DNA of 64,000 nt, from NCBI GenBank assembly GCA_003285105.1, contig CP030158.1:2208501-2272500 (forward strand), read 5' to 3'. Below are positions 1 through 64,000 of the stretch, piece after piece. The position numbers and the translations under genes are program-made. The stretch is from Roseithermus sacchariphilus (GTDB lineage: Bacteria > Bacteroidota > Rhodothermia > Rhodothermales > MEBIC09517). Under the pieces are notes generated by a model, which did not search any database, had not been told where the DNA came from, and saw nothing but the letters and a program-made list of their open reading frames with translations. The number at the start of each line of letters is the position of its first letter. Within the stretch, counting starts at the first letter, position 1.

Positions 1-1
1 G

Positions 2-1192
2 GCCGGCTGGCGCCTGGACCAGGAGCCGTTCTTCAACGCGCTCACGGGGGGCTTCTTCGACATGATGAAGCTGCGCACCTCCTACGGGCAGACCGGCAAC
101 GACCAGATCGAGCCGTACCAGTTCCTGGCCACCTTCGGCTTCAACGGCCAGTTCGGCTACGGGGACGGCCTGGGGACCCGCATCGCGCCCACGCGCGTGC
201 CCAACCCCAACATCACCTGGGAAGTCGCCACGCAGTTCGACATCGGCGTGGAAGGGGCCATCCTGGACAACCGCCTCACGTTCGACCTGACGTACTTCAA
301 CCACAACCGTGACGACATCCTGTGGTGGCGCAACGAGGCGGTGCCGGAGACGGCCGGCTTCAGCCTGCCCCGGGAGAACATCGCGAGCATGAAGAACAGC
401 GGCTTCGAGGCGCAACTGACGTACTCGCAGCGGCTCTCGCAAAACGTGCAGGTACGAGGCGGGACGACCTTCTCCTACGCGCACGACGAAGTGAAGTACT
501 TCGCGGAGGCGGAAGGCGTGCTCCCCTGGCAGCGGAACACCGGCCGCCAGTGGAACACCGGCCTGTTCTACCTGACCGACGGGGTCTTCAACGATCAGGC
601 CGAGCTGGATTCCTACCCGCACTGGGCGGGGGCACGGCCCGGCGACATCAAGTTCATCGACTACAACGAGGATGGCGTGATCAACGGCGACGACCGCGTG
701 CGCGTCGATGAAAACGGCATCCCCGACGTCATCGGCTCCTTCAATGCCGGTGCCACGATCGGCCGGGTCGACCTCTACATCCTGTTCCAGGGTGCGGCGC
801 AGGTGCGGCAGTACGTGCGCGCCGGAGGTGTCGGCGAGTTCGGCAACTACTTCATGGAAGACGCCGAGGGCCGCTGGACGCCCGAGACGCCCGAGAACAA
901 CAAACCCCGGGCCTGGAACCGCGTGGATCCGTACTGGGCCTCGAACAACAACGACTACTTCCTGCGGGATGCCAAATATCTCCGCTTGAAGACCGCACGC
1001 ATCGCGTACACCTTCCCGCAAGGCATGCTGCAGACCCTCGGTGGGCTGGGGCAGCTGCAGGTGTACCTCACGGGACGCAACCTGCTCACCTGGTCGCCCC
1101 TGAAGACGATGGACCCCGAGATCCGCAACCAGGCCGCGCACGAGTACCCGCTCGAGCGGGCCTATACGATCGGGATTCAGATGGGCTTCTGA
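2..1192 (+). CDS. SusC-like TonB-dependent outer-membrane receptor, C-terminal part (5' end outside window)
   Basis: The reading frame is open from the first bases of the window to a TGA at 1190, giving 396 residues of the C-terminal beta-barrel. The segments DYNEDGVINGDDR and GRNLLTWSPLKTMDPEI are typical of the last strands of SusC/RagA receptors, and the protein ends in aromatic Phe (IGIQMGF), as expected for an outer-membrane barrel. The plug and N-terminal domains lie upstream of the window. The next gene, 67 bp downstream, is a SusD homologue, so this is the usual SusC-SusD glycan import pair. The substrate cannot be read from the sequence, and no glycoside hydrolase adjoins the pair inside the window. 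Confidence 0.93.
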   Translation, partial: AGWRLDQEPFFNALTGGFFDMMKLRTSYGQTGNDQIEPYQFLATFGFNGQFGYGDGLGTRIAPTRVPNPNITWEVATQFDIGVEGAILDNRLTFDLTYFNHNRDDILWWRNEAVPETAGFSLPRENIASMKNSGFEAQLTYSQRLSQNVQVRGGTTFSYAHDEVKYFAEAEGVLPWQRNTGRQWNTGLFYLTDGVFNDQAELDSYPHWAGARPGDIKFIDYNEDGVINGDDRVRVDENGIPDVIGSFNAGATIGRVDLYILFQGAAQVRQYVRAGGVGEFGNYFMEDAEGRWTPETPENNKPRAWNRVDPYWASNNNDYFLRDAKYLRLKTARIAYTFPQGMLQTLGGLGQLQVYLTGRNLLTWSPLKTMDPEIRNQAAHEYPLERAYTIGIQMGF

Positions 1193-1259
1193 GCGCGCCC
1201 GTGTGGACCTACCCAACCGCAGCTATCCCCTTCCATTGCAGGGAAAACAACCGATACCT

Positions 1260-3041
1260 ATGAGACGCTTTGCGCATATTCTCACGATCCTACTCGGCGG
1301 CTCGCTGTTGTTCATGGCGTGCGACAGCCTGAATCTGGAGCCAAAAACCGAGCTGTCCGGCAACGTCGTCTGGGGAGACCCGGCCCTCGTCGAGGCCTAC
1401 CTCAACGACGTCTACTCGGACGCCGGGTACGGCTTCGGCGACCCGATGATTGCCGGGCTGGCCGATGAGGCCAAGAACACCCACGGCCACGGCGATGCCC
1501 CCATGCGGCTCTCGAACATGAGCCCGACGGACCTCGGCCTCTGGCAGCGCGACTGGGAGGAGGTCATCCGGAAGTTCGACTGGGGCGTCACCTACAGCCG
1601 CATCCGGGACCTGAACACCCTGATCGAGAACGTCAGCGCGAGCGAGGCGCTGCCGGAGCAGACGAAGCAGACGATGCTGGGCGAGGCCTATTTCCTCCGC
1701 GCCTTCTTCTATCACGAGCTGATGCGGTTGCATGGCGGCGTCCCGCTCGTCGATCAGGCCTTCGAACTGGGCGATGACCTGTCGGCCTATCAGACGCCGC
1801 GCGCGTCGTTCGAAGAGACGATCAACTTCATCGTCTCGGACCTGGATGCCGCCGCCAGCCGGCTCACGGCGGACGGCCGCCGGCCGGGTGCTGCCACGGA
1901 AGGCGCCGCCCTCGCGCTCAAGTGCCGGGTCCTGACGCATGCCGCCAGCGACCTCTTCGCCGTCAACCCCTCCGGTATGCCGGAGACAGGCTACACCGGG
2001 GGCGACCAGCAGGCGCGCTGGCAGGCCGCCTCGAATGCCTGCAAGGCGGTCATCGACCTGGGCCGCTACAGCCTGACGCCGGTCTCCTCTGCGGACGAGT
2101 ACCACGAGCTCTTTTCCAAGGGCAACCCGGGGGAAACCATCTGGGCGCGGTATTTCGATCCCTCTGGCGGAGAGAATCACGACCAGGCCCTGTGGGTCAG
2201 CCCCAACGGCTACAACTCCTGGTCCGGCGATACGCCGCTGCAGGAGCACGTGGATGCCTACGAAATGGCGGACGGGTCGGAGTTCAGCTGGGACAACCCC
2301 GAGCACGCCGCCGACCCCTATGCCAACCGCGATCCGCGTTTCTACGCCAACGTCCTCTACAACGGGGCCGTGTGGCGCCCGCGCCCGCCGGGGCTCGACG
2401 AACTGGATCCCGTCGGTGTCATCCAGACGGGCTGGTTCGAGATGCCGGACGGAAACATGCGCGCCGGCCTGGATACCCGCGAAGGCCCCGTGCAGACCTG
2501 GAACGGCACGAAGACGGGCTACAACCTGCGTAAGTTCGTGGATCGTGACATCCTGCCCGACCGGGAACAGCAGTTCAACCCGTGGCCGTTCCTGCGCTAT
2601 GCCGAGGTGCTGCTCAACTATGCCGAGGCCGAGGCGGAACTCGGAAATGCGAGTACGGCCGTCGATGCCCTCAACCAGGTCCGCGCCCGTGTCGGTATGC
2701 CGGACGTGCCCATTGACGGCGGCCCCAACCGGACGCTCATGGACCGCATCCGCCAGGAGCGGGAAGTCGAACTGGCCTTCGAGGAATTCCGCTATTTCGA
2801 CATCCGTCGCTGGATGATCGCCCCGGAAGTACACACCAACGGGCACGGCATCCGGGTCACCGGTCGCCTCGACCCCAACGGGGAGCCGCTGATGTACGCG
2901 GGCGAGGAATACCGGTATGCCTATGAGTACGAGGTCATCCAGGTGGACGAACGCATCTGGAACGACCGGGCCTACTTCCTGCCGATACCACAGGCGGAGA
3001 TGGACCGGAACCTCAACCTCGTGCAGAACCCGGGCTATTGA
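1260..3041 (+). CDS. SusD/RagB family glycan-binding surface lipoprotein
   Basis: This 593-residue protein caps the preceding SusC barrel and binds glycan at the cell surface. The ATG at 1260 gives a clean lipoprotein signal (MRRFAHILTILLGG.. with lipobox FMAC, Cys near residue 21); a GTG at 1203 in the same frame would only add a poor N-terminus. SusD hallmarks are LNLEPKTELS after the signal, the TPR-like segment FLRAFFYHELMRLHGGVPLVD (read in two parts FLRAFFYHELM and RLHGGVPLVD), and a C-terminal YFLPIPQAEMDRN..QNPGY ending. The length is normal for the family. A strong hairpin 50 bp downstream suggests the operon ends here. Substrate unknown. Confidence 0.95.
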   Translation: MRRFAHILTILLGGSLLFMACDSLNLEPKTELSGNVVWGDPALVEAYLNDVYSDAGYGFGDPMIAGLADEAKNTHGHGDAPMRLSNMSPTDLGLWQRDWEEVIRKFDWGVTYSRIRDLNTLIENVSASEALPEQTKQTMLGEAYFLRAFFYHELMRLHGGVPLVDQAFELGDDLSAYQTPRASFEETINFIVSDLDAAASRLTADGRRPGAATEGAALALKCRVLTHAASDLFAVNPSGMPETGYTGGDQQARWQAASNACKAVIDLGRYSLTPVSSADEYHELFSKGNPGETIWARYFDPSGGENHDQALWVSPNGYNSWSGDTPLQEHVDAYEMADGSEFSWDNPEHAADPYANRDPRFYANVLYNGAVWRPRPPGLDELDPVGVIQTGWFEMPDGNMRAGLDTREGPVQTWNGTKTGYNLRKFVDRDILPDREQQFNPWPFLRYAEVLLNYAEAEAELGNASTAVDALNQVRARVGMPDVPIDGGPNRTLMDRIRQEREVELAFEEFRYFDIRRWMIAPEVHTNGHGIRVTGRLDPNGEPLMYAGEEYRYAYEYEVIQVDERIWNDRAYFLPIPQAEMDRNLNLVQNPGY

Positions 3042-3089
3042 TCGGCAACGCGCCTGTGTGATACACACGCACAACGCGCTCGCATGAGC

Positions 3090-3133
3090 GGTCAGGGGTC
3101 GGCTGCCCGGTGTTCCGGGGCCGACCCCTGACC
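3090..3133 (+). terminator. Strong hairpin after the SusCD pair
   Basis: Arms 3090-3102 and 3121-3133 are a perfect 13-bp inverted repeat (GGTCAGGGGTCGG / CCGACCCCTGACC). A second small stem, CCCGG/CCGGG, sits inside the loop. The stem is followed by TTTC rather than a long T run, so it is a terminator or mRNA 3'-end stabiliser. Confidence 0.7.
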
Positions 3134-3277
3134 GTTTCTGGCGGCCGCGCGGGGTGGATCTCCGGCCGCATGCCGCTGTAGAAAAACCATGGGGCTACCC
3201 CCGTGCGGCGTCGGGCCTCCCGGCGCGGTGGTTGCCGCCTCTGCTCACAGGCCTCTGGATCCAGCCTCCGCGGTCCG

Positions 3278-3700
3278 ATGCATACCTTCCTCGCTCCCCG
3301 GGGCCTCCGCCTCGTCGCCGGCCTGGCGCTGGCCGTGGTGCTCTCGTCCTGCTCCGGGGCCTGGCTCAACGTCCGCCGCATCCCGGAGGACGGCTACGTC
3401 CGAACCTTCAATTACCAGTTCCAGGCGCAGGTCCATGCCGACGACGCCGGGGTCTGCAAGCACATGGTCGTCCGGGTCAAACCCCTGAACAAGATGTACT
3501 CGGAGGGCGAGCCGCCGTCCCGTCTGCAACTGTTCGACGACGATTGCCTGAGTCCTTTCCGCTTCGAGCGGGCCGAGTACTATTCCCGGGAGGGTATGCC
3601 GGTGCGGCTCTTCGGAACGGAAGTCGTCCGGTTCCTCAACGAATTCCAGCACCTGGAAAGCGAACTCGTCGGATGGCTCTGGCGAGAGGGCGTGATCTGA
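3278..3700 (+). CDS. Small hypothetical lipoprotein (140 aa)
   Basis: I do not recognise a named family. The ATG at 3278 opens a protein with a positively charged start, a hydrophobic core LRLVAGLALAVVLSS and a lipobox-like LSSC, so it is probably an exported lipoprotein. The mature part is about 115 residues, mixed charge, with two cysteines (one at VCKHM, one at DDDCLS) that could form a disulphide in the periplasm, and no repeats or catalytic motif. It lies 144 bp beyond the SusCD hairpin, on the same strand, and is followed by a terminator that serves the opposite strand. In-frame start codons further upstream (3203) would place the signal peptide internally. Function unknown. Confidence 0.6.
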   Translation: MHTFLAPRGLRLVAGLALAVVLSSCSGAWLNVRRIPEDGYVRTFNYQFQAQVHADDAGVCKHMVVRVKPLNKMYSEGEPPSRLQLFDDDCLSPFRFERAEYYSREGMPVRLFGTEVVRFLNEFQHLESELVGWLWREGVI

Positions 3701-3775
3701 GGGGCGAGCGGCCGCGAGCGGCCCCGGAGCGCGCCTGCCTTGCCGGAGGAGGGAGCAGGCGTGGCGGCCAGACAT

Positions 3776-3802
3776 AAAAAAAGGCCGCCTTACGGGGCGG
3801 CC
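3776..3802 (-). terminator. Rho-independent terminator reading on the minus strand
   Basis: On the minus strand a 7-bp GC stem (GGCCGCC, 3796-3802, with GGCGGCC, 3783-3789) and a 6-nt loop are followed by seven Ts (3776-3782 complement). This is the textbook layout. It ends transcription coming from the ROK regulator, whose stop codon is about 315 bp upstream. Apart from this and the remnant repeat at 3944-4014, I see nothing in 3701-4116. Confidence 0.8.
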
Positions 3803-3943
3803 GTCTGCCTTACAGGGCAGAGAGATTCGTAGAAGGTCCCAGGCGTAGCGTGTCGTTGGTTCTCTTCTGCAGGGGATATCGGTCGGGTGCCGGTGTTCTT
3901 AAACGGGACGGAGAAAAAACACCGGCCCGAACCGCACGGGACA

Positions 3944-4014
3944 GAGCGCCCGCCGGCTCGTCGGGGGGAGGCGGTCGTTCGAGGCGGCTGGTGTCGAGGT
4001 GGTGCTCGTGCAGG
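3944..4014 (-). pseudogene. Truncated copy of a sorting-domain gene end (matches the GH9 gene 3' region)
   Basis: Two adjoining blocks, 3944-3981 and 3982-4014, match 21087-21124 (37 of 38 bases) and 21205-21237 (31 of 33 bases) in the same orientation. In the GH9 gene these blocks are separated by 80 bp that carry the last codons and the stop. Read on the minus strand, the second block encodes LHEHHLDTSRL, against LHEHRLDTSRL in the GH9 sorting domain. This copy therefore looks like a remnant of a T9SS C-terminal domain gene after an internal deletion. No intact coding sequence surrounds it. Confidence 0.6.
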
Positions 4015-4116
4015 TTCGCCGGTGCGTGTGGGGAGAGGAAGCCGTCGGATGAACCGGGTCGCAGCGTGCAGGTCGGTCGGGGGGCCTTTTTGCCGCATCT
4101 CCCGGGCCGGGGCGCG

Positions 4117-5376
4117 TCAGGAGGAGAGCGTGTGCCAGGGTGCAGAGGCCGGCGGATGCACTGCCTCGGTCATGTTGTTTTTCAGGAGGACCCCCGGAGC
4201 CGGGGCAAACGAATGGTACATCGGCAAGGTCGCCACACCCAGCGCGGCTGCGTCGATCCCGGCCGTTGCAATCCGAATGTCCATCGCGGACGGCTTCTCC
4301 TCGATGCGCAGGTGTGGCAGAATGGCCTCGATACGGTCACGGAGCGCCCGGAAGATCACGTCAGGGAGACGCCCTCCGAAGAAGATGGCCTCCGGGTCCA
4401 GCAGGTACTCGATCGTCAGCAAGACCGGAGCGAGGTGCTGGGCGCCCGTATCCAGCCATTCGTTGAGAATGGCATGGTTGGCCTCATAGAGGCGCGCCAG
4501 GTCCTCCGGGTGTGCAGCCTCGGTGCCCTGCTCGCGGAGGCGCTGGTAGAGCCGGGGCAGGTTGAAGAGAACGCCCAGATGAGGCCGTTCGGAGGGGGGC
4601 TCGCTGCCAGGCGTGCTCGACGTCGGGAGGTAGCAATAGCCGACTTCGCCGGCATTGCCGGTGTGCCCCTCGTGCGGCTGGCCGTCGATGACCAGCCCGC
4701 CTCCCAGGCCAGCCCCGAAATAGAGATAAAAGAAGGTCCCGATGTGCTGGCCGTCTCCGTACCAGCGCTCTCCGATGGCGGCGGCCGTGGCGTTGTTTTC
4801 CAGGTAAACGGGGAGTGCCAGACGTTTTCGAAGGATGTCCGCCACCGGGATATTGTGCCAGCCCGGAAAGGCTTTGGGGTTGGCCACGTTCGTGGCGACG
4901 CTGTCCTTCGAGATATCCATGGGTCCGGGCAGGCCCACGCCCACCCCCCAGATGTGCTCCCGGGATAGATCGTGACGACGCATCAGTTCCTGCGTCGTCT
5001 CGGTCAGCAGATCCATGGCCTCGGAGGGCGAGGGGAAGTTCAGTTCGTAATGCATGCGCTCACGAACCTGCCCCACGAAGTCCACCAGCACCCCCGTCAG
5101 GTGATCCTTGTCGAGGTCGAGCCCGATGGAGAAGGCGCCTTCGGCGTTGAGGGCCAGGAGGATAGACGGAGCGCCACGTCCCTCGCGGAGCCGCTCGGCT
5201 TCCCGGACCAGGTTCATATCCAGCAACTCCCGGGTGATGTTCGACACCGTCTGCGCCGTCAACTCGGTGCGCCGGGCGATCTCGGCCCGCGAGAGCGGCC
5301 CGAACCGCCGTATCGTCTCCAGAACGATGCGGAAATTGTAGGCCTTCGTGTATTTGAGGTTCGTTCCGACGAGCAT
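4117..5376 (-). CDS. ROK-family transcriptional regulator
   Basis: The protein has 419 residues. An N-terminal winged helix-turn-helix (about residues 10-75, with GPLSRAEIARRTELTAQTVS) is followed by the ROK sugar-kinase fold (GLDLDKDHLTG; GVGVGLPGPMD; ENNATAAAIGE; FGAGLGGGLVIDG). ROK regulators of this kind sense sugars and repress catabolic genes. The usual CxCGxxGC zinc cluster after GNAGEVGY is absent, and the ExGH motif reads EVGY, so kinase activity is unlikely. The ATG at 5376 was chosen because it starts just before the HTH; the frame stays open upstream but encodes an arginine-rich, unlikely extension. It is divergent from the mannan locus starting at 5798, which is its likely target (inference). 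Confidence 0.9.
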   Translation of the reverse strand: MLVGTNLKYTKAYNFRIVLETIRRFGPLSRAEIARRTELTAQTVSNITRELLDMNLVREAERLREGRGAPSILLALNAEGAFSIGLDLDKDHLTGVLVDFVGQVRERMHYELNFPSPSEAMDLLTETTQELMRRHDLSREHIWGVGVGLPGPMDISKDSVATNVANPKAFPGWHNIPVADILRKRLALPVYLENNATAAAIGERWYGDGQHIGTFFYLYFGAGLGGGLVIDGQPHEGHTGNAGEVGYCYLPTSSTPGSEPPSERPHLGVLFNLPRLYQRLREQGTEAAHPEDLARLYEANHAILNEWLDTGAQHLAPVLLTIEYLLDPEAIFFGGRLPDVIFRALRDRIEAILPHLRIEEKPSAMDIRIATAGIDAAALGVATLPMYHSFAPAPGVLLKNNMTEAVHPPASAPWHTLSS

Positions 5377-5430
5377 AGAAGGGCGACGACCTGAGTGGGG
5401 GAGCCGGCACAGAACGGCCTGGGCGCGCGC

Positions 5431-5460
5431 AAGATACGGGGTGTGAGGGTGCCGTGCTAA
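5431..5460 (-). promoter_or_regulatory. Candidate promoter of the ROK regulator
   Basis: On the minus strand TTAGCA (5455-5460) is separated by 18 bp from TATCTT (5431-5436). This places a transcription start about 50 bases before the ATG at 5376. The match is moderate (4 of 6 in each hexamer against TTGACA/TATAAT). Confidence 0.35.
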
Positions 5461-5655
5461 GGGACGGTCCGACCTGTGGAAGGCCGCGTGGAGCCTGGCG
5501 CCGCGAAGCTCCGCCGGCAGGGTCTTCATCGTCCGGGGTCCGGTATCGGTTTCGGCCGTACGTCCGGAAAGGCCGCGGCAGGGGCATATGATTGTTAAGA
5601 TTCGGTTAAGTTGCCTGGGGTGGAAGCGGTTCCCTCCGGGAAGCGATCCAGGGGC

Positions 5656-5705
5656 TTGATTAAATAAAACGTCTTGAATAAATACGATACCGTTAACTCA
5701 ATCAA
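5656..5705 (+). promoter_or_regulatory. AT-rich promoter/operator region of the mannan locus
   Basis: This is an AT-rich island in a GC-rich intergenic region of 421 bp (5377-5797). TTGATT (5656-5661) stands 17 bp before TAAATA (5679-5684), a promoter-like arrangement; read as a Bacteroidota promoter it is TTG-N20-TAAATACG. The TTGATT also forms the left half of an inverted repeat with AATCAA (5700-5705), flanking the -10 region. That is a plausible operator for the divergent ROK protein (inference). The remainder of 5377-5797 shows no gene. Confidence 0.4.
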
Positions 5706-5797
5706 ATGGAATAACAGGCGGGGCAGTCGTCCGGTAGCGCTTTTGCCGGTTCCGAGAGCCATCCGGGAGATTGCCTGCACGTCCAGGAAAGCACCGC

Positions 5798-8752
5798 ATG
5801 CATCGTTTGGCACGCATCCTTGCCACGGCCCTTCAGGTAGGGTTGCTGGCAGTTCTCACGTCAGCCGGAGTCAGGGCAGACGGGCGCATCACCGGGCAGG
5901 TGACGGATCGGGATACCGGCGAGCCGTTGCCGGGGGCGAACGTGATTCTGGTTGGGACCAGCAAGGGCGCGGCCACCGACATCGACGGGCGGTTTACGAT
6001 CGTAGGTGTGCCTGCCGGCACGCATACGCTGGCGGCTACGTACATCGGATATCGCCGGCAGGAGCAGACGGTGACGGTAGTGGATGGCGCCGAGACGGAG
6101 GTCAACTTCCAGCTGGTCTGGGAAGCGGCCGAGGGAGATGAGGTCATCATCACGGCGCAGGCAGCCGGCCAGACGGCCGCCATCAACCAGCAACTCGCCT
6201 CCAACACCATCACCAACATCGTCTCGGGGGATCGCATCAAGGAGTTGCCGGACGTGAACGCGGCCGAGTCGATCGGGCGGTTGCCGGGGGTATCCATTCA
6301 GCGGTCGGGAGGGGAAGCCAACAAGATTGCCATTCGGGGGCTCTCGCCCAAGTACAACACCGTCACGGTCAACGGGGTGCGCGTGCCCGCTACGGGGGGA
6401 GACGATCGCAGCGTGGACCTGTCGCTCATCTCGTCGAACATGCTCGACGGGATCGAGGTGATGAAGGCCATCACGCCGGATAAGGACGCCGATGCCATCG
6501 GGGGGGCTGTGGATCTCAAGCTGCGGGAGGCTCCGGAGTCCTTTGCCTTCGACCTGCTGGTGCAGGGGGGATACAATCAGTTGCAATCCTACTACGGCAA
6601 CTACAAGGTGGTCGGCAACGTGAGCAACCGGTTCTTCGGGGACCGGCTGGGGCTCATTGCCGCCTTCAACCTGGATGAGTTCGATCGCAGCGCCGACAAG
6701 TTTTCCGCCGACTACCGGCAGTCTTCCGATCCGGAGACCGGTGCGCCGCTGATTCTGGTTTCCGATCTCGGGCTGCGCGAGGAGACGGTGAAGCGGGGCC
6801 GGGCAGGGGCCAGCGCGGTGCTGGATTATCGCCTGCCGGGTGGTCGCCTCACGGCCAATACCTTCTATAACCGCCTGCATTTCGATGGGCTCTACCGCAT
6901 CAACCAGATTGATGTGGATGGCAACCGCCATTACTACGACACCGAGGATCGCAGCGGGACCACCGCCATCTTCACGGGGGCCGTGGGCCTCGAGCAGAGC
7001 TTCAACCGATTCCGCTACGACATCGCGGTGGCGAGAACGGCTTCGCGTACGGAGAATCCCGAGGACTTCACCTGGCGCTTTGCCCAGGAGGGCAATGCCG
7101 TACGCGGTCAGCCTGATGCGGATACGCACCCGACGGAGATCCCGGCCATGCTCAACGTGGATACGCTCCTGACCGGGTTACAGGACGTCTTTGTGTGGCA
7201 GACGCATCGGGAAGAGCAAGAAACGTCATTGCAGGCGAACGTGCAGGTGCCGTTCCGGTTTGGGGACCGGGTCAGCGGGTACGTCAAAACCGGCGGGAAG
7301 CTGCGCTGGCTGGAGCGCTTCAACGATGAGGAGCAGGCCGGGCGCAACGGCCTGTACTACGGCAGCGGAGCCGGCAACCTGAACGAACCGCTGGAATGCC
7401 TTGCCGCTCAGATCCCGGAGTGGAACCTCGAGGAGGTGGTGGGCGAGGTGGGGGTGCTGCCCATCGAAGTCGTTATGAGTGACTATGCCCGCGAGGACTT
7501 TCTGGACGGGGACTACCCCCTCGGCTTTGCCGCCGACCTGGACAAACTGCACCAGATCACCGAGGCCATGCGGGCCTGCGGAGAAGACATATATCGCAAT
7601 TATGCGATAGGATCTCTCGGACGCGATTACGACGGGACGGAGCGTTATCAGGCCGGGTATGCCATGGCCGAGATCAACCTCGGGCCGCGCCTGACGCTCA
7701 TTCCGGGGGTGCGCTGGGAGCGGGATCGCTCGGAGTACCACGGTCAGCGCTATCGCGAAACCTCACCCAACAACGTGCAGGGGCCGCCGGCCGAACTCAC
7801 CCCGCTCACCAACATCCGCGAGAACCGCTTCTGGCTGCCCATGGTGCACCTGCAGGTCCGCCCGACCGACTGGCTGCAGGTCCGCCTGGCTCGCACTCAG
7901 ACGCTGACGCGGCCCGACTACATCCAGTACGCCCCGATCACCACCATCAACAGCTTCCGGAGCTACGTGCGGGCGGCCAACGCACAGCTGAAGCCGGCTG
8001 AGTCCACCAACTACGACGCCGCGCTCTCCGTCTACCACAACAAGATCGGCCTCTTTACCGTGGCCGGGTTCTACAAGTCCATCGACGACCTCATCCTGTG
8101 GGTGGACTATAACCTGCATCCGGACGTTGGGGCGCTGCCGGGGATGAACGTCCCGGAAGAATGGATCGCGGCCCGGCCCCGGGCCAACACCTACATCAAC
8201 AACCCCTTCGAGGCCACGTACCGGGGCGTCGAGATCGACTGGCAGACCAACTTCTGGTATCTGCCCTCGGTCCTGAAGGGCCTCGTCCTGAGTGCGAACT
8301 ACACCTATCTCCAGTCCGAGACCACGTACCAGGCCTACTATCTGGTCAACAGCGATTCGCTGATCCGCCGGCGGCCTCCCGTCTATCTCAAGGAACTCCG
8401 GACGGATTCGGTGCGGACGGCCCGCATGCCGGATCAGCCCACCCACATCGCCAACGTCACGATCGGCTATGACCTGGGGGGCTTCTCTGCCCGGTTCTCC
8501 GTGCTGTACCAGACCGATACCAGCACGTTCATCAATTCCACGAATCCGCTCTTCGACACCTTCTCCGGCGATTACCTCCGCTTCGACCTGGCGGTGCGGC
8601 AGAAGTTGTTCGACGGGCTGGAGGTGTTTGCCAACATCAACAACCTGAACGCCCGGCCGGACCGCACCTTCCGCGGGGCGGACGATGCCAACCCATCCTA
8701 TACCGAGTACTACGGCGTCACGACCGACCTGGGCGCTCGCTACAGATTCTGA
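5798..8752 (+). CDS. TonB-dependent receptor of the beta-mannan locus
   Basis: A 984-residue outer-membrane receptor that probably imports manno-oligosaccharides (substrate inferred from the neighbours). A signal peptide (about residues 1-28) is followed by a carboxypeptidase-regulatory-like domain (about 30-115, GQVTDRDTGEPLPGANV and TDIDGRFTI), a plug domain (about 125-235, with ELPDVNAAESIGRLPGV and NKIAIRGLSPKYNTVTVNG) and a barrel ending in Phe. The plug is of the type described from Caulobacter/Xanthomonas sugar receptors rather than SusC, and no SusD follows it. The ATG at 5798 is preferred; an in-frame TTG at 5771 adds only nine residues. It heads a colinear run of seven genes ending at 20185. 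Confidence 0.93.
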   Translation: MHRLARILATALQVGLLAVLTSAGVRADGRITGQVTDRDTGEPLPGANVILVGTSKGAATDIDGRFTIVGVPAGTHTLAATYIGYRRQEQTVTVVDGAETEVNFQLVWEAAEGDEVIITAQAAGQTAAINQQLASNTITNIVSGDRIKELPDVNAAESIGRLPGVSIQRSGGEANKIAIRGLSPKYNTVTVNGVRVPATGGDDRSVDLSLISSNMLDGIEVMKAITPDKDADAIGGAVDLKLREAPESFAFDLLVQGGYNQLQSYYGNYKVVGNVSNRFFGDRLGLIAAFNLDEFDRSADKFSADYRQSSDPETGAPLILVSDLGLREETVKRGRAGASAVLDYRLPGGRLTANTFYNRLHFDGLYRINQIDVDGNRHYYDTEDRSGTTAIFTGAVGLEQSFNRFRYDIAVARTASRTENPEDFTWRFAQEGNAVRGQPDADTHPTEIPAMLNVDTLLTGLQDVFVWQTHREEQETSLQANVQVPFRFGDRVSGYVKTGGKLRWLERFNDEEQAGRNGLYYGSGAGNLNEPLECLAAQIPEWNLEEVVGEVGVLPIEVVMSDYAREDFLDGDYPLGFAADLDKLHQITEAMRACGEDIYRNYAIGSLGRDYDGTERYQAGYAMAEINLGPRLTLIPGVRWERDRSEYHGQRYRETSPNNVQGPPAELTPLTNIRENRFWLPMVHLQVRPTDWLQVRLARTQTLTRPDYIQYAPITTINSFRSYVRAANAQLKPAESTNYDAALSVYHNKIGLFTVAGFYKSIDDLILWVDYNLHPDVGALPGMNVPEEWIAARPRANTYINNPFEATYRGVEIDWQTNFWYLPSVLKGLVLSANYTYLQSETTYQAYYLVNSDSLIRRRPPVYLKELRTDSVRTARMPDQPTHIANVTIGYDLGGFSARFSVLYQTDTSTFINSTNPLFDTFSGDYLRFDLAVRQKLFDGLEVFANINNLNARPDRTFRGADDANPSYTEYYGVTTDLGARYRF

Positions 8753-8755
8753 GCT

Positions 8756-8798
8756 TTCCTCCGGCGCCCCTGGAAGGGCATCCGGTGTGCCGGAGGAA
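8756..8798 (+). terminator. Intergenic hairpin after the TonB receptor
   Basis: A 10-bp inverted repeat (TTCCTCCGGC at 8756-8765, GCCGGAGGAA at 8789-8798) encloses a second stem, GCCC/GGGC. There is no T run. It could attenuate or stabilise mRNA between the receptor and the beta-helix gene, allowing different expression levels within one operon. Confidence 0.4.
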
Positions 8799-8844
8799 GA
8801 TTCCATCCCTCGATCCTTTCCAGCATCCAACGTGGAGGAGCATC

Positions 8845-11418
8845 ATGAAGCTTCGGTACTATGCCATCGGGCTACTTGCGGTCTTCGCCGTAGCCATGAC
8901 GGGCCCCCTGCAGGCCCGGGCACAGGGCAGCGAACTCGTCGTCGAGTGGGCTGATGCCAACGGCGACGTCATCGTCAACGCCCTGCGCGACGCCATCGCC
9001 AACGATACCGACCGGCCCGCCGATCGCGTCTACGTGCTCAAGCGCGGCGGCTTCTACTGGATCGAGGACCGCATCCAGTACGACGGCTTTCACCTGCGCA
9101 TCCGGGGGCAAACCGCCGAGGAGGCGGATCCGGAGGAGGCCTTCGTCTGTGGCCCGGCCTTCAATGAGGATTGTGGCCCGGCCATCATCCAGCGCGTCCG
9201 CCGCGAGGATCAGTCCATCGACCCCGTCATGATCCAGAATACGGGGGAAGGGAGCCACCTCACCATCCGCAACGTCTGGCTCATGGGGCAGGACAGCGAC
9301 GGCATTACGACGGCCTACGAGCAGATCCAGCTCGATGCCACCAACGCGCGCTTCGTATTCGATAACGTCATCTTCGACCGCAACGACTGGCACTTCCTCG
9401 GGCCCAATGCCTCGGGGGTGAGCATGTTCGTCACCAACTCGGTCTTCCGTAACATCCACGGCCCCTCGCAGCAATGGGAAGGCCTGGCCGTTCGGTTCGA
9501 AGTCGGGGCGGATTCGGTGGTGTTCGACAACAACACCTTCCTCAACATCGGGTTTACCCCTTTCCAGTCCGAAGCCGCGCCGATGAACTACTTCCGTGCC
9601 AACCACAACACGTTCGTCAACATCGGGCGTAGCTTCCAGGCCGGCGCGTTGTGGAAGGAGGCGTACATCACCAACAACGTCTTCATCAACCCGTTCTGGC
9701 ACGGGGAGCAGCCTTCCGAGTACAACGACCCCGACCGGGAGGACCCCTACACGGGCTTCTTCGCCATCAGCGCGTTGCCGGCTCGCTTTGGTACCAACTT
9801 CGACCGCGAGATCGTCTTCGCCAACAACAGTTACTGGCGGGACCCGGCTCTGGAGGCCATGTACCCCGACAGCATCCGCATGCAGCCCATCGTGAACGAT
9901 ACGACGATGGGATACTTCAATGCGTTCGAGAACATGGTCTTCACCGACAACTACATCGGCGAGCGGCCCGACCTGGTGACGTACCCCGCGGACATCCTGG
10001 ACGACATGGTGGCCAACATCACCCAGATCCGGCTGGGCAACTCGGATTCGCCGACCTACCGCTGGGATCCGGGGCGGGACGAGGAGTGCTTCGTGTGCAA
10101 CATCTGGCCGTTGCCCGAGAACTTCTCCTATACCAACCAGCAGTTGATGGCCGGAGGCACCGACGGCCTGCCGCTGGGGGACCTCAACTGGTTCCCGGAG
10201 GCCAAGGCGACCTACGAGGCGAACAAGGCCGAGTTCGTGGCCGAGATCGAGGCGATGGCCGAAGGGGTCACGCTCGAGTCGGTGCTGCTCACGGAGGCCG
10301 AAGACGGCGTGACCAATGAGCAGGCGGCGGTCGAGGCCTTCGATGGGTTTGCCAGCTTCTTCATGCAGGGCAGCGGCTACATCGAGTGGACCTTTACGCT
10401 GGAGCAGGCCGGGACGTACGGGCTGAACCTGCACACCAACATGCGCACAGAGACGCAGCGCGGCCAGCGCATCCTGGTCGATGGTACGAACCTCCGCAAT
10501 AACTCGAACTTCGGCGAATACTACTTCTGTACGGCCGCACAGGAGGGATGCCCGAGCCCGATTCCGGGTCAGCAGTGGACCACCGTGGAGATCCGTGCAG
10601 ATGGATTGATCGAAGGCGCCGAGGCGCTGACCATGGAGGCCGGGACGCACACCGTGCGGATCGAGCCTTCCTGGGGATGGCAGGGCTTCAGCGGCGTGGA
10701 CATCGTCGACGGCGGCGGGAACGTCGTCGTGCAGAACCGGGCCATCGATGCCCGCTACGAAGGCGTGCAGGCCGAATGCGAAGGGGCGGAATACTGCCCG
10801 CAGGGATTCCGCTCGGTGCTGCTCAATGCCGGGGGGCAGGTATCCTGGAACGTGGAGGCCCCCTACGACGGGTCGTATACGGTGCGCGTGTTCTACCAGG
10901 CCTCCGAAGGGCCGGTGACGGGTCAGGTGCTGGTCGATGATCAGGTGGTGTTGTCCGGCGTCACCTTCGACGGGGAAGCCGGCGACCCCTCCGGCCGCGA
11001 CCTCTTCACCGAGTCGTTCACCATGGCGCCGGGGGTTCGCAAGATCACCATCGCCACCGATCAGGGCGGGCTCCGCATCGATTACATTCAGGTGCTTGCC
11101 TTTGGCGGATCGACGGCGACCGAGCCGGACGAGCTGCCGGCCGGCTACTCGCTCTCGCAGAATTACCCGAACCCGTTCAACCCGACGACGACCATCGTCT
11201 ACTCCCTGGCCGAGCCGGGAGCCGTGCGCCTGACGATCTACGACCTGCTCGGGCGGGAAGTGCGCACGCTCGTCGACCGGGACATGCCTGCCGGTACGTT
11301 CCGTGTCACCTGGGACGGTACCGGCGCGGAGGGGAGCCTCGTGGCCAGCGGGCTGTACCTGTACCGTCTGGAGACGGCCGTCGGGCAGCAGACCCGCGCC
11401 ATGGTTTTCCTGAAGTAA
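8845..11418 (+). CDS. Secreted right-handed beta-helix protein with two carbohydrate-binding-like modules and a T9SS sorting domain
   Basis: This 857-residue protein starts at the ATG at 8845, eight bases after a good GGAGGAG ribosome site. Signal peptide about 1-26. Residues 70-400 show repeated short strands with Asn ladders (FDNVIFDRNDW, FVTNSVFRNI, FDNNTFLNI, YRANHNTFVNI style), the pattern of a parallel beta-helix as in pectate lyase-like folds. Residues about 490-640 and 645-770 look like two CBM6/CBM35-type beta-sandwich modules (YIEWTFTLEQAGTYGLNLH; VSWNVEAPYDGSYTVRVFY). The C-terminus (SLSQNYPNPFNPTTTI .. SGLYLYRLE) is a T9SS type A sorting domain, so it is a surface or secreted protein. 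No lyase catalytic residues can be assigned. Its place between the mannan receptor and the symporter suggests a glycan-related role. Confidence 0.85.
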   Translation: MKLRYYAIGLLAVFAVAMTGPLQARAQGSELVVEWADANGDVIVNALRDAIANDTDRPADRVYVLKRGGFYWIEDRIQYDGFHLRIRGQTAEEADPEEAFVCGPAFNEDCGPAIIQRVRREDQSIDPVMIQNTGEGSHLTIRNVWLMGQDSDGITTAYEQIQLDATNARFVFDNVIFDRNDWHFLGPNASGVSMFVTNSVFRNIHGPSQQWEGLAVRFEVGADSVVFDNNTFLNIGFTPFQSEAAPMNYFRANHNTFVNIGRSFQAGALWKEAYITNNVFINPFWHGEQPSEYNDPDREDPYTGFFAISALPARFGTNFDREIVFANNSYWRDPALEAMYPDSIRMQPIVNDTTMGYFNAFENMVFTDNYIGERPDLVTYPADILDDMVANITQIRLGNSDSPTYRWDPGRDEECFVCNIWPLPENFSYTNQQLMAGGTDGLPLGDLNWFPEAKATYEANKAEFVAEIEAMAEGVTLESVLLTEAEDGVTNEQAAVEAFDGFASFFMQGSGYIEWTFTLEQAGTYGLNLHTNMRTETQRGQRILVDGTNLRNNSNFGEYYFCTAAQEGCPSPIPGQQWTTVEIRADGLIEGAEALTMEAGTHTVRIEPSWGWQGFSGVDIVDGGGNVVVQNRAIDARYEGVQAECEGAEYCPQGFRSVLLNAGGQVSWNVEAPYDGSYTVRVFYQASEGPVTGQVLVDDQVVLSGVTFDGEAGDPSGRDLFTESFTMAPGVRKITIATDQGGLRIDYIQVLAFGGSTATEPDELPAGYSLSQNYPNPFNPTTTIVYSLAEPGAVRLTIYDLLGREVRTLVDRDMPAGTFRVTWDGTGAEGSLVASGLYLYRLETAVGQQTRAMVFLK

Positions 11419-11446
11419 CCTTTCCGAGGCTTTGCTCATGCCGAGC

Positions 11447-11481
11447 CCACCGGGAGGCGGCCATCCGCCGCCTCCCGGTGG
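11447..11481 (+). terminator. Hairpin between the beta-helix and symporter genes
   Basis: A perfect 14-bp inverted repeat (CCACCGGGAGGCGG, 11447-11460; CCGCCTCCCGGTGG, 11468-11481) with a 7-nt loop, followed by CATTTC. It is a probable terminator or processing site separating the secreted-protein part of the locus from the catabolic part. Confidence 0.6.
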
Positions 11482-11568
11482 CATTTCGGGCCGTGCCGTA
11501 CCGGTGGGGGGCGATCCACCCGGTACCTGCCGGTCGATCCCGCCTCCCCTGCAGCCCCCACGGCGTCC

Positions 11569-13455
11569 ATGAACCTCCACGTCATCGACCTGCTCATCAT
11601 CGCTGCCTACGTGCTGGCGACGGTCGGCATCGGGTTCTGGATCTCGAAGCACGCCTCGAAGAACATCCGGAACTACTTCCTGGGTGGGAACGCCATCCCG
11701 TGGTATGCCCTCGGCCTGTCGAACGCCTCCGGGATGTTCGACATCAGCGGGACGATGTGGATGGTCTATCTACTGTTCATCTATGGCCTCAAGAGCGTCT
11801 GGATTCCCTGGCTGTGGCCGGTGTTCAACCAGATCTTTCTGATGGTCTATCTGTCGATCTGGCTCCGGCGCTCCGGGGTGATGACGGGGGCGGAGTGGAT
11901 CACCTTCCGCTTCGGCGAAAGCCGTGGGGCGCACCTGGCCCATCTCATCGTCGTCCTCTTCGCCGTCATCAACGTGATCGGCTTCCTGGCTTACGGCTTC
12001 ATCGGCATCGGGAAGTTCGCCGCCACCTTCATCCCCTTCGAACTGTCCGCCGATCCCGTCACCAACGTCAACCTCTACGGCCTCCTCATCACGGCCCTCA
12101 CCACGCTCTATGTCGTGAAAGGCGGCATGTTCAGCGTCGTCTTTACCGAGGTGCTGCAGTTCTTCGTCATGACGGCGGCGTGCATCGGCGTGGGGATCGT
12201 CGCGATGCAGCAGGTGTCCCCGGCCCTGCTGGATCGGGTGGTGCCCGAGGGCTGGCATGACGTGTTCTTCGGCTGGACGCTGGACCTGGACTGGTCGGGG
12301 CTCATGGACGAGGCCAACCGGCGGATTGCCAGCGACGGCTGGGAGTGGTTCTCGATCTTCTTCATGCTGATGCTCTTCAAAGGCTTCCTGCAGAGCATGG
12401 CCGGGCCCGCCCCCAACTACGACATGCAGCGGGTGCTCTCGGCCCGCACGCCGAGGGAGGCCGCGAAGATGAGCGGGCTCGTCAGCCTGGTGTTGCTCAT
12501 CCCGCGCTACATGCTCATCACCGGCCTGACGGTGCTCGCGCTGGTCTACTACAGCGACGAGCTGAATGCAATGGGGAGCGCGGTGGACTTCGAGCTGGTG
12601 CTGCCTTTCGCCATGCGCGAGTTCATCCCGGTGGGGTTGCTCGGGTTGCTCATTGCGGCGCTGCTGGCGGCGTTCATGTCCACCTATGCCGCCACGGTCA
12701 ACGCCGCGCCGGCCTACCTCGTCAACGACATCTACAAACGCTACATCAACCCGAACGCCTCTGAGAAAACCTATGTGTGGATGAGCTATGCCGCGTCGTT
12801 GCTGGTGGTGGTCATCGGAACGGCGTTCGGCTTCTTCATCCCCACGCTGAACCAGGTGGTGCTGTGGATCGTGGGGGCGCTGTATGGGGGGTACACGGCG
12901 GCGAACGTGCTCAAGTGGCACTGGTGGCGGTTCAACAGCTACGGCTATTTCTGGGGCATGACCGCCGGGATCGTATCGGCGGCCGTCGTCCCGGAGATCA
13001 TGAGCCGACTCTTCGGCCCGGACGCCTTCGGCGAGGCCGCCCCCGTCTTCGCGTTTCCCGTCATTCTCGGCTTTTCGCTCATCGGCTGCATCGCTGGCAG
13101 CCTGCTGACGCCGCCCGACGACGAGGCGGTGCTGAAGACCTTCTACCTGAAGGTCCGTCCCTGGGGCTTCTGGAAACCCATCGCGGAGAAGGTCCGGCAG
13201 GAGCACCCGGGTGTGCTCCCCAACCGCAATGCCCCCCGGGATCTGCTCAACGTGGTGGTGGGGATCGTCTGGCAGACGGCCCTGACGACGACCGGCATCT
13301 ACCTGGTCATCGAGGACGTCACGGGGCTGGCGGTCAGCATCGCCATCGTCGTCGTTACCTCGGTCTTCCTGAAGGTGAACTGGTACGACAAAATGGAAGA
13401 TGCCCCTCGCGATCACGTCGAGCCGACGGCAGCCCCCGCAGCCGCATCGCCCTGA
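11569..13455 (+). CDS. Sodium:solute symporter (SSS family), probable mannobiose/mannooligosaccharide importer
   Basis: The 628-residue polytopic protein has the SSS family N-terminus ([21 protein letters not shown], residues 6-26; the [15 protein letters not shown] motif after it) and roughly 13-14 hydrophobic segments. It sits directly upstream of GH130 and the 2-epimerase, which act in the cytoplasm on mannobiose, so it probably moves that disaccharide across the inner membrane with sodium. The family is sure; the substrate is inferred from context. A long charged linker ([21 protein letters not shown]) precedes the last two membrane segments, and a short Pro/Ala-rich tail ends the protein. 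The start ATG at 11569 lies 87 bp after the preceding hairpin. Confidence 0.9.
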
Positions 13456-13538
13456 GACCCCGGCCTGAGGCCCGCCCTGCGGCCCGCCGCTATCCGACCC
13501 GGCATCCCGACCCCCTGACTCCCGACCCCCGCGTGCTC

Positions 13539-14753
13539 ATGAGTATGGCACACCGTATGACCGCTCGCCCGGACGAAGCCTTTGCCAGCCGCCTGCGCCG
13601 GTTGCAGCAGGCCCATCATGCGCTGATCGAGCGGCCCAACGTTCGGCAGGAATCGACGCACGGCATCTACGAGCGCTATGCGTATCCCGTCCTCACGGCC
13701 GAACACACGCCGCTCTTCTGGCGGTACGATCTGGACCCGCGCACCAACCCGCACCTGATGGAGCGGATGGGCATCAACGCCGTCTTCAACCCCGGAGCGA
13801 TCCTGCACGAAGGGCGGTACCTGCTCGTGGCGCGCGTCGAAGGGGCCGACCGCAAGTCGTTCTTTGCCGTGGCCGAGAGCCCGACCGGCATTGACCGGTT
13901 CCGCTTCTGGGATGAACCCGTGGTGCTGCCCGAAACGGATCGGCCGGACGTGAACGTGTATGACATGCGGCTGACCCGGCACGAGGACGGGTGGATCTAC
14001 GGGGTGTTCTGCACGGAGCGAAAGGACCCGGCGGCACCGCCCGGAGACACGTCCGCCGCCGAGGCCCAGTGTGGCATTGCGCGTACGAGGGATCTGAAGA
14101 CCTGGGAGCGGCTGCCCGACCTGCGCACGCCGTCGCCGCAGCAGCGCAACGCGGTGTTGCACCCGGCGTTCGTCGAGGGCCGGTATGCTTTCTACACCCG
14201 CCCCCAGGATGGCTTCATCGAAGCGGGGTCGGGCGGGGGGATCGGCTGGGGGCTGTGCGACGACATCACCCACGCCGTCCTGGAGCACGAGACGATCATC
14301 GACCCGAAGGTCTATCACACCATCAAGGAAGCCAAGAACGGACAGGGCCCCCCGCCGATCCGGACCGAGGCGGGATGGCTGCACCTGGCGCACGGGGTGC
14401 GGGGCACGGCGGCCGGGCTGCGCTATGTGTGCTACCTGTTCCTGACGGCCCTCGATGAGCCCTGGCGCGTCACGCACGCGCCCGGCGGGTACCTGATCGC
14501 CCCGGAGGGCGAGGAACGCGTCGGCGACGTCTCGAACGTGGTCTTCTGCAATGGCTGGATCGTCAATGAGGCCGGAGAGGTGTTCATCTACTATGCCTCG
14601 TCGGACACGCGCGCGCACGTCGCCACGACCACCGTCGAGCGGTTGCTGGATTACGCGATCCATACTCCTCCGGACGGAGGACGCTCGGCGGTGTGTGTGC
14701 AGCAGCGCCTCGACCTGATCCGCCGGAACCTGGACGTGCTCCGACGGGGATGA
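13539..14753 (+). CDS. GH130 4-O-beta-D-mannosyl-D-glucose phosphorylase
   Basis: The enzyme (404 aa, no signal peptide, cytoplasmic) cleaves mannosyl-beta-1,4-glucose with phosphate to mannose 1-phosphate and glucose. GH130 five-bladed propeller motifs are visible: [23 protein letters not shown] (read as NAVFNPGAI and YLLVARVEG), then [13 protein letters not shown], where Asp142 is the expected general acid, and later [15 protein letters not shown] and [11 protein letters not shown]. The following gene, the 2-epimerase, makes exactly this substrate from mannobiose, supporting the GH130 subfamily 1 assignment over a mannan-oligosaccharide phosphorylase. The ATG at 13539 has no clear ribosome site; a Met two codons later is equally possible. 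It ends three bases before the epimerase start. Confidence 0.93.
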
Positions 14754-14756
14754 ACT

Positions 14757-15998
14757 ATGGATCCGTTTGCTGTGCTGCCGACGCTGAAGCGCGAACTGCG
14801 TCACGAACTGACCCGGAATATCCTGCCCTTCTGGGCCGGGCGCACGCTCGATGAGGTCCACGGCGGCTTCGTCGGCCGCATCGACGGGGCTCACGTGGTC
14901 GATGCCCGCGCGCCGAAGAGCGGCATCCTGAACGCCCGGCTCCTCTGGACCTTTTCCGCCGCGTTACGGGCGCTGGGGGAGGAGGCCTGCCGCCCCCTGG
15001 CCGACCGGGCCTGCACGGAGTTGCTCGGGCGCTTCTGGGATCCCGTCCACGGCGGCGTCTACTGGATGCTCGACCATCGAGGACACCTCCTGGACGCACG
15101 CAAGCACATCTACGGCCAGGCCTTCGCCCTCTACGGGCTGAGCGAATACTACCGGGCCACCGGCCGCGAGGATGCCCTCAGGCATGCCATTGCGCTGTTT
15201 CGCCAGATCGAACACGTGGCGGCCGACCGGGCGCACGGCGGCTACATCGAAGCCTTCAGCCGGGACTGGGTGCCGCTCGACGACGTGCGGCTGAGCGAGA
15301 AGGACGCCGACGAGCGCAAAAGCATGAACACCCACCTGCATGTGCTGGAAGCCTACACCACCCTCTATGGCATCTGGCCCGACCCCTGGCTCCGCGAACG
15401 GCTGGAGGCGCTACTGACCCTGTTCCTGGAGGTCATCATCGACCCTGCATCCGGTCACCTGCACCTCTTTTTCGACGAGGACTGGACGCCCCGGTCTGCC
15501 ATCGTATCCTACGGGCACGACATCGAGGCGAGCTGGCTCCTGCTCGAAGCTGCCGACGTGCTGGGCATGGCGCCCGTGCGCGAGCGCGTGCGGACGGCCG
15601 CCCTGCGCATGGCCCGGGTCACCCTGGCCGAGGGCCTGGACGACGACGGCGGGCTCTTTTATGAGAAGAACGGCGGCCTCGACACGGACAAGCACTGGTG
15701 GCCGCAGGCCGAGGCCCTCGTGGGGTTCCTCAACGCCTATCAGGAAACGGGCGAGACGGATTTCCTGGCGGCGGCGCTGCGGGTGTGGGCCTTCACCCGG
15801 CGCTCGATCCTGGACGCACGGGGTGAGTGGTTCGGGCGCGTTGCCCGGGACGGCACCCCCTACCCCGAGGAGGACAAGGTGGGCCCCTGGAAATGCCCTT
15901 ACCACAACGCCCGTGCCTGTCTCGAAGGCATGCGGCGCATCGATCACTGGCTCGAAACCAGGGCGGGAGCCGATGCCGCCGGCCCTCCACACCCCTGA
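14757..15998 (+). CDS. Cellobiose 2-epimerase (acts on mannobiose)
   Basis: A 413-residue cytoplasmic (alpha/alpha)6-barrel enzyme of the N-acylglucosamine 2-epimerase superfamily. It converts the reducing-end mannose of beta-1,4-mannobiose into glucose, giving the GH130 substrate. Family hallmarks are NARLLWTFSAALRA, KHIYGQAFALYGLSEYY, NTHLHVLEAYTTLY, SYGHDIEASWLLLEA and DKHWWPQAEALVGFLNAY, including the conserved catalytic histidines in the last three. The C-terminus WKCPYHNARACLEGMRR is also characteristic. The start ATG at 14757 is three bases after the GH130 stop, indicating translational coupling. The length matches known cellobiose 2-epimerases (about 390-420). Confidence 0.94.
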   Translation: MDPFAVLPTLKRELRHELTRNILPFWAGRTLDEVHGGFVGRIDGAHVVDARAPKSGILNARLLWTFSAALRALGEEACRPLADRACTELLGRFWDPVHGGVYWMLDHRGHLLDARKHIYGQAFALYGLSEYYRATGREDALRHAIALFRQIEHVAADRAHGGYIEAFSRDWVPLDDVRLSEKDADERKSMNTHLHVLEAYTTLYGIWPDPWLRERLEALLTLFLEVIIDPASGHLHLFFDEDWTPRSAIVSYGHDIEASWLLLEAADVLGMAPVRERVRTAALRMARVTLAEGLDDDGGLFYEKNGGLDTDKHWWPQAEALVGFLNAYQETGETDFLAAALRVWAFTRRSILDARGEWFGRVARDGTPYPEEDKVGPWKCPYHNARACLEGMRRIDHWLETRAGADAAGPPHP

Positions 15999-16030
15999 TC
16001 CGATCTCCACGCTTTCATGTTCCTGACGCC

Positions 16031-17269
16031 ATGATTCGGCTCCGGTTCTCTCTCGGTCGAAGGGAGCACCCCGGCCCGGGCGGCTGGCACGCCGGGGCCG
16101 TCGGGCTGCTGCTGACCCTCGTGGGCGCGTGCACCCCTCTCGGACGCCCTGCCACGCCTCCGGTGACGCTGGCCGATGCCCGGGCCACCGACGAAACGCG
16201 GGCGCTTTTCGCCAACCTGCAGCGGCTGGCTCCCGACGCGCTGCTCTTCGGACATCAGGACGACCTGGCCTACGGCGTAACCTGGGTCCGCGAGCCGGGC
16301 CGCTCGGACGTCCGCGAGGTGGCCGGAGCCTACCCGGCCGTCTACGGCTGGGAACTCGGTAACCTGGAACTCGGCGCAGCGGCCAACCTCGACGGCGTCC
16401 GCTTCGACGACATGAAACGCTGGATCAAACAGGCTTACCGCCGGGGTGGGGTCATCACCATCAGCTGGCACATGAATAATCCCGTCTCCGGCGGCAACGC
16501 GTGGGACCGGACCCCCGCCGTCGAGGCCCTGCTGCCCGGCGGCTCCCATCACGCTACCTACCGCGCCTGGCTCGATCGCTTCGCCGACTTCGCCGGCGAC
16601 CTGAAGGTGGGTCCCCTGGCCTGGCTCGGCATCGGTACGCCGGTGCCGATCCTGTTCCGCCCGTTTCACGAGATGACCGGAAGCTGGTTCTGGTGGGGGG
16701 CCGACCACTGTGCCCCCGAGGCCTTCCGGCGGCTCTGGCGCTTCACCATCGAGTATCTTCGGGACGAGAAAGGGCTGCACCACCTGCTCTACGTCTATGC
16801 CCCGGATCGCTTCGAGACGGAAGACGAATACCTGGAGCGGTATCCCGGAGACGCCTACGTGGATCTGTTCGGCTATGACGATTACTTCACGCTCCAGGGC
16901 GAGGAGGGCCTGATGCAACTCCGCCGGCGCCTGGCAACGGTGGTCCGCCTCGCCGAGGAACGAGGCAAAGTGCCGGCCTTTACCGAAACCGGCTACGAAG
17001 GCATCCCCGACCCCGAGTGGTGGACCACGCGCCTCCTCACGGCCGTCCGGGACGACCCCGCGGCCCGGCGGGTCGCCTATGTACTGGTCTGGCGCAACGC
17101 TCCGGCCACCCGGCGATCCGGCCACTTCTACGCCCCCTTCCCCGGCCACCCGAGTGCGGCGGATTTCGTCCGGTTCTACCAGGACCCCTTCGTGCTGTTC
17201 GAGGACGAGCTGCCGGATCTGTACCGCTGGATGCCGGAGGAAACCCGGCCCCGGCCGGCCCACCCGTGA
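16031..17269 (+). CDS. GH26 endo-beta-1,4-mannanase, lipoprotein
   Basis: This 412-residue enzyme hydrolyses internal bonds of beta-mannans at the cell surface or in the periplasm. The ATG at 16031 gives a hydrophobic segment with lipobox-like LVGAC near residue 36. The GH26 fold shows FGHQDDLAYGVTW near the start of the domain, HMNNPVSGGNAW, acid/base Glu214 in RPFHEMTGSWFWWG and nucleophile Glu319 in FTETGYEG. No carbohydrate-binding module is present, unlike the larger Rhodothermus mannanase forms. It is 32 bp after the epimerase gene and 30 bp before the GH5 gene, all on one strand, so it forms part of the mannan operon. Confidence 0.94.
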   Translation: MIRLRFSLGRREHPGPGGWHAGAVGLLLTLVGACTPLGRPATPPVTLADARATDETRALFANLQRLAPDALLFGHQDDLAYGVTWVREPGRSDVREVAGAYPAVYGWELGNLELGAAANLDGVRFDDMKRWIKQAYRRGGVITISWHMNNPVSGGNAWDRTPAVEALLPGGSHHATYRAWLDRFADFAGDLKVGPLAWLGIGTPVPILFRPFHEMTGSWFWWGADHCAPEAFRRLWRFTIEYLRDEKGLHHLLYVYAPDRFETEDEYLERYPGDAYVDLFGYDDYFTLQGEEGLMQLRRRLATVVRLAEERGKVPAFTETGYEGIPDPEWWTTRLLTAVRDDPAARRVAYVLVWRNAPATRRSGHFYAPFPGHPSAADFVRFYQDPFVLFEDELPDLYRWMPEETRPRPAHP

Positions 17270-17299
17270 TTGACCCCCTCTTCTGCGACGGTGCCATCC

Positions 17300-20185
17300 A
17301 TGTCTACCATCCTCCTTCGTCTGTGTGTGATCCTGGTGCTGGGGTTGTGGCTGAGCCCGGCCCCGACGCGGGCCCAGGACCCCCCTCCGCTCGACCGCGT
17401 GCCATTCAATGACCAGGAGCTCTTCCTCAGCGGGGGCAACGTGGCCTGGGTCAACTTCGCCCGAGACATCGGGCCGGGAGCAACCTCCCTGCAGACCTTC
17501 GACGAGATCTTCCGCGAGCTGAAGGCACACGGTGGCAATGCCATGCGCCTCTGGCTACACACCACCGGAGCCGTCACCCCCGCCTGGGACGGCCATGCGG
17601 TCGTCGGACCCGGGGACGGCGCCATCGAGGATCTCCGGGCCATCCTCGACCTGGCCTGGAAGCATGGCGTTGGCCTGCAGCTCTGCCTCTGGTCCTTCGA
17701 CATGTTGCGCATCTCCAACGGCCCGACCATTACGGACCGAGCCTATGCGCTGCTGACCGACCCGGCGTTGACGCAAACCTACATCGACAACGCGCTCGTG
17801 CCCATGGTGGAGGCGCTGGCACAGCATCCCGCTGTCATTGCCTGGGAGATCTTCAACGAGCCCGAAGGCATGAGCGAGGAGTTTGGCTGGAGCTTCAACC
17901 GGCACGTACCCATGTCCGCCATCCAGCGCTTCGTCAACCGGACGGCCGGGGCCATCCATCGGACCGCGCCGGGGGCACTCGTCACCAACGGGACCTGGAG
18001 CTTCCATGCGCTCTGGGACCGACCGCCGGCCAAGGCCGAAGGCCTCTCTGAACCGCCCGGCCCTGCGGCGCTCGCACGCCTGAAGCAGACCCTTTCGGCC
18101 CGGTACCGGCACGCCTTTACCGACGAGGAGGTGCAGGCATATCTGCGCAAGCTCCAGACGGCCGTGGACATGAACTACTACACCGACGAGCGTCTCATCG
18201 CCGCCGGTGGCGACACGGCGGGAACGCTCGACCTGTACAACGTGCATTATTACGAATGGGCCGGAACGGCCCTGTCTCCTTTCCATCACGATGCCGGGTA
18301 CTGGGGACTGGACAAGCCGCTCGTCGTCGCCGAGTTTTTCATGGGTGATGGCGATGACGGCGATCCGGACCGGGTCTTCGGAGTCCCGTATCAGGAACTC
18401 TACGAAACCCTTTTCGAACGAGGGTACGCAGGGGCGCTGGCATGGCAATGGTACAACTACCCCGTCGCGGCCGAAGGCGTGGTGAACTGGCCGCGGATGC
18501 TGGCGAACATGGACAGCCTGCGGCGCCGGTATCCCCGGGCCGTTCGCGTCGATCCGGGGTTGCGGATTGCTTCGTTCACCGCCGACCCCCCCGGTATCGA
18601 GCAGGGCCAGTCGAGCCGGCTGGCCTGGTTCGTCAGCGGAGCCTCGACCGTCACCCTCGACGGAGAGCCCGTCGACTCGAGCGGAACGCGGACCGTTACC
18701 CCGGACATCACCACTACCTACACGCTCGTGGCGACGGCGCGAACCGGGGACGGGGTCGACACGGCGCGGGTCACCGTCGAGGTGCTCGACCCCGACCAGG
18801 TCAACCGTGCGCGGGCCCGCCCGGCCGTGGCGTCGACCATCGAGACGTGCTGCGGCAATGACCTCACCGCCGGGCTGGCCGTCGATGGAGATCCGAACAC
18901 GCGCTGGAGCAGCGAATGGCAGGAAGGCCTGGCCGACGACGACCCAGACGACGAGTGGATCTACGTCGAGCTGGCTCAGGCCTATGATCTGCAGCGGATC
19001 GTGCTGCGGTGGGAAGCCGCCTACGGCCGCGCCTACGACATCGACGTGTCCTACGACGCCCGCACCTGGACGACGGTCTATGAAGAGCGCGACGGCGACG
19101 GCGGGGTGGACGAGATCGTTTTCGACGTACCGCCGAGCGCACGGTACGTGCGCTTGCATGGTCGGGAGCGGGCAACACAATGGGGCTACTCGCTCTGGGA
19201 GTTCGAGGTGTACGGGCTTCCCTCCGCACGTCAGCCCCCGGACCTCACCGTCGTCGCTCCCCCCGAAGGGGGCGTCATCGCGCCGGGGTCCACCCTGACC
19301 CTGACGGCCGAGGCCGCAGATCCCGACGGCACCGTGCAGGAGGTGGTCTTCTATGCCGACGGCGACGTGCTCGGTACCGCGACGGCACCGCCGTTCAGCG
19401 TCACCTGGGCGGACGTCCCGGCCGGGGCATATGAGATCTCCGCGGCGGCGACCGACGACGATGGGCTACGAGTGAGCTCGGCTCCGGTTCGGCTCTATGT
19501 CGTGGATACCACGCCCTTCCAGCGCTACGAGGCCGAAGCGGCCGGCTATGCGGGGGAGGTCTCCGTGAAGATCTCGGCGGCGGCCAGCGGCCGGGCCTAC
19601 CTGGACCTGCGCGATAACGGGGTCATTGCCTTCGACGAGATCGTCGTGCCTGAGGCGGGGACGTATCTGCTGACTTTACGCTACAACCTCGCATACGGGG
19701 GGCCGAAAGAGCAAACCCTCGTCGTCAATGGCGACACGCTGGGGGCCATTCGCTTCGGCGGTGCGGCGAACACGTGGTTGCAGCGCGGGGTGAACGTCGC
19801 CCTGCAGGGAGGGGCCAACGCGGTAGCCCTGCACGCATCCTGGGGATGGATGTACCTCGATTACGCCAGCGTCGGCCCCGAGGCCATAAACGTGGCGACG
19901 GATGCATCCGGTGAGATGCCGGAGACGGTGACCCTGGCGCAGAACTACCCCAACCCGTTCAATCCGTCCACGGTCATCACCTACACCCTGCCCGAGGCCG
20001 CGCACGTCCGGCTGGACGTCTTCGACGTCACGGGGCGCCGTGTGGCGGTGCTGGTCGATGAGGTCCGCCCGATGGGGACGCACACGGTGCGGTTCGACGC
20101 GCGCCACCTCGTCAGCGGGGTCTACGGGTACCGCCTTCAGGCCGGCACGGTGACGCGAACGGGGCGGATGGTGTTGCTCCGGTAG
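17300..20185 (+). CDS. Multidomain secreted GH5-type mannanase with CBM-like modules and T9SS sorting domain
   Basis: A 961-residue exported enzyme. Signal peptide about 1-25 (start ATG at 17300; an in-frame TTG at 17270 is less likely). A clan-A (GH5-like) catalytic barrel spans about 30-420, with acid/base Glu187 in WEIFNEPEG and nucleophile Glu345 in VVAEFFMGD. Then follow an Ig-like segment (about 425-495), an F5/8-type C domain like CBM32 (about 500-645), a second Ig-like module (about 650-740), a CBM6/35-like module starting FQRYEAEAAGYAG (about 745-865) and a T9SS type A sorting domain (LAQNYPNPFNPSTVI). Its position after GH26 argues for mannan as substrate; cellulase or another GH5 specificity cannot be excluded. 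Last gene of the mannan run. Confidence 0.88.
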   Translation: MSTILLRLCVILVLGLWLSPAPTRAQDPPPLDRVPFNDQELFLSGGNVAWVNFARDIGPGATSLQTFDEIFRELKAHGGNAMRLWLHTTGAVTPAWDGHAVVGPGDGAIEDLRAILDLAWKHGVGLQLCLWSFDMLRISNGPTITDRAYALLTDPALTQTYIDNALVPMVEALAQHPAVIAWEIFNEPEGMSEEFGWSFNRHVPMSAIQRFVNRTAGAIHRTAPGALVTNGTWSFHALWDRPPAKAEGLSEPPGPAALARLKQTLSARYRHAFTDEEVQAYLRKLQTAVDMNYYTDERLIAAGGDTAGTLDLYNVHYYEWAGTALSPFHHDAGYWGLDKPLVVAEFFMGDGDDGDPDRVFGVPYQELYETLFERGYAGALAWQWYNYPVAAEGVVNWPRMLANMDSLRRRYPRAVRVDPGLRIASFTADPPGIEQGQSSRLAWFVSGASTVTLDGEPVDSSGTRTVTPDITTTYTLVATARTGDGVDTARVTVEVLDPDQVNRARARPAVASTIETCCGNDLTAGLAVDGDPNTRWSSEWQEGLADDDPDDEWIYVELAQAYDLQRIVLRWEAAYGRAYDIDVSYDARTWTTVYEERDGDGGVDEIVFDVPPSARYVRLHGRERATQWGYSLWEFEVYGLPSARQPPDLTVVAPPEGGVIAPGSTLTLTAEAADPDGTVQEVVFYADGDVLGTATAPPFSVTWADVPAGAYEISAAATDDDGLRVSSAPVRLYVVDTTPFQRYEAEAAGYAGEVSVKISAAASGRAYLDLRDNGVIAFDEIVVPEAGTYLLTLRYNLAYGGPKEQTLVVNGDTLGAIRFGGAANTWLQRGVNVALQGGANAVALHASWGWMYLDYASVGPEAINVATDASGEMPETVTLAQNYPNPFNPSTVITYTLPEAAHVRLDVFDVTGRRVAVLVDEVRPMGTHTVRFDARHLVSGVYGYRLQAGTVTRTGRMVLLR

Positions 20186-20207
20186 GGGCTCCGGCCGGCC
20201 CCGGCGG

Positions 20208-21029
20208 TCATTGCTGTACGGTCTGATCGAGCGGGCGTCCGAGCCGTTCATAGAGCGCCCGGCGCCCGGCCTTGTCTGCGTTGAGCACCCGGCGCGCGGC
20301 CCGGGCCACCGGCGCCGCATACTCGCGCGGCACCACGACCACGCCGTCGCCATCGGCCACGACCACGTCGCCCGGGCGTACGAGGGCACCGCCGATTTCC
20401 ACCGGCTGGTTCACCGACTCAATCATGTTGCGTCCCGGCCGGATGCCGCGCCCCCGCTGCAGCGGGTCCATGTAGAGCGGAATCTGCTGCTTGATGATCT
20501 CATCGGTGTCCCGCACGCTGCCGGTGGTGACGATGCCCCGTGCCCCGCGGGCATACCAGTCGAGCGAGTTGTAAGAGCCGACCGATCCGGTGTCTCCGTT
20601 GCCGCTCGCATCGATGACCACGACGCTGCCGGGGCGGATCAGCTCCACGAAGGGTTCGGGCGATAGTTCGTTGTACCACCGGCCCTCCCATGCGCTGAAC
20701 GAGTCGGCCGGCATCGGGTTGGGCACGATGCGGTTGTGGGGGACGTAGCGGACGGTCAGGGCGATTCCGCGGAACTGGTGGTCGAACTCGTCCAGGTCTT
20801 TCCAGAGCGCCTGGATGCGGGTGTCGACGAGCCCGACGTCCCGGAGCCCGACGACATCCATGCCGTCGACCACATCGGCCACGCGGAGGCCGTCGTACAT
20901 AGCCAGGATCTCAGCGTCACTGGGCGGCGGGTCGGCCGGCTGGGCTGCGTCCGGCTGGGCTGCAGCCGATCCGGCGGTCATGAGCAGCGTGAGGAGAAGG
21001 GCGTGGAGCGAGCGCATGGGTGAGCGCAT
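20208..21029 (-). CDS. Exported RraA/HMG-aldolase-like protein
   Basis: The 273-residue product belongs to the RraA-like fold (once named dimethylmenaquinone methyltransferase; includes 4-hydroxy-4-methyl-2-oxoglutarate aldolases). Visible motifs are VADVVDGMDVVG near the N-terminus, RPGSVVVIDASGNGDTGSVG, GARGIVTTGSVRDTDEI and VRPGDVVVADGDGVVVVP, the last two matching the conserved GxRD and D-x-DGV sites. Unusually, it begins with a signal peptide (MRSLHALLLTLLMTAGSAAAQ), so it should act in the periplasm. The start could be the ATG at 21029, 21017 or 21068; 21029 was chosen for a short n-region. It is convergent with the GH5 gene and 99 bp downstream of the GH9 gene. Substrate unknown. Confidence 0.8.
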   Translation of the reverse strand: MRSPMRSLHALLLTLLMTAGSAAAQPDAAQPADPPPSDAEILAMYDGLRVADVVDGMDVVGLRDVGLVDTRIQALWKDLDEFDHQFRGIALTVRYVPHNRIVPNPMPADSFSAWEGRWYNELSPEPFVELIRPGSVVVIDASGNGDTGSVGSYNSLDWYARGARGIVTTGSVRDTDEIIKQQIPLYMDPLQRGRGIRPGRNMIESVNQPVEIGGALVRPGDVVVADGDGVVVVPREYAAPVARAARRVLNADKAGRRALYERLGRPLDQTVQQ

Positions 21030-21128
21030 GGGTCTGTTGAGGATGAATGCGTGTGTGATCGGGGGCATGCCGGGGTAAGGGGCGGGGAGCGCCCGCCGGC
21101 TCGTCGGGGGCAGGCGGTCGTTCGGCGG

Positions 21129-23216
21129 TCAGCGTAGGACGAGCAGGGGGTGGGTGCGGGTGGCGTCGGGCGTGTGGAGGTGCAGCAGATACAGACCGGA
21201 CGGCAGGCGGCTGGTGTCAAGGCGGTGCTCGTGCAGGCCGGGCGGGAGCGCCTGCCCATCCAGGACCTGGGCGACCTCCCGGCCGAGCAGGTCGAAGAGG
21301 TGCAGGGAGACGGCTCGCGGGTCGGGCAGCGCGAAGCGGATCGTCGCCTGCGTCGAGGTCGGGTTCGGGTAGCTTTCCAGGCCGAACGACCGGGGCGGGC
21401 GCGTGCCGGGCCGGACGGCGCCGACCGGCAGGCCGGTTTCCGAGAGCGTAGCCTCCAGCGCTCCGGCCAGGTACACCATCGGGGCGTTCCAGTTGATCGT
21501 GATCTCGTTCGTGGCGTAGCTGCACCAGTCGTCGATCCAGGAGTTGGCCGGCAGGCGGCGGTAGTCGTCGCATTGCCATGGTTCCGGGCCGATGTCCTGC
21601 CCGCCGTCGTGCGGGCCGCCGACGAGCAGGCCGGGCACGGGATCGGGAACGCCGTCCGCCTCGGAAGGGCGGTGGTGCGGCTGCATGGGGGTACGGTGGC
21701 CGTAGCCGGTCAGGAAGGAGTAGCCGGTGCCGTTGCGGCCGAGCAGGTAGTCCAGGTTGGCCAGCGCCGCTTCCAGGTAGCGCACGTCCCCCGTGAGCCG
21801 GTACGCCTGCATCGTCACCAGCCCCTGGTTGGCCGCCGCCGAGTTGCTGCCCCAGAAGAACCCGCCGCCCGGTCCGCCCATCATCACATCGAAGGCAGAA
21901 GATGCCCTGTAGGCCACCAGCTGGTCGGCCAGGCGGAGGATGCGTTCCTTGATGCGCGTGGTGTCCACGGCGCCGGTGAGGTGCCGGCGATGGTGCGCGA
22001 GGGAAAAGACCCCCATGGCCTCGACGTTGGGCCACGAGGGCACCTCCAGGTCCGCCGTGTAGCGGGGCGGGTAGGCCTGCACGAAGGCGTCGGTCTTCGT
22101 GGTGATGTACAGCTCGGCGGCGGCCCATCGAAACTCGTCGGCGAAGCTGCCGTCGCCATACTGCCCGGTGGTGACGTCCGGGTCATAGGCCTCGTTGAGC
22201 CGGTTCTGGTCGTAGAACACCCGCGGGTTGGCGACGGCCCAGTCCCAGGCGGCCCGGGCTGCCGTCAGGCACGAGTCGGCCAGGCCCGGTAATGCCGTTT
22301 CATAGTCGGCGTAGATGCGGGCGGCCTGTGCCATGACGGCGGCGAAGTCCAGCGTGGCCGCCGTGCTCTTCTGCACGACGTAGCGGGGTTGCGTGGCCTG
22401 GTGGGGCATGACGGCCCCCTCGAAGTAGGGCGTGGTGAGCTTGTGGTAGACGCCGCCGTCGCCGGGGTCCTGCATCTTCAGCATCCAGCGCAGGTTCCAG
22501 AGCGCCTCGTCGAGCAGGTCTGGCAGGTCGTTGCCGCTCTCCGGGATGTTTAGATTCAGCGCCTCGAAGTAGGACGGGTACTGCTCGTAGAGCAGAAAGA
22601 GCGTCCCCATCGAGATGCCGGCATTGACGACGTACTTGTTGTAATCGCCGGCGTCGTACCAGCCACGGGGGGCGGCGATGCGGGTGCCGGCGGGGCGGCC
22701 GTCGGAGGCGGCCGAGGGGTGCACGATCACGCTGGTGTCCGGATGCCCGGCCGGGCGGGCCCAGGGGCCGGCGTAGGCCTCGGGCAGCGCCGTCGACGCC
22801 CGCATGAAGTAGTAGGCCTTCAGCGCACCGCGGGCTACCTCCTGATGCACCCGCGGCGCGATCTCGAACGGAGGCGAGTGCCCCAGGCCGGGGACGGCCA
22901 GAACGTATCGCCCGGGGGTCCGAAGCGCCGAGAAATCCGCCAGCCGGACGGTTTCACCGGAAAAGGGCCAGGTGCGCGCCTCCCCCAGCGTGCCGGTGAA
23001 AACGGTGTCCGTCTGGCCGGGCGTCGTCACAAAGAAATCCCCTGCCGGAGCGTCGACCGCGACGGCGACCTTCGGGGCTTCCGGGTAGAATCCGATCTGA
23101 TTCAGCCGGATCGGCTCGGAGGCGGACTGGGCCGCCGCCGGGCGGGGCGTCATGAGCATCGCCACCAGCAGGAGGGCTCCGAACAGGCGGTGCACGAGGG
23201 ATCGGGTCGGAATCAT
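21129..23216 (-). CDS. GH9 endoglucanase with N-terminal Ig-like domain and T9SS sorting domain
   Basis: This 695-residue secreted cellulase-type enzyme has a signal peptide (about 1-30), a CelD-type Ig-like domain (about 33-120: IRLNQIGFYPEAPKVAVAV, FSALRTPGRYVL) and a GH9 (alpha/alpha)6 catalytic domain (about 125-600). Catalytic motifs are GWYDAGDYNKYVVN (nucleophilic water held by the Asp pair) and YATNEITINWNAP (proton-donor Glu). The C-terminus (LESYPNPTSTQATIRF .. SGLYLLHLHTPD) is a T9SS sorting domain, so the enzyme is exported across the outer membrane. It acts on beta-1,4-glucan, possibly the glucan part of glucomannan given the adjacent mannan locus (inference). A promoter-like site lies 40-70 bp upstream. 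Confidence 0.93.
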   Translation of the reverse strand: MIPTRSLVHRLFGALLLVAMLMTPRPAAAQSASEPIRLNQIGFYPEAPKVAVAVDAPAGDFFVTTPGQTDTVFTGTLGEARTWPFSGETVRLADFSALRTPGRYVLAVPGLGHSPPFEIAPRVHQEVARGALKAYYFMRASTALPEAYAGPWARPAGHPDTSVIVHPSAASDGRPAGTRIAAPRGWYDAGDYNKYVVNAGISMGTLFLLYEQYPSYFEALNLNIPESGNDLPDLLDEALWNLRWMLKMQDPGDGGVYHKLTTPYFEGAVMPHQATQPRYVVQKSTAATLDFAAVMAQAARIYADYETALPGLADSCLTAARAAWDWAVANPRVFYDQNRLNEAYDPDVTTGQYGDGSFADEFRWAAAELYITTKTDAFVQAYPPRYTADLEVPSWPNVEAMGVFSLAHHRRHLTGAVDTTRIKERILRLADQLVAYRASSAFDVMMGGPGGGFFWGSNSAAANQGLVTMQAYRLTGDVRYLEAALANLDYLLGRNGTGYSFLTGYGHRTPMQPHHRPSEADGVPDPVPGLLVGGPHDGGQDIGPEPWQCDDYRRLPANSWIDDWCSYATNEITINWNAPMVYLAGALEATLSETGLPVGAVRPGTRPPRSFGLESYPNPTSTQATIRFALPDPRAVSLHLFDLLGREVAQVLDGQALPPGLHEHRLDTSRLPSGLYLLHLHTPDATRTHPLLVLR

Positions 23217-23254
23217 GCGTCGAGGAGGAAAGTCGTGTAGGACGGCGTCATCCC

Positions 23255-23283
23255 AAAGTAGAGCCGGAGTGGATGGATCTCAA
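23255..23283 (-). promoter_or_regulatory. Candidate promoter of the GH9 gene
   Basis: On the minus strand TTGAGA (23278-23283) and TACTTT (23255-23260) are separated by exactly 17 bp. This spacing is shared by the other candidate promoters in the window. The implied leader is about 35 bases. Confidence 0.4.
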
Positions 23284-23310
23284 CGAAGGATGAAGGTTGC
23301 AGGGCTGCGG

Positions 23311-23422
23311 GCTTCTGGCTGTGGGCTTCTGGCTGTGGGCTTCTGGCTGTGGGCTTCTGGCTGTGGGCTTCTGGCTGCTGGCTTCTGGCTGCTGGCTTCT
23401 GGCTGCTGGCTTCTGGCTGCGG
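23311..23422. repeat. 14-bp tandem repeat array, eight copies
   Basis: Eight contiguous 14-bp units: GCTTCTGGCTGTGG four times, GCTTCTGGCTGCTG three times and GCTTCTGGCTGCGG once. The unit is G+C-rich and pyrimidine-biased. Open frames through it encode only low-complexity peptides and are not genes. It lies in the 522-bp gene-free block 23217-23738. Confidence 0.9.
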
Positions 23423-23450
23423 GTTGTTGGCATCGTGCCGGAGCACATCC

Positions 23451-23587
23451 TTCCCCCTGGCCGCGCTACGCGGCCGTACAGGGGGAAGTCCCCGCAGGGG
23501 GAAGGGGGTCAACCGCGCCGCCGCGCCGCTGTCGACGGGGGTTTACCCCTCCGTCGCTGCGCGACACCTCCCCTTTGCAATGGGAGG
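23451..23587. repeat. Cluster of palindromic sequences
   Basis: TTCCCCCTG (23451-23459) and CAGGGGGAA (23479-23487) form arms around an inner stem CCGCG/CGCGG (23461-23465 and 23469-23473). Further G-runs and C-runs follow, and a second hairpin CCTCCC/GGGAGG (23567-23572 and 23582-23587) closes the block. It resembles dispersed intergenic palindromic elements. There is no coding potential I can support. Confidence 0.5.
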
Positions 23588-23632
23588 ATATGAGTGGCGC
23601 CATGGGATTCAGGCAAGCCCTTCCTCCTGACC

Positions 23633-23698
23633 GCTGAAAGCTAACGGCTGAAAGCTAACGGCTGAAAGCTGACGGCTGAAAGCTGACCGCTGAACGCG
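23633..23698. repeat. Second 14-bp tandem repeat array
   Basis: Four full units and a partial fifth: GCTGAAAGCTAACG twice, GCTGAAAGCTGACG, GCTGAAAGCTGACC, then GCTGAACGCG. The period is the same as the array 210 bp upstream, but the sequence is different. It runs directly into the promoter region of the PadR gene. Confidence 0.85.
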
Positions 23699-23719
23699 TA
23701 TATTCCTTACTCACGCGTT
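23676..23719 (+). promoter_or_regulatory. Candidate promoter and operator of the PadR gene
   Basis: CTGAAA (23676-23681), supplied by the last full 14-bp repeat, is 17 bp before TATATT (23699-23704). An inverted repeat AACGCG (23693-23698) and CGCGTT (23714-23719) brackets that -10-like hexamer, which is where a repressor would bind. PadR proteins often regulate themselves, so this is a plausible autoregulatory site (inference). Confidence 0.35.
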
Positions 23720-23738
23720 GAATAATCACACCGGAATC

Positions 23739-24299
23739 ATGGTAAACGGGGAAGGCGCGTTTCCATCGCTGGCGCTGGCGTTGCTGGGGCTCGTGCGCGA
23801 CGGGGCTCGCCACGGGTACGCGATGTATCGGGAGTGGAACGAGCCGAACGGGCTGGGGGCCGTCTGGCGCATCAAGCAGAGCCGGTGGTATGCGCTGCTG
23901 GCCCGGCTCGAAGCGAGCGGGTATCTGACCTCGACCGTGCAGCCCCAGGGCGGGCGGCCGCCGCGCAAGGTGTTCCGGCTCACCCCGGCCGGGCGGGACG
24001 CTTACCTGCAATGGGTGCGATCCCCCGTGGAACACGGCCGGCAGTTCCGGCTGGAGTTCCTGGCGAAACTCCACTTCGCGCGGCAGGAAGGCCCCGGCGT
24101 CGTGGCGGACCTGATCGACCGGCAGCGGGCGGTGTGTCGCGGCTGGTTGGAGGAGCAGCAGGCCCACATGGCCGAGGCGTCCCCCGAGCAGCCCTTCCTC
24201 TACCTCGTCCACCGCTACCGGGCCGGGCAGGTGGCGGCCATGCTCGACTGGCTCGATGCCTGTGCGGGTATGCCGGACCGCTACGCCGCCTCTGTTTGA
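23739..24299 (+). CDS. PadR-family transcriptional regulator
   Basis: The product has 186 residues. Its N-terminal winged helix (about residues 8-90) shows the PadR pattern: SLALALLGLVRDGARHGYAMY, a recognition-helix region, RWYALLARLEASGYL, then the wing GRPPRKVFRLTPAGRDAYLQWV. The C-terminal half is a helical dimerisation region typical of PadR subfamily 1. The ATG at 23739 is preferred over a TTG at 23718. It lies 24 bp before a molybdate-binding-protein gene on the same strand, so it probably controls the modAB genes or responds to the same signal (inference). It is preceded by a repeat-rich, gene-free block. Confidence 0.88.
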   Translation: MVNGEGAFPSLALALLGLVRDGARHGYAMYREWNEPNGLGAVWRIKQSRWYALLARLEASGYLTSTVQPQGGRPPRKVFRLTPAGRDAYLQWVRSPVEHGRQFRLEFLAKLHFARQEGPGVVADLIDRQRAVCRGWLEEQQAHMAEASPEQPFLYLVHRYRAGQVAAMLDWLDACAGMPDRYAASV

Positions 24300-24323
24300 A
24301 CCCCCTGCGCAACCGCACTGGCC

Positions 24324-25160
24324 ATGCTACGATCCGTTCTCACAGCGCTTTTGAGCAGCCTGTTGCTCGGGCTGGCGGCCGGGACGATAGGGGGCTGCGG
24401 GGTGGATGCCGGCAGCACGCCGGCGCCGCGGTCTGTCACGCTGACGGTGTTCGCCGCGGCCTCGCTGGCCGAGGCCTTCGAGGCGGTGGCGGAGGCCTAT
24501 GAGGCCGCCCATCCCGGGGTCACGGTGCAGCTCCATCTGGCCGGCTCGCAGCAGCTGGCGCAGCAGCTCCGGCTGGGAGCCCCCGCCGATGTGCTGGCTA
24601 CCGCCGGCCTGCCGCCGATGCAGGCCGCCGTCGAGGCCGGGCGGGTGGATCCCGGCGCGCCGCGGGCGTGTGCCCGCAATCGCCTCGTCGCCGTGGCGCC
24701 GGCCGGTAACCCGGTGCGCCTCGACCGCCTGGCCGACCTCGCCCGCCCCGGCCTGCGACTGGTGCTGGCCGATGCCGTCGTGCCGGCCGGCGCCTACACC
24801 CAGGCATTCCTCGAAAAGGCCTCGGCGCACTCGGTGCCGCCGGGCCTCGGCGTGGACTTCGGGGACCGCGTCCGCGCCAACGTCGTCTCGTACGAACAGA
24901 ACGTACGGGCCGTGCTGACGAAGGTGCGCCTGGGTGAGGCCGATGCCGGCATCGTGTATGCGTCCGACGTGGTTGCGGCGCCGGACCTCGTGCGCCTGAC
25001 CATCCCGGAGGCGCTGAACGTCGAGGCCGTCTATGCCATTGCTCCGCTGGCCGACAGCCCCCGGCCGGCAGAGGCGCAGGCCTTCGTGGCGTTCGTGTGC
25101 TCACCGGAGGGCCGGCGTCTTCTGGCGCGCCACGGGCTGCTCCCCCCGCCGGCGAGCTGA
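24324..25160 (+). CDS. modA: Molybdate ABC transporter substrate-binding lipoprotein ModA
   Basis: This 278-residue periplasmic binding protein captures molybdate or tungstate. Signal and lipobox-like IGGC precede the mature part at about residue 25. The ModA pattern is clear: LTVFAAASLAEAFEAVAEAYE, a strongly conserved start; FAGSQQLAQQL-like LAGSQQLAQQLRLGAPADV; then LADAVVPAGAYTQAFLE and EADAGIVYASDV, which line the oxyanion site. The ModB gene follows after one base. No ModC ATPase gene is present downstream, so the ATPase must be encoded elsewhere. Confidence 0.93.
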   Translation: MLRSVLTALLSSLLLGLAAGTIGGCGVDAGSTPAPRSVTLTVFAAASLAEAFEAVAEAYEAAHPGVTVQLHLAGSQQLAQQLRLGAPADVLATAGLPPMQAAVEAGRVDPGAPRACARNRLVAVAPAGNPVRLDRLADLARPGLRLVLADAVVPAGAYTQAFLEKASAHSVPPGLGVDFGDRVRANVVSYEQNVRAVLTKVRLGEADAGIVYASDVVAAPDLVRLTIPEALNVEAVYAIAPLADSPRPAEAQAFVAFVCSPEGRRLLARHGLLPPPAS

Positions 25161-25161
25161 G

Positions 25162-25986
25162 ATGGCGAAGCCCTCCCCGCAGCTTCGACGGCGCCGCCGC
25201 GCAGGCCTCCCCGGCGATCCGTTCGGCGGCCCCCGCTGGTGGGTGCTGAGCGGGCCGCTGCTGGTGGTGCTGGCCCTGCCGCTCGCGGCGCTGCTGCTGC
25301 GCACCGACCCCGGCGCGGCGCTGGAGAGCCTGCGCCGCCCGGTCGTCTACCAGGCCATCACCCTGAGCCTGTGGACCAGCCTGGCCGCCACCGGGGCGAC
25401 GGTCCTGTTCGGCCTGCCGCTGGCGTTTCTGATGGCCCGCCGCCGGTTTCCCCTGCACCGCGCCGTCGATACGCTGATCGAACTGCCGGTGGTCTTGCCG
25501 CCGGCCGTGGCCGGGGTGGCGCTGCTGATGGCCTTCGGCCGGCGGGGGCTGCTGGGTGAGCCGCTGGCCGCGCTCGGCGTACAACTGCCCTTCACCCCGG
25601 TGGCTGTGATCCTGGCGCAGATGTTCGTCGCCGCCCCGCTCTTCATCCGGTCCGCCATGGTCGGGCTCGCCGGGGTGCCGGCCGAGCTGGAAGAGGCCGC
25701 CCGCATCGACGGGGCGAGCACCGGACAGGTGCTGCGGCACGTCACGCTGCCGCTGGCCCGCAACGGGCTCATCGGCGGGGCGGTGATGACCTGGGCGCGT
25801 GCGCTGGGAGAGTTCGGCGCGACCATCATCTTCGCCGGCAACCTGCCCGGCCGGACGCAGACGATGCCCCTGGCCATCTATCTGGGCTTCGAACTCGACC
25901 TGCAGGTGGCGCTCACGCTGTCCGTGCTGCTCATGGGGGCGTCCTTTCTGACGCTGATCCTGGTGAAGTACGTGCTGCTGCGCTGA
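25162..25986 (+). CDS. modB: Molybdate ABC transporter permease ModB
   Basis: The 274-residue inner-membrane permease has about five to six hydrophobic segments and the binding-protein-dependent transport signature EEAARIDGASTGQVLRHVTLPLA, whose core EAARIDGAS..G contacts the ATPase. The sequence GEFGATIIFAGNLPGRTQTMPLAIY near the C-terminus is diagnostic of ModB. The ATG at 25162 follows the modA stop by one base, indicating coupled translation. An Arg-rich N-terminal tail of about 25 residues precedes the first membrane segment. The operon continues, not with modC, but with an aminotransferase gene 41 bp downstream. Confidence 0.93.
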   Translation: MAKPSPQLRRRRRAGLPGDPFGGPRWWVLSGPLLVVLALPLAALLLRTDPGAALESLRRPVVYQAITLSLWTSLAATGATVLFGLPLAFLMARRRFPLHRAVDTLIELPVVLPPAVAGVALLMAFGRRGLLGEPLAALGVQLPFTPVAVILAQMFVAAPLFIRSAMVGLAGVPAELEEAARIDGASTGQVLRHVTLPLARNGLIGGAVMTWARALGEFGATIIFAGNLPGRTQTMPLAIYLGFELDLQVALTLSVLLMGASFLTLILVKYVLLR

Positions 25987-26027
25987 GGGGCGACGGAGCC
26001 GCGGCGGCGGACGGGGCTGCGGCGGTG

Positions 26028-27314
26028 ATGGATCGCCCGGCCGCCGGGATCTCCGCGCGGGCAGACGGCATAGACCAGACACCCCGCCCCGCCGCTCTCC
26101 CGGACCGCCGCCCCGTGCCCGTGACCTCACCCGCCCGCCCGACCGCCCGGGTCGCCGCGCACATCGCCGCGGTGCAGACCCCCATCATCCCGACCGTCGG
26201 AGAGCTGATCCGGGCACATCCCGGCACGATCTCCCTGGGGCAGGGCGTCGTCCACTATCCCCCGCCTCCCGAGGCGCTGGGGCGGCTGAGCGAGGCCCTG
26301 GCCGTCCCGGAGCGGCACCGCTACGCACACGTGGCCGGGCTGCCGGCGCTGCTCGAGCGCATCCGCCACAAGCTGGCCGACGAGAACGGCATCGCCGTCG
26401 GGGACGAGCAGGCCGTGGTGGTGACGGCCGGCGGCAACATGGCCTTTCTGCAGGCCGTCCTCGCGCTCGTCGAGCCGGGCGACGAGGTGATTCTGCCGAC
26501 GCCGTACTACTTCAACCACGAGATGGCCGTCGGCATCGCGGGCGGCCGGGCCGTGCTCGTCCCGACCGATGAGACGTCGTACCAGCCCTCGGTGGAGGCC
26601 ATCCGGGCCGCGCTGAGCGAGCGAACCCGCGCCGTCGTCACCGTCTCGCCCAACAACCCGACCGGGGCGGTCTACGACGAAGGCACGCTCCGGGCCATCA
26701 ACGCCCTCTGCCGCGCGCACGGCGTGATGCACATCCACGATGCGGCGTACGAATACTTCACCTACGACGGGCACCGCGCCTTCTCGCCGGGCTCGATCGA
26801 GGGGGCGGCCGGGCATACCCTGTCGCTGTTCTCGCTGAGCAAGGCGTACGGGATGGCGGCCTGGCGCATCGGCTACATGGCGCTGCCGGCCGCGCTGCTG
26901 CCGGCGGTGAAGAAGATCCAGGACACCAACCTCATCTGCGCCCCCGTGCCCGGACAGGTCGCGGCGCTCGGGGCGATGGAGGTCGGCGCGGCCTACACGC
27001 AGCGGTTCCTGCCCGCCCTGGCCGAGGTCCGCCGCCTCGTCATCGAGGCCCTGGCGACCCTGGGGGACCGCGTCGCCGTGGCGCCGGCCCGGGGGGCGTT
27101 CTACGTCTTCGCCCGCGTCCGAACGGACCTGGACGACCTGACGCTCGTGCGACGGCTGATCGCCGAGCACCGCGTGGCCGTCATCCCCGGCTCCACGTTC
27201 GGGGTGCGCGACGGATGCTCGCTGCGTATCGCCTACGGTGCCCTCCGGCGCGACACCGTCGCCGAGGCCATGGAGCGCCTCGTCCGCGGCCTCGAAGCCA
27301 TCCTGCGAGGCTGA
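26028..27314 (+). CDS. Pyridoxal-phosphate aminotransferase, class I/II
   Basis: The 428-residue fold-type I aminotransferase shows GQGVVHYPPPPEAL, VTAGGNMAFLQAVLALVEPGDEV, the cofactor contacts SPNNPTGAVY and HDAAYEYF, and the Schiff-base Lys272 in SLSKAYGMAAWRIGY, followed by a C-terminal arginine region SLRIAYGAL. About 30 N-terminal residues are low-complexity, so the true start may be a later codon; an in-frame GTG precedes the chosen ATG. The next gene, two bases away, is a nitrilase-family omega-amidase-like enzyme. That pairing suggests a glutamine-dependent transaminase, as in methionine salvage (2-oxo-acid repair), but substrate specificity cannot be read directly. Confidence 0.9.
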   Translation: MDRPAAGISARADGIDQTPRPAALPDRRPVPVTSPARPTARVAAHIAAVQTPIIPTVGELIRAHPGTISLGQGVVHYPPPPEALGRLSEALAVPERHRYAHVAGLPALLERIRHKLADENGIAVGDEQAVVVTAGGNMAFLQAVLALVEPGDEVILPTPYYFNHEMAVGIAGGRAVLVPTDETSYQPSVEAIRAALSERTRAVVTVSPNNPTGAVYDEGTLRAINALCRAHGVMHIHDAAYEYFTYDGHRAFSPGSIEGAAGHTLSLFSLSKAYGMAAWRIGYMALPAALLPAVKKIQDTNLICAPVPGQVAALGAMEVGAAYTQRFLPALAEVRRLVIEALATLGDRVAVAPARGAFYVFARVRTDLDDLTLVRRLIAEHRVAVIPGSTFGVRDGCSLRIAYGALRRDTVAEAMERLVRGLEAILRG

Positions 27315-27316
27315 CC

Positions 27317-28129
27317 ATGCGCGTGGTGCTCGTCCAGCCGGACGTCGTCTGGGAAGACCGGGCCGCCAACCTGGCGAAGGTGCGCACGCTGCTGGAGGCC
27401 GATCCGCCCGCCCCCGGCTCGCTCGTGGTACTGCCCGAGATGTTCGCCGTCGGCTTTTCGATGAACGTGGACGCCATCTGCGAGGGCCCGGACCGGCCGA
27501 CGGAGCGCTTCCTGGCCGATCTGGCGCGGAGCTACGGGGTGTGCGTGCTGGGCGGGCTCGTCACCCGCTCCCCCGACGGGCGCGGGCGGAACGAGGCGCT
27601 GGCCGTCGGGCCGGAGGGCCGGGTGCGGGCGCGCTATGCCAAGCTCCACCCCTTCCGCTATGCCGGCGAGACGGCGCACTACGCCCCCGGCCACACGCTG
27701 GCGCTGTTCGACTGGCAGGGCGCCCGCGTCGCGCCGTTCATCTGCTACGACCTGCGCTTTCCCGAGGTCTACCGCGCCGCCACGGCCCGGGGCGCCACGG
27801 TGCTGGTCACCATCGCCAACTTCCCCACGGTGCGGGTGGATCACTGGCGGCAGCTGCTCATCGCCCGCGCCATCGAAAACCAGGCGTACGTCGTCGGCGT
27901 CAACCGCTGCGGCGCCGACCCGAACGTCGACTACCCCGGCCGCAGCCTCGTCGTCGATCCGAAGGGCACCGTCCGGGTGGACCTCGGCGCCGGCGAAGGG
28001 GTGGCGGCCGCCGTGCTGGACCTGGAGGCGCTGGCCGCCTACCGCGCCGCCTTCCCGGCGCTCCAGGACATGCGGCCGGACTTCGTGCCGGCGCTCGCGG
28101 AGCGGGGGAAGCACGCGGACGAAGGCTGA
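27317..28129 (+). CDS. Carbon-nitrogen hydrolase, omega-amidase-like
   Basis: This 270-residue cytoplasmic enzyme of the nitrilase superfamily has the full catalytic triad: Glu41 in VVLPEMF, Lys109 in AKLHPF and Cys143 in ICYDLRFPE. The segment FPTVRVDHWRQLLIARAIENQAYVVGVNRCG (seen as HWRQLLIARAIENQ and VVGVNRCG) is typical of the Nit2/YafV branch, which hydrolyses alpha-ketoglutaramate and alpha-ketosuccinamate left by glutamine or asparagine transamination. The gene is translationally coupled to the aminotransferase (two-base gap). Together they should drive transamination to completion. The family is certain; the exact amide is inferred from the branch and context. Confidence 0.92.
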   Translation: MRVVLVQPDVVWEDRAANLAKVRTLLEADPPAPGSLVVLPEMFAVGFSMNVDAICEGPDRPTERFLADLARSYGVCVLGGLVTRSPDGRGRNEALAVGPEGRVRARYAKLHPFRYAGETAHYAPGHTLALFDWQGARVAPFICYDLRFPEVYRAATARGATVLVTIANFPTVRVDHWRQLLIARAIENQAYVVGVNRCGADPNVDYPGRSLVVDPKGTVRVDLGAGEGVAAAVLDLEALAAYRAAFPALQDMRPDFVPALAERGKHADEG

Positions 28130-28180
28130 GGGGCGAAGGCCGGGCACCGGCATGAAGCGTCTTCCCCCCTGCACCCGTGC

Positions 28181-29134
28181 CTATCCGGCCGCCTCCCCGG
28201 CGTGCGCGTCGGCGTGCCCGTCCGGGCCGTTGGACAGTTGCACGCGCATCGGCGGGGCCGAGCCGTCCTTGTCCACGCCCATGTAGACCGTCATGTGCGG
28301 GAACGGGATCTCGATGTCGCGGGCGTCGAAGGCCGCCTTGAGACGGCGGTTGTACTCGCGCCCGACGCGCCACTGCTTGATCGGCAGCGTCTTGAACCGC
28401 GCCTTGATGACCACGGCCGAGTCCCCGAACCGGTCGAGCCCGAGCACCTCGATGTCGTCGAGGATGTCGTCCCGATACTCGGGGTCCTGCCGCAGGTCGG
28501 CCCCGACGGCTTTGATGACCTCGATGACCTCGTCGACGTTCTCGCGGTAGGCCACGCCGATGTCGAAGACGTAGTAGGAGAACTCCTTCGTCATGTTCGT
28601 GACCACGTCGATATGGCCGTTGCGGATGTAGTGGACGTTGCCCGAGAGGTCGCGCAGGATGACCATGCGCAGGTTGACCTTCTCGACCAGCCCGCTCTTG
28701 CCGGCGACCTGCACGACGTCGCCGACGCGGATCTGGTCTTCGAAGAGGATGAAGAAGCCGCTGATGATGTCCTGGACCAGGTTCTGCGCGCCGAAGCTGA
28801 CGGCCAGGCCGAGCACCCCGGCGGCGGCCAGGATCGGGCCGATCTCGATGCCGAGGGCGCCCAGGATCATGATGCCGGCCAGCACCCAGATGCCGATGTT
28901 CAGCGCGTACTGGATGACCTCGCGCAGCGTGTCGGCCCGTTTGACGGCTTCGATGTCGTGCGTGCGGCTGGACAGCGAGGTGAGCAGCCGCCGGATGAGC
29001 GCCCGCGTCAGCCGCATGGCGACCAGGGCGCCCACGACGACCAGCAGGATCTCGGCTCCGGTACTGATGAGCCACAGGTACACCTGCTCCAGGTAGGCAT
29101 TCCAGTTCACTTGATCCAGTTGAAGATTGAACAT
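28181..29134 (-). CDS. MscS-type mechanosensitive ion channel
   Basis: This 317-residue inner-membrane channel opens under membrane tension to release solutes. Three hydrophobic helices (about residues 20-40, 65-85, 90-120) end in the pore helix ILAAAGVLGLAVSFGAQNLVQDIISG, with the Gly/Ala pattern of MscS TM3. The beta domain follows (ILFEDQIRVGDVVQV; VEKVNLRMVILRDLSGN; YIRNGHI), then the alpha/beta C-terminal vestibule. The ATG at 29134 is preferred over an in-frame TTG at 29203, which would add a Pro/Arg-rich leader. A hydrophilic tail with His/Asp and Gly/Ala residues ends the protein. The gene is convergent with the omega-amidase gene. Confidence 0.92.
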   Translation of the reverse strand: MFNLQLDQVNWNAYLEQVYLWLISTGAEILLVVVGALVAMRLTRALIRRLLTSLSSRTHDIEAVKRADTLREVIQYALNIGIWVLAGIMILGALGIEIGPILAAAGVLGLAVSFGAQNLVQDIISGFFILFEDQIRVGDVVQVAGKSGLVEKVNLRMVILRDLSGNVHYIRNGHIDVVTNMTKEFSYYVFDIGVAYRENVDEVIEVIKAVGADLRQDPEYRDDILDDIEVLGLDRFGDSAVVIKARFKTLPIKQWRVGREYNRRLKAAFDARDIEIPFPHMTVYMGVDKDGSAPPMRVQLSNGPDGHADAHAGEAAG

Positions 29135-29222
29135 GGCGGAGGGGGATGTGAGCGAAGTGGGTGAGCGTGTCGGAGGGTACCGGCGATTCGGTAGAGCAAA
29201 CAACGCATGCGAACCCCGATAA

Positions 29223-29237
29223 GATCGTAACGATCTC
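29223..29237. promoter_or_regulatory. 15-bp palindrome upstream of mscS
   Basis: AGATCGT and ACGATCT are perfect inverted arms around one A, about 90 bp upstream of the channel start on its 5' side. It may be an operator. I could not fit a confident promoter around it. Confidence 0.25.
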
Positions 29238-29302
29238 GTGGCGTTCCGGGCGGCGTCCCGGCCAGGGCCGCGTAGTGCCGGCGAGGGCGGAGGGGCGGCG
29301 CT

Positions 29303-29893
29303 TCAGCGAGGCAGCCGTTCGACGGCTTCGAGCCAGAGGATCTCGCAGGCGCCCATGCCGGCATCGGTGCGGGAGAGTGAGGTGCGCCAGCGGGTGCCGT
29401 CGGCTCCGAGGACGTGGACGAGGCGGCCGCGGAGGCGGACGAGGTGGCCCGGGCGAAGCCGGCTCACGGCCCCGGCCACGGCATCGTCGGCCGGGATGAT
29501 GTGGATGTTGGTGCTGTGCCGGATGATCTCTGCCCGGGGGATCGGGTAGCGCCGGGTCTGCCACCGGTAAAAGCGGTGCATCTGCGTGATCGTGAGGTCG
29601 TCGAGCACGGCCGTGTCCGACATCGGCCCCCAGCCGACGGCCAGGTCGTAGGGCGCCAGGCGGGCGTGTTCGTCGGTGCGGTACGTCTTGCGCCCGAGCA
29701 CGCGGGCTTCGGCCTCGAAGCGGGCGACGGGGGTGAGCGTGTAGCCCCGGTGAGGGATCGGCGGGCCCGGCTCCATGACCTGCCGCGGGGCCTGCTCGAT
29801 CAGCACGCCGGGGGGGTGGGAGATCGGGCGCGTGAGGTACCACCCGAACCCGCCGGCGGCGATCAGCAACACGGCAGCGAGACGAAGCCACAT
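29303..29893 (-). CDS. Membrane-anchored hypothetical protein (196 aa) downstream of the P-type ATPase
   Basis: I do not recognise a named family. A single N-terminal hydrophobic helix (about residues 3-19, LRLAAVLLIAAGGFGWYL) anchors a soluble, probably periplasmic domain of about 175 residues. That domain is rich in Arg/His and contains RVLGRKTYRTDEHARLAPYDLAVGWG-like sequence (seen as GRKTYRTDEHARLAPYD), HRFYRWQTRRYPIPR and an LRPGHLVRLRGRLVHV stretch that resembles a small beta-barrel. It ends with two acidic residues before ERLPR. The gene follows the heavy-metal ATPase after 47 bp on the same strand and is probably cotranscribed. The histidines could touch metal, but this is speculation. 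Confidence 0.7.
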   Translation of the reverse strand: MWLRLAAVLLIAAGGFGWYLTRPISHPPGVLIEQAPRQVMEPGPPIPHRGYTLTPVARFEAEARVLGRKTYRTDEHARLAPYDLAVGWGPMSDTAVLDDLTITQMHRFYRWQTRRYPIPRAEIIRHSTNIHIIPADDAVAGAVSRLRPGHLVRLRGRLVHVLGADGTRWRTSLSRTDAGMGACEILWLEAVERLPR

Positions 29894-29940
29894 GGGGAGC
29901 GGGGGGAGGCGTGAGAGGGGGGCAGGTTCGTTGCGGCAGC

Positions 29941-32028
29941 TTACCGGCGGATCAGCCGGGCCGAGTTGGCCATGATGCCGAGGTCGGGCAGGGACTGCGC
30001 GGCGGCGGCCAGGACCGGCGGCAGGATGCCGAGGGCGGCCAGCGTGAGGCCGACGAGGTTGTAGACGGCCGTGAAGCCGATGTTCAGCCGCACGACGCGC
30101 ATCGTCCGCCGGGCCAGGGCAAAGAGCTCGGGCACGAGCCGCCAGTCGTCCCGCATCAGCGCGACGTGTGCGGCCTCGATGGCCACGTCGGTGCCGGCGG
30201 CCCCCATCGCAATGCCGACGTCCGCCTGGGCCAGCGCCGGGGCGTCGTTCACCCCGTCGCCGATCATCACGACGGTGTGCCCTTCGGCCTGGTACCGGCG
30301 GACGATGGCGATCTTGTCTTCCGGTAGCAGCCCGGCGCGGTACGGGATGCCCAGCCGCTCGGCCAGGGGGGCCGCGGCCTGCGGGTGGTCGCCGGTGAGC
30401 AGCTCGATGCGGGACAGGCCGTGGGCGCGCAGGGCCGCCAGAGCCTCCGGGACCTCGGGGCGCTCGGTGTCCGTCGCGCCCAGGATCCCCGCGGGCTCGC
30501 CGTCGATCTCCACGAAGAGCAGCGTTCGGCCGGCCGCTTCCAGGGCCGAGGCCATCGAGGCGAAGCCGTCCCGGGCGGTCCGACGGCTGCCGATGCGCAC
30601 CGTGTGGCCCTGCACGACGGCGCGGACGCCCTCGCCGGGCAGGGCCTCGAAGGCCTCCGGCTCCACCGTCGGCAGCGCGCGTTCGCGGGCCGCCTGGCGG
30701 ACGGCCTCGGCCAGGGGGTGTTCGGAATGCCGCTCGGCCGAGGCCGCCAGCGCGAGCAGTTCGTCCTCCGTCCGTCCGTTCAGGCTGATCACGTCCGTCA
30801 GGCGAGGTTGGCCCAGCGTGAGCGTGCCGGTTTTGTCCAGCAGCAGCACGTCGGCGCGGTCGAGCGTTTCCAGGTACTTGCCGCCTTTGATCAGCAGCCC
30901 GCGCCGGGCCCCGGCGCCGACCGAGGCCAGGATGGCGACCGGCGTGGCGAGGGCGAAGGCACAGGAGCAGGCGACGACCAGCACCGCCACCGTGGCCATG
31001 AGATCCTGCCGCAGCAGGTAGGTCAGGAGCGCGATGCCGGCGACGACGGGGAGGTAGTAGGTCGAGAAGCGATCCGCCAGGCGCTGCACGTCGCCGCGGT
31101 GGGCTTCGGCCTCCTCGACCATCCGGAGGACCCGGCCGAAGGTGCTGGCCGGGCCGGCGGCGGTGGTGCGGATCCGCAACGCCCCGAGCCGGGCGATCGT
31201 GGCGGCGTAGACCGTCGAGCCCGGCCCGGCCTCGACGGGCATGCTCTCTCCGGTGATGGTGGCCTGATCGATGGTGGCCCGGCCGGCGATCACCTCGCCG
31301 TCGACGGGGATGGATTCGCCGGGGCGCACCAGGACGATGTCGCCGGGTTGTACGGCCTCGATAGGTATGGTATGCTCGGTGCCGTCCCGGAGCACGCGGG
31401 CGGTCCGGGGGGCGAGCCGGCTCAACGAGCGCAGCGAGTCCCGGGCGCGTTCGGTCGTGGAGCGCTCGGCATAGTCGCCCATCCGCATGAAGAACACCAC
31501 GAGGGTGGCGGTAACCCATTCGCCGGCCAGGAGCGCCGCCAGCGCGCCGACGGCCATCAGGGTATGTGCGATGATGCGACGATTCCAGGCGGCGCGGACG
31601 ACTTCGCGGAAGACGGGGTAGCCCACGAGCACCACGATGGCGATGCCGACCGGGAGGGGGACGCGCTCTGTGATCGCGTCGAACAGCCCCAGCCACTCGC
31701 CGGCGACGACGACGATCAGGACGACGCCGAAGAGCAGCCCGAAGAGCCCCAGGATCCGTCGGGCGAAGGACGTGTTCAGAGCGGGGGCGTCGTCGTCCGC
31801 GGTGTCGGGCACGGTGTGGCCCGTGGAGGCCACGGCGGCCCGCAGGGCCTCGCGCGGGGGCGGATGTGCGGGATCGAGCTGCAGGATGGCCTTCTCGGCC
31901 GAGAGCAGCACCTGCGCTTCCCGGACGCCGGGCACGGCACACAGGGCCTGTTGCACCGAGCGGGCACAGGTGGCGCAATCCATGCCCTCGATGGGGAGTT
32001 CCAGCGTGGTGCGGTCCGGTCGCGTCAT
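29941..32028 (-). CDS. Heavy-metal P1B-type ATPase with N-terminal HMA domain
   Basis: The protein (695 aa) is an inner-membrane pump for transition metals. It has an HMA domain with GMDCATC (Cys18, Cys21), membrane helices, an actuator TGES loop (ATITGESMPVEAG), phosphorylated Asp398 in DKTGTLT, an HP motif in RHSEHPLAEAV, TGD and GDGVNDAPALAQADVGIAMG. The ion-binding motif in helix 6 reads Cys354-Ser-Cys356 (VVACSCAFALATP) instead of the common CPC. The C-terminal helices read YNLVGLTLAALG and LPDLGIMANSARL. The metal cannot be assigned from this motif; Cu, Zn and Co remain possible. The ATG at 32028 begins just before the HMA domain; earlier in-frame codons give a Pro-rich leader. Confidence 0.93.
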   Translation of the reverse strand: MTRPDRTTLELPIEGMDCATCARSVQQALCAVPGVREAQVLLSAEKAILQLDPAHPPPREALRAAVASTGHTVPDTADDDAPALNTSFARRILGLFGLLFGVVLIVVVAGEWLGLFDAITERVPLPVGIAIVVLVGYPVFREVVRAAWNRRIIAHTLMAVGALAALLAGEWVTATLVVFFMRMGDYAERSTTERARDSLRSLSRLAPRTARVLRDGTEHTIPIEAVQPGDIVLVRPGESIPVDGEVIAGRATIDQATITGESMPVEAGPGSTVYAATIARLGALRIRTTAAGPASTFGRVLRMVEEAEAHRGDVQRLADRFSTYYLPVVAGIALLTYLLRQDLMATVAVLVVACSCAFALATPVAILASVGAGARRGLLIKGGKYLETLDRADVLLLDKTGTLTLGQPRLTDVISLNGRTEDELLALAASAERHSEHPLAEAVRQAARERALPTVEPEAFEALPGEGVRAVVQGHTVRIGSRRTARDGFASMASALEAAGRTLLFVEIDGEPAGILGATDTERPEVPEALAALRAHGLSRIELLTGDHPQAAAPLAERLGIPYRAGLLPEDKIAIVRRYQAEGHTVVMIGDGVNDAPALAQADVGIAMGAAGTDVAIEAAHVALMRDDWRLVPELFALARRTMRVVRLNIGFTAVYNLVGLTLAALGILPPVLAAAAQSLPDLGIMANSARLIRR

Positions 32029-32217
32029 GGCGGGCGGAGGCGTGAAAGAGGGGACCGGAGGTGAGATCGGTGGAGGCGGAGCCGGGTTCCGCCGGAGGCG
32101 GTCGGGCCTTCGGGTGCAGGCCGGCTGAATCAAGCTTCAGATCCTGTTCAGTCCTGCTTCAGGATGGCCGTGATAGTTTGCAGCGGCAGGCGATGATCCG
32201 GTGATCTGTCTTTTCCC
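32029..32217. promoter_or_regulatory. Divergent intergenic region between metal ATPase and a 75-aa gene
   Basis: This 189-bp region contains an inverted repeat ATCCTG (32141-32146) and CAGGAT (32160-32165), set in repeats of a TTCAG/TCCTG theme. It could bind a metal sensor. I could not find a promoter with good hexamers on either strand. Confidence 0.3.
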
Positions 32218-32445
32218 ATGGCGAGCTATTCCACCCCCGCGACGTTGTTGCGCGAAGGCTTCGAGCGGTTCGGGACGGGTGCCCTGACCGAGCCCTACGC
32301 CCGGTGCATCGTCGCCTGGTTGCAGGAGCAGGGGCACACGGCGCGTCTGGTGCTGGAGACGGCGTACCTGCCGGAGTGCTGGTACGCCGTCTACTGGAAG
32401 GAGCGCCGCGCGGACGAGGCCGGGCTCAGCGGGTGGTGGTTCTGA
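32218..32445 (+). CDS. Small hypothetical protein (75 aa)
   Basis: No family is recognised. The 75-residue product starts at an ATG, is soluble, has two cysteines (ARCIVAWLQEQG and LPECWYAVYW) and an aromatic-rich C-terminus ending SGWWF. The central part (EPYARCIVAWLQEQGHTARLV) could form a helix. The gene is divergent from the heavy-metal ATPase and has codon use and GC content like its neighbours. Cysteines and closeness to a metal pump make a metal-linked role possible, but no motif proves it. It could also be chance, as nothing else supports it. Confidence 0.5.
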   Translation: MASYSTPATLLREGFERFGTGALTEPYARCIVAWLQEQGHTARLVLETAYLPECWYAVYWKERRADEAGLSGWWF

Positions 32446-32524
32446 GGCGAGGGCCGGCGTCGGCGGCGTGGCAGAAGGGCGCAGCCGGTCTTATCATGGG
32501 GCCTGGTGTGTTCCCCTGCGGTCC

Positions 32525-32578
32525 GAGCCCTGTCCTCCATGCGAGCCCTGCCCCTCGAGCGAGCCCTGCCCTCCATGA
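32525..32578 (+). repeat. Three 18-bp direct repeats covering a start codon
   Basis: Units at 32525-32542, 32543-32560 and 32561-32578 share GAGCCCTGYCCY.. and differ at a few bases. The first and last units each end in CCATG, creating two in-frame ATGs (32539 and 32575) for the esterase gene. The last unit carries the preferred start. Confidence 0.7.
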
Positions 32579-35055
32579 CGATCTCCCGCGGTCTGGCTGT
32601 CTGGATCGTGCTCCTTCTGGGATCGGTCGTGCGCCCCCTGGTGGCCCAGCCGGACCCGTTCCCCCCGCCCGTCGAGCTGTCGGCCGAGGAAGATCACCGG
32701 CGGCTGCTGGATCTGCTCGGGATTTCCGGGCTGCGCCCCGGCCCCTCGGGCAACCCGCAGGCGCCCGATGCCGCCAACACGGACGAGGCGAACGTCCCTC
32801 CCTACACCCTGCCCGATCCGCTGGTGACGGCGGACGGCCGGCCGGTTACCACGGCCGAGGCCTGGTGGCAGATCCGCCGCCCGGAGATCGTCGAAGCCTT
32901 CGACCGGGAGGTCTACGGGCGCGTGCCGGAGGACGTGCCGGCGGTGCGCTGGGAGGTGGTCCGCATCCACCGCGAGATGCAGGGGCCGTATCCCGTGCTC
33001 GTCAAGCAGCTCGTGGGCCGCGTGGACAACCGCGCCTATCCGCGCATCGAGGTGGCGATCGACCTGACCGTCGTGACGCCGGCCGAGGCGGAGGGGCCGG
33101 TGCCGGCGATGCTGCATCTGGCCTGGAAATGGCCGGAAGGATGGCAACCTCCTCCGCCTCGCGAGGTCCCGTGGCAGCAGCAACTCCTGGCCCGGGGCTG
33201 GGGCTATGCCGAGTTGATCCCCACCAGCGTGCAGGCGGACGACGGCGCCGGGCTGACCCGGGGCATCATCGGCCTCACCAACCGCGGCCGGCCCCGCGAC
33301 CTGGATGACTGGGGCGCGCTGCGGGCCTGGGCCTGGGGCGCCAGCCGGGCGCTCGACTACCTCGAAACGGATCCCGACGTGGACGCGTCGCAGGTTGGCA
33401 TCGAGGGGCTCTCGCGCTATGGGAAGGCGGCGCTGGTCGCCATGGCCTACGACCCCCGCTTTGCCGTCGGCTTCATCGGGTCGTCGGGTGCCGGCGGGGC
33501 CAAGCTCCTCCGCCGGGTCTTCGGCGAGCAGGTGGAGAATCTGGCCTCCCCGGCCGAGTACCACTGGTTCGCCGGCAACTTCCTCCGGTATGCCGGGCCG
33601 CTCACCGCGCACGACCTGCCGGTGGATGCCCACGCGTTGATCGCGCTGTGTGCCCCACGCCCCGTCTTCATCAGCGTCGGCTCCCCGGCGGTGGAAGGCC
33701 AGTGGGTGGATGCGCGGGGGATGTTCCTGGCGGCGGTGCACGCCGGGCCGGTCTACCGGCTCCTCGGGCGCAGCGACCTCGGGACGGACACGATGCCGCC
33801 GATCGGCACCGCCCTGCTCGCGGGGGACCTCGCCTTCCGGCAGCATCACGGGGGGCACACGACCGGCCCGAACTGGCCCTTCTTCCTGGACTTCGCCGCG
33901 CGCTACATCGAGGCCGGCCCGCTGCCCGAACCCTGGGTGGGAACCTGGGGCACGGCGGTGCAGCTCGTCGAGCCGCACAACCGCCCCCCTGCGCCGGGGC
34001 TGGCCGGCAACACGCTCCGGCAGGTCGTGCGTGTTTCCCTGGGCGGGGAGCGCCTGCGCGTGCGGTTCTCCAATGCGTTCGGCACGGCCCCGCTGACCCT
34101 GCACGCCGCCCACCTGGCCGTGTCGCTGGGCGAGGGCGCCATCGACCCCGCCACCGACCACCCGCTCACCTTCGGCGGGGTGCCCGGCGTGACGATCCCG
34201 CCCGGCGCGACGGTCGCCTCCGATCCGCTGGCGTTCCCGCTCCGGCCCCTCTCCGACGTCGCCCTCACCGTGCACTTCGGGGACGTCCCGGCGGACGTCA
34301 CGGGGCACCCCGGCTCGCGCACCACCTCGTACCTGGCCGAGGGCGACGCCGTGACGGCGCCGGCGCTGCCGGAGGCCGTCCGCACGGATCGGTGGTACGT
34401 CATCGCCGGCATCGACGTCGTGGCGCCGGAGGCCGCGGCCGTGGTCACCCTCGGCAACTCCATCACGGACGGGCGGGGCTCCGGCACGAACCGGCAGAAC
34501 CGCTGGCCGGACGAACTGGCCCGGCGCCTCCAGGCCGACGCACGCACGGCGCGCGTGGCCGTGCTCAACATGGGCATCGGCGGCAACTGTGTGCTGCGCT
34601 TCTGCCTGGGGCCCTCGGCCCTGGAGCGCTTCGAGCGCGACGTGCTGGGCCAGAACGGGGTGCGCTGGCTGATCGTGCTGGAAGGGGTGAACGACATCGG
34701 CACGGCCGAGCCGGACAGCGCCGCCGCCGTGGCGCGCGATCTGATGGCGGCCTATCAGACGATGATCGACCGCGCCCACGCTCGCGGAATCCGGGTCTAC
34801 GGCGCGACGATCCTGCCCTTCGGCGGCTCCTTCTACGACGCGCCGGAGCGGGAGGCCGCACGGCAAACGGTCAACGACTGGATCCGGACGAGCGGCGCGT
34901 TCGATGCGGTGATCGACTTCGACGCGGCGTTGCGCGATCCCGCGCAGCCCACCCGGCTGCTTCCGGCCGCCGACACCGGAGACCATCTCCATCCCAACGA
35001 AACCGGCTACCGGATGATGGCCGAAGCCGTCGACCTCACGCTGTTCACGCGCTGA
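32575..35055 (+). CDS. Bifunctional CE15 glucuronoyl esterase - SGNH/GDSL esterase fusion
   Basis: An exported 826-residue protein (signal peptide about 1-25, start ATG 32575). Residues about 30-450 are a CE15 glucuronoyl esterase, which cuts ester bonds between lignin and the 4-O-methylglucuronate of xylan: nucleophile Ser280 in EGLSRYGKAA, a GSSGAGGAKLLRR region, and the catalytic His in HTTGPNWPFFLDF. Residues about 453-826 are a complete SGNH hydrolase with its own N-terminal beta-domain (WVGTWGTAVQ..NTLRQVVRVSLGG), Ser629 in GNSITDG, GIGGN, EGVNDIG and a terminal D-HLHPN dyad. The SGNH part may deacetylate xylan. The fusion sits at the edge of a glucuronoxylan locus with GH67, GH3 and GH10. 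Confidence 0.9.
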   Translation: MTISRGLAVWIVLLLGSVVRPLVAQPDPFPPPVELSAEEDHRRLLDLLGISGLRPGPSGNPQAPDAANTDEANVPPYTLPDPLVTADGRPVTTAEAWWQIRRPEIVEAFDREVYGRVPEDVPAVRWEVVRIHREMQGPYPVLVKQLVGRVDNRAYPRIEVAIDLTVVTPAEAEGPVPAMLHLAWKWPEGWQPPPPREVPWQQQLLARGWGYAELIPTSVQADDGAGLTRGIIGLTNRGRPRDLDDWGALRAWAWGASRALDYLETDPDVDASQVGIEGLSRYGKAALVAMAYDPRFAVGFIGSSGAGGAKLLRRVFGEQVENLASPAEYHWFAGNFLRYAGPLTAHDLPVDAHALIALCAPRPVFISVGSPAVEGQWVDARGMFLAAVHAGPVYRLLGRSDLGTDTMPPIGTALLAGDLAFRQHHGGHTTGPNWPFFLDFAARYIEAGPLPEPWVGTWGTAVQLVEPHNRPPAPGLAGNTLRQVVRVSLGGERLRVRFSNAFGTAPLTLHAAHLAVSLGEGAIDPATDHPLTFGGVPGVTIPPGATVASDPLAFPLRPLSDVALTVHFGDVPADVTGHPGSRTTSYLAEGDAVTAPALPEAVRTDRWYVIAGIDVVAPEAAAVVTLGNSITDGRGSGTNRQNRWPDELARRLQADARTARVAVLNMGIGGNCVLRFCLGPSALERFERDVLGQNGVRWLIVLEGVNDIGTAEPDSAAAVARDLMAAYQTMIDRAHARGIRVYGATILPFGGSFYDAPEREAARQTVNDWIRTSGAFDAVIDFDAALRDPAQPTRLLPAADTGDHLHPNETGYRMMAEAVDLTLFTR

Positions 35056-35067
35056 CCCGGCCGGGCC

Positions 35068-35880
35068 TCAGAGCCCGCTGTCGGCGCTGAAGCCGCCGTC
35101 GACGGGGATGACGGTGCCGGTGACGAACGAGGCCGCATCGCTGCAGAGCCACAGGACCGGCCCCTGCAGTTCGGCCGGATCGCCGAAGCGGCCCATGGGG
35201 GTGCGGGCGAGGATGGCCCGGGCGCGTTCGGTGTACGCCCCGTCCGGTTGGAGGAGCACGTCCCGGTTCTGGTCGGCGATGAAGAAGCCCGGGGCGATGG
35301 CGTTCACGCGCAGCCCCTCGCCGTAGCGACGCGCCAGCTCCACGGCCATCCAGCGGGTGAAGTTGTCGATGGCCGCCTTGGCGACCGAGTAGCCCAGGAC
35401 GCCGCTGATGGCCTGCACGGAGGCCATCGACGAGATGTTGACGATGCTGCCGCGGCGGCGCTGCGCCATGGCCTGGCCGAAGATGAGCGTGGGGTAGACG
35501 CTGCCGTGCAGGTTGAGCCGGACCACCGCGTCGAAGGCGTCGAAGGGGAGGTCGAACACCGGGCGTCCGTCCGTCCGGGCCCGGGCGACGTGGCCGCCGG
35601 CGGCGTTGATGAGGATGTCGACCCGGCCCCAGCGGTCCAGCACCGTCTGGCAGGCCTGCCGGAGCGAGGGCTCGTCCAGCACGTCGGCGGCGAGGGCGAG
35701 GGCGTCGGCGCCGGCCTGGTGCAGCGCGGCGGCGCGGGCCTCGGCGGCGGCGCGCCGGCGACCCAGCACGGCTACCTTCGCCCCGGCGGCCGCCAGGGCC
35801 TCGGCCATGCTGCCGCCGAGCACGCCGTAGCCGCCGGTCACGACGGCCACGCGGTCGGTGAGGTCAAACGGGTTGGTCAT
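35068..35880 (-). CDS. Short-chain dehydrogenase, D-mannonate oxidoreductase/fructuronate reductase type
   Basis: The 270-residue cytoplasmic SDR has the NAD(P) site TGGYGVLGGSMAEAL, NAAGG, catalytic Ser in SIVNISSMASV, and YxxxK in GYSVAKAAIDNF. The C-terminal part (RVNAIAPGFFIADQNRDVLL, TPMGRFGDPAEL, FVTGTVIPVDGGFSADSGL) closely fits the SDR-type D-mannonate oxidoreductase used in glucuronate catabolism. Located in an operon with GH67 alpha-glucuronidase, it should reduce fructuronate to mannonate. The ATG at 35880 follows the GH67 stop by 50 bp; the frame extends further upstream but without SDR homology. It is convergent with the esterase gene, 12 bp apart. Confidence 0.85.
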   Translation of the reverse strand: MTNPFDLTDRVAVVTGGYGVLGGSMAEALAAAGAKVAVLGRRRAAAEARAAALHQAGADALALAADVLDEPSLRQACQTVLDRWGRVDILINAAGGHVARARTDGRPVFDLPFDAFDAVVRLNLHGSVYPTLIFGQAMAQRRRGSIVNISSMASVQAISGVLGYSVAKAAIDNFTRWMAVELARRYGEGLRVNAIAPGFFIADQNRDVLLQPDGAYTERARAILARTPMGRFGDPAELQGPVLWLCSDAASFVTGTVIPVDGGFSADSGL

Positions 35881-35930
35881 GCGGGCAAGGAGGGCAGCGG
35901 GTGCGTGCAGGCCGGTCGGGAGGGGGCGGC

Positions 35931-38120
35931 TCAGGGGAAGTGGCCCGGCGCGTAGGGAAACGAAAGGCTGCGGTAGTAGTCCAGCGTGTGGGCCGGCGGT
36001 TCCACCCCCTCGGGCAGCGGGCGGCGGGAGAAGGTCTGCCAGTAGGACAGCGAGGCATCGCGCCACCACCGGGCCTCCTTCTCCTGGATCGCCAGGAAGA
36101 CCCGCACCTGCTCGAAGCGCTCGGCGTCGATGTGGTGCCCGACGGCGGCCCATGTGGCCTGCATCGCGCGCACCGTGTCGACCCCGGCCTGGTAGCGCAG
36201 CGCCAGCTCGTCCCAGAGCGTGCGGCCGGAGGGCATCTCATAGGCCCAGGGGACGTGGTGGAACCAGAGCAGGTACTTCTCCGGGACGGTGTCCAGGTGG
36301 CCGTAGATCGAATCCAGGGGCGGGGCATACTGGCTCACGGCGTCGCTGCCGGTGGCCGTCCGGTCGAAGCCGATGCCGACCGAGTCGGCGCGGTGGTAGT
36401 AGACGGGGTTCCATTCCGGGCGAGAGAGCGTGTCCACCCAGGGGGCGGGGCCGTAGTGGTGGCCGGTCCCCATCAGGTGGTGCAGCCCGAGCGGCGTCAT
36501 GTAGTGGACGGCCGCCTCCCACGATCCCAGCATCATCCGTTTCACCGGTTCGACGAACGCGGGGTCGTTGGTGAAGGTCATGCGGATCCAGGTATCGGCG
36601 ATGGCCTCGGCGGTGAGCGAGGGGTCCCAGGCCAGACGCCCGAAGGCGAACCAGTTGGCCTGGTCGAAGTGCGACCCGGACCAGTTGCGGTCGGTGCCGG
36701 TGTTGGCCACGCCCGCCATGCCGGTGTGGTCGTAGCCGTGCAGGCTGCCGTCGATCACCCGGGCCACGGTGGAGCCCGGCCCGCGGGCGTAGGTGTCGGC
36801 GTCGAGCACTTCCTTCCACATGGGGGCCAGGTAGACGAGGTGCGTGGCGAAGCCCAGGTACTCCTTGGTGATCTGGAACTCCATCATCAGCGGCGTCTGC
36901 GGCATGGCCCCGAAGAGCGGGTGGAAGGGCTCGCGCGGCTGGAAGTCGATGGGGCCGTTCTTGACCTGCACGAGCACGTTGTCGCGGAACGTGCCGTCGA
37001 GCGGGACGAACTCGTCGTAGGCCTGTTTGGCGCGGTCTTCCGGGTTCTCGGCGGCATAGACGAAGGCGCGCCACATGACGAGGCCGCCGTGCGGGGCCAG
37101 GGCATCGGCCAGCATGTTGGCGCCGTCGGCATGGGTGCGGCCGTAGTCCTGCGGGCCGGGTTGTCCTTCGGAGTTGGCCTTCACCAGAAAGCCGCCGAAG
37201 TCGGGGATGTAGCGGTAGATCTCGTCCACCTTGGCCTGCCACCAGGCCCGTACGGCGGGGTCGAGCGGGTCGGCGGTGTCCAGGCCGCCGATCTCGATCG
37301 GCGCGCTGAAGCGGGCCGTCAGGTAGACGCGGAGGCCGTAGGGGCGGAACAGGTCGGCCAGCGCTGCCGCCTTTTCCAGGTACATCGGCGTGAGCACCCA
37401 CGCGTTGGCGTTCACGTTGGTCAGCACCGTGCCGTTGATGCCGATGGAGGCATTGGCGCGGGCGTAATCGGTGTAGCGCGGGTCGAGGTAGTCCGGCAGC
37501 TTGTGCCAGTCCCACAGCGAGAAGCCGGCATAGCCCCGCTCGACGGTGCGGTCCAGGTTGTCCCAGTGATTGAGGATGCGGTGCTGGATGCGCGGAGCGC
37601 TGACGAGGTCCAGGTCGTCGATGGGGTGATGCGTTTGCAGCAGGCGGAGCAGGTGGAAGGTGCCGTAGAGCACGCCCAGGTCGGTGTGGCTCGCCACCAC
37701 GGTGGCCGGCCGCCCGGCGTCGAGCGTGACGGAGCGGATGACGTAGCCTTCCTCTCCGGCGGCCTGCAGGGCGTCCTCGAGCGCCAGCGCGGCGATCAGG
37801 GGCGAGGCGGCCGGGGTGCCCAGCAGGAGGGTGCCCGCGCGCGTGGGGGCGGCCACTTCGGGGACCTCCACGTCCAGCAACCCGCGCAGGCCGCGCCGGA
37901 TCTCATCCCGCACGGCGTCCATCGTGGGCGAGGCGCCGGCGACGTACACCTCGGCGAGGGTGGCGCGGTAGGCCGCCAGGCGGGCCGCATCGTCCACCCG
38001 CGGATAGCGGAGCCACAGGGCGTAGCCGTCCTCGGCCCGGGCGCCGGGCACGAGCAGCAGCGTCAGGCTCAGCCAGAGCAGCCACGATCGGAGGGAGCGG
38101 GGAAGGGGATGGACAGGCAT
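35931..38120 (-). CDS. GH67 alpha-glucuronidase
   Basis: This 729-residue enzyme removes (4-O-methyl)glucuronic acid from the end of xylo-oligosaccharides. It has a signal peptide (about 1-29), so it is periplasmic or surface-bound. Family motifs: an N-terminal GH67 domain (about 30-165), [20 protein letters not shown] at the barrel start, [19 protein letters not shown] with the expected acid Glu, [17 protein letters not shown] holding the Asp/Glu pair that activates water, and a helical C-terminal domain with [17 protein letters not shown]. The length matches characterised GH67 enzymes plus a signal. It is the third gene of the minus-strand operon running from the GntR regulator to the SDR. 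Confidence 0.95.
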
Positions 38121-38198
38121 GAACCGGAGGGCTTCACGTCGTGAAGGAGGAACGGAGGACGTCGTAGCAGGCCACCGGGCGCGACGTGCGCCGCGCCC

Positions 38199-39443
38199 TC
38201 AGCGCACCACCTGCGGAATCCGCTGGTCGTTGGGGTCGGCCCAGCGGTCGTTGGGGACGAGGGGCGTCCAGCCGGGGCGGAGCGGGTCCTGGTCGTAGGG
38301 ATAGGGCCCCAGGCGCAGGAACAGTTCGTGGTACTCGGCCAGCTTGTCGCGGTCCAGGCGGACGCCGAGGCCCGGGCCGGTCGGGACGGCGATGGTGCCG
38401 TGTTCGTAGGGCAGTTTGCCCCCCTCGATCACGTCGTCCAGCAGGTGGTGGTAGTGGGCGTCGGCGGCGACGGTGAGGTTGGGCAGGACGGCGCCCAGGT
38501 GCAGGATCGTGGCCAGCTGGATGCCGAGCTCGCCGGAGGAGTGGACGGCCACGCCGAGCTGGAAGGTTTCGCAGATGCCCGCCGCTTTGAGGCAGGGCCG
38601 GATGCCTCCCCAAAACGTGGTGTCGAGCAGGATGACGTCGGCGGCCGTGTTCAGCACGTTGGCGCTGAGCTGTTCGAAGTTGACGACCACCGTGTTCGTC
38701 GCCAGCGGCACACGCACCTTCTCGCGGACCCGCCGCAGGCCGTGCATCCCGAAGACCGGGTCTTCGAGGTAGTCGTTGCGCAGGTCCTCGATCTGCCGGC
38801 CGAACCAGATGGCCTGCTCGGCGGACCAGACTCCGTTGGGGTCGAAGCGGAACGTGTCCTCGGGCAGGGCCTCGGCGAGGGCGCGGTAGCAGGCCAGTTC
38901 GTAATCCGGGGCGAAGACGCCGCCCTTGAGCTTGTGCGTGGTGAACCCGTATTGCGCCTTCAGCCGCAGGGCTTCGTCGACGAGCTGCTCCTTCGTGCGC
39001 ACCTCGCACGCGCCGTTCTCGGGCAGGGGATAGCGGAAGAACAGGTACGAGGCAAAGGGCACGCGATCCCGCAGGCGCCCGCCCAGGATCTCGGAGACGG
39101 GAACGCCCCACCGCTGTCCGAGCAGGTCCAGGCAGGCAAACTCGATGGCCGCCATGATCTGCGTGCGGTTGTTGTAGAGCGAGGCGGTGGGGTTGGCGAT
39201 GAGGAAGCGCAGCTCTTCCAGCCGGGACGGATCCCGCCCGATCAGGTACGGCTTGATGGCCTCGAAGGCCGCGGTGGCGCTTTCTCCGCCCCCGCCCATC
39301 TCCCCCAGGCCGATCAACCCTTCATCGGTTTCGACCTCGACGATGGTGCGGACGAAGCGGCCCCAGTGGCACCCGTTGGCGTGGCGAAGCGGGGCTTCCA
39401 GGGGGACGGTGACGGGGGTGGCGCGGAGATCGGTGATGCGCAT
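38199..39443 (-). CDS. Enolase-superfamily sugar-acid dehydratase, glucarate dehydratase-like
   Basis: The 414-residue cytoplasmic enzyme belongs to the mandelate racemase/glucarate dehydratase group. Seen are the N-terminal capping domain ([24 protein letters not shown]), the Lys motif in THKLKGGVF, metal ligands in [14 protein letters not shown] and LATNTVVV, and a C-terminal pattern [21 protein letters not shown] plus [10 protein letters not shown] typical of the glucarate dehydratase subgroup. It should dehydrate a glucuronate-derived acid sugar to a keto-deoxy acid. True glucarate would require a uronate dehydrogenase, which is not in this window, so another acid sugar is possible. The start ATG is at 39443, three bases after the GntR stop. 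Confidence 0.87.
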
Positions 39444-39446
39444 GCG

Positions 39447-40166
39447 TCAGGGGAGCGGGTTGTGTTTCGGGTTCCACCGCTGCAGGGCCTCACGGACCCC
39501 CTCCAGGTGTGCCCGCATCCGCTCGCACGCCAGCCGGACGTCCCGTTGCTGCAAGGCCTCGAAGATCTGCACGTGTTCGCGGTGGTCCTGCTCGCGCGAG
39601 CCGAAGATGTCGAGGATCAGGCGCTGCTCTTGCTGGAACAGGTTGCCCAGCACCTCCTGCAACTGGGCCAGTACCGTGTTGCCCGAGGCCACGGCGATCT
39701 CGCGGTGGAAGGCCATGTTGGTCGGGCTCAGCACCGTGATGTCGTCCAGGTGCTGCTCGGCCTGATCCAGCAGTGCCCGCATCCGATCCAGGTGTTCGGT
39801 GCGGGCCTGCGTGGCGGCGCGTTCCACCGCCGTCATCTCGATCGGGATGCGCGCGTCGATCAGGTCGAGCAGCATCTTTTTCGAGATCATGCCGCTGTAG
39901 ACCGGGTTGGTCAGCAGCAGCGTGTCCTGATCCTGGCGCACGTAGACGCCCGAGCCGTGCTTGATCTCCACGATGCCGAGGGCCTCCAGCTTCTTGAGCG
40001 CTTCGCGCACCGTCGGATGCCCGACCCCGAAGGTACGCGCCATCTCCATGATGGCCGGCAGGCGATCCCCTGGCCGGTACGTCCCCGACCGGATCATCTC
40101 GGCGATCCGGTCGGTGAGGTCGTCCGAGAGATTGGTCTTCTCCAGGGGCCGAAATGACGTCGCCAT
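39447..40166 (-). CDS. GntR-family regulator (FCD/FadR subfamily)
   Basis: This 239-residue repressor has an N-terminal winged helix of the GntR type (about residues 10-75: DLTDRIAEMIRSGTYRPGDRLP, TFGVGHPTVREALKKLEALGIVEIKHGSGVYV read in parts) and an all-helical FCD effector domain (about 95-225) with the metal/effector histidines in FHREIAVASGN and HREHVQIFEALQ. FCD regulators often sense uronates or related acids. It heads the operon with the dehydratase, GH67 and SDR genes and is divergent from the GH3 gene, so it most likely controls the glucuronoxylan locus in both directions (inference). The start is the ATG at 40166. Confidence 0.92.
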   Translation of the reverse strand: MATSFRPLEKTNLSDDLTDRIAEMIRSGTYRPGDRLPAIMEMARTFGVGHPTVREALKKLEALGIVEIKHGSGVYVRQDQDTLLLTNPVYSGMISKKMLLDLIDARIPIEMTAVERAATQARTEHLDRMRALLDQAEQHLDDITVLSPTNMAFHREIAVASGNTVLAQLQEVLGNLFQQEQRLILDIFGSREQDHREHVQIFEALQQRDVRLACERMRAHLEGVREALQRWNPKHNPLP

Positions 40167-40178
40167 AAAAGACTCCGC

Positions 40179-40207
40179 TTGAAACGGGAAAGGTAAAGTG
40201 ATATTAT
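40179..40207 (+). promoter_or_regulatory. Candidate promoter of the GH3-GPH-GH10 operon
   Basis: TTGAAA (40179-40184) is followed after 17 bp by TATTAT (40202-40207), each five of six bases from TTGACA/TATAAT. The implied leader is about 90 bases. It overlaps the minus-strand start region of the GntR gene, so the two promoters may interfere. Confidence 0.5.
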
Positions 40208-40223
40208 GAATCGGCCGCGCGCA

Positions 40224-40255
40224 GCAAGGTAGGGTCTTGTCCGAGTGCTGTCAAG
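40224..40255 (-). promoter_or_regulatory. Candidate promoter and operator of the GntR operon
   Basis: On the minus strand TTGACA (40249-40254) is 17 bp before TACCTT (40226-40231). CTTG (40236-40239) and CAAG (40252-40255) form a small inverted repeat across the spacer and -35, a sensible place for autorepression. Confidence 0.4.
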
Positions 40256-40304
40256 CTTGCGCTGCCGGCGATTCCGAAAACGTCTTGAGTCCATCCCCTG
40301 AACG

Positions 40305-42632
40305 ATGAGCGAGTTCCCCCCTACGCAGCAAACCCCTTCCGGGTTCGAAGACCGTCCGTTGTACCGGGACGCACGCCAGCCGGCCGAGGCGCGGGTGCAG
40401 GACCTGCTGGCCCGGATGACGCTGGAGGAGAAGGCGGCGCAGATGCAATGTGTCTGGAACGAGAAGGCCACCACGCTGGTGGATGCCGACGGCCGCTTCG
40501 ACCCGGACAAGGCCCGGGCGGCCTTCGCCGACGGCCACGGGCTCGGGCAGGTGGGGCGGCCGAGTGATGCCGGCGGGGGGCTCGGGGCGCGCCGGCAGGC
40601 GGAGCTGACCAATGCCATTCAGCGGTTCTTCCTGGAGCACAGCCGCCTCGGTATCCCGGTGATCTTCCACGAGGAATGTCTCCACGGGCAGGCCGCCCCG
40701 GAAGGCACCAGCTTCCCGCAGCCCATCGCGCTCGGCGCCACGTTCGATCCGGACCTCGTCGAGGCGCTCTATGCGATGACGGCCCGGGAGGCGCGGGCGC
40801 GGGGGGCGCACCAGGCGCTGACGCCGGTAGTGGACGTGGCGCGGGATCCGCGCTGGGGCCGCGTGGAGGAAACCTTCGGGGAGGACCCCTACCTGGTGGC
40901 CCGGCTGGGCGTGGCGGCCGTGCGCGGCTTCCAGGGGGACGGCGCGTTCCGGGACAAGACCCGCCTCATCGCCACGCTCAAGCACTTCGCTGCCCACGGG
41001 CAGCCGGAGGGCGGGATGAACTGCGGCCCGGTCAACGTCTCGGAGCGGGAACTGCGCGAGGTGTTCCTGATGCCCTTCAAACGGGCCATTCAGGAGGCCG
41101 GCGCCATCAGCGTGATGGCCTCTTATAATGAGATCGACGGCGTGCCCTCGCACGCCAACCGCTGGCTCCTGCGCGACGTGCTCCGCGGCGAATGGGGCTT
41201 CGACGGCTTCGTCGTCTCGGACTATTATGCCATCTGGGAATTGCACGACCGCCCGGATACGCACGGCCACCACGTGGCGGCGGACAAAAAGGAGGCGTGT
41301 GCGCTGGCCGTCCGCGCCGGCGTCAACATCGAGCTGCCCGAGCCGGATTGCTACCGGCACCTGGTGGAGCTGGTGCGCGCCGGGGTGCTGGACGAGGCGA
41401 TGCTGGATGAGCTCGTCGCGCCGATGCTGCTGTGGAAATTCCGGCTCGGGCTGTTCGACGATCCGTACGTGGACCCCGAGGAGGCCGAGCGGGTCGTGCG
41501 TTCGGAGGCGCACCGGGCGCTGGCGCGCCGGGCGGCCGAGGAAGCCATCACGCTGCTCAAGAACGACGGCCCGGTGCTGCCGCTCGACCCGGCCCGCCTT
41601 CGTCGGGTCGCCGTCATCGGGCCGAACGCGCACCGCAGCCTGCTCGGCGGCTACAGCGGCCGTCCCCTGCACGACGTGTCGGTGCTCGACGGCATCCGGG
41701 CGCGGGTGGGGGAGACGGTGGAGGTGCTCTACCACGAAGGCTGCACGATCACCGTGGGCGGCTCCTGGAACGACGACGAGGTGGTGCTCGGGGACCCGGA
41801 GGAGGATCGGCGCCTGATCGCTGAGGCCGTGGCGGTGGCCGAGCAGGCCGATGTGATCGTGCTGGCCATCGGGGGGAACGAGCAGACCTCCCGTGAGGCC
41901 TGGGCGCGCAACCACATGGGCGACCGCGCCCGGCTCGACCTGGTCGGGCGGCAGCAGGAACTCGTCGAGGCCATGGTGGCGACCGGCAAGCCGGTGGTGG
42001 TGCTGCTCTTCGGCGGACGCCCGCTTGCCATCGGGCCGGTCGTGGACGCCGTCCCGGCCGTCTGCGTCTGCTGGTACCTCGGCCAGGAGACGGGGCACGC
42101 CGTCGCCGGGGTGCTCTTCGGCGACGTCAACCCCGGCGGCAAGCTGCCCATCTCCTTTCCCCGCTCGGTGGGGCACCTGCCGGTCTTCTACAACCACAAA
42201 CCCTCGGCGCGCCGAGGCTACCTCTTCGACGAGGCCACGCCGCTGTTTCCCTTCGGCTTCGGGCTGAGCTACACCACCTTTGCCCTCTCCAACGTCCGGC
42301 TGGACCCCGACGCCATCCCGCCCGACGGCTCCACGCGGCTGTACGTGGACGTCACCAACACCGGCTCGCGCGCGGGCACGGAGGTCGTGCAGCTCTACAT
42401 CCGCGACCGGGTCAGCTCCGTGACGCGGCCGGTGAAGGAGCTCCGGGGCTTCGCCCGCGTCACCCTCGATCCGGGCGAACGCACGACCGTCCGCTTCGAC
42501 ATCACGCCGGAGCATCTGGCCTTCTACGACATCCACATGGAGTACGTCGTCGAACCCGGCGATTTCCTGCTCATGGTGGGTACGTCCTCGCGGGATGCCG
42601 ACCTGCAGCACGTCACGCTGCGCGTCGTCTGA
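40305..42632 (+). CDS. GH3 beta-xylosidase/beta-glucosidase (cytoplasmic)
   Basis: This 775-residue GH3 enzyme has no signal peptide and should act inside the cell on imported xylo-oligosaccharides. Domains: a TIM-barrel (about 30-350) with RLGIPVIFHEECLHG, RDPRWGRVEETFGEDPYLV, KHFAAHG and nucleophile Asp306 in GFVVSDYYAI; an alpha/beta sandwich (about 380-610) with AVIGPNAHRSLLGGYSG; and a C-terminal fibronectin-like domain (about 660-765) with FPFGFGLSYTTF and TNTGSRAGTEVVQLYI. HEECLHG and context favour xylosidase, though GH3 specificities vary. It starts a plus-strand operon with the GPH symporter and GH10 genes, divergent from the GntR gene. Confidence 0.93.
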   Translation: MSEFPPTQQTPSGFEDRPLYRDARQPAEARVQDLLARMTLEEKAAQMQCVWNEKATTLVDADGRFDPDKARAAFADGHGLGQVGRPSDAGGGLGARRQAELTNAIQRFFLEHSRLGIPVIFHEECLHGQAAPEGTSFPQPIALGATFDPDLVEALYAMTAREARARGAHQALTPVVDVARDPRWGRVEETFGEDPYLVARLGVAAVRGFQGDGAFRDKTRLIATLKHFAAHGQPEGGMNCGPVNVSERELREVFLMPFKRAIQEAGAISVMASYNEIDGVPSHANRWLLRDVLRGEWGFDGFVVSDYYAIWELHDRPDTHGHHVAADKKEACALAVRAGVNIELPEPDCYRHLVELVRAGVLDEAMLDELVAPMLLWKFRLGLFDDPYVDPEEAERVVRSEAHRALARRAAEEAITLLKNDGPVLPLDPARLRRVAVIGPNAHRSLLGGYSGRPLHDVSVLDGIRARVGETVEVLYHEGCTITVGGSWNDDEVVLGDPEEDRRLIAEAVAVAEQADVIVLAIGGNEQTSREAWARNHMGDRARLDLVGRQQELVEAMVATGKPVVVLLFGGRPLAIGPVVDAVPAVCVCWYLGQETGHAVAGVLFGDVNPGGKLPISFPRSVGHLPVFYNHKPSARRGYLFDEATPLFPFGFGLSYTTFALSNVRLDPDAIPPDGSTRLYVDVTNTGSRAGTEVVQLYIRDRVSSVTRPVKELRGFARVTLDPGERTTVRFDITPEHLAFYDIHMEYVVEPGDFLLMVGTSSRDADLQHVTLRVV

Positions 42633-42702
42633 TTCCGGCCCGCGGTACGTCCCCACGCTGCCCGCCTCCCACCCCATCCCCGGTTTTGCTTCTCCCCGGC
42701 CC

Positions 42703-44133
42703 ATGGACACACCTGCGCCCGCCTCCGCCTCCGCGTCGTCGTCTCGCCCGTATCTGAGCGTCAAAGAAAAGATCGGGTACAGCCTCGGCGATGCGGCGTC
42801 GAACATCTATTTCCAGACGTTCGTCGTCTTCCTGCCGAGCTTCTACACCAACGTCTTCGGCATCTCGGCCACGGCGATGGGCACCATGCTGCTCGTCACC
42901 CGCATCTTCGACGCGATCAACGACCCGCTCATGGGGATGATCGCAGACCGCACCGAGACGCGCTGGGGCAAGTTCCGTCCGTACATCGCCGCGCTGGCCG
43001 TGCCGCTGGCCGTCGGCGGGGTGCTCGCCTTCACCACGCCGGACCTGGGGGATACGGGCAAGCTGGTCTATGCCTACCTCACCTACAGCCTGCTCATCGT
43101 CCTCTACACCGCCGTCAACGTGCCCTACGCCGCGCTGATGGGCGTCATCACGCCCAACTCCGCCGAGCGCACGACGGTCTCGACCTACCGCTTCGTGGCG
43201 GCGTTCGTGGGGCAGCTCATCATCGGCGCCACGGCCCTGCCGCTCGTCAGCCGCCTCGGCGACGGCAACACGCAGCTCGGCTGGCAACTCACCATGGCCC
43301 TCTACGGCCTGCTCGTGGTCGGCTTGCTCCTGGCCACGTTCTTCCTGACGCGCGAACGGGTGCAGCCCGCGCCGCGCCAGCAGGGAAACGTCCGGGAAGA
43401 CCTGAAGGACCTGACGCGCAACAAGCCCTGGCTGCTCATCGCGGGCGCTACGGTCTTCCAGCTGACCTACATCGTCATGCGCGGCTCGGCGACGCCCTAC
43501 TACTTCGAGTTCTACGTGCAGGACCAGCAACTGGTGCTCCCGGGGCGGACGTTCGACCTGACCTATGAGGTCTTTACGTCGTCTTTCCTCACGCTGGGCA
43601 CCATCTCGACGCTCATCGGGGCCATCGGCACCGGGCTGTTCACGAAGCGGATGAACAAGAACACCACGTATGCGGCGTTCCTCATCACCAGCGCGCTGTT
43701 CTCGGCGGGCTTCTTCCTGGTCGAGCCGGACGACGTGCTGGCGATCTATGCGCTCAACGTGTTCGTGTCCTTCTTCTTCGGGGCCGTGTCGGTCTTGCAA
43801 TGGGCCATCTACACGGATACGGCCGACTTCGGCGAGTGGAAGTTCGGGCGCCGGGCCACGGCGTTGATCATGGCGGCCTCGCTCTTTGCCCTGAAGCTGG
43901 GCCTGACCCTCGGCGGGTCGCTCGTGGGGTGGATCCTGGGCGGGTACGGCTTCGTCGAGGGCGGGGTGTCCCAGAGCGCCGAGACGCTGGAAGGCATCCG
44001 CCTGCTGATGAGCCTCTATCCGGCCCTCTTCGGCATCATCGGCGGGCTGATCATGCTCGCCTACCCGCTCACCGACCGCATGATGATCACCATCGAAACC
44101 GACCTGGCCGCCCGCCATGCGGAGGCGTCCTGA
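42703..44133 (+). CDS. GPH-family (MelB/XynP type) glycoside:cation symporter
   Basis: This inner-membrane protein has 476 residues and about 12 membrane helices. The start region KEKIGYSLGDAASNIYFQ and the loop GMIADRTETRWGKFRPYI are the hallmarks of the glycoside-pentoside-hexuronide symporter family, which carries xylosides, melibiose and glucuronides with Na+ or H+. Between GH3 and GH10 it is best seen as the xylo-oligosaccharide or aldouronate importer (inference). The ATG at 42703 follows a 70-bp gap after GH3; the frame is open upstream but lacks sense. The N-terminus has an unusual Ala/Ser/Pro-rich stretch of about 15 residues before the first conserved motif. Confidence 0.92.
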   Translation: MDTPAPASASASSSRPYLSVKEKIGYSLGDAASNIYFQTFVVFLPSFYTNVFGISATAMGTMLLVTRIFDAINDPLMGMIADRTETRWGKFRPYIAALAVPLAVGGVLAFTTPDLGDTGKLVYAYLTYSLLIVLYTAVNVPYAALMGVITPNSAERTTVSTYRFVAAFVGQLIIGATALPLVSRLGDGNTQLGWQLTMALYGLLVVGLLLATFFLTRERVQPAPRQQGNVREDLKDLTRNKPWLLIAGATVFQLTYIVMRGSATPYYFEFYVQDQQLVLPGRTFDLTYEVFTSSFLTLGTISTLIGAIGTGLFTKRMNKNTTYAAFLITSALFSAGFFLVEPDDVLAIYALNVFVSFFFGAVSVLQWAIYTDTADFGEWKFGRRATALIMAASLFALKLGLTLGGSLVGWILGGYGFVEGGVSQSAETLEGIRLLMSLYPALFGIIGGLIMLAYPLTDRMMITIETDLAARHAEAS

Positions 44134-44186
44134 GCGGCGTTTCTCTTCCCGCCCCCCCCTGTGAGCCCTCAACCGGAGATCCTGCC

Positions 44187-45329
44187 ATGATGCGATTGAC
44201 CTGGACCTGCCTGCTGACCCTGGTGCTCGTCACCGCCGCCTGTGAAGCCCCCGGCGAGGAGCCGGTGCCGGCCGAGGAGGCGGTGCCGGCGCTGAAAGAG
44301 GTCTTTGCCGATGCCTTCCTCGTGGGCGCTGCGCTCAACCCCGACCAGTTCTACGGACGGGATACCCTGGGCGTCGCCCTCATCACGAAGCATTTCAACA
44401 CCATCACGCCCGAGAACGTGATGAAGTGGGAGCAGATTCACCCCGAGCCGGATCGCTACGACTTCGAGGCGGCCGACCGCTTCGTCGCCTTCGGAGAGGA
44501 GCGGGACCTGTTCATCGTCGGCCACACGCTCGTCTGGCACAACCAGACGCCGGACTGGGTCTTCGAGGACGACCGCGGCGAGCCCCTCACGCGCGAGGCG
44601 CTGCTCGAGCGGATGCGGGATCACATCCAGACGGTCGTCGGGCGTTACCGGGGGCGCGTCGACGGCTGGGACGTCGTCAACGAGGCGCTGAACGAAGACG
44701 GAACGCTGCGACCGACGCGGTGGCTGGAGATCATCGGCGAGGATTACCTGGCTCATGCCTTCCGCTTCGCCCACGAAGCCGACCCGCAGGCCGAGTTGTA
44801 CTACAACGATTATTCGCTCACGAACCCGGCCAAGCGGGAGGGCGCCGTGCGGCTCGTGCAGGGGCTGCTGGATGCCGGCGTGCCCGTCACGGGGATCGGC
44901 ATGCAGGGCCACTATGCCCTCACCTACCCGACGCTCGAGGAGCTGGAGACGAGCATCACCACCTTTGCCGGCCTCGGCGTGGACGTCATGATCACCGAAC
45001 TCGACGTGGCCGTGCTGCCGCGCCCGTCGGAGTACTGGGGGGCCGATGTCACCCGGCGCGAGGAGCTGCGCGCCGAGCTGGATCCGTACCGCGAGGCCTT
45101 CCCCGACTCCATGCAGCAGGCGCTGGCCGATCGCTATGCCGACTTCTTCGAGGTCTTCCTGCGCCAGCAGGAGGCCCTCACCCGCGTCACGTTCTGGGGC
45201 GTCACCGACGGCGATTCGTGGCTGAACAACTGGCCGATCCGGGGGCGGACGAGCTACCCGCTGCTCTTCGACCGGGCCTACCGGCCCAAGCCGGCCTTCT
45301 TCGCGGTCGTGGCCACCGCGCGCGAGTAG
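44187..45329 (+). CDS. GH10 endo-beta-1,4-xylanase, lipoprotein
   Basis: A 380-residue lipoprotein xylanase (signal MMRLTWTCLLTLVLVTAAC, lipobox TAAC, Cys at residue 19). The GH10 barrel fills the rest: FNTITPENVMKWEQIHP, HTLVWHNQTPDWVF, acid/base Glu166 in WDVVNEALNE, and nucleophile Glu271 in MITELDVAVLP; the C-terminal GVTDGDSWLNNWP closes the active site. The lipid anchor suggests a place on the outer membrane, where it cuts xylan for import. There is no binding module or sorting domain. The gene follows the GPH symporter by 53 bp and is convergent with the next operon. The length is typical for a single-domain GH10. Confidence 0.95.
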   Translation: MMRLTWTCLLTLVLVTAACEAPGEEPVPAEEAVPALKEVFADAFLVGAALNPDQFYGRDTLGVALITKHFNTITPENVMKWEQIHPEPDRYDFEAADRFVAFGEERDLFIVGHTLVWHNQTPDWVFEDDRGEPLTREALLERMRDHIQTVVGRYRGRVDGWDVVNEALNEDGTLRPTRWLEIIGEDYLAHAFRFAHEADPQAELYYNDYSLTNPAKREGAVRLVQGLLDAGVPVTGIGMQGHYALTYPTLEELETSITTFAGLGVDVMITELDVAVLPRPSEYWGADVTRREELRAELDPYREAFPDSMQQALADRYADFFEVFLRQQEALTRVTFWGVTDGDSWLNNWPIRGRTSYPLLFDRAYRPKPAFFAVVATARE

Positions 45330-45353
45330 CGGCGGTTCGGGCGAGGCCGCCCG

Positions 45354-46994
45354 TCACTCCCCGCCGGGCCCGGTGTTCTCCAGGATGAGGACGGAGGGGG
45401 CTTCCCGCATCCAGCGCTCGAAGAGGCCGGAGCGGTCCCCCTGCGGGCCGAAGCTGATGTTGGAGCCCAGCAGGATGTCCGGGTCCTGATCCCCGTCGAG
45501 GTCCCCCACGGCCATCCGCAGCCACCGGCCGCGCTGGGCATCTTCGAAGGTGTAGGCGTCGAAGGTGAGGTCGCCGCGGTTGCGCAGGAGCACGAAGCTT
45601 TCCTCCGGCGTGCGGGCGTAGTCGGGGAAATAAGAGATGGCGGCGATGTCGAGGTCGCCGTCCCCGTCGAAGTCGGCCGCTTCGGCCGAGATGGCCCCGT
45701 TGAGGGGGAAGAAGAACCCTTCCTCGAACGAGCCGTCTGCGCGTCCGAGGAAGAGGCGGAGGCCGTGGTAGGGTTTCAGGATGGGCGTGATGTCGGCGTT
45801 GTTGCCGTTGACGTAGAGGATGTCCTGGATCCCGTCGGCATTGGCGTCGACGAAGGAGAAGTGGTTGGAGCCGTAGACCGGTGGGAAGCGCAGCACGCGG
45901 GTGCGGGAGAAGCGTCCGTGGCCGTCGTTCAGGTAGAGGTCGATGCCTTCATCGCCCTGGGCCATCAGGGCCCCGATGTCCGGGTGGCCGTCTCCGTTGA
46001 GGTCGCGCACGACCGCGTTGGTGGCGCCGGGGCTGGGGTTCAGCACGTGGCGGCGGTAGGTCCCGTCGCCGGTGTCTTCGAACCAGGCGAGCGCCCCGGT
46101 GTGATTGCCGAACTCGCAGATGACGAAGTCCTGGCGGCCGTCCCCATTGAGATCGGCGAGGTCCAGGTCGACGGGGCGTTTGAGGCCGGTGAGGAGGGGG
46201 CGGGGGGGCTCCTGAGGGCCGTCGATCACGAAGAGCGCCCCGTCGGCCCGGTCGGTCGGGGCGACGGTCTGGCCGGCGAGGAGGATCAGGAGCCGGCCCT
46301 CGTCCCACTGGGCCGCGATGGGGGCGCCGTCGAGGAGCCAGTTGAACAGCACCTCGTCGGTGCCGCGGACGACGATGAGGCTGCCCGTTCGGGCATGGTT
46401 GCCGACGAAAAACACCTGGCGTTCCTCCTCGATCTCAACCAGGGTCGTCAGCGGCCGTCGGAAGCGCTGGCCCGTGTCGCGCACGCGGAAGCCGGGCAGC
46501 CCGACCGTGAGGGGCGGGCGAGGCGGCCCCGTCAGCGTATCCGGCGCCTCGCGCAGGTAGTAGTCCACGAGGGCCTGCCACTCGTCTGCCGAGAGGGCCG
46601 GTGTGGTCGGGTAGAGCGAGTCCACGTTGACCCCGTCGGGGGCCGTCAGGGCGATCAGGCTGTCGCGGGAGTGGACGGGGTACACCCCGAGGCGGGCGGC
46701 CATGAAGGGCAGCACCGTCGTCCAGCGAGGGCGGTCCAGCAAGGCGGGGTCGGGGAAGGCGTGGCAGGCGGCGCAATGGGTCCGGGCCAGGTGCTCCCCG
46801 CGGTCGGTGGCGGGCGGGTGTGCGGAGGACGGGGTGGGGGCGGGCTCGCAGCCGGCCGCCAGCAGTCCGGCGAGCAGTAGCCCGGCGAGCGCCGCCATCG
46901 GCCGGACGTGCCGCCGCAGGACGGGCGCACGGCCGGGGGCGGCGGGGGAGGGGCGTCGGTAGGGGCGGGGCAGAAGCTCGGGCAACGACGTCAT
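45354..46994 (-). CDS. Haem-binding FG-GAP/VCBS-repeat lipoprotein
   Basis: The protein has 546 residues if the ATG at 46994 is used; a second ATG at 46898 would give a tighter lipoprotein signal (MAALAGLLLAGLLAAGC). After the lipobox comes a c-type haem motif, Cys74-Ala-Ala-Cys77-His78 in ARTHCAACHAF, with a short cytochrome-like segment to about residue 160 (MAARLGVYP provides a candidate Met ligand). The rest is a beta-propeller of FG-GAP repeats with calcium-type loops: LADLNGDGRQDF, VRDLNGDGHPDI, FVDANADGIQDIL, AADFDGDGDLDIA, VGDLDGDQDPDIL. It should be an exported electron-transfer or binding protein. It is the last gene of the xyloglucan operon, 32 bp after GH44. Function unproven. Confidence 0.82.
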   Translation of the reverse strand: MTSLPELLPRPYRRPSPAAPGRAPVLRRHVRPMAALAGLLLAGLLAAGCEPAPTPSSAHPPATDRGEHLARTHCAACHAFPDPALLDRPRWTTVLPFMAARLGVYPVHSRDSLIALTAPDGVNVDSLYPTTPALSADEWQALVDYYLREAPDTLTGPPRPPLTVGLPGFRVRDTGQRFRRPLTTLVEIEEERQVFFVGNHARTGSLIVVRGTDEVLFNWLLDGAPIAAQWDEGRLLILLAGQTVAPTDRADGALFVIDGPQEPPRPLLTGLKRPVDLDLADLNGDGRQDFVICEFGNHTGALAWFEDTGDGTYRRHVLNPSPGATNAVVRDLNGDGHPDIGALMAQGDEGIDLYLNDGHGRFSRTRVLRFPPVYGSNHFSFVDANADGIQDILYVNGNNADITPILKPYHGLRLFLGRADGSFEEGFFFPLNGAISAEAADFDGDGDLDIAAISYFPDYARTPEESFVLLRNRGDLTFDAYTFEDAQRGRWLRMAVGDLDGDQDPDILLGSNISFGPQGDRSGLFERWMREAPSVLILENTGPGGE

Positions 46995-47026
46995 GCAGGT
47001 GGGGGCGGGGGATCGTCGCAGGCGGC

Positions 47027-48763
47027 CTATCGCAGAATGAGGTGTGCGGCCGTCAGCGGAGGGAGGGTGAGGGTGAAGGTGTTGCCGGTGATGCCGGTGA
47101 CATCGTCGCGCCGGAGGATCTGCGGGCTCCGGGCATCGAAGGCCCACACCTCCCCCGTAGCATAGGCCGTGTCCCCCTCGATGCGGATCTGCATCTCCAG
47201 GGCGCCCTCGGTGTTTTTGTTGATCAAGATCGCGTGCAGCGGTCTGGCGTCATGGCCTTCGAGCGCGGCGTAGACCGACGTCTGGTGCGGGTCGCTGGTG
47301 GTGGCCCGGACGCTCGTATCGCCGTAGGCGCCACCGTTGCCGTCATAGTTTCGGTAGAGCCGGAAGGCGGCGGCGGTGTAGGCATCTTCGGTCTCGATGC
47401 CCCAGAGCGTGGCGATGTAGACGCCGTGACGGCCGAAGGCCCCGAGCACATCGGCCTGGGCCAGCCCGCCCGACACGCTTCGTCCACCTCCGTAGTTGTA
47501 TTCGGAGATGGCGAGCTTCGTGCCGGGATAGTGGGCCTCGATGGAGGCCTGGAGCGTCGGCAGGATGGGCAGGAAGGCGCTGCAGCAGTCCGCGATCCAG
47601 CTGGTTTCGGTGTAGGTGGGGTCCCACAGCGAGCGTGGCGCCTGCAGGCGGGCCGCCACGTCCGCCGGCGTCGTGGCATCGGGGTCGGTGATGCGGTGGT
47701 CGCCGTGGGCCTCCGGGTACCAGTGCACGTCGAGCACGTCCACCAGCCGCCGCCCCGTCGCCTGCTCGGCCTGCCGGAGCCGGTCCAGGTAGTAGTCGAT
47801 GAACCACCGGTACCCCGCGCCGGCCTGGTTCCAGTCCGGTGCGTCTTGCAGGCTCAGGTAGGCCGCGAAGCCATAGAGCGCCGGCCCCAGCACCTCGCTG
47901 TTCGGGTCGACGTCCTTGACGGCGGAGGCCAGGTCGATGGTGCGCTGCAGCAGCTCCTCGGCGCCGACGGGGTCCGGGTGGATGCGGGGGTGGGTATGAG
48001 CCCAGAGGGCGGGCTCATTGTCCAGGCTGTACCATCGGATGCCGTTCGGCGTCGTGGCCGCTCCGTAGCGCTGAACGAGGAAGTGGACGAGTTCGTCCAT
48101 GTAGACGGCATCGTCTCCGGGGTCGGGCGTCAGGGTGAAGGGAGCGTCCTTGCGGGGGTAGGCCGGGACCCAGCGGGGAGAGGGGGCCGTCTGCCCCGCG
48201 CTGACCGGCCCGAAGTCGTCCCGCGCGACGAAGCCCGCCATCTGGAGCGTGACGATGGAGGCGGCCCCCATCTGCAGGGATTGATCGTGGAAGAACGTGA
48301 CGACGCGGGCCGGTTCGCCGGCCTCACCGTCCGGGATGCCGGCGTTGAAGAGCAGAAAGCGATCGCTGTAGTGCTGGTAGTCACTTCCCGCGTTGGAGAA
48401 GTTGTTTTCCCAGTTGTAGCCGGTAAGGCGGTTGCCGCCGAGGCGGCGGACGGTCCACACGGTGCCCGCCCGGTCCTGGTTGGAGCCGTAGATGTAGGGG
48501 CTGATGGGGCGGCGATCCGCCTCCGGGTTGAGCGTGACGACGGCCTGCCCGACGACCTCGTACTCGGGCTCGTCGTCGCCCGGGGAGCCGGCGCTGTCGC
48601 AGCCGGAGACCACCAGCACGCAGAGCCCCAGCGCGGAGAGCCCCAGCGCGGAGAACCAGCGCACGGCGTGCCGCCGCACGGTCTGGCTCTGCGGCGGCGG
48701 AGTGGCAGACCGTGCGACCGGGGAGCGGCGGCTCCGCGGGTCTGTCGTGGAACGGGCAGGCAT
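47027..48763 (-). CDS. GH44 endo-beta-1,4-glucanase/xyloglucanase, lipoprotein
   Basis: This surface lipoprotein has 578 residues from the ATG at 48763; a GTG at 48679 gives a more compact signal (VRRHAVRWFSALGLSALGLCV..VSGC) and may be the true start. The GH44 catalytic barrel shows SPYIYGSNQD, RRLGGNRLTGYNWENNFSNA, acid/base Glu250 in SLDNEPALWAHTH and nucleophile Glu421 in AISEYNYGGG. The last about 90 residues form the beta-sandwich typical of GH44. Activity on xyloglucan or cellulose is known for the family; the adjoining GH31 alpha-xylosidase argues for xyloglucan. It lies 119 bp after the GH31 gene on the same strand. Confidence 0.92.
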   Translation of the reverse strand: MPARSTTDPRSRRSPVARSATPPPQSQTVRRHAVRWFSALGLSALGLCVLVVSGCDSAGSPGDDEPEYEVVGQAVVTLNPEADRRPISPYIYGSNQDRAGTVWTVRRLGGNRLTGYNWENNFSNAGSDYQHYSDRFLLFNAGIPDGEAGEPARVVTFFHDQSLQMGAASIVTLQMAGFVARDDFGPVSAGQTAPSPRWVPAYPRKDAPFTLTPDPGDDAVYMDELVHFLVQRYGAATTPNGIRWYSLDNEPALWAHTHPRIHPDPVGAEELLQRTIDLASAVKDVDPNSEVLGPALYGFAAYLSLQDAPDWNQAGAGYRWFIDYYLDRLRQAEQATGRRLVDVLDVHWYPEAHGDHRITDPDATTPADVAARLQAPRSLWDPTYTETSWIADCCSAFLPILPTLQASIEAHYPGTKLAISEYNYGGGRSVSGGLAQADVLGAFGRHGVYIATLWGIETEDAYTAAAFRLYRNYDGNGGAYGDTSVRATTSDPHQTSVYAALEGHDARPLHAILINKNTEGALEMQIRIEGDTAYATGEVWAFDARSPQILRRDDVTGITGNTFTLTLPPLTAAHLILR

Positions 48764-48882
48764 GGCGGCGGCGAGGGTGGTGCGAGCAAGGGGGCGAGGC
48801 GGGCCCTCCCGCGCCCCGGCGGGGCGGGAGGGCCGCGTGGGACGGAAGCGGGTCCGGCGCAGAGGGCCTCTCCGGCGTGTGT

Positions 48883-51300
48883 TCAATGCCCCTGGTAGGA
48901 GGTGTGCCGGGTGATCGTCCAGCGCACCTGCCCGTCGAGCGGGTCGTTGGCGAGCCGGTAGGTGCCGTTCTCCGCGGTCAGCGAGAGCGTGTGCAGGGTG
49001 GCCTCCGGGGGGAGCGCCACGAAGCCCTCGGCCGGCCGGTCGTCGGTGGTGAAGACCACGAGGTCGAGGCGGGACCAGTCCAGGTCCCGGGTGGACTGAG
49101 CCAGGCCGATGTGGGGGAGGACGGCACCGTCGCGGACGAGCATGATGACCGGGATCGGCCCGGCCTCGATGGAATGCCAGCCGCCGGCATAGACCGCCCC
49201 CGTCTGATAGTCGATCCAGGTGCCCGGGGGCAGGTAGACGTCACGGCCGGAGGATTCTTCCAGCAGCGGGGCCACGAGGATGTCCTGCCCGAAGAGGTAC
49301 TGGTCCTCGACGAGCCAGGAGCCGGGGTCGTCCGGGTATTCGACGAAGAGGGCCCGGACCATGGGCAGGCCGTGGTCGGCGCTGTGGCGGGCCTGGGCGT
49401 ACACGTAGGGCATGAGCCGGTACTTCAGCTCGGCGGCCCGGCGGTAGTCGTTCAGGAGGGCTTCGCTGAAGAGCCAGGGTTCGCGGGGCGGCTGGCCGTG
49501 GCTGCGCGTGTGCGAGCTGAGGAAGCCGAAGGGCGTCCAGCGGCGGTAGAGCGACTCGGGCGGGGGGGCGGTGAAGCCGCCGATGTCGTGGCTCCAGAAG
49601 GTGAAGCCCGAGAGGCCCAGGGAGAGGCCGCCGCGCAGTGTGGCCGCCATGCCGTTGTCCGACGTGGCGGCGTCGCCGCCCCAGTGTACGGGATAGCGCT
49701 GGCTGCCGGCCCAGGCGCTGCGGGCCCACATGATCTGCTCACCCGTGATGGCCTTCGTGACCTCGGCGACGACCTTGTTGTAGCGCAGCGGGTAGAGGTT
49801 GTGCTCGTACCAGCCCGTCCGCCCCGAGTGGTAGAGGCCCGTCAGCGGGGCGGCCTCCCCGAAGTCCACTTTGATGGCGCCCACCCCCATCTGCAGCAGA
49901 TGGCCGATCTGCTCGGCGTACCAGTCGATCGCCTCCGGGTTGGAGAAGTCGAGGATCGCGTCTTCGTAGGGCAGGTCCCCCTCGGCGTCGCGCACGGCCA
50001 GGCCCCGGGAGACGATCTCCGGGAACAGCCGGTTCTTCGGCACGAAATAGGGCAATTGCCACAGGCTGATATGGAAGCCCTGCGCCTTGAGGTCGTCGAT
50101 CATCTGCTGCGGGTCCTCGAAGCGCGAGGGGGCGAAGCGGTAGTCCGTGCGCCAGTCCGTCTCGAACCAGCCGGTATCCAGGTGGATGACGTCGCTGGGG
50201 ATGCGGTGCTCCCGGAGGCGAGCGGCTACGTCCCGCACCTCGGCCTCCGAAAAGTAGCTGATACGGCTCATCCAGGTACCGAAGGACCAGAGCGGCGGCA
50301 TGGGGGCCTTGCCGGTGAGGTCGGTGTAGGCATCGAGGATGTCCCTGGGCTGGCCCAGGAAGACGAACAGGTCCAGGTCGTCATCGCCCAGCAGGAGGGT
50401 GCTGTGGCCGTTGAAGTCGACGCCGAAGTCGAGCGTCATGGGTGCCGTTTCGTGGAGGAACATGCCGTAGCCCCGGTTGCTCATGAAGAACGGGATGGGC
50501 TTGTACATGGCCATGTTCTCGGCGCCGTTGGCATCGTCGGTGAACAGGATCACCTTCTGGCCCCGCTTGTCGAGCGCGGTGAAGGACTCGCCGGTGCCGA
50601 AGATCTTCTCGCCCGGAGCCAGTTCGAAGGTGGCCGCCATCCATTGCTGGTAGTCGGCGGCCCGCCGCATGAACGAGAACGGCAGCGAGGGGGTGTAGGA
50701 GCGGTTGTCCTGCTGGTGGACGGTGCGGGTGAGCAGGCGGCCCTCGGCGTCGCGAAACTCGATACGCCAGGGGTAGGTGAAGACGGTCACCGAGCCGTGG
50801 GCGCTCGTGTAGCGGTGCCCGCCCTCGACGGCGTCGTAGCGCCAGGCGGTCGCATCCTGCGGGGCCGTGCCGCCCACGAGCATCAGCGAAGGCTCCTCGG
50901 CGTGGTATTCCGGACGGGTGTGGACGCGCAGCCGTACCGTGCGCGGCGAGACGAAGGACAGCGAGAAGGGCTGCTCCGGGGCGACGGCGTATTCCCCGCC
51001 GGGGAAGACGGCCTCGTTACGGGGTTGCAGGACGGCCAGGATGTTGTTGAAGGCCATCTGCGTGACATATTCATGCCGCCGGTACCGGATCGTCCCCGAC
51101 GCCGTCGCCGGGTCGAACGAAGCCAGACTATCCGCCAGGTAGTACCCGTTGCCGAAGTCGTGGAAGTCCTGGCTGAGATCCACGATCTCGTTCATCAGGT
51201 AAGGCTGGTAGGGAGTCTGGGCGGCAGCGGGTGCCGGCAGGCCGAGCAGGGCCGCCAGCAGGGCCGCGCCAAAGAGCCGGGACAGGGTCTGGACGGACAT
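48883..51300 (-). CDS. GH31 alpha-xylosidase
   Basis: The 805-residue exported enzyme (signal peptide MSVQTLSRLFGAALLAALLG.., about 1-27) removes alpha-1,6-xylose side chains from xyloglucan oligosaccharides. GH31 features: an N-terminal beta-sandwich (about 40-260), barrel start PMPPLWSFGTWMSRISYFSE, nucleophile Asp479 in AIKVDFGEAAP, acid/base Asp543 in WGGDAATSDNG, and C-terminal sheet domains with DVYLPPGTWIDYQTGAVY. The K-x-DFGE form of the nucleophile motif marks the alpha-xylosidase (YicI/XylS) branch, as opposed to the alpha-glucosidase W-x-DMNE form. The ATG at 51300 gives the signal; the frame is open further upstream. It lies 76 bp after the second DUF4249-like gene. Confidence 0.94.
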   Translation of the reverse strand: MSVQTLSRLFGAALLAALLGLPAPAAAQTPYQPYLMNEIVDLSQDFHDFGNGYYLADSLASFDPATASGTIRYRRHEYVTQMAFNNILAVLQPRNEAVFPGGEYAVAPEQPFSLSFVSPRTVRLRVHTRPEYHAEEPSLMLVGGTAPQDATAWRYDAVEGGHRYTSAHGSVTVFTYPWRIEFRDAEGRLLTRTVHQQDNRSYTPSLPFSFMRRAADYQQWMAATFELAPGEKIFGTGESFTALDKRGQKVILFTDDANGAENMAMYKPIPFFMSNRGYGMFLHETAPMTLDFGVDFNGHSTLLLGDDDLDLFVFLGQPRDILDAYTDLTGKAPMPPLWSFGTWMSRISYFSEAEVRDVAARLREHRIPSDVIHLDTGWFETDWRTDYRFAPSRFEDPQQMIDDLKAQGFHISLWQLPYFVPKNRLFPEIVSRGLAVRDAEGDLPYEDAILDFSNPEAIDWYAEQIGHLLQMGVGAIKVDFGEAAPLTGLYHSGRTGWYEHNLYPLRYNKVVAEVTKAITGEQIMWARSAWAGSQRYPVHWGGDAATSDNGMAATLRGGLSLGLSGFTFWSHDIGGFTAPPPESLYRRWTPFGFLSSHTRSHGQPPREPWLFSEALLNDYRRAAELKYRLMPYVYAQARHSADHGLPMVRALFVEYPDDPGSWLVEDQYLFGQDILVAPLLEESSGRDVYLPPGTWIDYQTGAVYAGGWHSIEAGPIPVIMLVRDGAVLPHIGLAQSTRDLDWSRLDLVVFTTDDRPAEGFVALPPEATLHTLSLTAENGTYRLANDPLDGQVRWTITRHTSYQGH

Positions 51301-51376
51301 GAGCGAGGGGAGGTCTGGTATGTCGGTTCGGGTAGAGGAGGGCAGGCTCCGGGGACGGGAGCGGTCGGCTCCGCCG

Positions 51377-52285
51377 TCAGCGGTTAGGAAGGTAATCAGT
51401 CTGTTCGACCACCTCAAACGGGAGCGTCCACGAGCGCGACAACTCGTAGCCCCCGCCGATGAAGCCGAAGCCGTTTTCCACGTTGCTCATCGTGCCGGGC
51501 TGGATGAGCACGTTCGGGTCGAAGACCCCGCCGGGCGGCATCCAGGCGTCATCGGCGACGACCGTTCGGAAGGTCACGGTCAGCAGCCGGATGCCCTCAT
51601 CTACGATGAAGTTCGAGTCTTCCGTGACGGATCCGAAGACGGGGTAATAGCTGCGCGTCAGGTTGATGGCGAAGGTCCAGCCGTCCGCGGTGCGCCGCAG
51701 GTTGGTGTCGAAGGGGATGTAGTGGCGGTAGAAGGCGAAGATCGGCACGGCGATGGGGGGCGGCGAAAATCCGACGACGTAGCTGACGTAGATCTCCACC
51801 TCGCTCTGGATCAGGTTCCGGGCCTCGCCCTCGATGCGCGCCGGCAGGATCACCTCGCGCGTCGTGTCCGGTTCTTCGAGGATCAGCAGGGCGCGCTCGG
51901 GGATGTGGACCTCCGCCCAGGTCGCCGCACCGTCGTCCCGCGTGATCGTGACCCGGTAGCGATGATCCCAGGCCACGCGGAACGGCGCGTAGAAGACGTG
52001 CCCGACCTGCCCCGTCGAGTCGACGAAGACGGAGTCGCGCCAGAGGCGTTCTTCGCCCGTGTCCAGGTCGAGCGAGGTGAAGCGGGCGTCGAGCGGTTCG
52101 GGGCGGCCCGGCTCCAGCAGGGGTTCGATGGGGAAGACGCGGACGAACTGCGTGTCGGCCAGCGGGTTGAGCACGCCCCACATCGAGTAGGGGTATTGAA
52201 ACGGGTCCGGGCCGGCGACGTCTTCCTCGCAGCCCAGCAGCAGGGCCGCCAGGACGACGAGCAAGAGGGTACGACTCACACGCAT
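51377..52285 (-). CDS. DUF4249-like outer-membrane lipoprotein, copy B
   Basis: A 302-residue lipoprotein (MRVSRTLLLVVLAALLLGC, lipobox LLGC at Cys19). The mature part is beta-rich, like the DUF4249 family of Bacteroidota lipoproteins found next to TonB receptors; the family assignment is by pattern and context. It is a tandem paralogue of the preceding gene: both share WGVL.P.ADTQFVRVFPIE, GRPEPLDARFTS.DLDTGEE, WRDSV, GHVFYAPFR and the C-terminal PGTMSNVENGFGF. The start codon lies inside the end of copy A (10-bp overlap), so translation is coupled. It is likely to assist the TonB receptor, perhaps taking the place of SusD (inference). Confidence 0.82.
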   Translation of the reverse strand: MRVSRTLLLVVLAALLLGCEEDVAGPDPFQYPYSMWGVLNPLADTQFVRVFPIEPLLEPGRPEPLDARFTSLDLDTGEERLWRDSVFVDSTGQVGHVFYAPFRVAWDHRYRVTITRDDGAATWAEVHIPERALLILEEPDTTREVILPARIEGEARNLIQSEVEIYVSYVVGFSPPPIAVPIFAFYRHYIPFDTNLRRTADGWTFAINLTRSYYPVFGSVTEDSNFIVDEGIRLLTVTFRTVVADDAWMPPGGVFDPNVLIQPGTMSNVENGFGFIGGGYELSRSWTLPFEVVEQTDYLPNR

Positions 52286-53199
52286 GGCTGATAGTCTGCT
52301 CTGAAACCGGATCGTTCGATGACACGGACCGGCAAGGCCCAGGTGCGCCGGAGGCGGTAGCCGGCGCCCACGAAGCCAAAGCCGTTTTCGACGTTGCTCA
52401 TGGTCCCCGGCTGGGCCAGCACGTCCAGGTCGAAGACTCCACCGGGCGGGTTCCAGGCCTCGTTGGCCACGATGGTGTCGAACCGGAGGGAGGCCAGCGT
52501 GATGCCGAGGGGCCGCACGAAGTCCGGGTCCTCGAGCACCCGCTCCTCCACGAAACGGTACACCTCGCCGAGGTTCACCAGGAACCACCAGCCGTCGTCC
52601 GTGCGCCGGGCACGGTCGTCGAACGGGAGGACGAAGACGGGGATCTCGTAGAGCGGGCAGCCGCCGTCGGTGAAGCCGGTGACGTAGCCGGCGCCCACCG
52701 TCAGTTCGCTGCGCACCAGCCGGGGCGGGTCGTTGAGGACGTAGACGGGCAGCAGCACGCCCTGTAGCGTATCCGGTTCGGCCAGCGTCAGCGCGGTCCG
52801 GGGCGGCACGGTCACCTCCACCGTGCTGGAGCGCCCGTCGGCGGCGGTGATCTCCAGGCGGTAGGTGTGCGTGTGGACGGCCCGGAAGGGCGCGTAAAAG
52901 ACGTGCCCCACGACGCCCTGCTCGTTGACGAGGACGGAGTCGCGCCAGACGTGCTCCTCACCCGTGTCCAGGTCGCGCGAGGTGAAGCGGGCGTCGAGCG
53001 GTTCGGGGCGGCCCCGGTTCAGCGTGCCTTCGATGGGGAAGACGCGGACGAACTGCGTGTCGGCGATGGGGCTGAGCACTCCCCACAGGCTGAAGGGGTG
53101 CTCCGTGCCCAGCACGGCCACGACGTCCTCCTCGCAGCCGGTCAGCAGCAGCGCCAGTCCGAGGAGCAGGGCGGTGGGTCCGGAAGTGCGCGGTCTCAC
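52276..53199 (-). CDS. DUF4249-like outer-membrane lipoprotein, copy A
   Basis: A 307-residue lipoprotein starting at a GTG (53199) whose bases overlap the TGA of the TonB receptor gene as GTGA, a classic coupled stop-start. Signal VRPRTSGPTALLLGLALLLTGC, lipobox LTGC, then the shared motif CEEDV. It is homologous to the next gene along most of its length, with long runs of near-identical DNA around 52970-53080 and 52070-52175, which points to a tandem duplication. Copy A differs in its C-terminal third and has an extra Cys pair (DGGCPLYE, YQPCV). The function is not known; position suggests an accessory of the TonB receptor. Confidence 0.82.
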   Translation of the reverse strand: MRPRTSGPTALLLGLALLLTGCEEDVVAVLGTEHPFSLWGVLSPIADTQFVRVFPIEGTLNRGRPEPLDARFTSRDLDTGEEHVWRDSVLVNEQGVVGHVFYAPFRAVHTHTYRLEITAADGRSSTVEVTVPPRTALTLAEPDTLQGVLLPVYVLNDPPRLVRSELTVGAGYVTGFTDGGCPLYEIPVFVLPFDDRARRTDDGWWFLVNLGEVYRFVEERVLEDPDFVRPLGITLASLRFDTIVANEAWNPPGGVFDLDVLAQPGTMSNVENGFGFVGAGYRLRRTWALPVRVIERSGFRADYQPCV

Positions 53200-55565
53200 T
53201 CGAAGGCGACCTTGATACCCAGCGAGGGAATGAACGGGAGTTGATCGACCCGGTGCAGGGTGAACACGTCGAGGTAGAACAGGTTGCGACGGTTGTACAC
53301 GTTGATGGCGCTGCCCTGCACCGTCACATCGACGGGGCCGGCGGTGAAGGTGCGGTCCAGCGACACGTCGAGGCGGTGGTAGGTAGGCAGGACGGCGTTG
53401 TAGGGGCGTTCGTAGATCACCCGCCGCGAGTAGGGCGCCCGCAGCACGTCCACTACGTCGTCGATCAGCACGAAGCCGTCGAAGCCCAGCGCGCGGCTGA
53501 AGGGCAGGCCCGAGCCGAACGTCCACCGCGCACTCAGTTCGAAGCCGTAGAAGCGGGTGCTGAGCAGCGCGTTGAGCTGGTGCCGCCGGTCGTGTGGTGG
53601 GCGGAAGGACAGCGTTTCCTCGCCGTACCAGAGTTGCAGCGAGGCCTGCCGGGCTTCATACCGGGTGTTGGAATAGCCGTAGTTGAGGTAGCCGTAGAAG
53701 GCGGGGAAGCGCCGGACCTCCAGGCGGGCGTCGAAGCCGTAGGAGCGGCCCGTGGCCGGCTGGAGGCGGGTGGTGAAGCGCGGAAAGGCCGTCCATTCCG
53801 AGACGAACAGGTTGTCCAGCCACTTGTAGAAGCCCTCGACGGAGAATTCCAGCCAGTCGGTGGGGTTGCTGCGGTAGCCGAGGATGGCATGCGTGGCCGT
53901 CGGGATGTTCTCCGCGAGCACGTTGGGCTGGCTGGGGTTGAGCTTCGGAATGTTGGTCCAGGCCGTGAAGACACTCGCGGCATCGCGTCGGTCGCTGAGG
54001 CCGACCATTTCCTGGGTGTAGCGGCCGGTGGCGGCGCTGAACTGGTGGCGGCCCCAGGCCCACACCACGCGCAGGCGCGGCTCCAGGTAAGGATCGACGC
54101 GGATGGCGAACCACTGCGCCCGCAGGCCCGGCCGCACCTGCACCGGGCCGAAGCGGAACTCGGGTTCGACGTAAAAGATGATGTGGTCGATGTCGACGCG
54201 CTTGAACTCGGTGTTCTGGAAGGTGCCGCCGAGCTCGGAGTCGGCCGAGATGAAGCGCAGGGCAAAGCCGGCATCCGTGCTCGTTTCGTCGCCGGCGAAG
54301 GTGGCGTCCAGAGAGATGGACGTGTTGGAGACGGACGAGGTGCGGGCCGGAGCGCCGGCCGTGCCCAGTTCCGAATCCAGCCAGGAGCGCGTCACGCGCA
54401 GGTCCGTCGAGATGGGCAGGAAACGAGGCAGGCTCACGTAGCGCAGGCCGATGGCCCGGTTCTCCCACCGGATCTCCTCGGCCGGGCGCCCTGCGTCTTC
54501 CTCGATGAGCGTGCCCCGGTCGTGGGTTCGGATGCCGCTGACGGAGAGCCGCCCCCGGCTCGAGATGTCGGCATGGATCTTGGCAAACGTGTCGCCGAAG
54601 TCGAACGGCAGGCGTTCGTCGAGCAGCGGCTCGGCGCCCTGCTCGATCAGCGACCGGCGGGCCGAGACGAGGAACGAGACGTGGTCCGGGACGAGGGGCC
54701 CCTCCAGGCGCAGCGACCCCATGAAGGGAGACACCGAGCCGGCGCCGGCGAAGCGGCGTTTGTTGCCCGTGCGCGTCCACACGTCGATCACCGACGAGAT
54801 GCGCTCGCCGAAGCGGGCGCCGTAGCCGCCGGCATAGATATCGGTGCGGCTGAGGATGTCCGCCGGGAAGGCGGAATAGAAGCCGAGGATGTGGAAGGGC
54901 TGGTAGAGCAGCATGCCGTCGAGCTGCACGAGGTTCTGCGTCGGCTCGCCGCCACGGATGAAGAGCTGCCCGCCGCGGTCGCCCGTGGAGACGACGCCGG
55001 GTTGGGTGGTGAGGTAGCCGACCAGGTCCCCCGAAACGTCCGGCATCGGGATCATCTCGATGTCGGCCGGGCGGATGGTTTGCTGCCCGGCGGTGACGCG
55101 CGCGGCACCGGATTCGCGTTCGGTCTGCACGACGACCTCGTCGAGGCGAGCCTCGTCGGGGGCCAGCTGGATGTTGAGGGTGCGCGTCTCGTTGGCCTCC
55201 AGGTCGAGCGAGTCGGCGAACGTCTCGTAGCCGATGAAGGTGGCCCGGAGCAGATAGCGGCCGGGCGGGATCCGCGCCAGCAGGTACAGGCCGTCTCCGT
55301 CGGTGACGGTGCCTTTGACCAGGCCGTCCTCGTTCACCAGCACGACGTTGACCAGCTCCAGCGGCTGCCCGTCCGACCGGTCGGCCACGAAGCCGTTGAC
55401 CGTGGCGAGCTGGGCCAGCACCCCGGGGACGAAGAAGAACCCGAGGCCCAGCAGCGTCAGCCCTCGCCACGACGCTGCGAAACGCCACCGGGACAGCGTG
55501 CCCGGCTCCGGGGAGGGGGGGGCGGGGCGTAGCCGCCCGGCTCGTTCAAGCAGCGATCGGAGCAT
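53196..55565 (-). CDS. TonB-dependent receptor of the xyloglucan operon
   Basis: The 789-residue outer-membrane receptor begins at the ATG at 55565. An unusually long N-region (about 30 residues, Pro/Arg-rich) precedes the signal helix LTLLGLGFFFVPGVLA. Next are a carboxypeptidase-regulatory-like domain (about 55-140: VNGFVADRSDGQPLELVNVVL, TVTDGDGLYLLARIPPGRY) and a plug (about 150-260: GDLVGYLTTQPGV, GGQLFIRGGEPTQNLVQLDG). The barrel ends in Phe-Glu (IKVAFE) rather than a plain aromatic residue. It is smaller than SusC and has no SusD partner; two DUF4249-like lipoproteins follow with overlapping reading frames. With GH31 and GH44 downstream it probably imports xyloglucan oligosaccharides. 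Confidence 0.9.
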   Translation of the reverse strand: MLRSLLERAGRLRPAPPSPEPGTLSRWRFAASWRGLTLLGLGFFFVPGVLAQLATVNGFVADRSDGQPLELVNVVLVNEDGLVKGTVTDGDGLYLLARIPPGRYLLRATFIGYETFADSLDLEANETRTLNIQLAPDEARLDEVVVQTERESGAARVTAGQQTIRPADIEMIPMPDVSGDLVGYLTTQPGVVSTGDRGGQLFIRGGEPTQNLVQLDGMLLYQPFHILGFYSAFPADILSRTDIYAGGYGARFGERISSVIDVWTRTGNKRRFAGAGSVSPFMGSLRLEGPLVPDHVSFLVSARRSLIEQGAEPLLDERLPFDFGDTFAKIHADISSRGRLSVSGIRTHDRGTLIEEDAGRPAEEIRWENRAIGLRYVSLPRFLPISTDLRVTRSWLDSELGTAGAPARTSSVSNTSISLDATFAGDETSTDAGFALRFISADSELGGTFQNTEFKRVDIDHIIFYVEPEFRFGPVQVRPGLRAQWFAIRVDPYLEPRLRVVWAWGRHQFSAATGRYTQEMVGLSDRRDAASVFTAWTNIPKLNPSQPNVLAENIPTATHAILGYRSNPTDWLEFSVEGFYKWLDNLFVSEWTAFPRFTTRLQPATGRSYGFDARLEVRRFPAFYGYLNYGYSNTRYEARQASLQLWYGEETLSFRPPHDRRHQLNALLSTRFYGFELSARWTFGSGLPFSRALGFDGFVLIDDVVDVLRAPYSRRVIYERPYNAVLPTYHRLDVSLDRTFTAGPVDVTVQGSAINVYNRRNLFYLDVFTLHRVDQLPFIPSLGIKVAFE

Positions 55566-55809
55566 GGAAGGGAGGGTCACGACGTCGGCCGGGACTGCCG
55601 GAGGGGTCGGGGTGCCGAAAAAGGCCGGGCCGGGATTCGGTTGACGTGAAGCACGCTGATGCGTAATATGCCGAAATGCGCGCCGAGTGGAAGCCGTTTC
55701 CGGTCCGTGAGCAACGCCCCATTCGGTTTCAGGTCGGTGCCAGGAAGGTGGAAAAGCGCCCCGTCCGAGGGGGCGTGCAACCGCGTGGATGCCCGATGGG
55801 GAAGGAGGG

Positions 55810-55838
55810 ATGATAGAAGCCCTTCCGCGGGTTGTCAA
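55810..55838 (-). promoter_or_regulatory. Promoter of the minus-strand TonB-receptor operon
   Basis: On the minus strand TTGACA (55833-55838) is separated by 17 bp from TATCAT (55810-55815), six of six and five of six consensus bases. The implied leader is about 235 bases to the ATG at 55565. Its -35 element is one half of an inverted repeat with the divergent promoter. Confidence 0.65.
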
Positions 55839-55861
55839 GGGCCGATGAATTTACCTTGACA
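55833..55861. promoter_or_regulatory. Inverted repeat joining two divergent -35 elements
   Basis: TGTCAAGG (55833-55840) and CCTTGACA (55854-55861) are perfect 8-bp inverted arms 13 bp apart. Each arm contains a TTGACA reading outward, so the two divergent promoters are symmetric about 55847. The site could also bind one dimeric regulator controlling both operons. Confidence 0.55.
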
Positions 55862-55886
55862 TCCTGTGGCGACCCCGTTAAATTTG
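55856..55886 (+). promoter_or_regulatory. Promoter of the plus-strand TonB-receptor operon
   Basis: TTGACA (55856-55861) and TAAATT (55879-55884) are 17 bp apart. The same bases also fit the Bacteroidota form TTG-N20-TAAATTTG (TAnnTTTG consensus, 55879-55886). This is the best promoter match in the window. Confidence 0.7.
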
Positions 55887-56288
55887 GCGCGCAATAATCT
55901 GGTCATCATATCAGTTCCCACCGCCCGGAGTGCATGAAGGACGTTGCTGCCCCTCTGGCAAACCCACGCATGGCCGTGCCGTCGGCGATGACGGCGGCCG
56001 GGGTGTTCGGATCATTGTGCCGTGTCGGCCGATCTCGGACGGGCCGGCCGATGTGCCGTGTCGGGCTTTCAGGCATCGCCGGAGGGTCGATGGATGAGGC
56101 GGCGGCCGTGCGCCCGGCCCGGGCGCCGACCGACTCCGGCATCCGGGGCTCGCCCGCGGCGCCTCCCTGACGCCGTGCCCGGCCCGCTGAGGCGGAAGGG
56201 CTTTCGGACCTTGCCTTTATTTCTTCGCGTGCCTGGAAGCGCCAGGCATTCACAGGACAACCCCATTCCATACCGGAGGGTCTCACGA
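55887..56288 (+). other. Long untranslated leader of the TonB-receptor gene
   Basis: About 395 bases separate the promoter from the ATG at 56289. It holds a direct repeat TGTGCCGTGTCGG about 36 bp apart (near 56015 and 56050) and a hairpin GCCTGG/CCAGGC (56231-56236 and 56242-56247) 41 bases before the start codon. A short frame from 55934 (78 codons) has no recognisable features. I do not recognise a known riboswitch. The rest of the 723-bp gap 55566-56288 holds the divergent promoters and nothing else I can support. Confidence 0.35.
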
Positions 56289-59200
56289 ATGAGACGAGCT
56301 ACGCTACTACTCGCGGTCGCTCTGCTGTTTCCCGCCACCGTCGCCCTGGCCCAGAGCGGCAAGATTGCCGGGATCGTAACGGACGCCGCAACCGGAGAGC
56401 CCCTGATCGGCGTGAACGTCGTGATCGAGGGGACCACGCAGGGTGCCACGACGGACATCGATGGCTACTACGTGATCCTCAACGTGCGCCCCGGCACGTA
56501 CAACGTGCGGGCGTCCTTCATCGGCTTTACGCCCGTGACGGCGCGCAACGTGGAAGTGAACATCGACCTGACCACCGAGCTGAACTTCCAGTTGCAGGAA
56601 GAAGCACTCGGGCTGGAAGAGGTCGTCGTGACGGTGGAGCGCCCCGTCGTGCAGCGCGACGTGTCGGCCAGTCTGGCCAACATTGGCACGGAGCAGATGG
56701 AGAACCTGCCCGTGGCGAGTGTCGCTGAGGTGATCAGCCTGCAGGCCGGTTTCGAGCCGGGGCTGGAGATTCGCGGTTCCGGTGGCAACCAGGTCGCCTT
56801 TGCCGTCGACGGCATCAGCTATACCAACCCCCGCAGCAACAACCCGAACACCGAGATCAGCTTCACGGCCATTGATGAGGTGCAGGTGCAGACGGGCGGG
56901 TTCAACGCCGAATACGGCAACGTGCGCAGCGGCCTGATCAACGTGGTGACGAAGGACCCCTCCCGTACGCGGTACTCGGCGGACGTCATCCTGCGCTACA
57001 GCGCACCCAGCCAGAAGAACTTCACCGAGTTCGGAACCGGTTTCGGGGACGTGGATCATTCGTTCTGGGCCTACCCGCGGCTGAGCCGGGACGAGTTTCT
57101 CGACCCCAACACCGGCGAGATGTGCGAGGTCTCCATGTGTGGGGTGGGCATCCTGCCCCAGCATCTGCGCACGCAGTACGAGCAGTTCCAGGGATGGAAC
57201 AGCCTGGCCGAGGGGAGCGGCTATACCCCGGAGCAATTGCGCAAAGCGCAGGAGTGGATCTTCCGGAAGGATTTCGAGATCAGCGAGCCGGACTATGAAG
57301 TGGACGGCACCATCACCGGCCCCATCCCCGGCATCGGTCCCATGCTGGGCGACCTGCGCTTCCTGGCGTCGTTCCGGCAGTCGCAGCAGGCCTTCCTGAG
57401 CCCCGGGCAGCGCCCGGCGGAAACCCGGCGGACCTTCCAGGGCAAGCTCGTCTCCGACCTCGCGCCCGGGATGAAGCTGTCCTTCAGCGGGATCTACAAC
57501 AAGACGGAAGCGCTGGCCTTCACCGGAGAAGGCCTGGGGTACGTAAACGTGACGGCCGGAACGCCCGAGTACACCTGGGATGATCGGAACTGGATCGAGG
57601 GTAACCTCACGGGATTCCAGGAGATCGAGACCTGGGGCGACTGGTTCTACAGCCCGCACGATATCACCAATACCCTTCTGGGGGCCGAGTTCACGCACAC
57701 CATCAGCCCGAGCACGTTCTACGAGGTGAAGCTGCAGCGTAACTCGGTTCGGGACCGCACCGGAGCGCCGGCCCCCCGGGCCCGGGACGCCAACGGAGAG
57801 GTGCTCATCGTGCGGTGTGTCACGCCGGACCTGCAACTCGTCGAAGCCAACGGCTCGTGCCCGGACGGCCACGTCCCGCTGACCGAGGCGCCCTTCGGGT
57901 ACAACCCCCAGTATGAGACCACGCCCACCGGGCAGAACCTCGGGTCGCAGCGCGGCGACGCTCGCGATACCTCCGACGTCGTGCGCTGGAGCGGTCGATT
58001 CGACATCACCAGCCAGATCAACCGCTTCATGCAGGCCAAGGCCGGTGTCGAGTTCCTCTACAGCGACTACAACGTCTTCTACGGCTCGTGGGACCCGGCC
58101 AACCCTCATCAGGAGAACGAGCGCTACCGCTGGGACCGGAGCCCGCTCCAGGGGGCCCTCTACGGCCAGACCAAGCTCGAATTCAAAGGCATGGTCGCCA
58201 ACCTGGGCCTGCGGGCGGACTACTTCCACGCCGGGGGTGAGTGGTACGACTACACGGCCTTCAGCACGCTGTTCTCCGCCTCGCAGGGCTTCGACGTGCT
58301 CGACCAGGCCGAAACCGTACCGACCGAGCGCCAGATCACGCTCAGCCCGCGGCTCGGCGTTTCCTTCCCTGTGACCGACGACAGCAAGTTCTACTTCAAC
58401 TACGGGCACTTCCGGCAGATGCCGGATCCGTTCCGGCTCTTCGAGATCCAGTACGGAGCCTTCACCACGCAGATCACGCGGATCGGGAACCCCAACATCA
58501 AGCTGCCCAAGACGGTGGCTTACGAGCTGGGCTTCGAGCAAAACCTGCTGGACCAGTTCCTCATCCGCCTGGCCGGCTTCTACCGGGACATCTCCTCGGA
58601 AGGGCGGGACGTGACGTACGTCAGCGTCGACGAACTCGTCAACTACGCCCGGCAGGAGCCGCTCGGCTGGGCCGATAACCGCGGCTTCGAGATCACGCTC
58701 GAGAAGAACCGCGGGGACTGGATCCGGGGCTTCATCAACTACACCTACCTGTCCCGTAAAAACGGTCGCTTCGGGTACGGTACCATCCACCAGAACCGCC
58801 GCCGTTTCATCGAGACCATCAACGATCCCAACAGCCTGCAGCAGGACGCGCGGGTGCCCGAGCCCTATGCCAACATGAACCTGGAACTGCGTTTCCCCAA
58901 GGACTTCGGTCCGTCCGTGGCGGGAGCCAAGGTGCTGGGTGACTGGCGGCTGAACCTGCTCGGCGAGTGGCGCAGCGGTGCGCCTTCCAGCTGGGACATC
59001 GGCGGAAACACCTTCACGTTGCGGGGCGCCGGAAACGACCGGCGGATCGCCTACAACGTCAAGTGGAAGGACTACTGGATGTTCGACATGCGGCTGAGCA
59101 AGAACTTCAACACGTCCATCGGGAATGCTCAGTTCTACATCGACATCGAGAACGTCTTCAACATCCGCCAGCTCTACTGGCGCGGCGGGCGCATCTTCAA

Positions 59201-59597
59201 CGGGGACAACGACATGCGGGATTACTTCCGCTCGTTGCATCTGCCCGCGCCCGAAGAGCTCTACGCCGGCCTTCCCGAAGAAAGCCTCAACCCGGGCTAC
59301 AACTGGGTGCCGGGTAAGGACCAGCCCGGCGACTACCGCAAGCCGGGGGTGGCCTTCGACCCCATCTACGCCGTTCAGGAGATCGGAGGGGTGACCAGCC
59401 CCATCGAGGGGGCCCTCTACTACGACCTGAGCCAGGGGCGCTACATGACCTACACGGGTGGCTCCTGGGGACCGGCCGACGAGAGCCGCGTGGATCAGGT
59501 CCTGGAGGACAAGGCCTACATCGATATGCCCAACAACTACGTGATGGGCTTCCTGAACCCGCGTAACGTGTTCTTCGGGTTCCGGCTCAGCTTCTAG
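56289..59597 (+). CDS. Large TonB-dependent receptor with carboxypeptidase-like domain
   Basis: This outer-membrane receptor has 1,102 residues. The ATG at 56289 starts a clear signal peptide (MRRATLLLAVALLFPATVALAQ). A carboxypeptidase-regulatory-like domain (about 23-110: GKIAGIVTDAATGEPLIGVNV, TTDIDGYYVILNVRPG) leads to the plug (about 115-235: LEEVVVTVERPVV, LPVASVAEVISLQAG, LEIRGSGGNQVAFAVDGIS, GGFNAEYGNVRSGLINVVTK) and a barrel ending GFRLSF. This type, without SusD, is common next to T9SS-linked surface proteins. The downstream genes encode a sorting-domain protein and a PorV/PorQ-like barrel, so its role may be assembly of, or uptake linked to, an extracellular system rather than glycan import (inference). 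Confidence 0.93.
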   Translation: MRRATLLLAVALLFPATVALAQSGKIAGIVTDAATGEPLIGVNVVIEGTTQGATTDIDGYYVILNVRPGTYNVRASFIGFTPVTARNVEVNIDLTTELNFQLQEEALGLEEVVVTVERPVVQRDVSASLANIGTEQMENLPVASVAEVISLQAGFEPGLEIRGSGGNQVAFAVDGISYTNPRSNNPNTEISFTAIDEVQVQTGGFNAEYGNVRSGLINVVTKDPSRTRYSADVILRYSAPSQKNFTEFGTGFGDVDHSFWAYPRLSRDEFLDPNTGEMCEVSMCGVGILPQHLRTQYEQFQGWNSLAEGSGYTPEQLRKAQEWIFRKDFEISEPDYEVDGTITGPIPGIGPMLGDLRFLASFRQSQQAFLSPGQRPAETRRTFQGKLVSDLAPGMKLSFSGIYNKTEALAFTGEGLGYVNVTAGTPEYTWDDRNWIEGNLTGFQEIETWGDWFYSPHDITNTLLGAEFTHTISPSTFYEVKLQRNSVRDRTGAPAPRARDANGEVLIVRCVTPDLQLVEANGSCPDGHVPLTEAPFGYNPQYETTPTGQNLGSQRGDARDTSDVVRWSGRFDITSQINRFMQAKAGVEFLYSDYNVFYGSWDPANPHQENERYRWDRSPLQGALYGQTKLEFKGMVANLGLRADYFHAGGEWYDYTAFSTLFSASQGFDVLDQAETVPTERQITLSPRLGVSFPVTDDSKFYFNYGHFRQMPDPFRLFEIQYGAFTTQITRIGNPNIKLPKTVAYELGFEQNLLDQFLIRLAGFYRDISSEGRDVTYVSVDELVNYARQEPLGWADNRGFEITLEKNRGDWIRGFINYTYLSRKNGRFGYGTIHQNRRRFIETINDPNSLQQDARVPEPYANMNLELRFPKDFGPSVAGAKVLGDWRLNLLGEWRSGAPSSWDIGGNTFTLRGAGNDRRIAYNVKWKDYWMFDMRLSKNFNTSIGNAQFYIDIENVFNIRQLYWRGGRIFNGDNDMRDYFRSLHLPAPEELYAGLPEESLNPGYNWVPGKDQPGDYRKPGVAFDPIYAVQEIGGVTSPIEGALYYDLSQGRYMTYTGGSWGPADESRVDQVLEDKAYIDMPNNYVMGFLNPRNVFFGFRLSF

Positions 59598-59609
59598 GAA
59601 GACGCCGTG

Positions 59610-59643
59610 CCGGAGGCCGGGAGGCATCCCGCCCGGCCTCCGG
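59610..59643 (+). terminator. Hairpin after the large TonB receptor
   Basis: A perfect 12-bp inverted repeat (CCGGAGGCCGGG, 59610-59621; CCCGGCCTCCGG, 59632-59643) with a 10-nt loop. No T run follows, so partial termination or mRNA stabilisation before the next gene is likely. Confidence 0.55.
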
Positions 59644-59686
59644 CCGGCCTCATCCGTCCGCATTTAACTGCTTGAAGAGGAAAAAC

Positions 59687-62047
59687 ATGCAGCTTGTTGA
59701 TTTGTCGCATTCTCGGAGGTGGCTCGTAGCGGTGGCCATGCTGCTGCTGGCGATGGGCTGGGCCGATACCGCCCGCGCACAGTATGACTTCCGCTGGCTG
59801 GCCGTCGGGGACTTCCAGCACCGCTACAACGGGGGCCTCGGGCAGCCGGAGATCTATGACCCCTTCCCCATGATGGTCTGGCCGGGCATTCGCAACATGG
59901 CGCCCGGCGGGGTCTCCTACATGCACGTGATCGGCTACTGGATCAGCGTGGCCAACCACACCGACGAACAGGGCAACTTCTGGGAAGTCCGTACCTCCCA
60001 CAGCGGCCCCCGCGCCCTCGGCGTCGGCGAGTTCTATCAGACGGACATGCGGCTCGTCAGCCAGTTCGACTGGCCGCTGAAGACCGTCGACGGCGCTGAA
60101 ACCTTCCAGGTCCCCATCGTGGTCGATGCCGTGGAGAACATCCTGGGTCCCAACGGCCCCGATCAGATGCTGATCAACAAGGTCAACACGTCGGTCGGGA
60201 TCAGCGTGGAACAGCGGTCGATCCAGTTCTCCAACCAGTTCCACGACGACTATCACATCACGGAATTCCGGTTCGTCAACACCGGCAACGTGGACGGGGA
60301 CCCGGAAATCGAGCTGGAGGGGCAGACGGCCGAGGACGTGTACTTCTCCTTCATCCGCCGGCCCAAGACGAGTGCCTCGTCCACCGCCTGGGACAACTCC
60401 ATGGGCGATGCCGCCTGGGGTGCCATCAACCAGACCGACATCATCGGCAACGGGGAGCATGATTATGGCTTGCCCGAGGACTGGCGTGGGATGTTCACCT
60501 GGCTCGAACACGGTCCGGCGAAGACGGAGTACAGCACCATCGGCGGCCCGATGTGGGTGCCGGGCTCCTGGTGGTATGCCCTGCAGGAAGACACGACCGG
60601 GCGTCTCGGTGCTGCGGCCATGCACGGCGAGTTCATCCTCCATGCCGATGGCGAGCCCCACGCGCCCGACCCCGAGGGCCTCGGCGGCTTCTCGCAGCCG
60701 GATGACATCACGCAGCCCAAGCTGATGACCTACATGCACTCGGACGACTCGGACCTGACCGGGAACAGCAACCACAACAACCTCCCGCTGATGATCGAGG
60801 AGCGCGAGTGGATCGAGCGCGGCGTGGAAACCCGGGCGACGAACATGCCCAACGAGTGGTTGAACCCGGATACCCCGGATCGTACGGTGCCCGCTCAACC
60901 GTTCCTGGCCTTCCCGCTGGATCCGGGCGAGGAGCTGGACTTCGTCAAGCACTTCGCGACCACAGCCGACCCGGCCATGCCGCTGGGCAGCTGGAGCTAT
61001 GCCAACAACTTCGGCCCCTACACCATGGAGCCCGGCGAAGAGGTGCGGATCGTCATCGTCGACGGCGTGGCCGGCTTGAGTGACGAACTGGCCGAGGAGC
61101 TGGGCCAGTGGTACCGCCGCAAGATCCGCTGGGAGGGTATGAGCCGCGACGAGGCCGGGGCGCTGCTCTTCAGCTGGAACCCCCGGACCAATCAGACCTG
61201 CACCGACCAGGATGCGCCGGACGCCCCGGACACCGACGGCTGCATCAGTCTGACGAAAGACCAGTGGGTGATGACCTCGCGGGATTCCCTGTTCCAGCTG
61301 ATCCGCCGGGCCAAGGCGGCCTTCGAGAACGGGTATCAGGTCACGGCGCCCCCGCGCCCCCCGAGCAGCTTCAGCGTGACCTCCGGCACCGACCAGATCA
61401 CCATCGAGTGGACGCCCACCGAGGTGCCTGAAGGCGGCTGGGAGCTGTACCGGGCGCAGAACCGGTTCCAGGGCATCCCTGCGCCGAACGAGGAGGAGAA
61501 GTACGTCTGCATCGCCGGGTGCCCCGGCACCCCGGAGCTGCCGCCGACGGCCACCCGGTTCGAGGACACGAACGCGCGGCCCAACGTGCAGTACTTCTAC
61601 TACCTGCAGGCCGTGGGCGCTCCTCAACCCGATGACCCCCTGGCCATCAACGGCACACCGGGCGGCGTTCGCCTGAAGAGCAGCCGGTACTATGCCCAGA
61701 CCTACGATGCGGCCCGGCTCCTCATCCCGCCGGGAGAATCCATGGATGCCATCCGCGTCGTGCCCAACCCGGTCAACCTCGGGGCCGACCAGGGGCTGCG
61801 CTGGCCCGGTGACATCGGCCGTAACCAGGTGACCTTCTGGAATATCCCCGGCCAGTGTACGATCCGCATCTACACCGAGCTGGGCGAGCTGGTGCGCGTC
61901 ATCGAGCACACGAGCGGAAGTGGCGTCGAAAACTGGAACCTTACGACCGACTCCAACCAGCGGATCGTCAGTGGGATCTACCTCGCGGTGATCACCAACA
62001 ACGATACCGGCGAGGAGGTCATCAAGAAGTTCCTGGTCATCCGTTAG
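59687..62047 (+). CDS. Secreted protein with fibronectin-like segment and T9SS-type C-terminal domain
   Basis: This 786-residue exported protein starts at the ATG at 59687, after an AGAGG ribosome site; a signal peptide (about 1-36, ending ARAQ) follows. Most of the protein (about 37-560) is unlike any family I can name: Trp/Tyr/Asn-rich, with DFRWLAVGDFQHRYNGG at the mature N-terminus. Residues about 560-660 look like a fibronectin type III module (PSSFSVTSGTDQITIEWTPTEVPEGGW read in parts). The end (IRVVPNPVN .. VTFWNIPGQCTIRIYTELGELVR .. SGIYLAVITNN) resembles the T9SS sorting domain. It lies between a TonB receptor and a PorV/PorQ-like gene. Function unknown; likely surface-exposed. Confidence 0.8.
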   Translation: MQLVDLSHSRRWLVAVAMLLLAMGWADTARAQYDFRWLAVGDFQHRYNGGLGQPEIYDPFPMMVWPGIRNMAPGGVSYMHVIGYWISVANHTDEQGNFWEVRTSHSGPRALGVGEFYQTDMRLVSQFDWPLKTVDGAETFQVPIVVDAVENILGPNGPDQMLINKVNTSVGISVEQRSIQFSNQFHDDYHITEFRFVNTGNVDGDPEIELEGQTAEDVYFSFIRRPKTSASSTAWDNSMGDAAWGAINQTDIIGNGEHDYGLPEDWRGMFTWLEHGPAKTEYSTIGGPMWVPGSWWYALQEDTTGRLGAAAMHGEFILHADGEPHAPDPEGLGGFSQPDDITQPKLMTYMHSDDSDLTGNSNHNNLPLMIEEREWIERGVETRATNMPNEWLNPDTPDRTVPAQPFLAFPLDPGEELDFVKHFATTADPAMPLGSWSYANNFGPYTMEPGEEVRIVIVDGVAGLSDELAEELGQWYRRKIRWEGMSRDEAGALLFSWNPRTNQTCTDQDAPDAPDTDGCISLTKDQWVMTSRDSLFQLIRRAKAAFENGYQVTAPPRPPSSFSVTSGTDQITIEWTPTEVPEGGWELYRAQNRFQGIPAPNEEEKYVCIAGCPGTPELPPTATRFEDTNARPNVQYFYYLQAVGAPQPDDPLAINGTPGGVRLKSSRYYAQTYDAARLLIPPGESMDAIRVVPNPVNLGADQGLRWPGDIGRNQVTFWNIPGQCTIRIYTELGELVRVIEHTSGSGVENWNLTTDSNQRIVSGIYLAVITNNDTGEEVIKKFLVIR

Positions 62048-62060
62048 AAACGCCGGAGTG

Positions 62061-62086
62061 CGCCGGGTCGGCCCTCCGGCCCGGCG
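62061..62086 (+). terminator. Hairpin before the PorV/PorQ-like gene
   Basis: CGCCGGG (62061-62067) and CCCGGCG (62080-62086) form a 7-bp stem; the loop can extend it with TCGG/CCGG. It is followed by C-rich sequence, not Ts. Confidence 0.4.
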
Positions 62087-62140
62087 CCCCCCCCGGCGGG
62101 TTCGATGCTATTTCCGGTGCTTACAACCGAGGGTATCCCA

Positions 62141-63184
62141 ATGAAGCTTAATACAACGATTGCCCTGTTCCTCGTGGCACTGCTCGTGGTGCCGCCTGCC
62201 CTGGCTCAGGAAGCCGAAGACCCCGGATTCCAGGACACCGACGTCGAAAAGTCGGCCCAGACAGGCTTCAAGTTCCTCTCGCTGTCGCTGGATCCACACG
62301 CCTCGGCCATGGCCGGAGCGCTCACGGCGCAGGACGTGGGGAGCTCGGTCGGGATGTTCTACAACCCGGCCACCATGGCGAACATGGAGGGTACGGTGGA
62401 CGTCGCCGTCATGCAGACGCAGTTCATCGCGGACATCAACTACAACGCCGGCAGCATTGCTTTCCGTCCGGCCAGCGGCCGCTTCGGCGTCTTCGGCCTC
62501 TCGGTGGTGGCCGTGGATTACGGCGAGTTCCAGGAAACCATCTACGACCCGAACACCACCTACCGCGACCTCGGGACGTTCAGCCCCACCGCCCTGGCCG
62601 TCGGGCTGGGCTATGCCCGGGCGCTCTCCGACCGCTTCGCCATCGGCGGTAACGTGAAGTACGCCCTGCAGGACCTCGGCACCTTCGCCGTGGGCACGAC
62701 CGAGGGGGGCAGCCTGACCTCCAAGGACTACTCCAAGGCCACGGCGGCGTTCGACTTCGGGGTGCTCTACAAGACGGGCTTCGAGAGCATGAACTTCGCC
62801 ATGAGCGTGCGCAACTTCTCCCCGGAGCTGCGCTACGAACAGGAGAGCTTCGAGCTGCCGCTGACCTTCCGCATCGGCGTGTCGATGGACATGATCGACC
62901 TGACCAGCATGGACCCGAACATGCACTCCTTCGTGTTGGCCATCGATGCCGAGCGGCCCCGCGACTTCGCCGAGCAACTCAAGATCGGCGGTGAGTACAA
63001 GCTCATGAACATTCTGGCGCTGCGGGCAGGGTATGTGTTCCCGACGGATACGGAAGGGGTCAACCTGGGCGTCGGGTTGCAGCATCAGTTGAACAGCGGC
63101 TTCGGCTTTGCCTTCAACTATGCCTATACCACGTACGACGTCTTCGATGCGGTTCACCGGATCGGCATCCAGCTCTCGCTGTAA
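62141..63184 (+). CDS. PorV/PorQ-family outer-membrane beta-barrel protein
   Basis: The 347-residue protein has a signal peptide (MKLNTTIALFLVALLVVPPALA, start ATG at 62141) and a barrel of about 14 strands. The mature N-terminus (SAQTGFKFLSLSLDPHASAMAGALTAQDVGSSVGMFYNPATMANM, recognised by the pieces GFKFLSLSLDPHASAMAGA and FYNPATMANM) is the signature of the PorV/PorQ family, FadL-like proteins of the T9SS that shuttle cargo or attach surface lipopolysaccharide. It follows the sorting-domain protein by 93 bp. Whether it is a general T9SS part or a dedicated partner of the neighbouring surface protein cannot be told. An upstream in-frame start at 62105 would put the signal internally. Confidence 0.88.
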   Translation: MKLNTTIALFLVALLVVPPALAQEAEDPGFQDTDVEKSAQTGFKFLSLSLDPHASAMAGALTAQDVGSSVGMFYNPATMANMEGTVDVAVMQTQFIADINYNAGSIAFRPASGRFGVFGLSVVAVDYGEFQETIYDPNTTYRDLGTFSPTALAVGLGYARALSDRFAIGGNVKYALQDLGTFAVGTTEGGSLTSKDYSKATAAFDFGVLYKTGFESMNFAMSVRNFSPELRYEQESFELPLTFRIGVSMDMIDLTSMDPNMHSFVLAIDAERPRDFAEQLKIGGEYKLMNILALRAGYVFPTDTEGVNLGVGLQHQLNSGFGFAFNYAYTTYDVFDAVHRIGIQLSL

Positions 63185-63213
63185 GATCGTCCGTCTGTGT
63201 GTTGGTTCTGGGT

Positions 63214-63248
63214 CAATCCACCGCCGCCTGCGGGCGTGCGGTGGATTG
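63214..63248 (+). terminator. Terminator after the PorV/PorQ-like gene
   Basis: CAATCCACCGC (63214-63224) and GCGGTGGATTG (63238-63248) form a perfect 11-bp stem; the loop contains a further CGCC/GGCG pairing. It is followed by GCGTTCT. It closes the TonB-receptor operon. Confidence 0.65.
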
Positions 63249-63269
63249 GCGTTCTAGGGGGTGTCGCAT

Positions 63270-64000
63270 ATGGTGGGCCGCTGGCCTTGGAACTGGAACG
63301 GGCTCGGTATCCTGGTCCTGCTGGGGCTGGTGGGCTGTGGAGGCTCGGAGCCCGTGGAGCCGGTGGAGCCGGCGGCGGACGTCGTCGCCCGGAGTGAAGG
63401 CACCCGCGCCATGGTGCAGGACCTGGAGCGGCTCTATCGGGAGACGCAGGCGGACGCGCTGGGCTACTATTACATGAACCTGGAGCATGCGGCGCGCATC
63501 CGCGAGCAGGCCGGCGGCCGGTTGGACGACATGCCGCCGGCGATGCGCCGGGCGTATGCGGTGGCGTTGCTCAACGGCGGGGATACCGCCGCCGCCATCG
63601 AGCAGATCGAGGCCCTCCTCCGCGAGAGGGGGGAGGAGGATGCGCTCCGCTCCCGGGACGGGCGGGATCTGCTCGCGCTGCAGGCCATCGCCTACCTGCG
63701 GCTCGGCGAACAGCAGAACTGCATCGCGCACCCCACGGCCGATGCCTGCATCCTCCCCCTTCGGGCATCGGCCATCCATCGGTGGCCCGAGGGTTCGCGC
63801 CGTGCCATCGACCTCTACACCCGGCTGCTCCGCCGCTACCGTACCGACTACGCATCGCGCTGGCTGCTCAACGTGGCGTATATGACCCTGGGCCGCTACC
63901 CGGACGACGTGCCGCCGGACCTGCTCATCCCCGGCCTGACGGCCGACACGTCCCGGGGCGTTCCGCGCTTTCCCAACGTGGCCGGGGCGCTCGGCGTGGA
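63270..64000 (+). CDS. TPR-like lipoprotein, N-terminal part of a probable CRTAC1/UnbV-type protein (runs off the window)
   Basis: An open frame runs from the ATG at 63270 to the end of the window (243 codons). It begins with a lipoprotein signal (GLGILVLLGLVGC, Cys at residue 23) and a Glu/Pro linker. Residues about 45-200 form helical repeats with TPR character (AYAVALLNGGDTAAAIEQIEALL, LLALQAIAYLRLGEQQNC, AIDLYTRLLRRYRTDYASRWLLNVAYMTLGRYPDD in pieces), including the Cys pair QNC..DAC. The last residues, VPRFPNVAGALGV, are how the FG-GAP part of CRTAC1/ASPIC-UnbV-type proteins usually begins, so a beta-propeller probably follows outside the window (inference). Part of it is like the haem FG-GAP protein at 45354, but the two are not the same family. 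Confidence 0.78.
   Translation, partial: MVGRWPWNWNGLGILVLLGLVGCGGSEPVEPVEPAADVVARSEGTRAMVQDLERLYRETQADALGYYYMNLEHAARIREQAGGRLDDMPPAMRRAYAVALLNGGDTAAAIEQIEALLRERGEEDALRSRDGRDLLALQAIAYLRLGEQQNCIAHPTADACILPLRASAIHRWPEGSRRAIDLYTRLLRRYRTDYASRWLLNVAYMTLGRYPDDVPPDLLIPGLTADTSRGVPRFPNVAGALGV

Follow-up and report, generated by a model that had tools for sequence, protein, structure and literature searches.

The window analysed here, a stretch of 64,000 nucleotides taken at its whole length, carries an operon in which a TonB-dependent receptor that is not SusC by sequence is followed by two tandem DUF4249-like lipoproteins (LP1 and LP2) and by glycoside hydrolases of families GH31 and GH44. The chances are about even that this is an uptake operon for which a single branch has recruited a general receptor-lipoprotein pair to serve xyloglucan-type oligosaccharides. 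A wider proposal is put forward tentatively, namely that tandem Ig-like lipoproteins of DUF4249 type and their own receptor family constitute a SusD-independent glycan capture-and-import complex, duplicated from a general nutrient pair and serving fucogalactoxyloglucan-type plant glycans.

Organization of the operon and its predicted products

The receptor (TBDTw), LP1, LP2, GH31, GH44 and an FG-GAP haem lipoprotein were found in the sequence as a single tight run on the minus strand from 55565 to 45354 (Table 1). The GTG start of LP1 at 53199 gives a 4-bp overlap with the receptor stop, LP2 overlaps LP1 by 10 bp, and the remaining gaps are 76 bp (LP2-GH31), 119 bp (GH31-GH44) and 32 bp (GH44-FG-GAP lipoprotein), so that the six-gene, one-strand run with overlaps or gaps of at most 119 bp in the original prediction was recovered for every gene. 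Between 45000 and 56500, the coding strand has a single promoter-like site (55838-55810), which lies upstream of the receptor; on both strands three such sites were found against 0.7 expected, and the scan of this region found no terminator-like site between the operon genes. The window, and the operon with it, lies in a hemicellulose gene island.

Table 1. Positions of the operon genes, the promoter-like site and the divergent neighbours in the window.
Feature	Position	Strand	Remarks
FG-GAP haem lipoprotein: propeller repeats of FG-GAP type and a single CXXCH haem-c motif	45354..46994	-	PF13517 1.7e-31; cytochrome c 0.0015
GH44 endo-glucanase/xyloglucanase (predicted), lipoprotein	47027..48763	-	PF12891; solved GH44 relatives
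GH31 exo-enzyme (predicted), YicI-like, signal peptide	48883..51300	-	PF01055; nearest solved structures 5f7c and YicI
LP2, second DUF4249-like lipoprotein, lipobox LLLGC-EEDVAG	51377..52285	-	PF14054 25.9 bits
LP1, DUF4249-like lipoprotein, GTG start, lipobox LLTGC-EEDVVA	52276..53199	-	PF14054 26.8 bits
TBDTw, TonB-dependent receptor, carboxypeptidase-regulatory-like N-terminal domain and plug	53196..55565	-	Pfam PF13620/PF13715/PF07715
Promoter-like site TTGACA-17-TATCAT	55810..55838	-	Before receptor; 11/12 matches; consensus match only
TBDT2, second TonB receptor, divergent, syntenic partner of TBDTw	56289..59597	+	Layout kept in nearest relative
791-aa protein of surface type and FadL/PorV-like protein, the two genes behind TBDT2	59672..63184	+	

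TBDTw reached 59.8 bits with the SusC subfamily model TIGR04056, in its N-terminal part only and far under the cut-off of 368.25, and no operon protein matched the SusD domain PF07980 in the Pfam search. The operon thus contains CAZymes and lacks the SusC-SusD pair which, with CAZymes, makes up a canonical PUL. The earlier statement that no SusC/SusD pair is present holds for the operon only, as a SusD gene (PF07980, 213 bits) lies at 1203-3041 of the window beside a mannan-type locus and several SusD genes are present in the same genome.

LP1 and LP2 are about 54% identical to each other. Their PF14054 E-values (about 5e-6 and 9e-6) indicate relatedness while their scores stay under the Pfam gathering cut-off of 28.5 bits, and hence the two proteins are named DUF4249-like only, which is also how they had first been described. 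The profile of the LP1/LP2 family aligned weakly with the bona fide DUF4249 protein of the same genome (hhalign probability 18.7, E 0.0013, 75 columns), and their genes show the DUF4249-type trait of adjoining a TonB receptor. In the lipoboxes of the family at least one D or E occurs at +2 to +5 in 80 of 81 sequences and two or more in 50 of 81; these acidic residues resemble a surface-export signal, and both lipoproteins are probably exposed at the surface.

SusD is a helical protein. Structure prediction of the lipoproteins had been proposed as a test, and the single-chain model of LP2, though confident (pLDDT 93.5), is nearly all strand, with an all-beta, Ig-like, two-domain predicted fold which is not SusD-like. 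Fold comparison gave nothing beyond generic two-domain hits of Ig-like type, with a best Z of 7.6 and a Foldseek TM, by query length, of at most about 0.3, and these are not informative as to function; no lid-type lipoprotein was among the matches listed, no carbohydrate-binding fold stood out in the comparison, and none of the solved structures matches the lipoprotein by sequence. A relationship of LP1 and LP2 to SusD was rejected, as neither the sequences (no PF07980) nor the predicted fold of LP2 resemble it.

The catalytic Asp motifs of GH31 are conserved. This enzyme scored 509.8 bits with the NCBIfam alpha-xylosidase model (cut-off 606), and its conserved stretch HLDTGWF is like that of 5f7c, deposited as an alpha-glucosidase, where YicI reads HFDCFWM; it may accordingly be read as an alpha-xylosidase or an alpha-glucosidase, the former being plausible. 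GH44 retains both catalytic Glu residues and matches solved GH44 enzymes over a long stretch, among them the xyloglucanase chain 2ykk with 608 bits; this places it by sequence in an endo-xyloglucanase family, with xyloglucanase as its predicted activity. Homologs of GH44 were found in 7/114 genomes, away from TBDTw-type receptors and once in a SusCD locus; a GH44 relative elsewhere belongs to a xyloglucan-binding cluster of SusC-SusD-SGBP_B type. On this distribution, the view that GH31 and GH44 form a conserved cassette travelling with the receptor was rejected.

The receptor-lipoprotein pair across the Rhodothermales

Homologs of TBDTw were present in all 114 Rhodothermales genomes searched. 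A DUF4249-like gene lies within 4 kb in 116 of 129 distinct homologous receptors and directly downstream in 106, the overlap being 4 bp in 46 and 1 bp in 24 of these 106. For 110 pairs the receptor and lipoprotein distance matrices correlate with r=0.91, against 0.11 at most in permutations. By these sequence comparisons the two are a true, co-evolving pair, and the one-to-one pairing, the stop-start overlap and the mirrored distances argue for a direct receptor-lipoprotein partnership.

Elsewhere the pair stands next to genes for aminotransferases, TPR proteins and glycosyltransferases and to Fe-S assembly genes. A glycoside hydrolase follows directly downstream in 2 of 52 scorable loci and is lacking in 50, which is the distribution that the original prediction had named as speaking against it: DUF4249-type pairing in general is no glycan-specific substitute for SusD. 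A dedicated glycan system across the whole family was rejected on these non-hydrolase neighbours, and the pair is apparently an old, general-purpose module of the Rhodothermales.

The strongest alternative, possible though doubtful, is that the receptor with LP1 and LP2 imports a nutrient other than glycan, be it iron, haem, another cofactor or a small molecule, and that GH31 and GH44 were inserted behind it within the hemicellulose island and are merely co-transcribed. It is consistent with the lack of a downstream hydrolase outside the LP1-LP2 branch, with the recurrent neighbour of related pairs in other families, which is the haem FG-GAP protein and not a hydrolase, and with the siderophore importers among known lipoprotein-capped TonB receptors (PMC13142918). 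Genes of Fe-S assembly, with 8 DUF59-type neighbours, also precede the pair in one genome family, but these belong to distant paralogs.

Glycoside hydrolases in the LP1-LP2 branch

What a non-glycan ligand leaves unexplained is found in the nearest relative, the sole other one found with the same LP1-LP2 duplication (support 100/99). Its receptor is 77% and its lipoproteins are 64-65% identical to those of the window, it shares the divergent TBDT2-type layout, and its LP2 is followed, after 19 bp, by a GH29 fucosidase. Moreover, the two GH29 genes that this genome of 6.2 Mb has are each no more than about 6 kb away from such a lipoprotein. A hydrolase is thus directly downstream in 2/2 loci of the branch and 0/50 outside; since the window was picked for its hydrolases, only one case serves as an independent test (1/1 versus 0/50, p ~0.02), and hydrolases near any gene of the window are less surprising inside a hemicellulose island. 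The hydrolase-linked form occurs in two genomes only, and the enzymes differ, being GH31 with GH44 in one and GH29 in the other.

It is improbable, though it accords with a modelled Ig-like two-domain all-beta fold closer to elongated binding proteins than to a lid, that LP1 and LP2 are non-capping accessories for surface glycan binding or receptor assembly, which would hold the polysaccharide like SGBP-B while the receptor imports alone like the SusD-less receptors of Proteobacteria, such as the xyloglucan receptor of Cellvibrio japonicus (PMC5816542), because the strong one-to-one pairing, overlap and mirrored distances favour direct partnership. The genome of the nearest relative also has an orphan lipoprotein with no adjoining partner receptor, upstream of a GDSL esterase, GH2 and GH29; this lends the accessory role weak support only, as the 190-bp gap to the next gene holds a promoter-like site and the orphan may be a separate transcription unit.

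Glycan utilisation, as first predicted, is therefore retained in part: the co-evolving pair, the export-like signals, the intact GH31 and GH44 motifs and the GH29 of the LP1-LP2 relative speak for it, while a family-wide glycan role and a likeness to SusD have been given up. In the recruitment reading, the lipoprotein gene would have been duplicated in the LP1-LP2 branch and the receptor-lipoprotein module joined to plant-cell-wall enzymes. The GH44 lipoprotein would act at the cell surface and cleave xyloglucan or beta-1,4-glucan there, and LP1 and LP2, in complex with the receptor on its outer face and perhaps acting as a lid, would bind the oligosaccharides and pass them to it. After TonB-driven import, GH31 may remove alpha-linked side chains (xylose or glucose), and the FG-GAP haem lipoprotein would be an accessory redox protein.

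Comparison with known uptake systems

The pairing as such is already known from BT2172/BT2173 of Bacteroides thetaiotaomicron, a TonB receptor/DUF4249 pair for which similar consequences on disrupting either gene and a pairing conserved across genera are reported (PMC11003636). The window shares with it the adjoining receptor and DUF4249-type gene and the conservation across genera, whereas its lipoproteins fall under the Pfam cut-off, are present in two copies and have enzymes in their operon. The xyloglucan locus of Cellvibrio japonicus, with GH31, GH35, GH95, a TonB receptor and no SusD mentioned (PMC5816542), likewise joins a receptor to GH31, there for xyloglucan oligosaccharides; on the other hand, it has no DUF4249-like lipoproteins and no GH44, and it belongs to a gammaproteobacterium. 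Like a canonical Bacteroidota SusC/SusD PUL, the operon unites a TonB receptor, a predicted surface lipoprotein and glycoside hydrolases, but it has no SusD, its receptor is not SusC by sequence and its lipoprotein has another predicted fold. XusAB and BtuBG also have a surface lipoprotein encoded beside a TonB receptor, with what would be the same general division of labour; XusB, a DUF4374 beta-propeller, serves siderophores and BtuG vitamin B12 (PMC13142918, PMC10404256), and no homology of either to LP1 or LP2 was seen.

In the literature searched, no report was found of a glycan capture-and-import role for DUF4249-type lipoproteins, and a phrase search found no paper on SusD-free polysaccharide loci. 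Such proteins are found widely in partnership with TonB receptors, yet a single paper of that literature names the family, describing it as uncharacterized. A lipoprotein pair fixed in an operon together with enzymes whose substrate can be predicted offers a concrete candidate ligand and a first testable job for the family, and the proposed role, if true, would mean operon-encoded glycan uptake in Bacteroidota-type bacteria independent of SusD.

Among the neighbouring genes, orthologs of the FG-GAP haem lipoprotein adjoin receptor-lipoprotein pairs in two other genomes, and the linkage of TBDT2 to TBDTw recurs in other families. The surface-type protein behind TBDT2 has a type-IX-like C-terminus, as judged by eye.

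Operon architecture and the receptor-lipoprotein pair

The genome under study is a single contig of 4.8 Mb, and its relatives carry the names Rhodothermales or Rhodothermia. The six-gene run on the minus strand described in the original prediction, namely a TonB receptor (TBDTw), two DUF4249-like lipoproteins (LP1 and LP2), GH31, GH44 and a haem FG-GAP lipoprotein, was found to be correct, since the genes, their order and their spacing were all recovered. Starts read off the sequence gave overlaps of 4 and 10 bp followed by gaps of 76, 119 and 32 bp. Upstream of TBDTw lies a promoter-like site, and a site scan of the operon detected neither promoter-like nor terminator-like sites between its genes. 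The FG-GAP protein carries one CXXCH motif. The stated absence of a SusC/SusD pair holds for the operon, where SusD is lacking and TBDTw scores 59.8 bits, far short of the SusC model cut-off of 368, but not beyond it, as SusD is present at another place in the window and elsewhere in the genome.

Both lipoproteins fall below the PF14054 (DUF4249) cut-off of 28.5 bits (LP1 26.8, LP2 25.9), and the profile of their family gave a weak match to a genuine DUF4249 protein that this genome encodes at another locus; hence, DUF4249-like is the right term. Most of the subfamily belongs to Rhodothermales and to the same class, with rare and weak matches across the remaining phylum. The AlphaFold2 model of LP2 (74-sequence alignment) is confident and all-beta (pLDDT 93.5, pTM 0.86), and its structural comparison returned generic two-Ig-domain matches only. 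This predicted fold is unlike the helical SusD and therefore any SusD-like role of the lipoproteins would be one by analogy.

Receptor and lipoprotein belong together as a pair. TBDTw homologs were found in 114/114 Rhodothermales genomes searched and LP2 homologs in 65 of 80, with a DUF4249-like gene within 4 kb at 116 of the 129 distinct receptor loci. Where the lipoprotein is directly downstream (n=106), it overlaps the receptor stop by 4 bp in 46 cases and by 1 bp in 24. The receptor and lipoprotein distance matrices of 110 pairs, uncorrected for species history, gave r=0.91 (at most 0.11 over 500 permutations); species history alone is unlikely to be behind this mirroring, because many of the pairs are paralogs inside one genome. 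At least one acidic residue occupies positions +2 to +5 behind the lipobox in 80 of 81 lipoproteins (typically C-E-E-D/S-V-x-P), which resembles the known export signal of Bacteroidota surface lipoproteins. A signal of this sort is also named in PMC13142918. A TonB receptor/DUF4249 pair is in itself already known and not new, as PMC11003636 describes Bacteroides BT2172/BT2173 as a functional unit.

Neighbours of the pair across the family

Co-directional neighbours were scanned against Pfam, first 66 downstream and 50 upstream genes and then the unclustered ones one by one; gene calls in related loci came from a codon-position GC heuristic, by which some genes or starts may be wrong, and a few short neighbours matched no family. 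Class IV aminotransferases (15), TPR proteins (14), family 2 glycosyltransferases (8), YjgF (5) and M19 dipeptidases (4) lie downstream, and DUF59/SUF Fe-S assembly genes (8) and SmpB (4) upstream. A paralogous pair stands directly behind a 111-aa DUF59-type Fe-S assembly gene at the related loci L040, L043, L044, L045, L048, L052, L053 and L058. A glycoside hydrolase directly follows the lipoprotein in just 2 of 52 scorable loci, the operon and one other. Across the family as a whole the receptor-lipoprotein set thus occurs mostly without hydrolases, the outcome that the original prediction had itself named as refuting it, and at that level the pair is not a glycan system.

Close orthologs of the haem FG-GAP protein (45-52% identity) were found in few genomes. 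Those on contigs G007:C119 and G030:C359 lie less than 1.5 kb from a related pair, convergent to it and separated from it by a single gene, which encodes a TPR protein in G007. Across families it is this gene, not the hydrolases, that recurs with the pair, and the FG-GAP lipoprotein is possibly its redox partner. This recurrence keeps alive, in a redox- or metal-related form, the main rival explanation, a serious though doubtful one, that the pair imports a non-glycan ligand and the hydrolases are merely co-transcribed.

The branch with glycoside hydrolases

The second hydrolase-linked locus comes from isolate 8_bin.12, a Rhodothermia bacterium and the nearest relative, on contigs L027/L066 and L183; its receptor is 77% and its lipoproteins are 64-65% identical. 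It shares the LP1-LP2 duplication, which in a tree predates the split of both lineages (support 100/99). The divergent TBDTw/TBDT2 layout also appears to be common to both, since consecutive parts of TBDT2, the second TonB receptor, occupy the end of one 8_bin.12 contig and the start of another. In 8_bin.12 the gene next to LP2, beginning 19 bp past its stop, encodes a GH29 alpha-L-fucosidase of lipoprotein type. It is one of just two GH29 genes in that 6.2 Mb genome; the other is found some 6 kb downstream of a different lipoprotein of the family, with genes for a GDSL esterase and a GH2 enzyme in between. Fucogalactoxyloglucan breakdown would need GH44, GH31, GH29, GH2 and an acetyl-type esterase. 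A hydrolase is directly downstream in 2/2 loci of the LP1-LP2 branch versus 0/50 outside it (Fisher 0.0008; p ~0.02 with the case used to choose the window left out), the hydrolase-linked form being confined to two genomes. In this branch, the pair is probably a glycan system.

The operon GH44 aligns over about 500 residues to solved GH44 enzymes including 2ykk, a chain deposited as xyloglucanase, with both catalytic glutamates conserved (NEP and SEY motifs). In another genome a GH44 of 60% identity follows SusC-SusD and a protein that carries the xyloglucan-binding domain of SGBP-B. GH31 aligns to YicI and 5f7c, and its DFGE and GGD motifs are intact. Its stretch HLDTGWF is shared with 5f7c, deposited as alpha-glucosidase, whereas YicI has HFDCFWM, so that the label of alpha-xylosidase is a tentative one.

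The likeliest mechanism, to which we give about even credence, is that duplication of the lipoprotein would have been followed by recruitment of a general receptor-lipoprotein uptake pair for xyloglucan-type oligosaccharides. The Cellvibrio xyloglucan locus likewise has a TonB receptor without SusD (PMC5816542); the new element here is the DUF4249-like pair in such a setting.

Surrounding genes

Features of the window and of related loci
Feature	Position	Strand	Content
Operon	55565-45354	minus	TBDTw, LP1, LP2, GH31, GH44, FG-GAP protein
Haem FG-GAP lipoprotein	45354-46994	minus	
Divergent module	56289-63184	plus	TBDT2, 791-aa protein (no Pfam match, type-IX-like C-terminus by eye), FadL/PorV-like protein
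L189, just beyond the window	genome 2272501-2278971		several ASPIC/UnbV FG-GAP proteins in tandem behind the TBDT2 module
Separate glycan locus	1203-23216		SusD (1203-3041), TonB receptor, mannan-type set (CBM35 proteins, SSF symporter, GH130, GlcNAc 2-epimerase, GH26), GH9
Xylan/glucuronoxylan set adjoining the operon	32506-45329		glucuronoyl-esterase/GDSL protein, SDR, GH67, enolase-superfamily enzyme, GH3, GPH symporter, GH10
L169 (G094:C180), canonical cluster with the GH44 relative	2425-12355		SusC, SusD, SGBP_B (xyloglucan-binding), GH44, GH10
L028 (G006:C61), genome of the nearest relative	9587-17848		orphan DUF4249-like lipoprotein, then GDSL esterase, GH2, luciferase-like monooxygenase, GH29 fucosidase

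TBDTw and the TBDT2 module are linked in several families, and relatives of the module's 791-aa protein were found in 103 of 114 Rhodothermales genomes.
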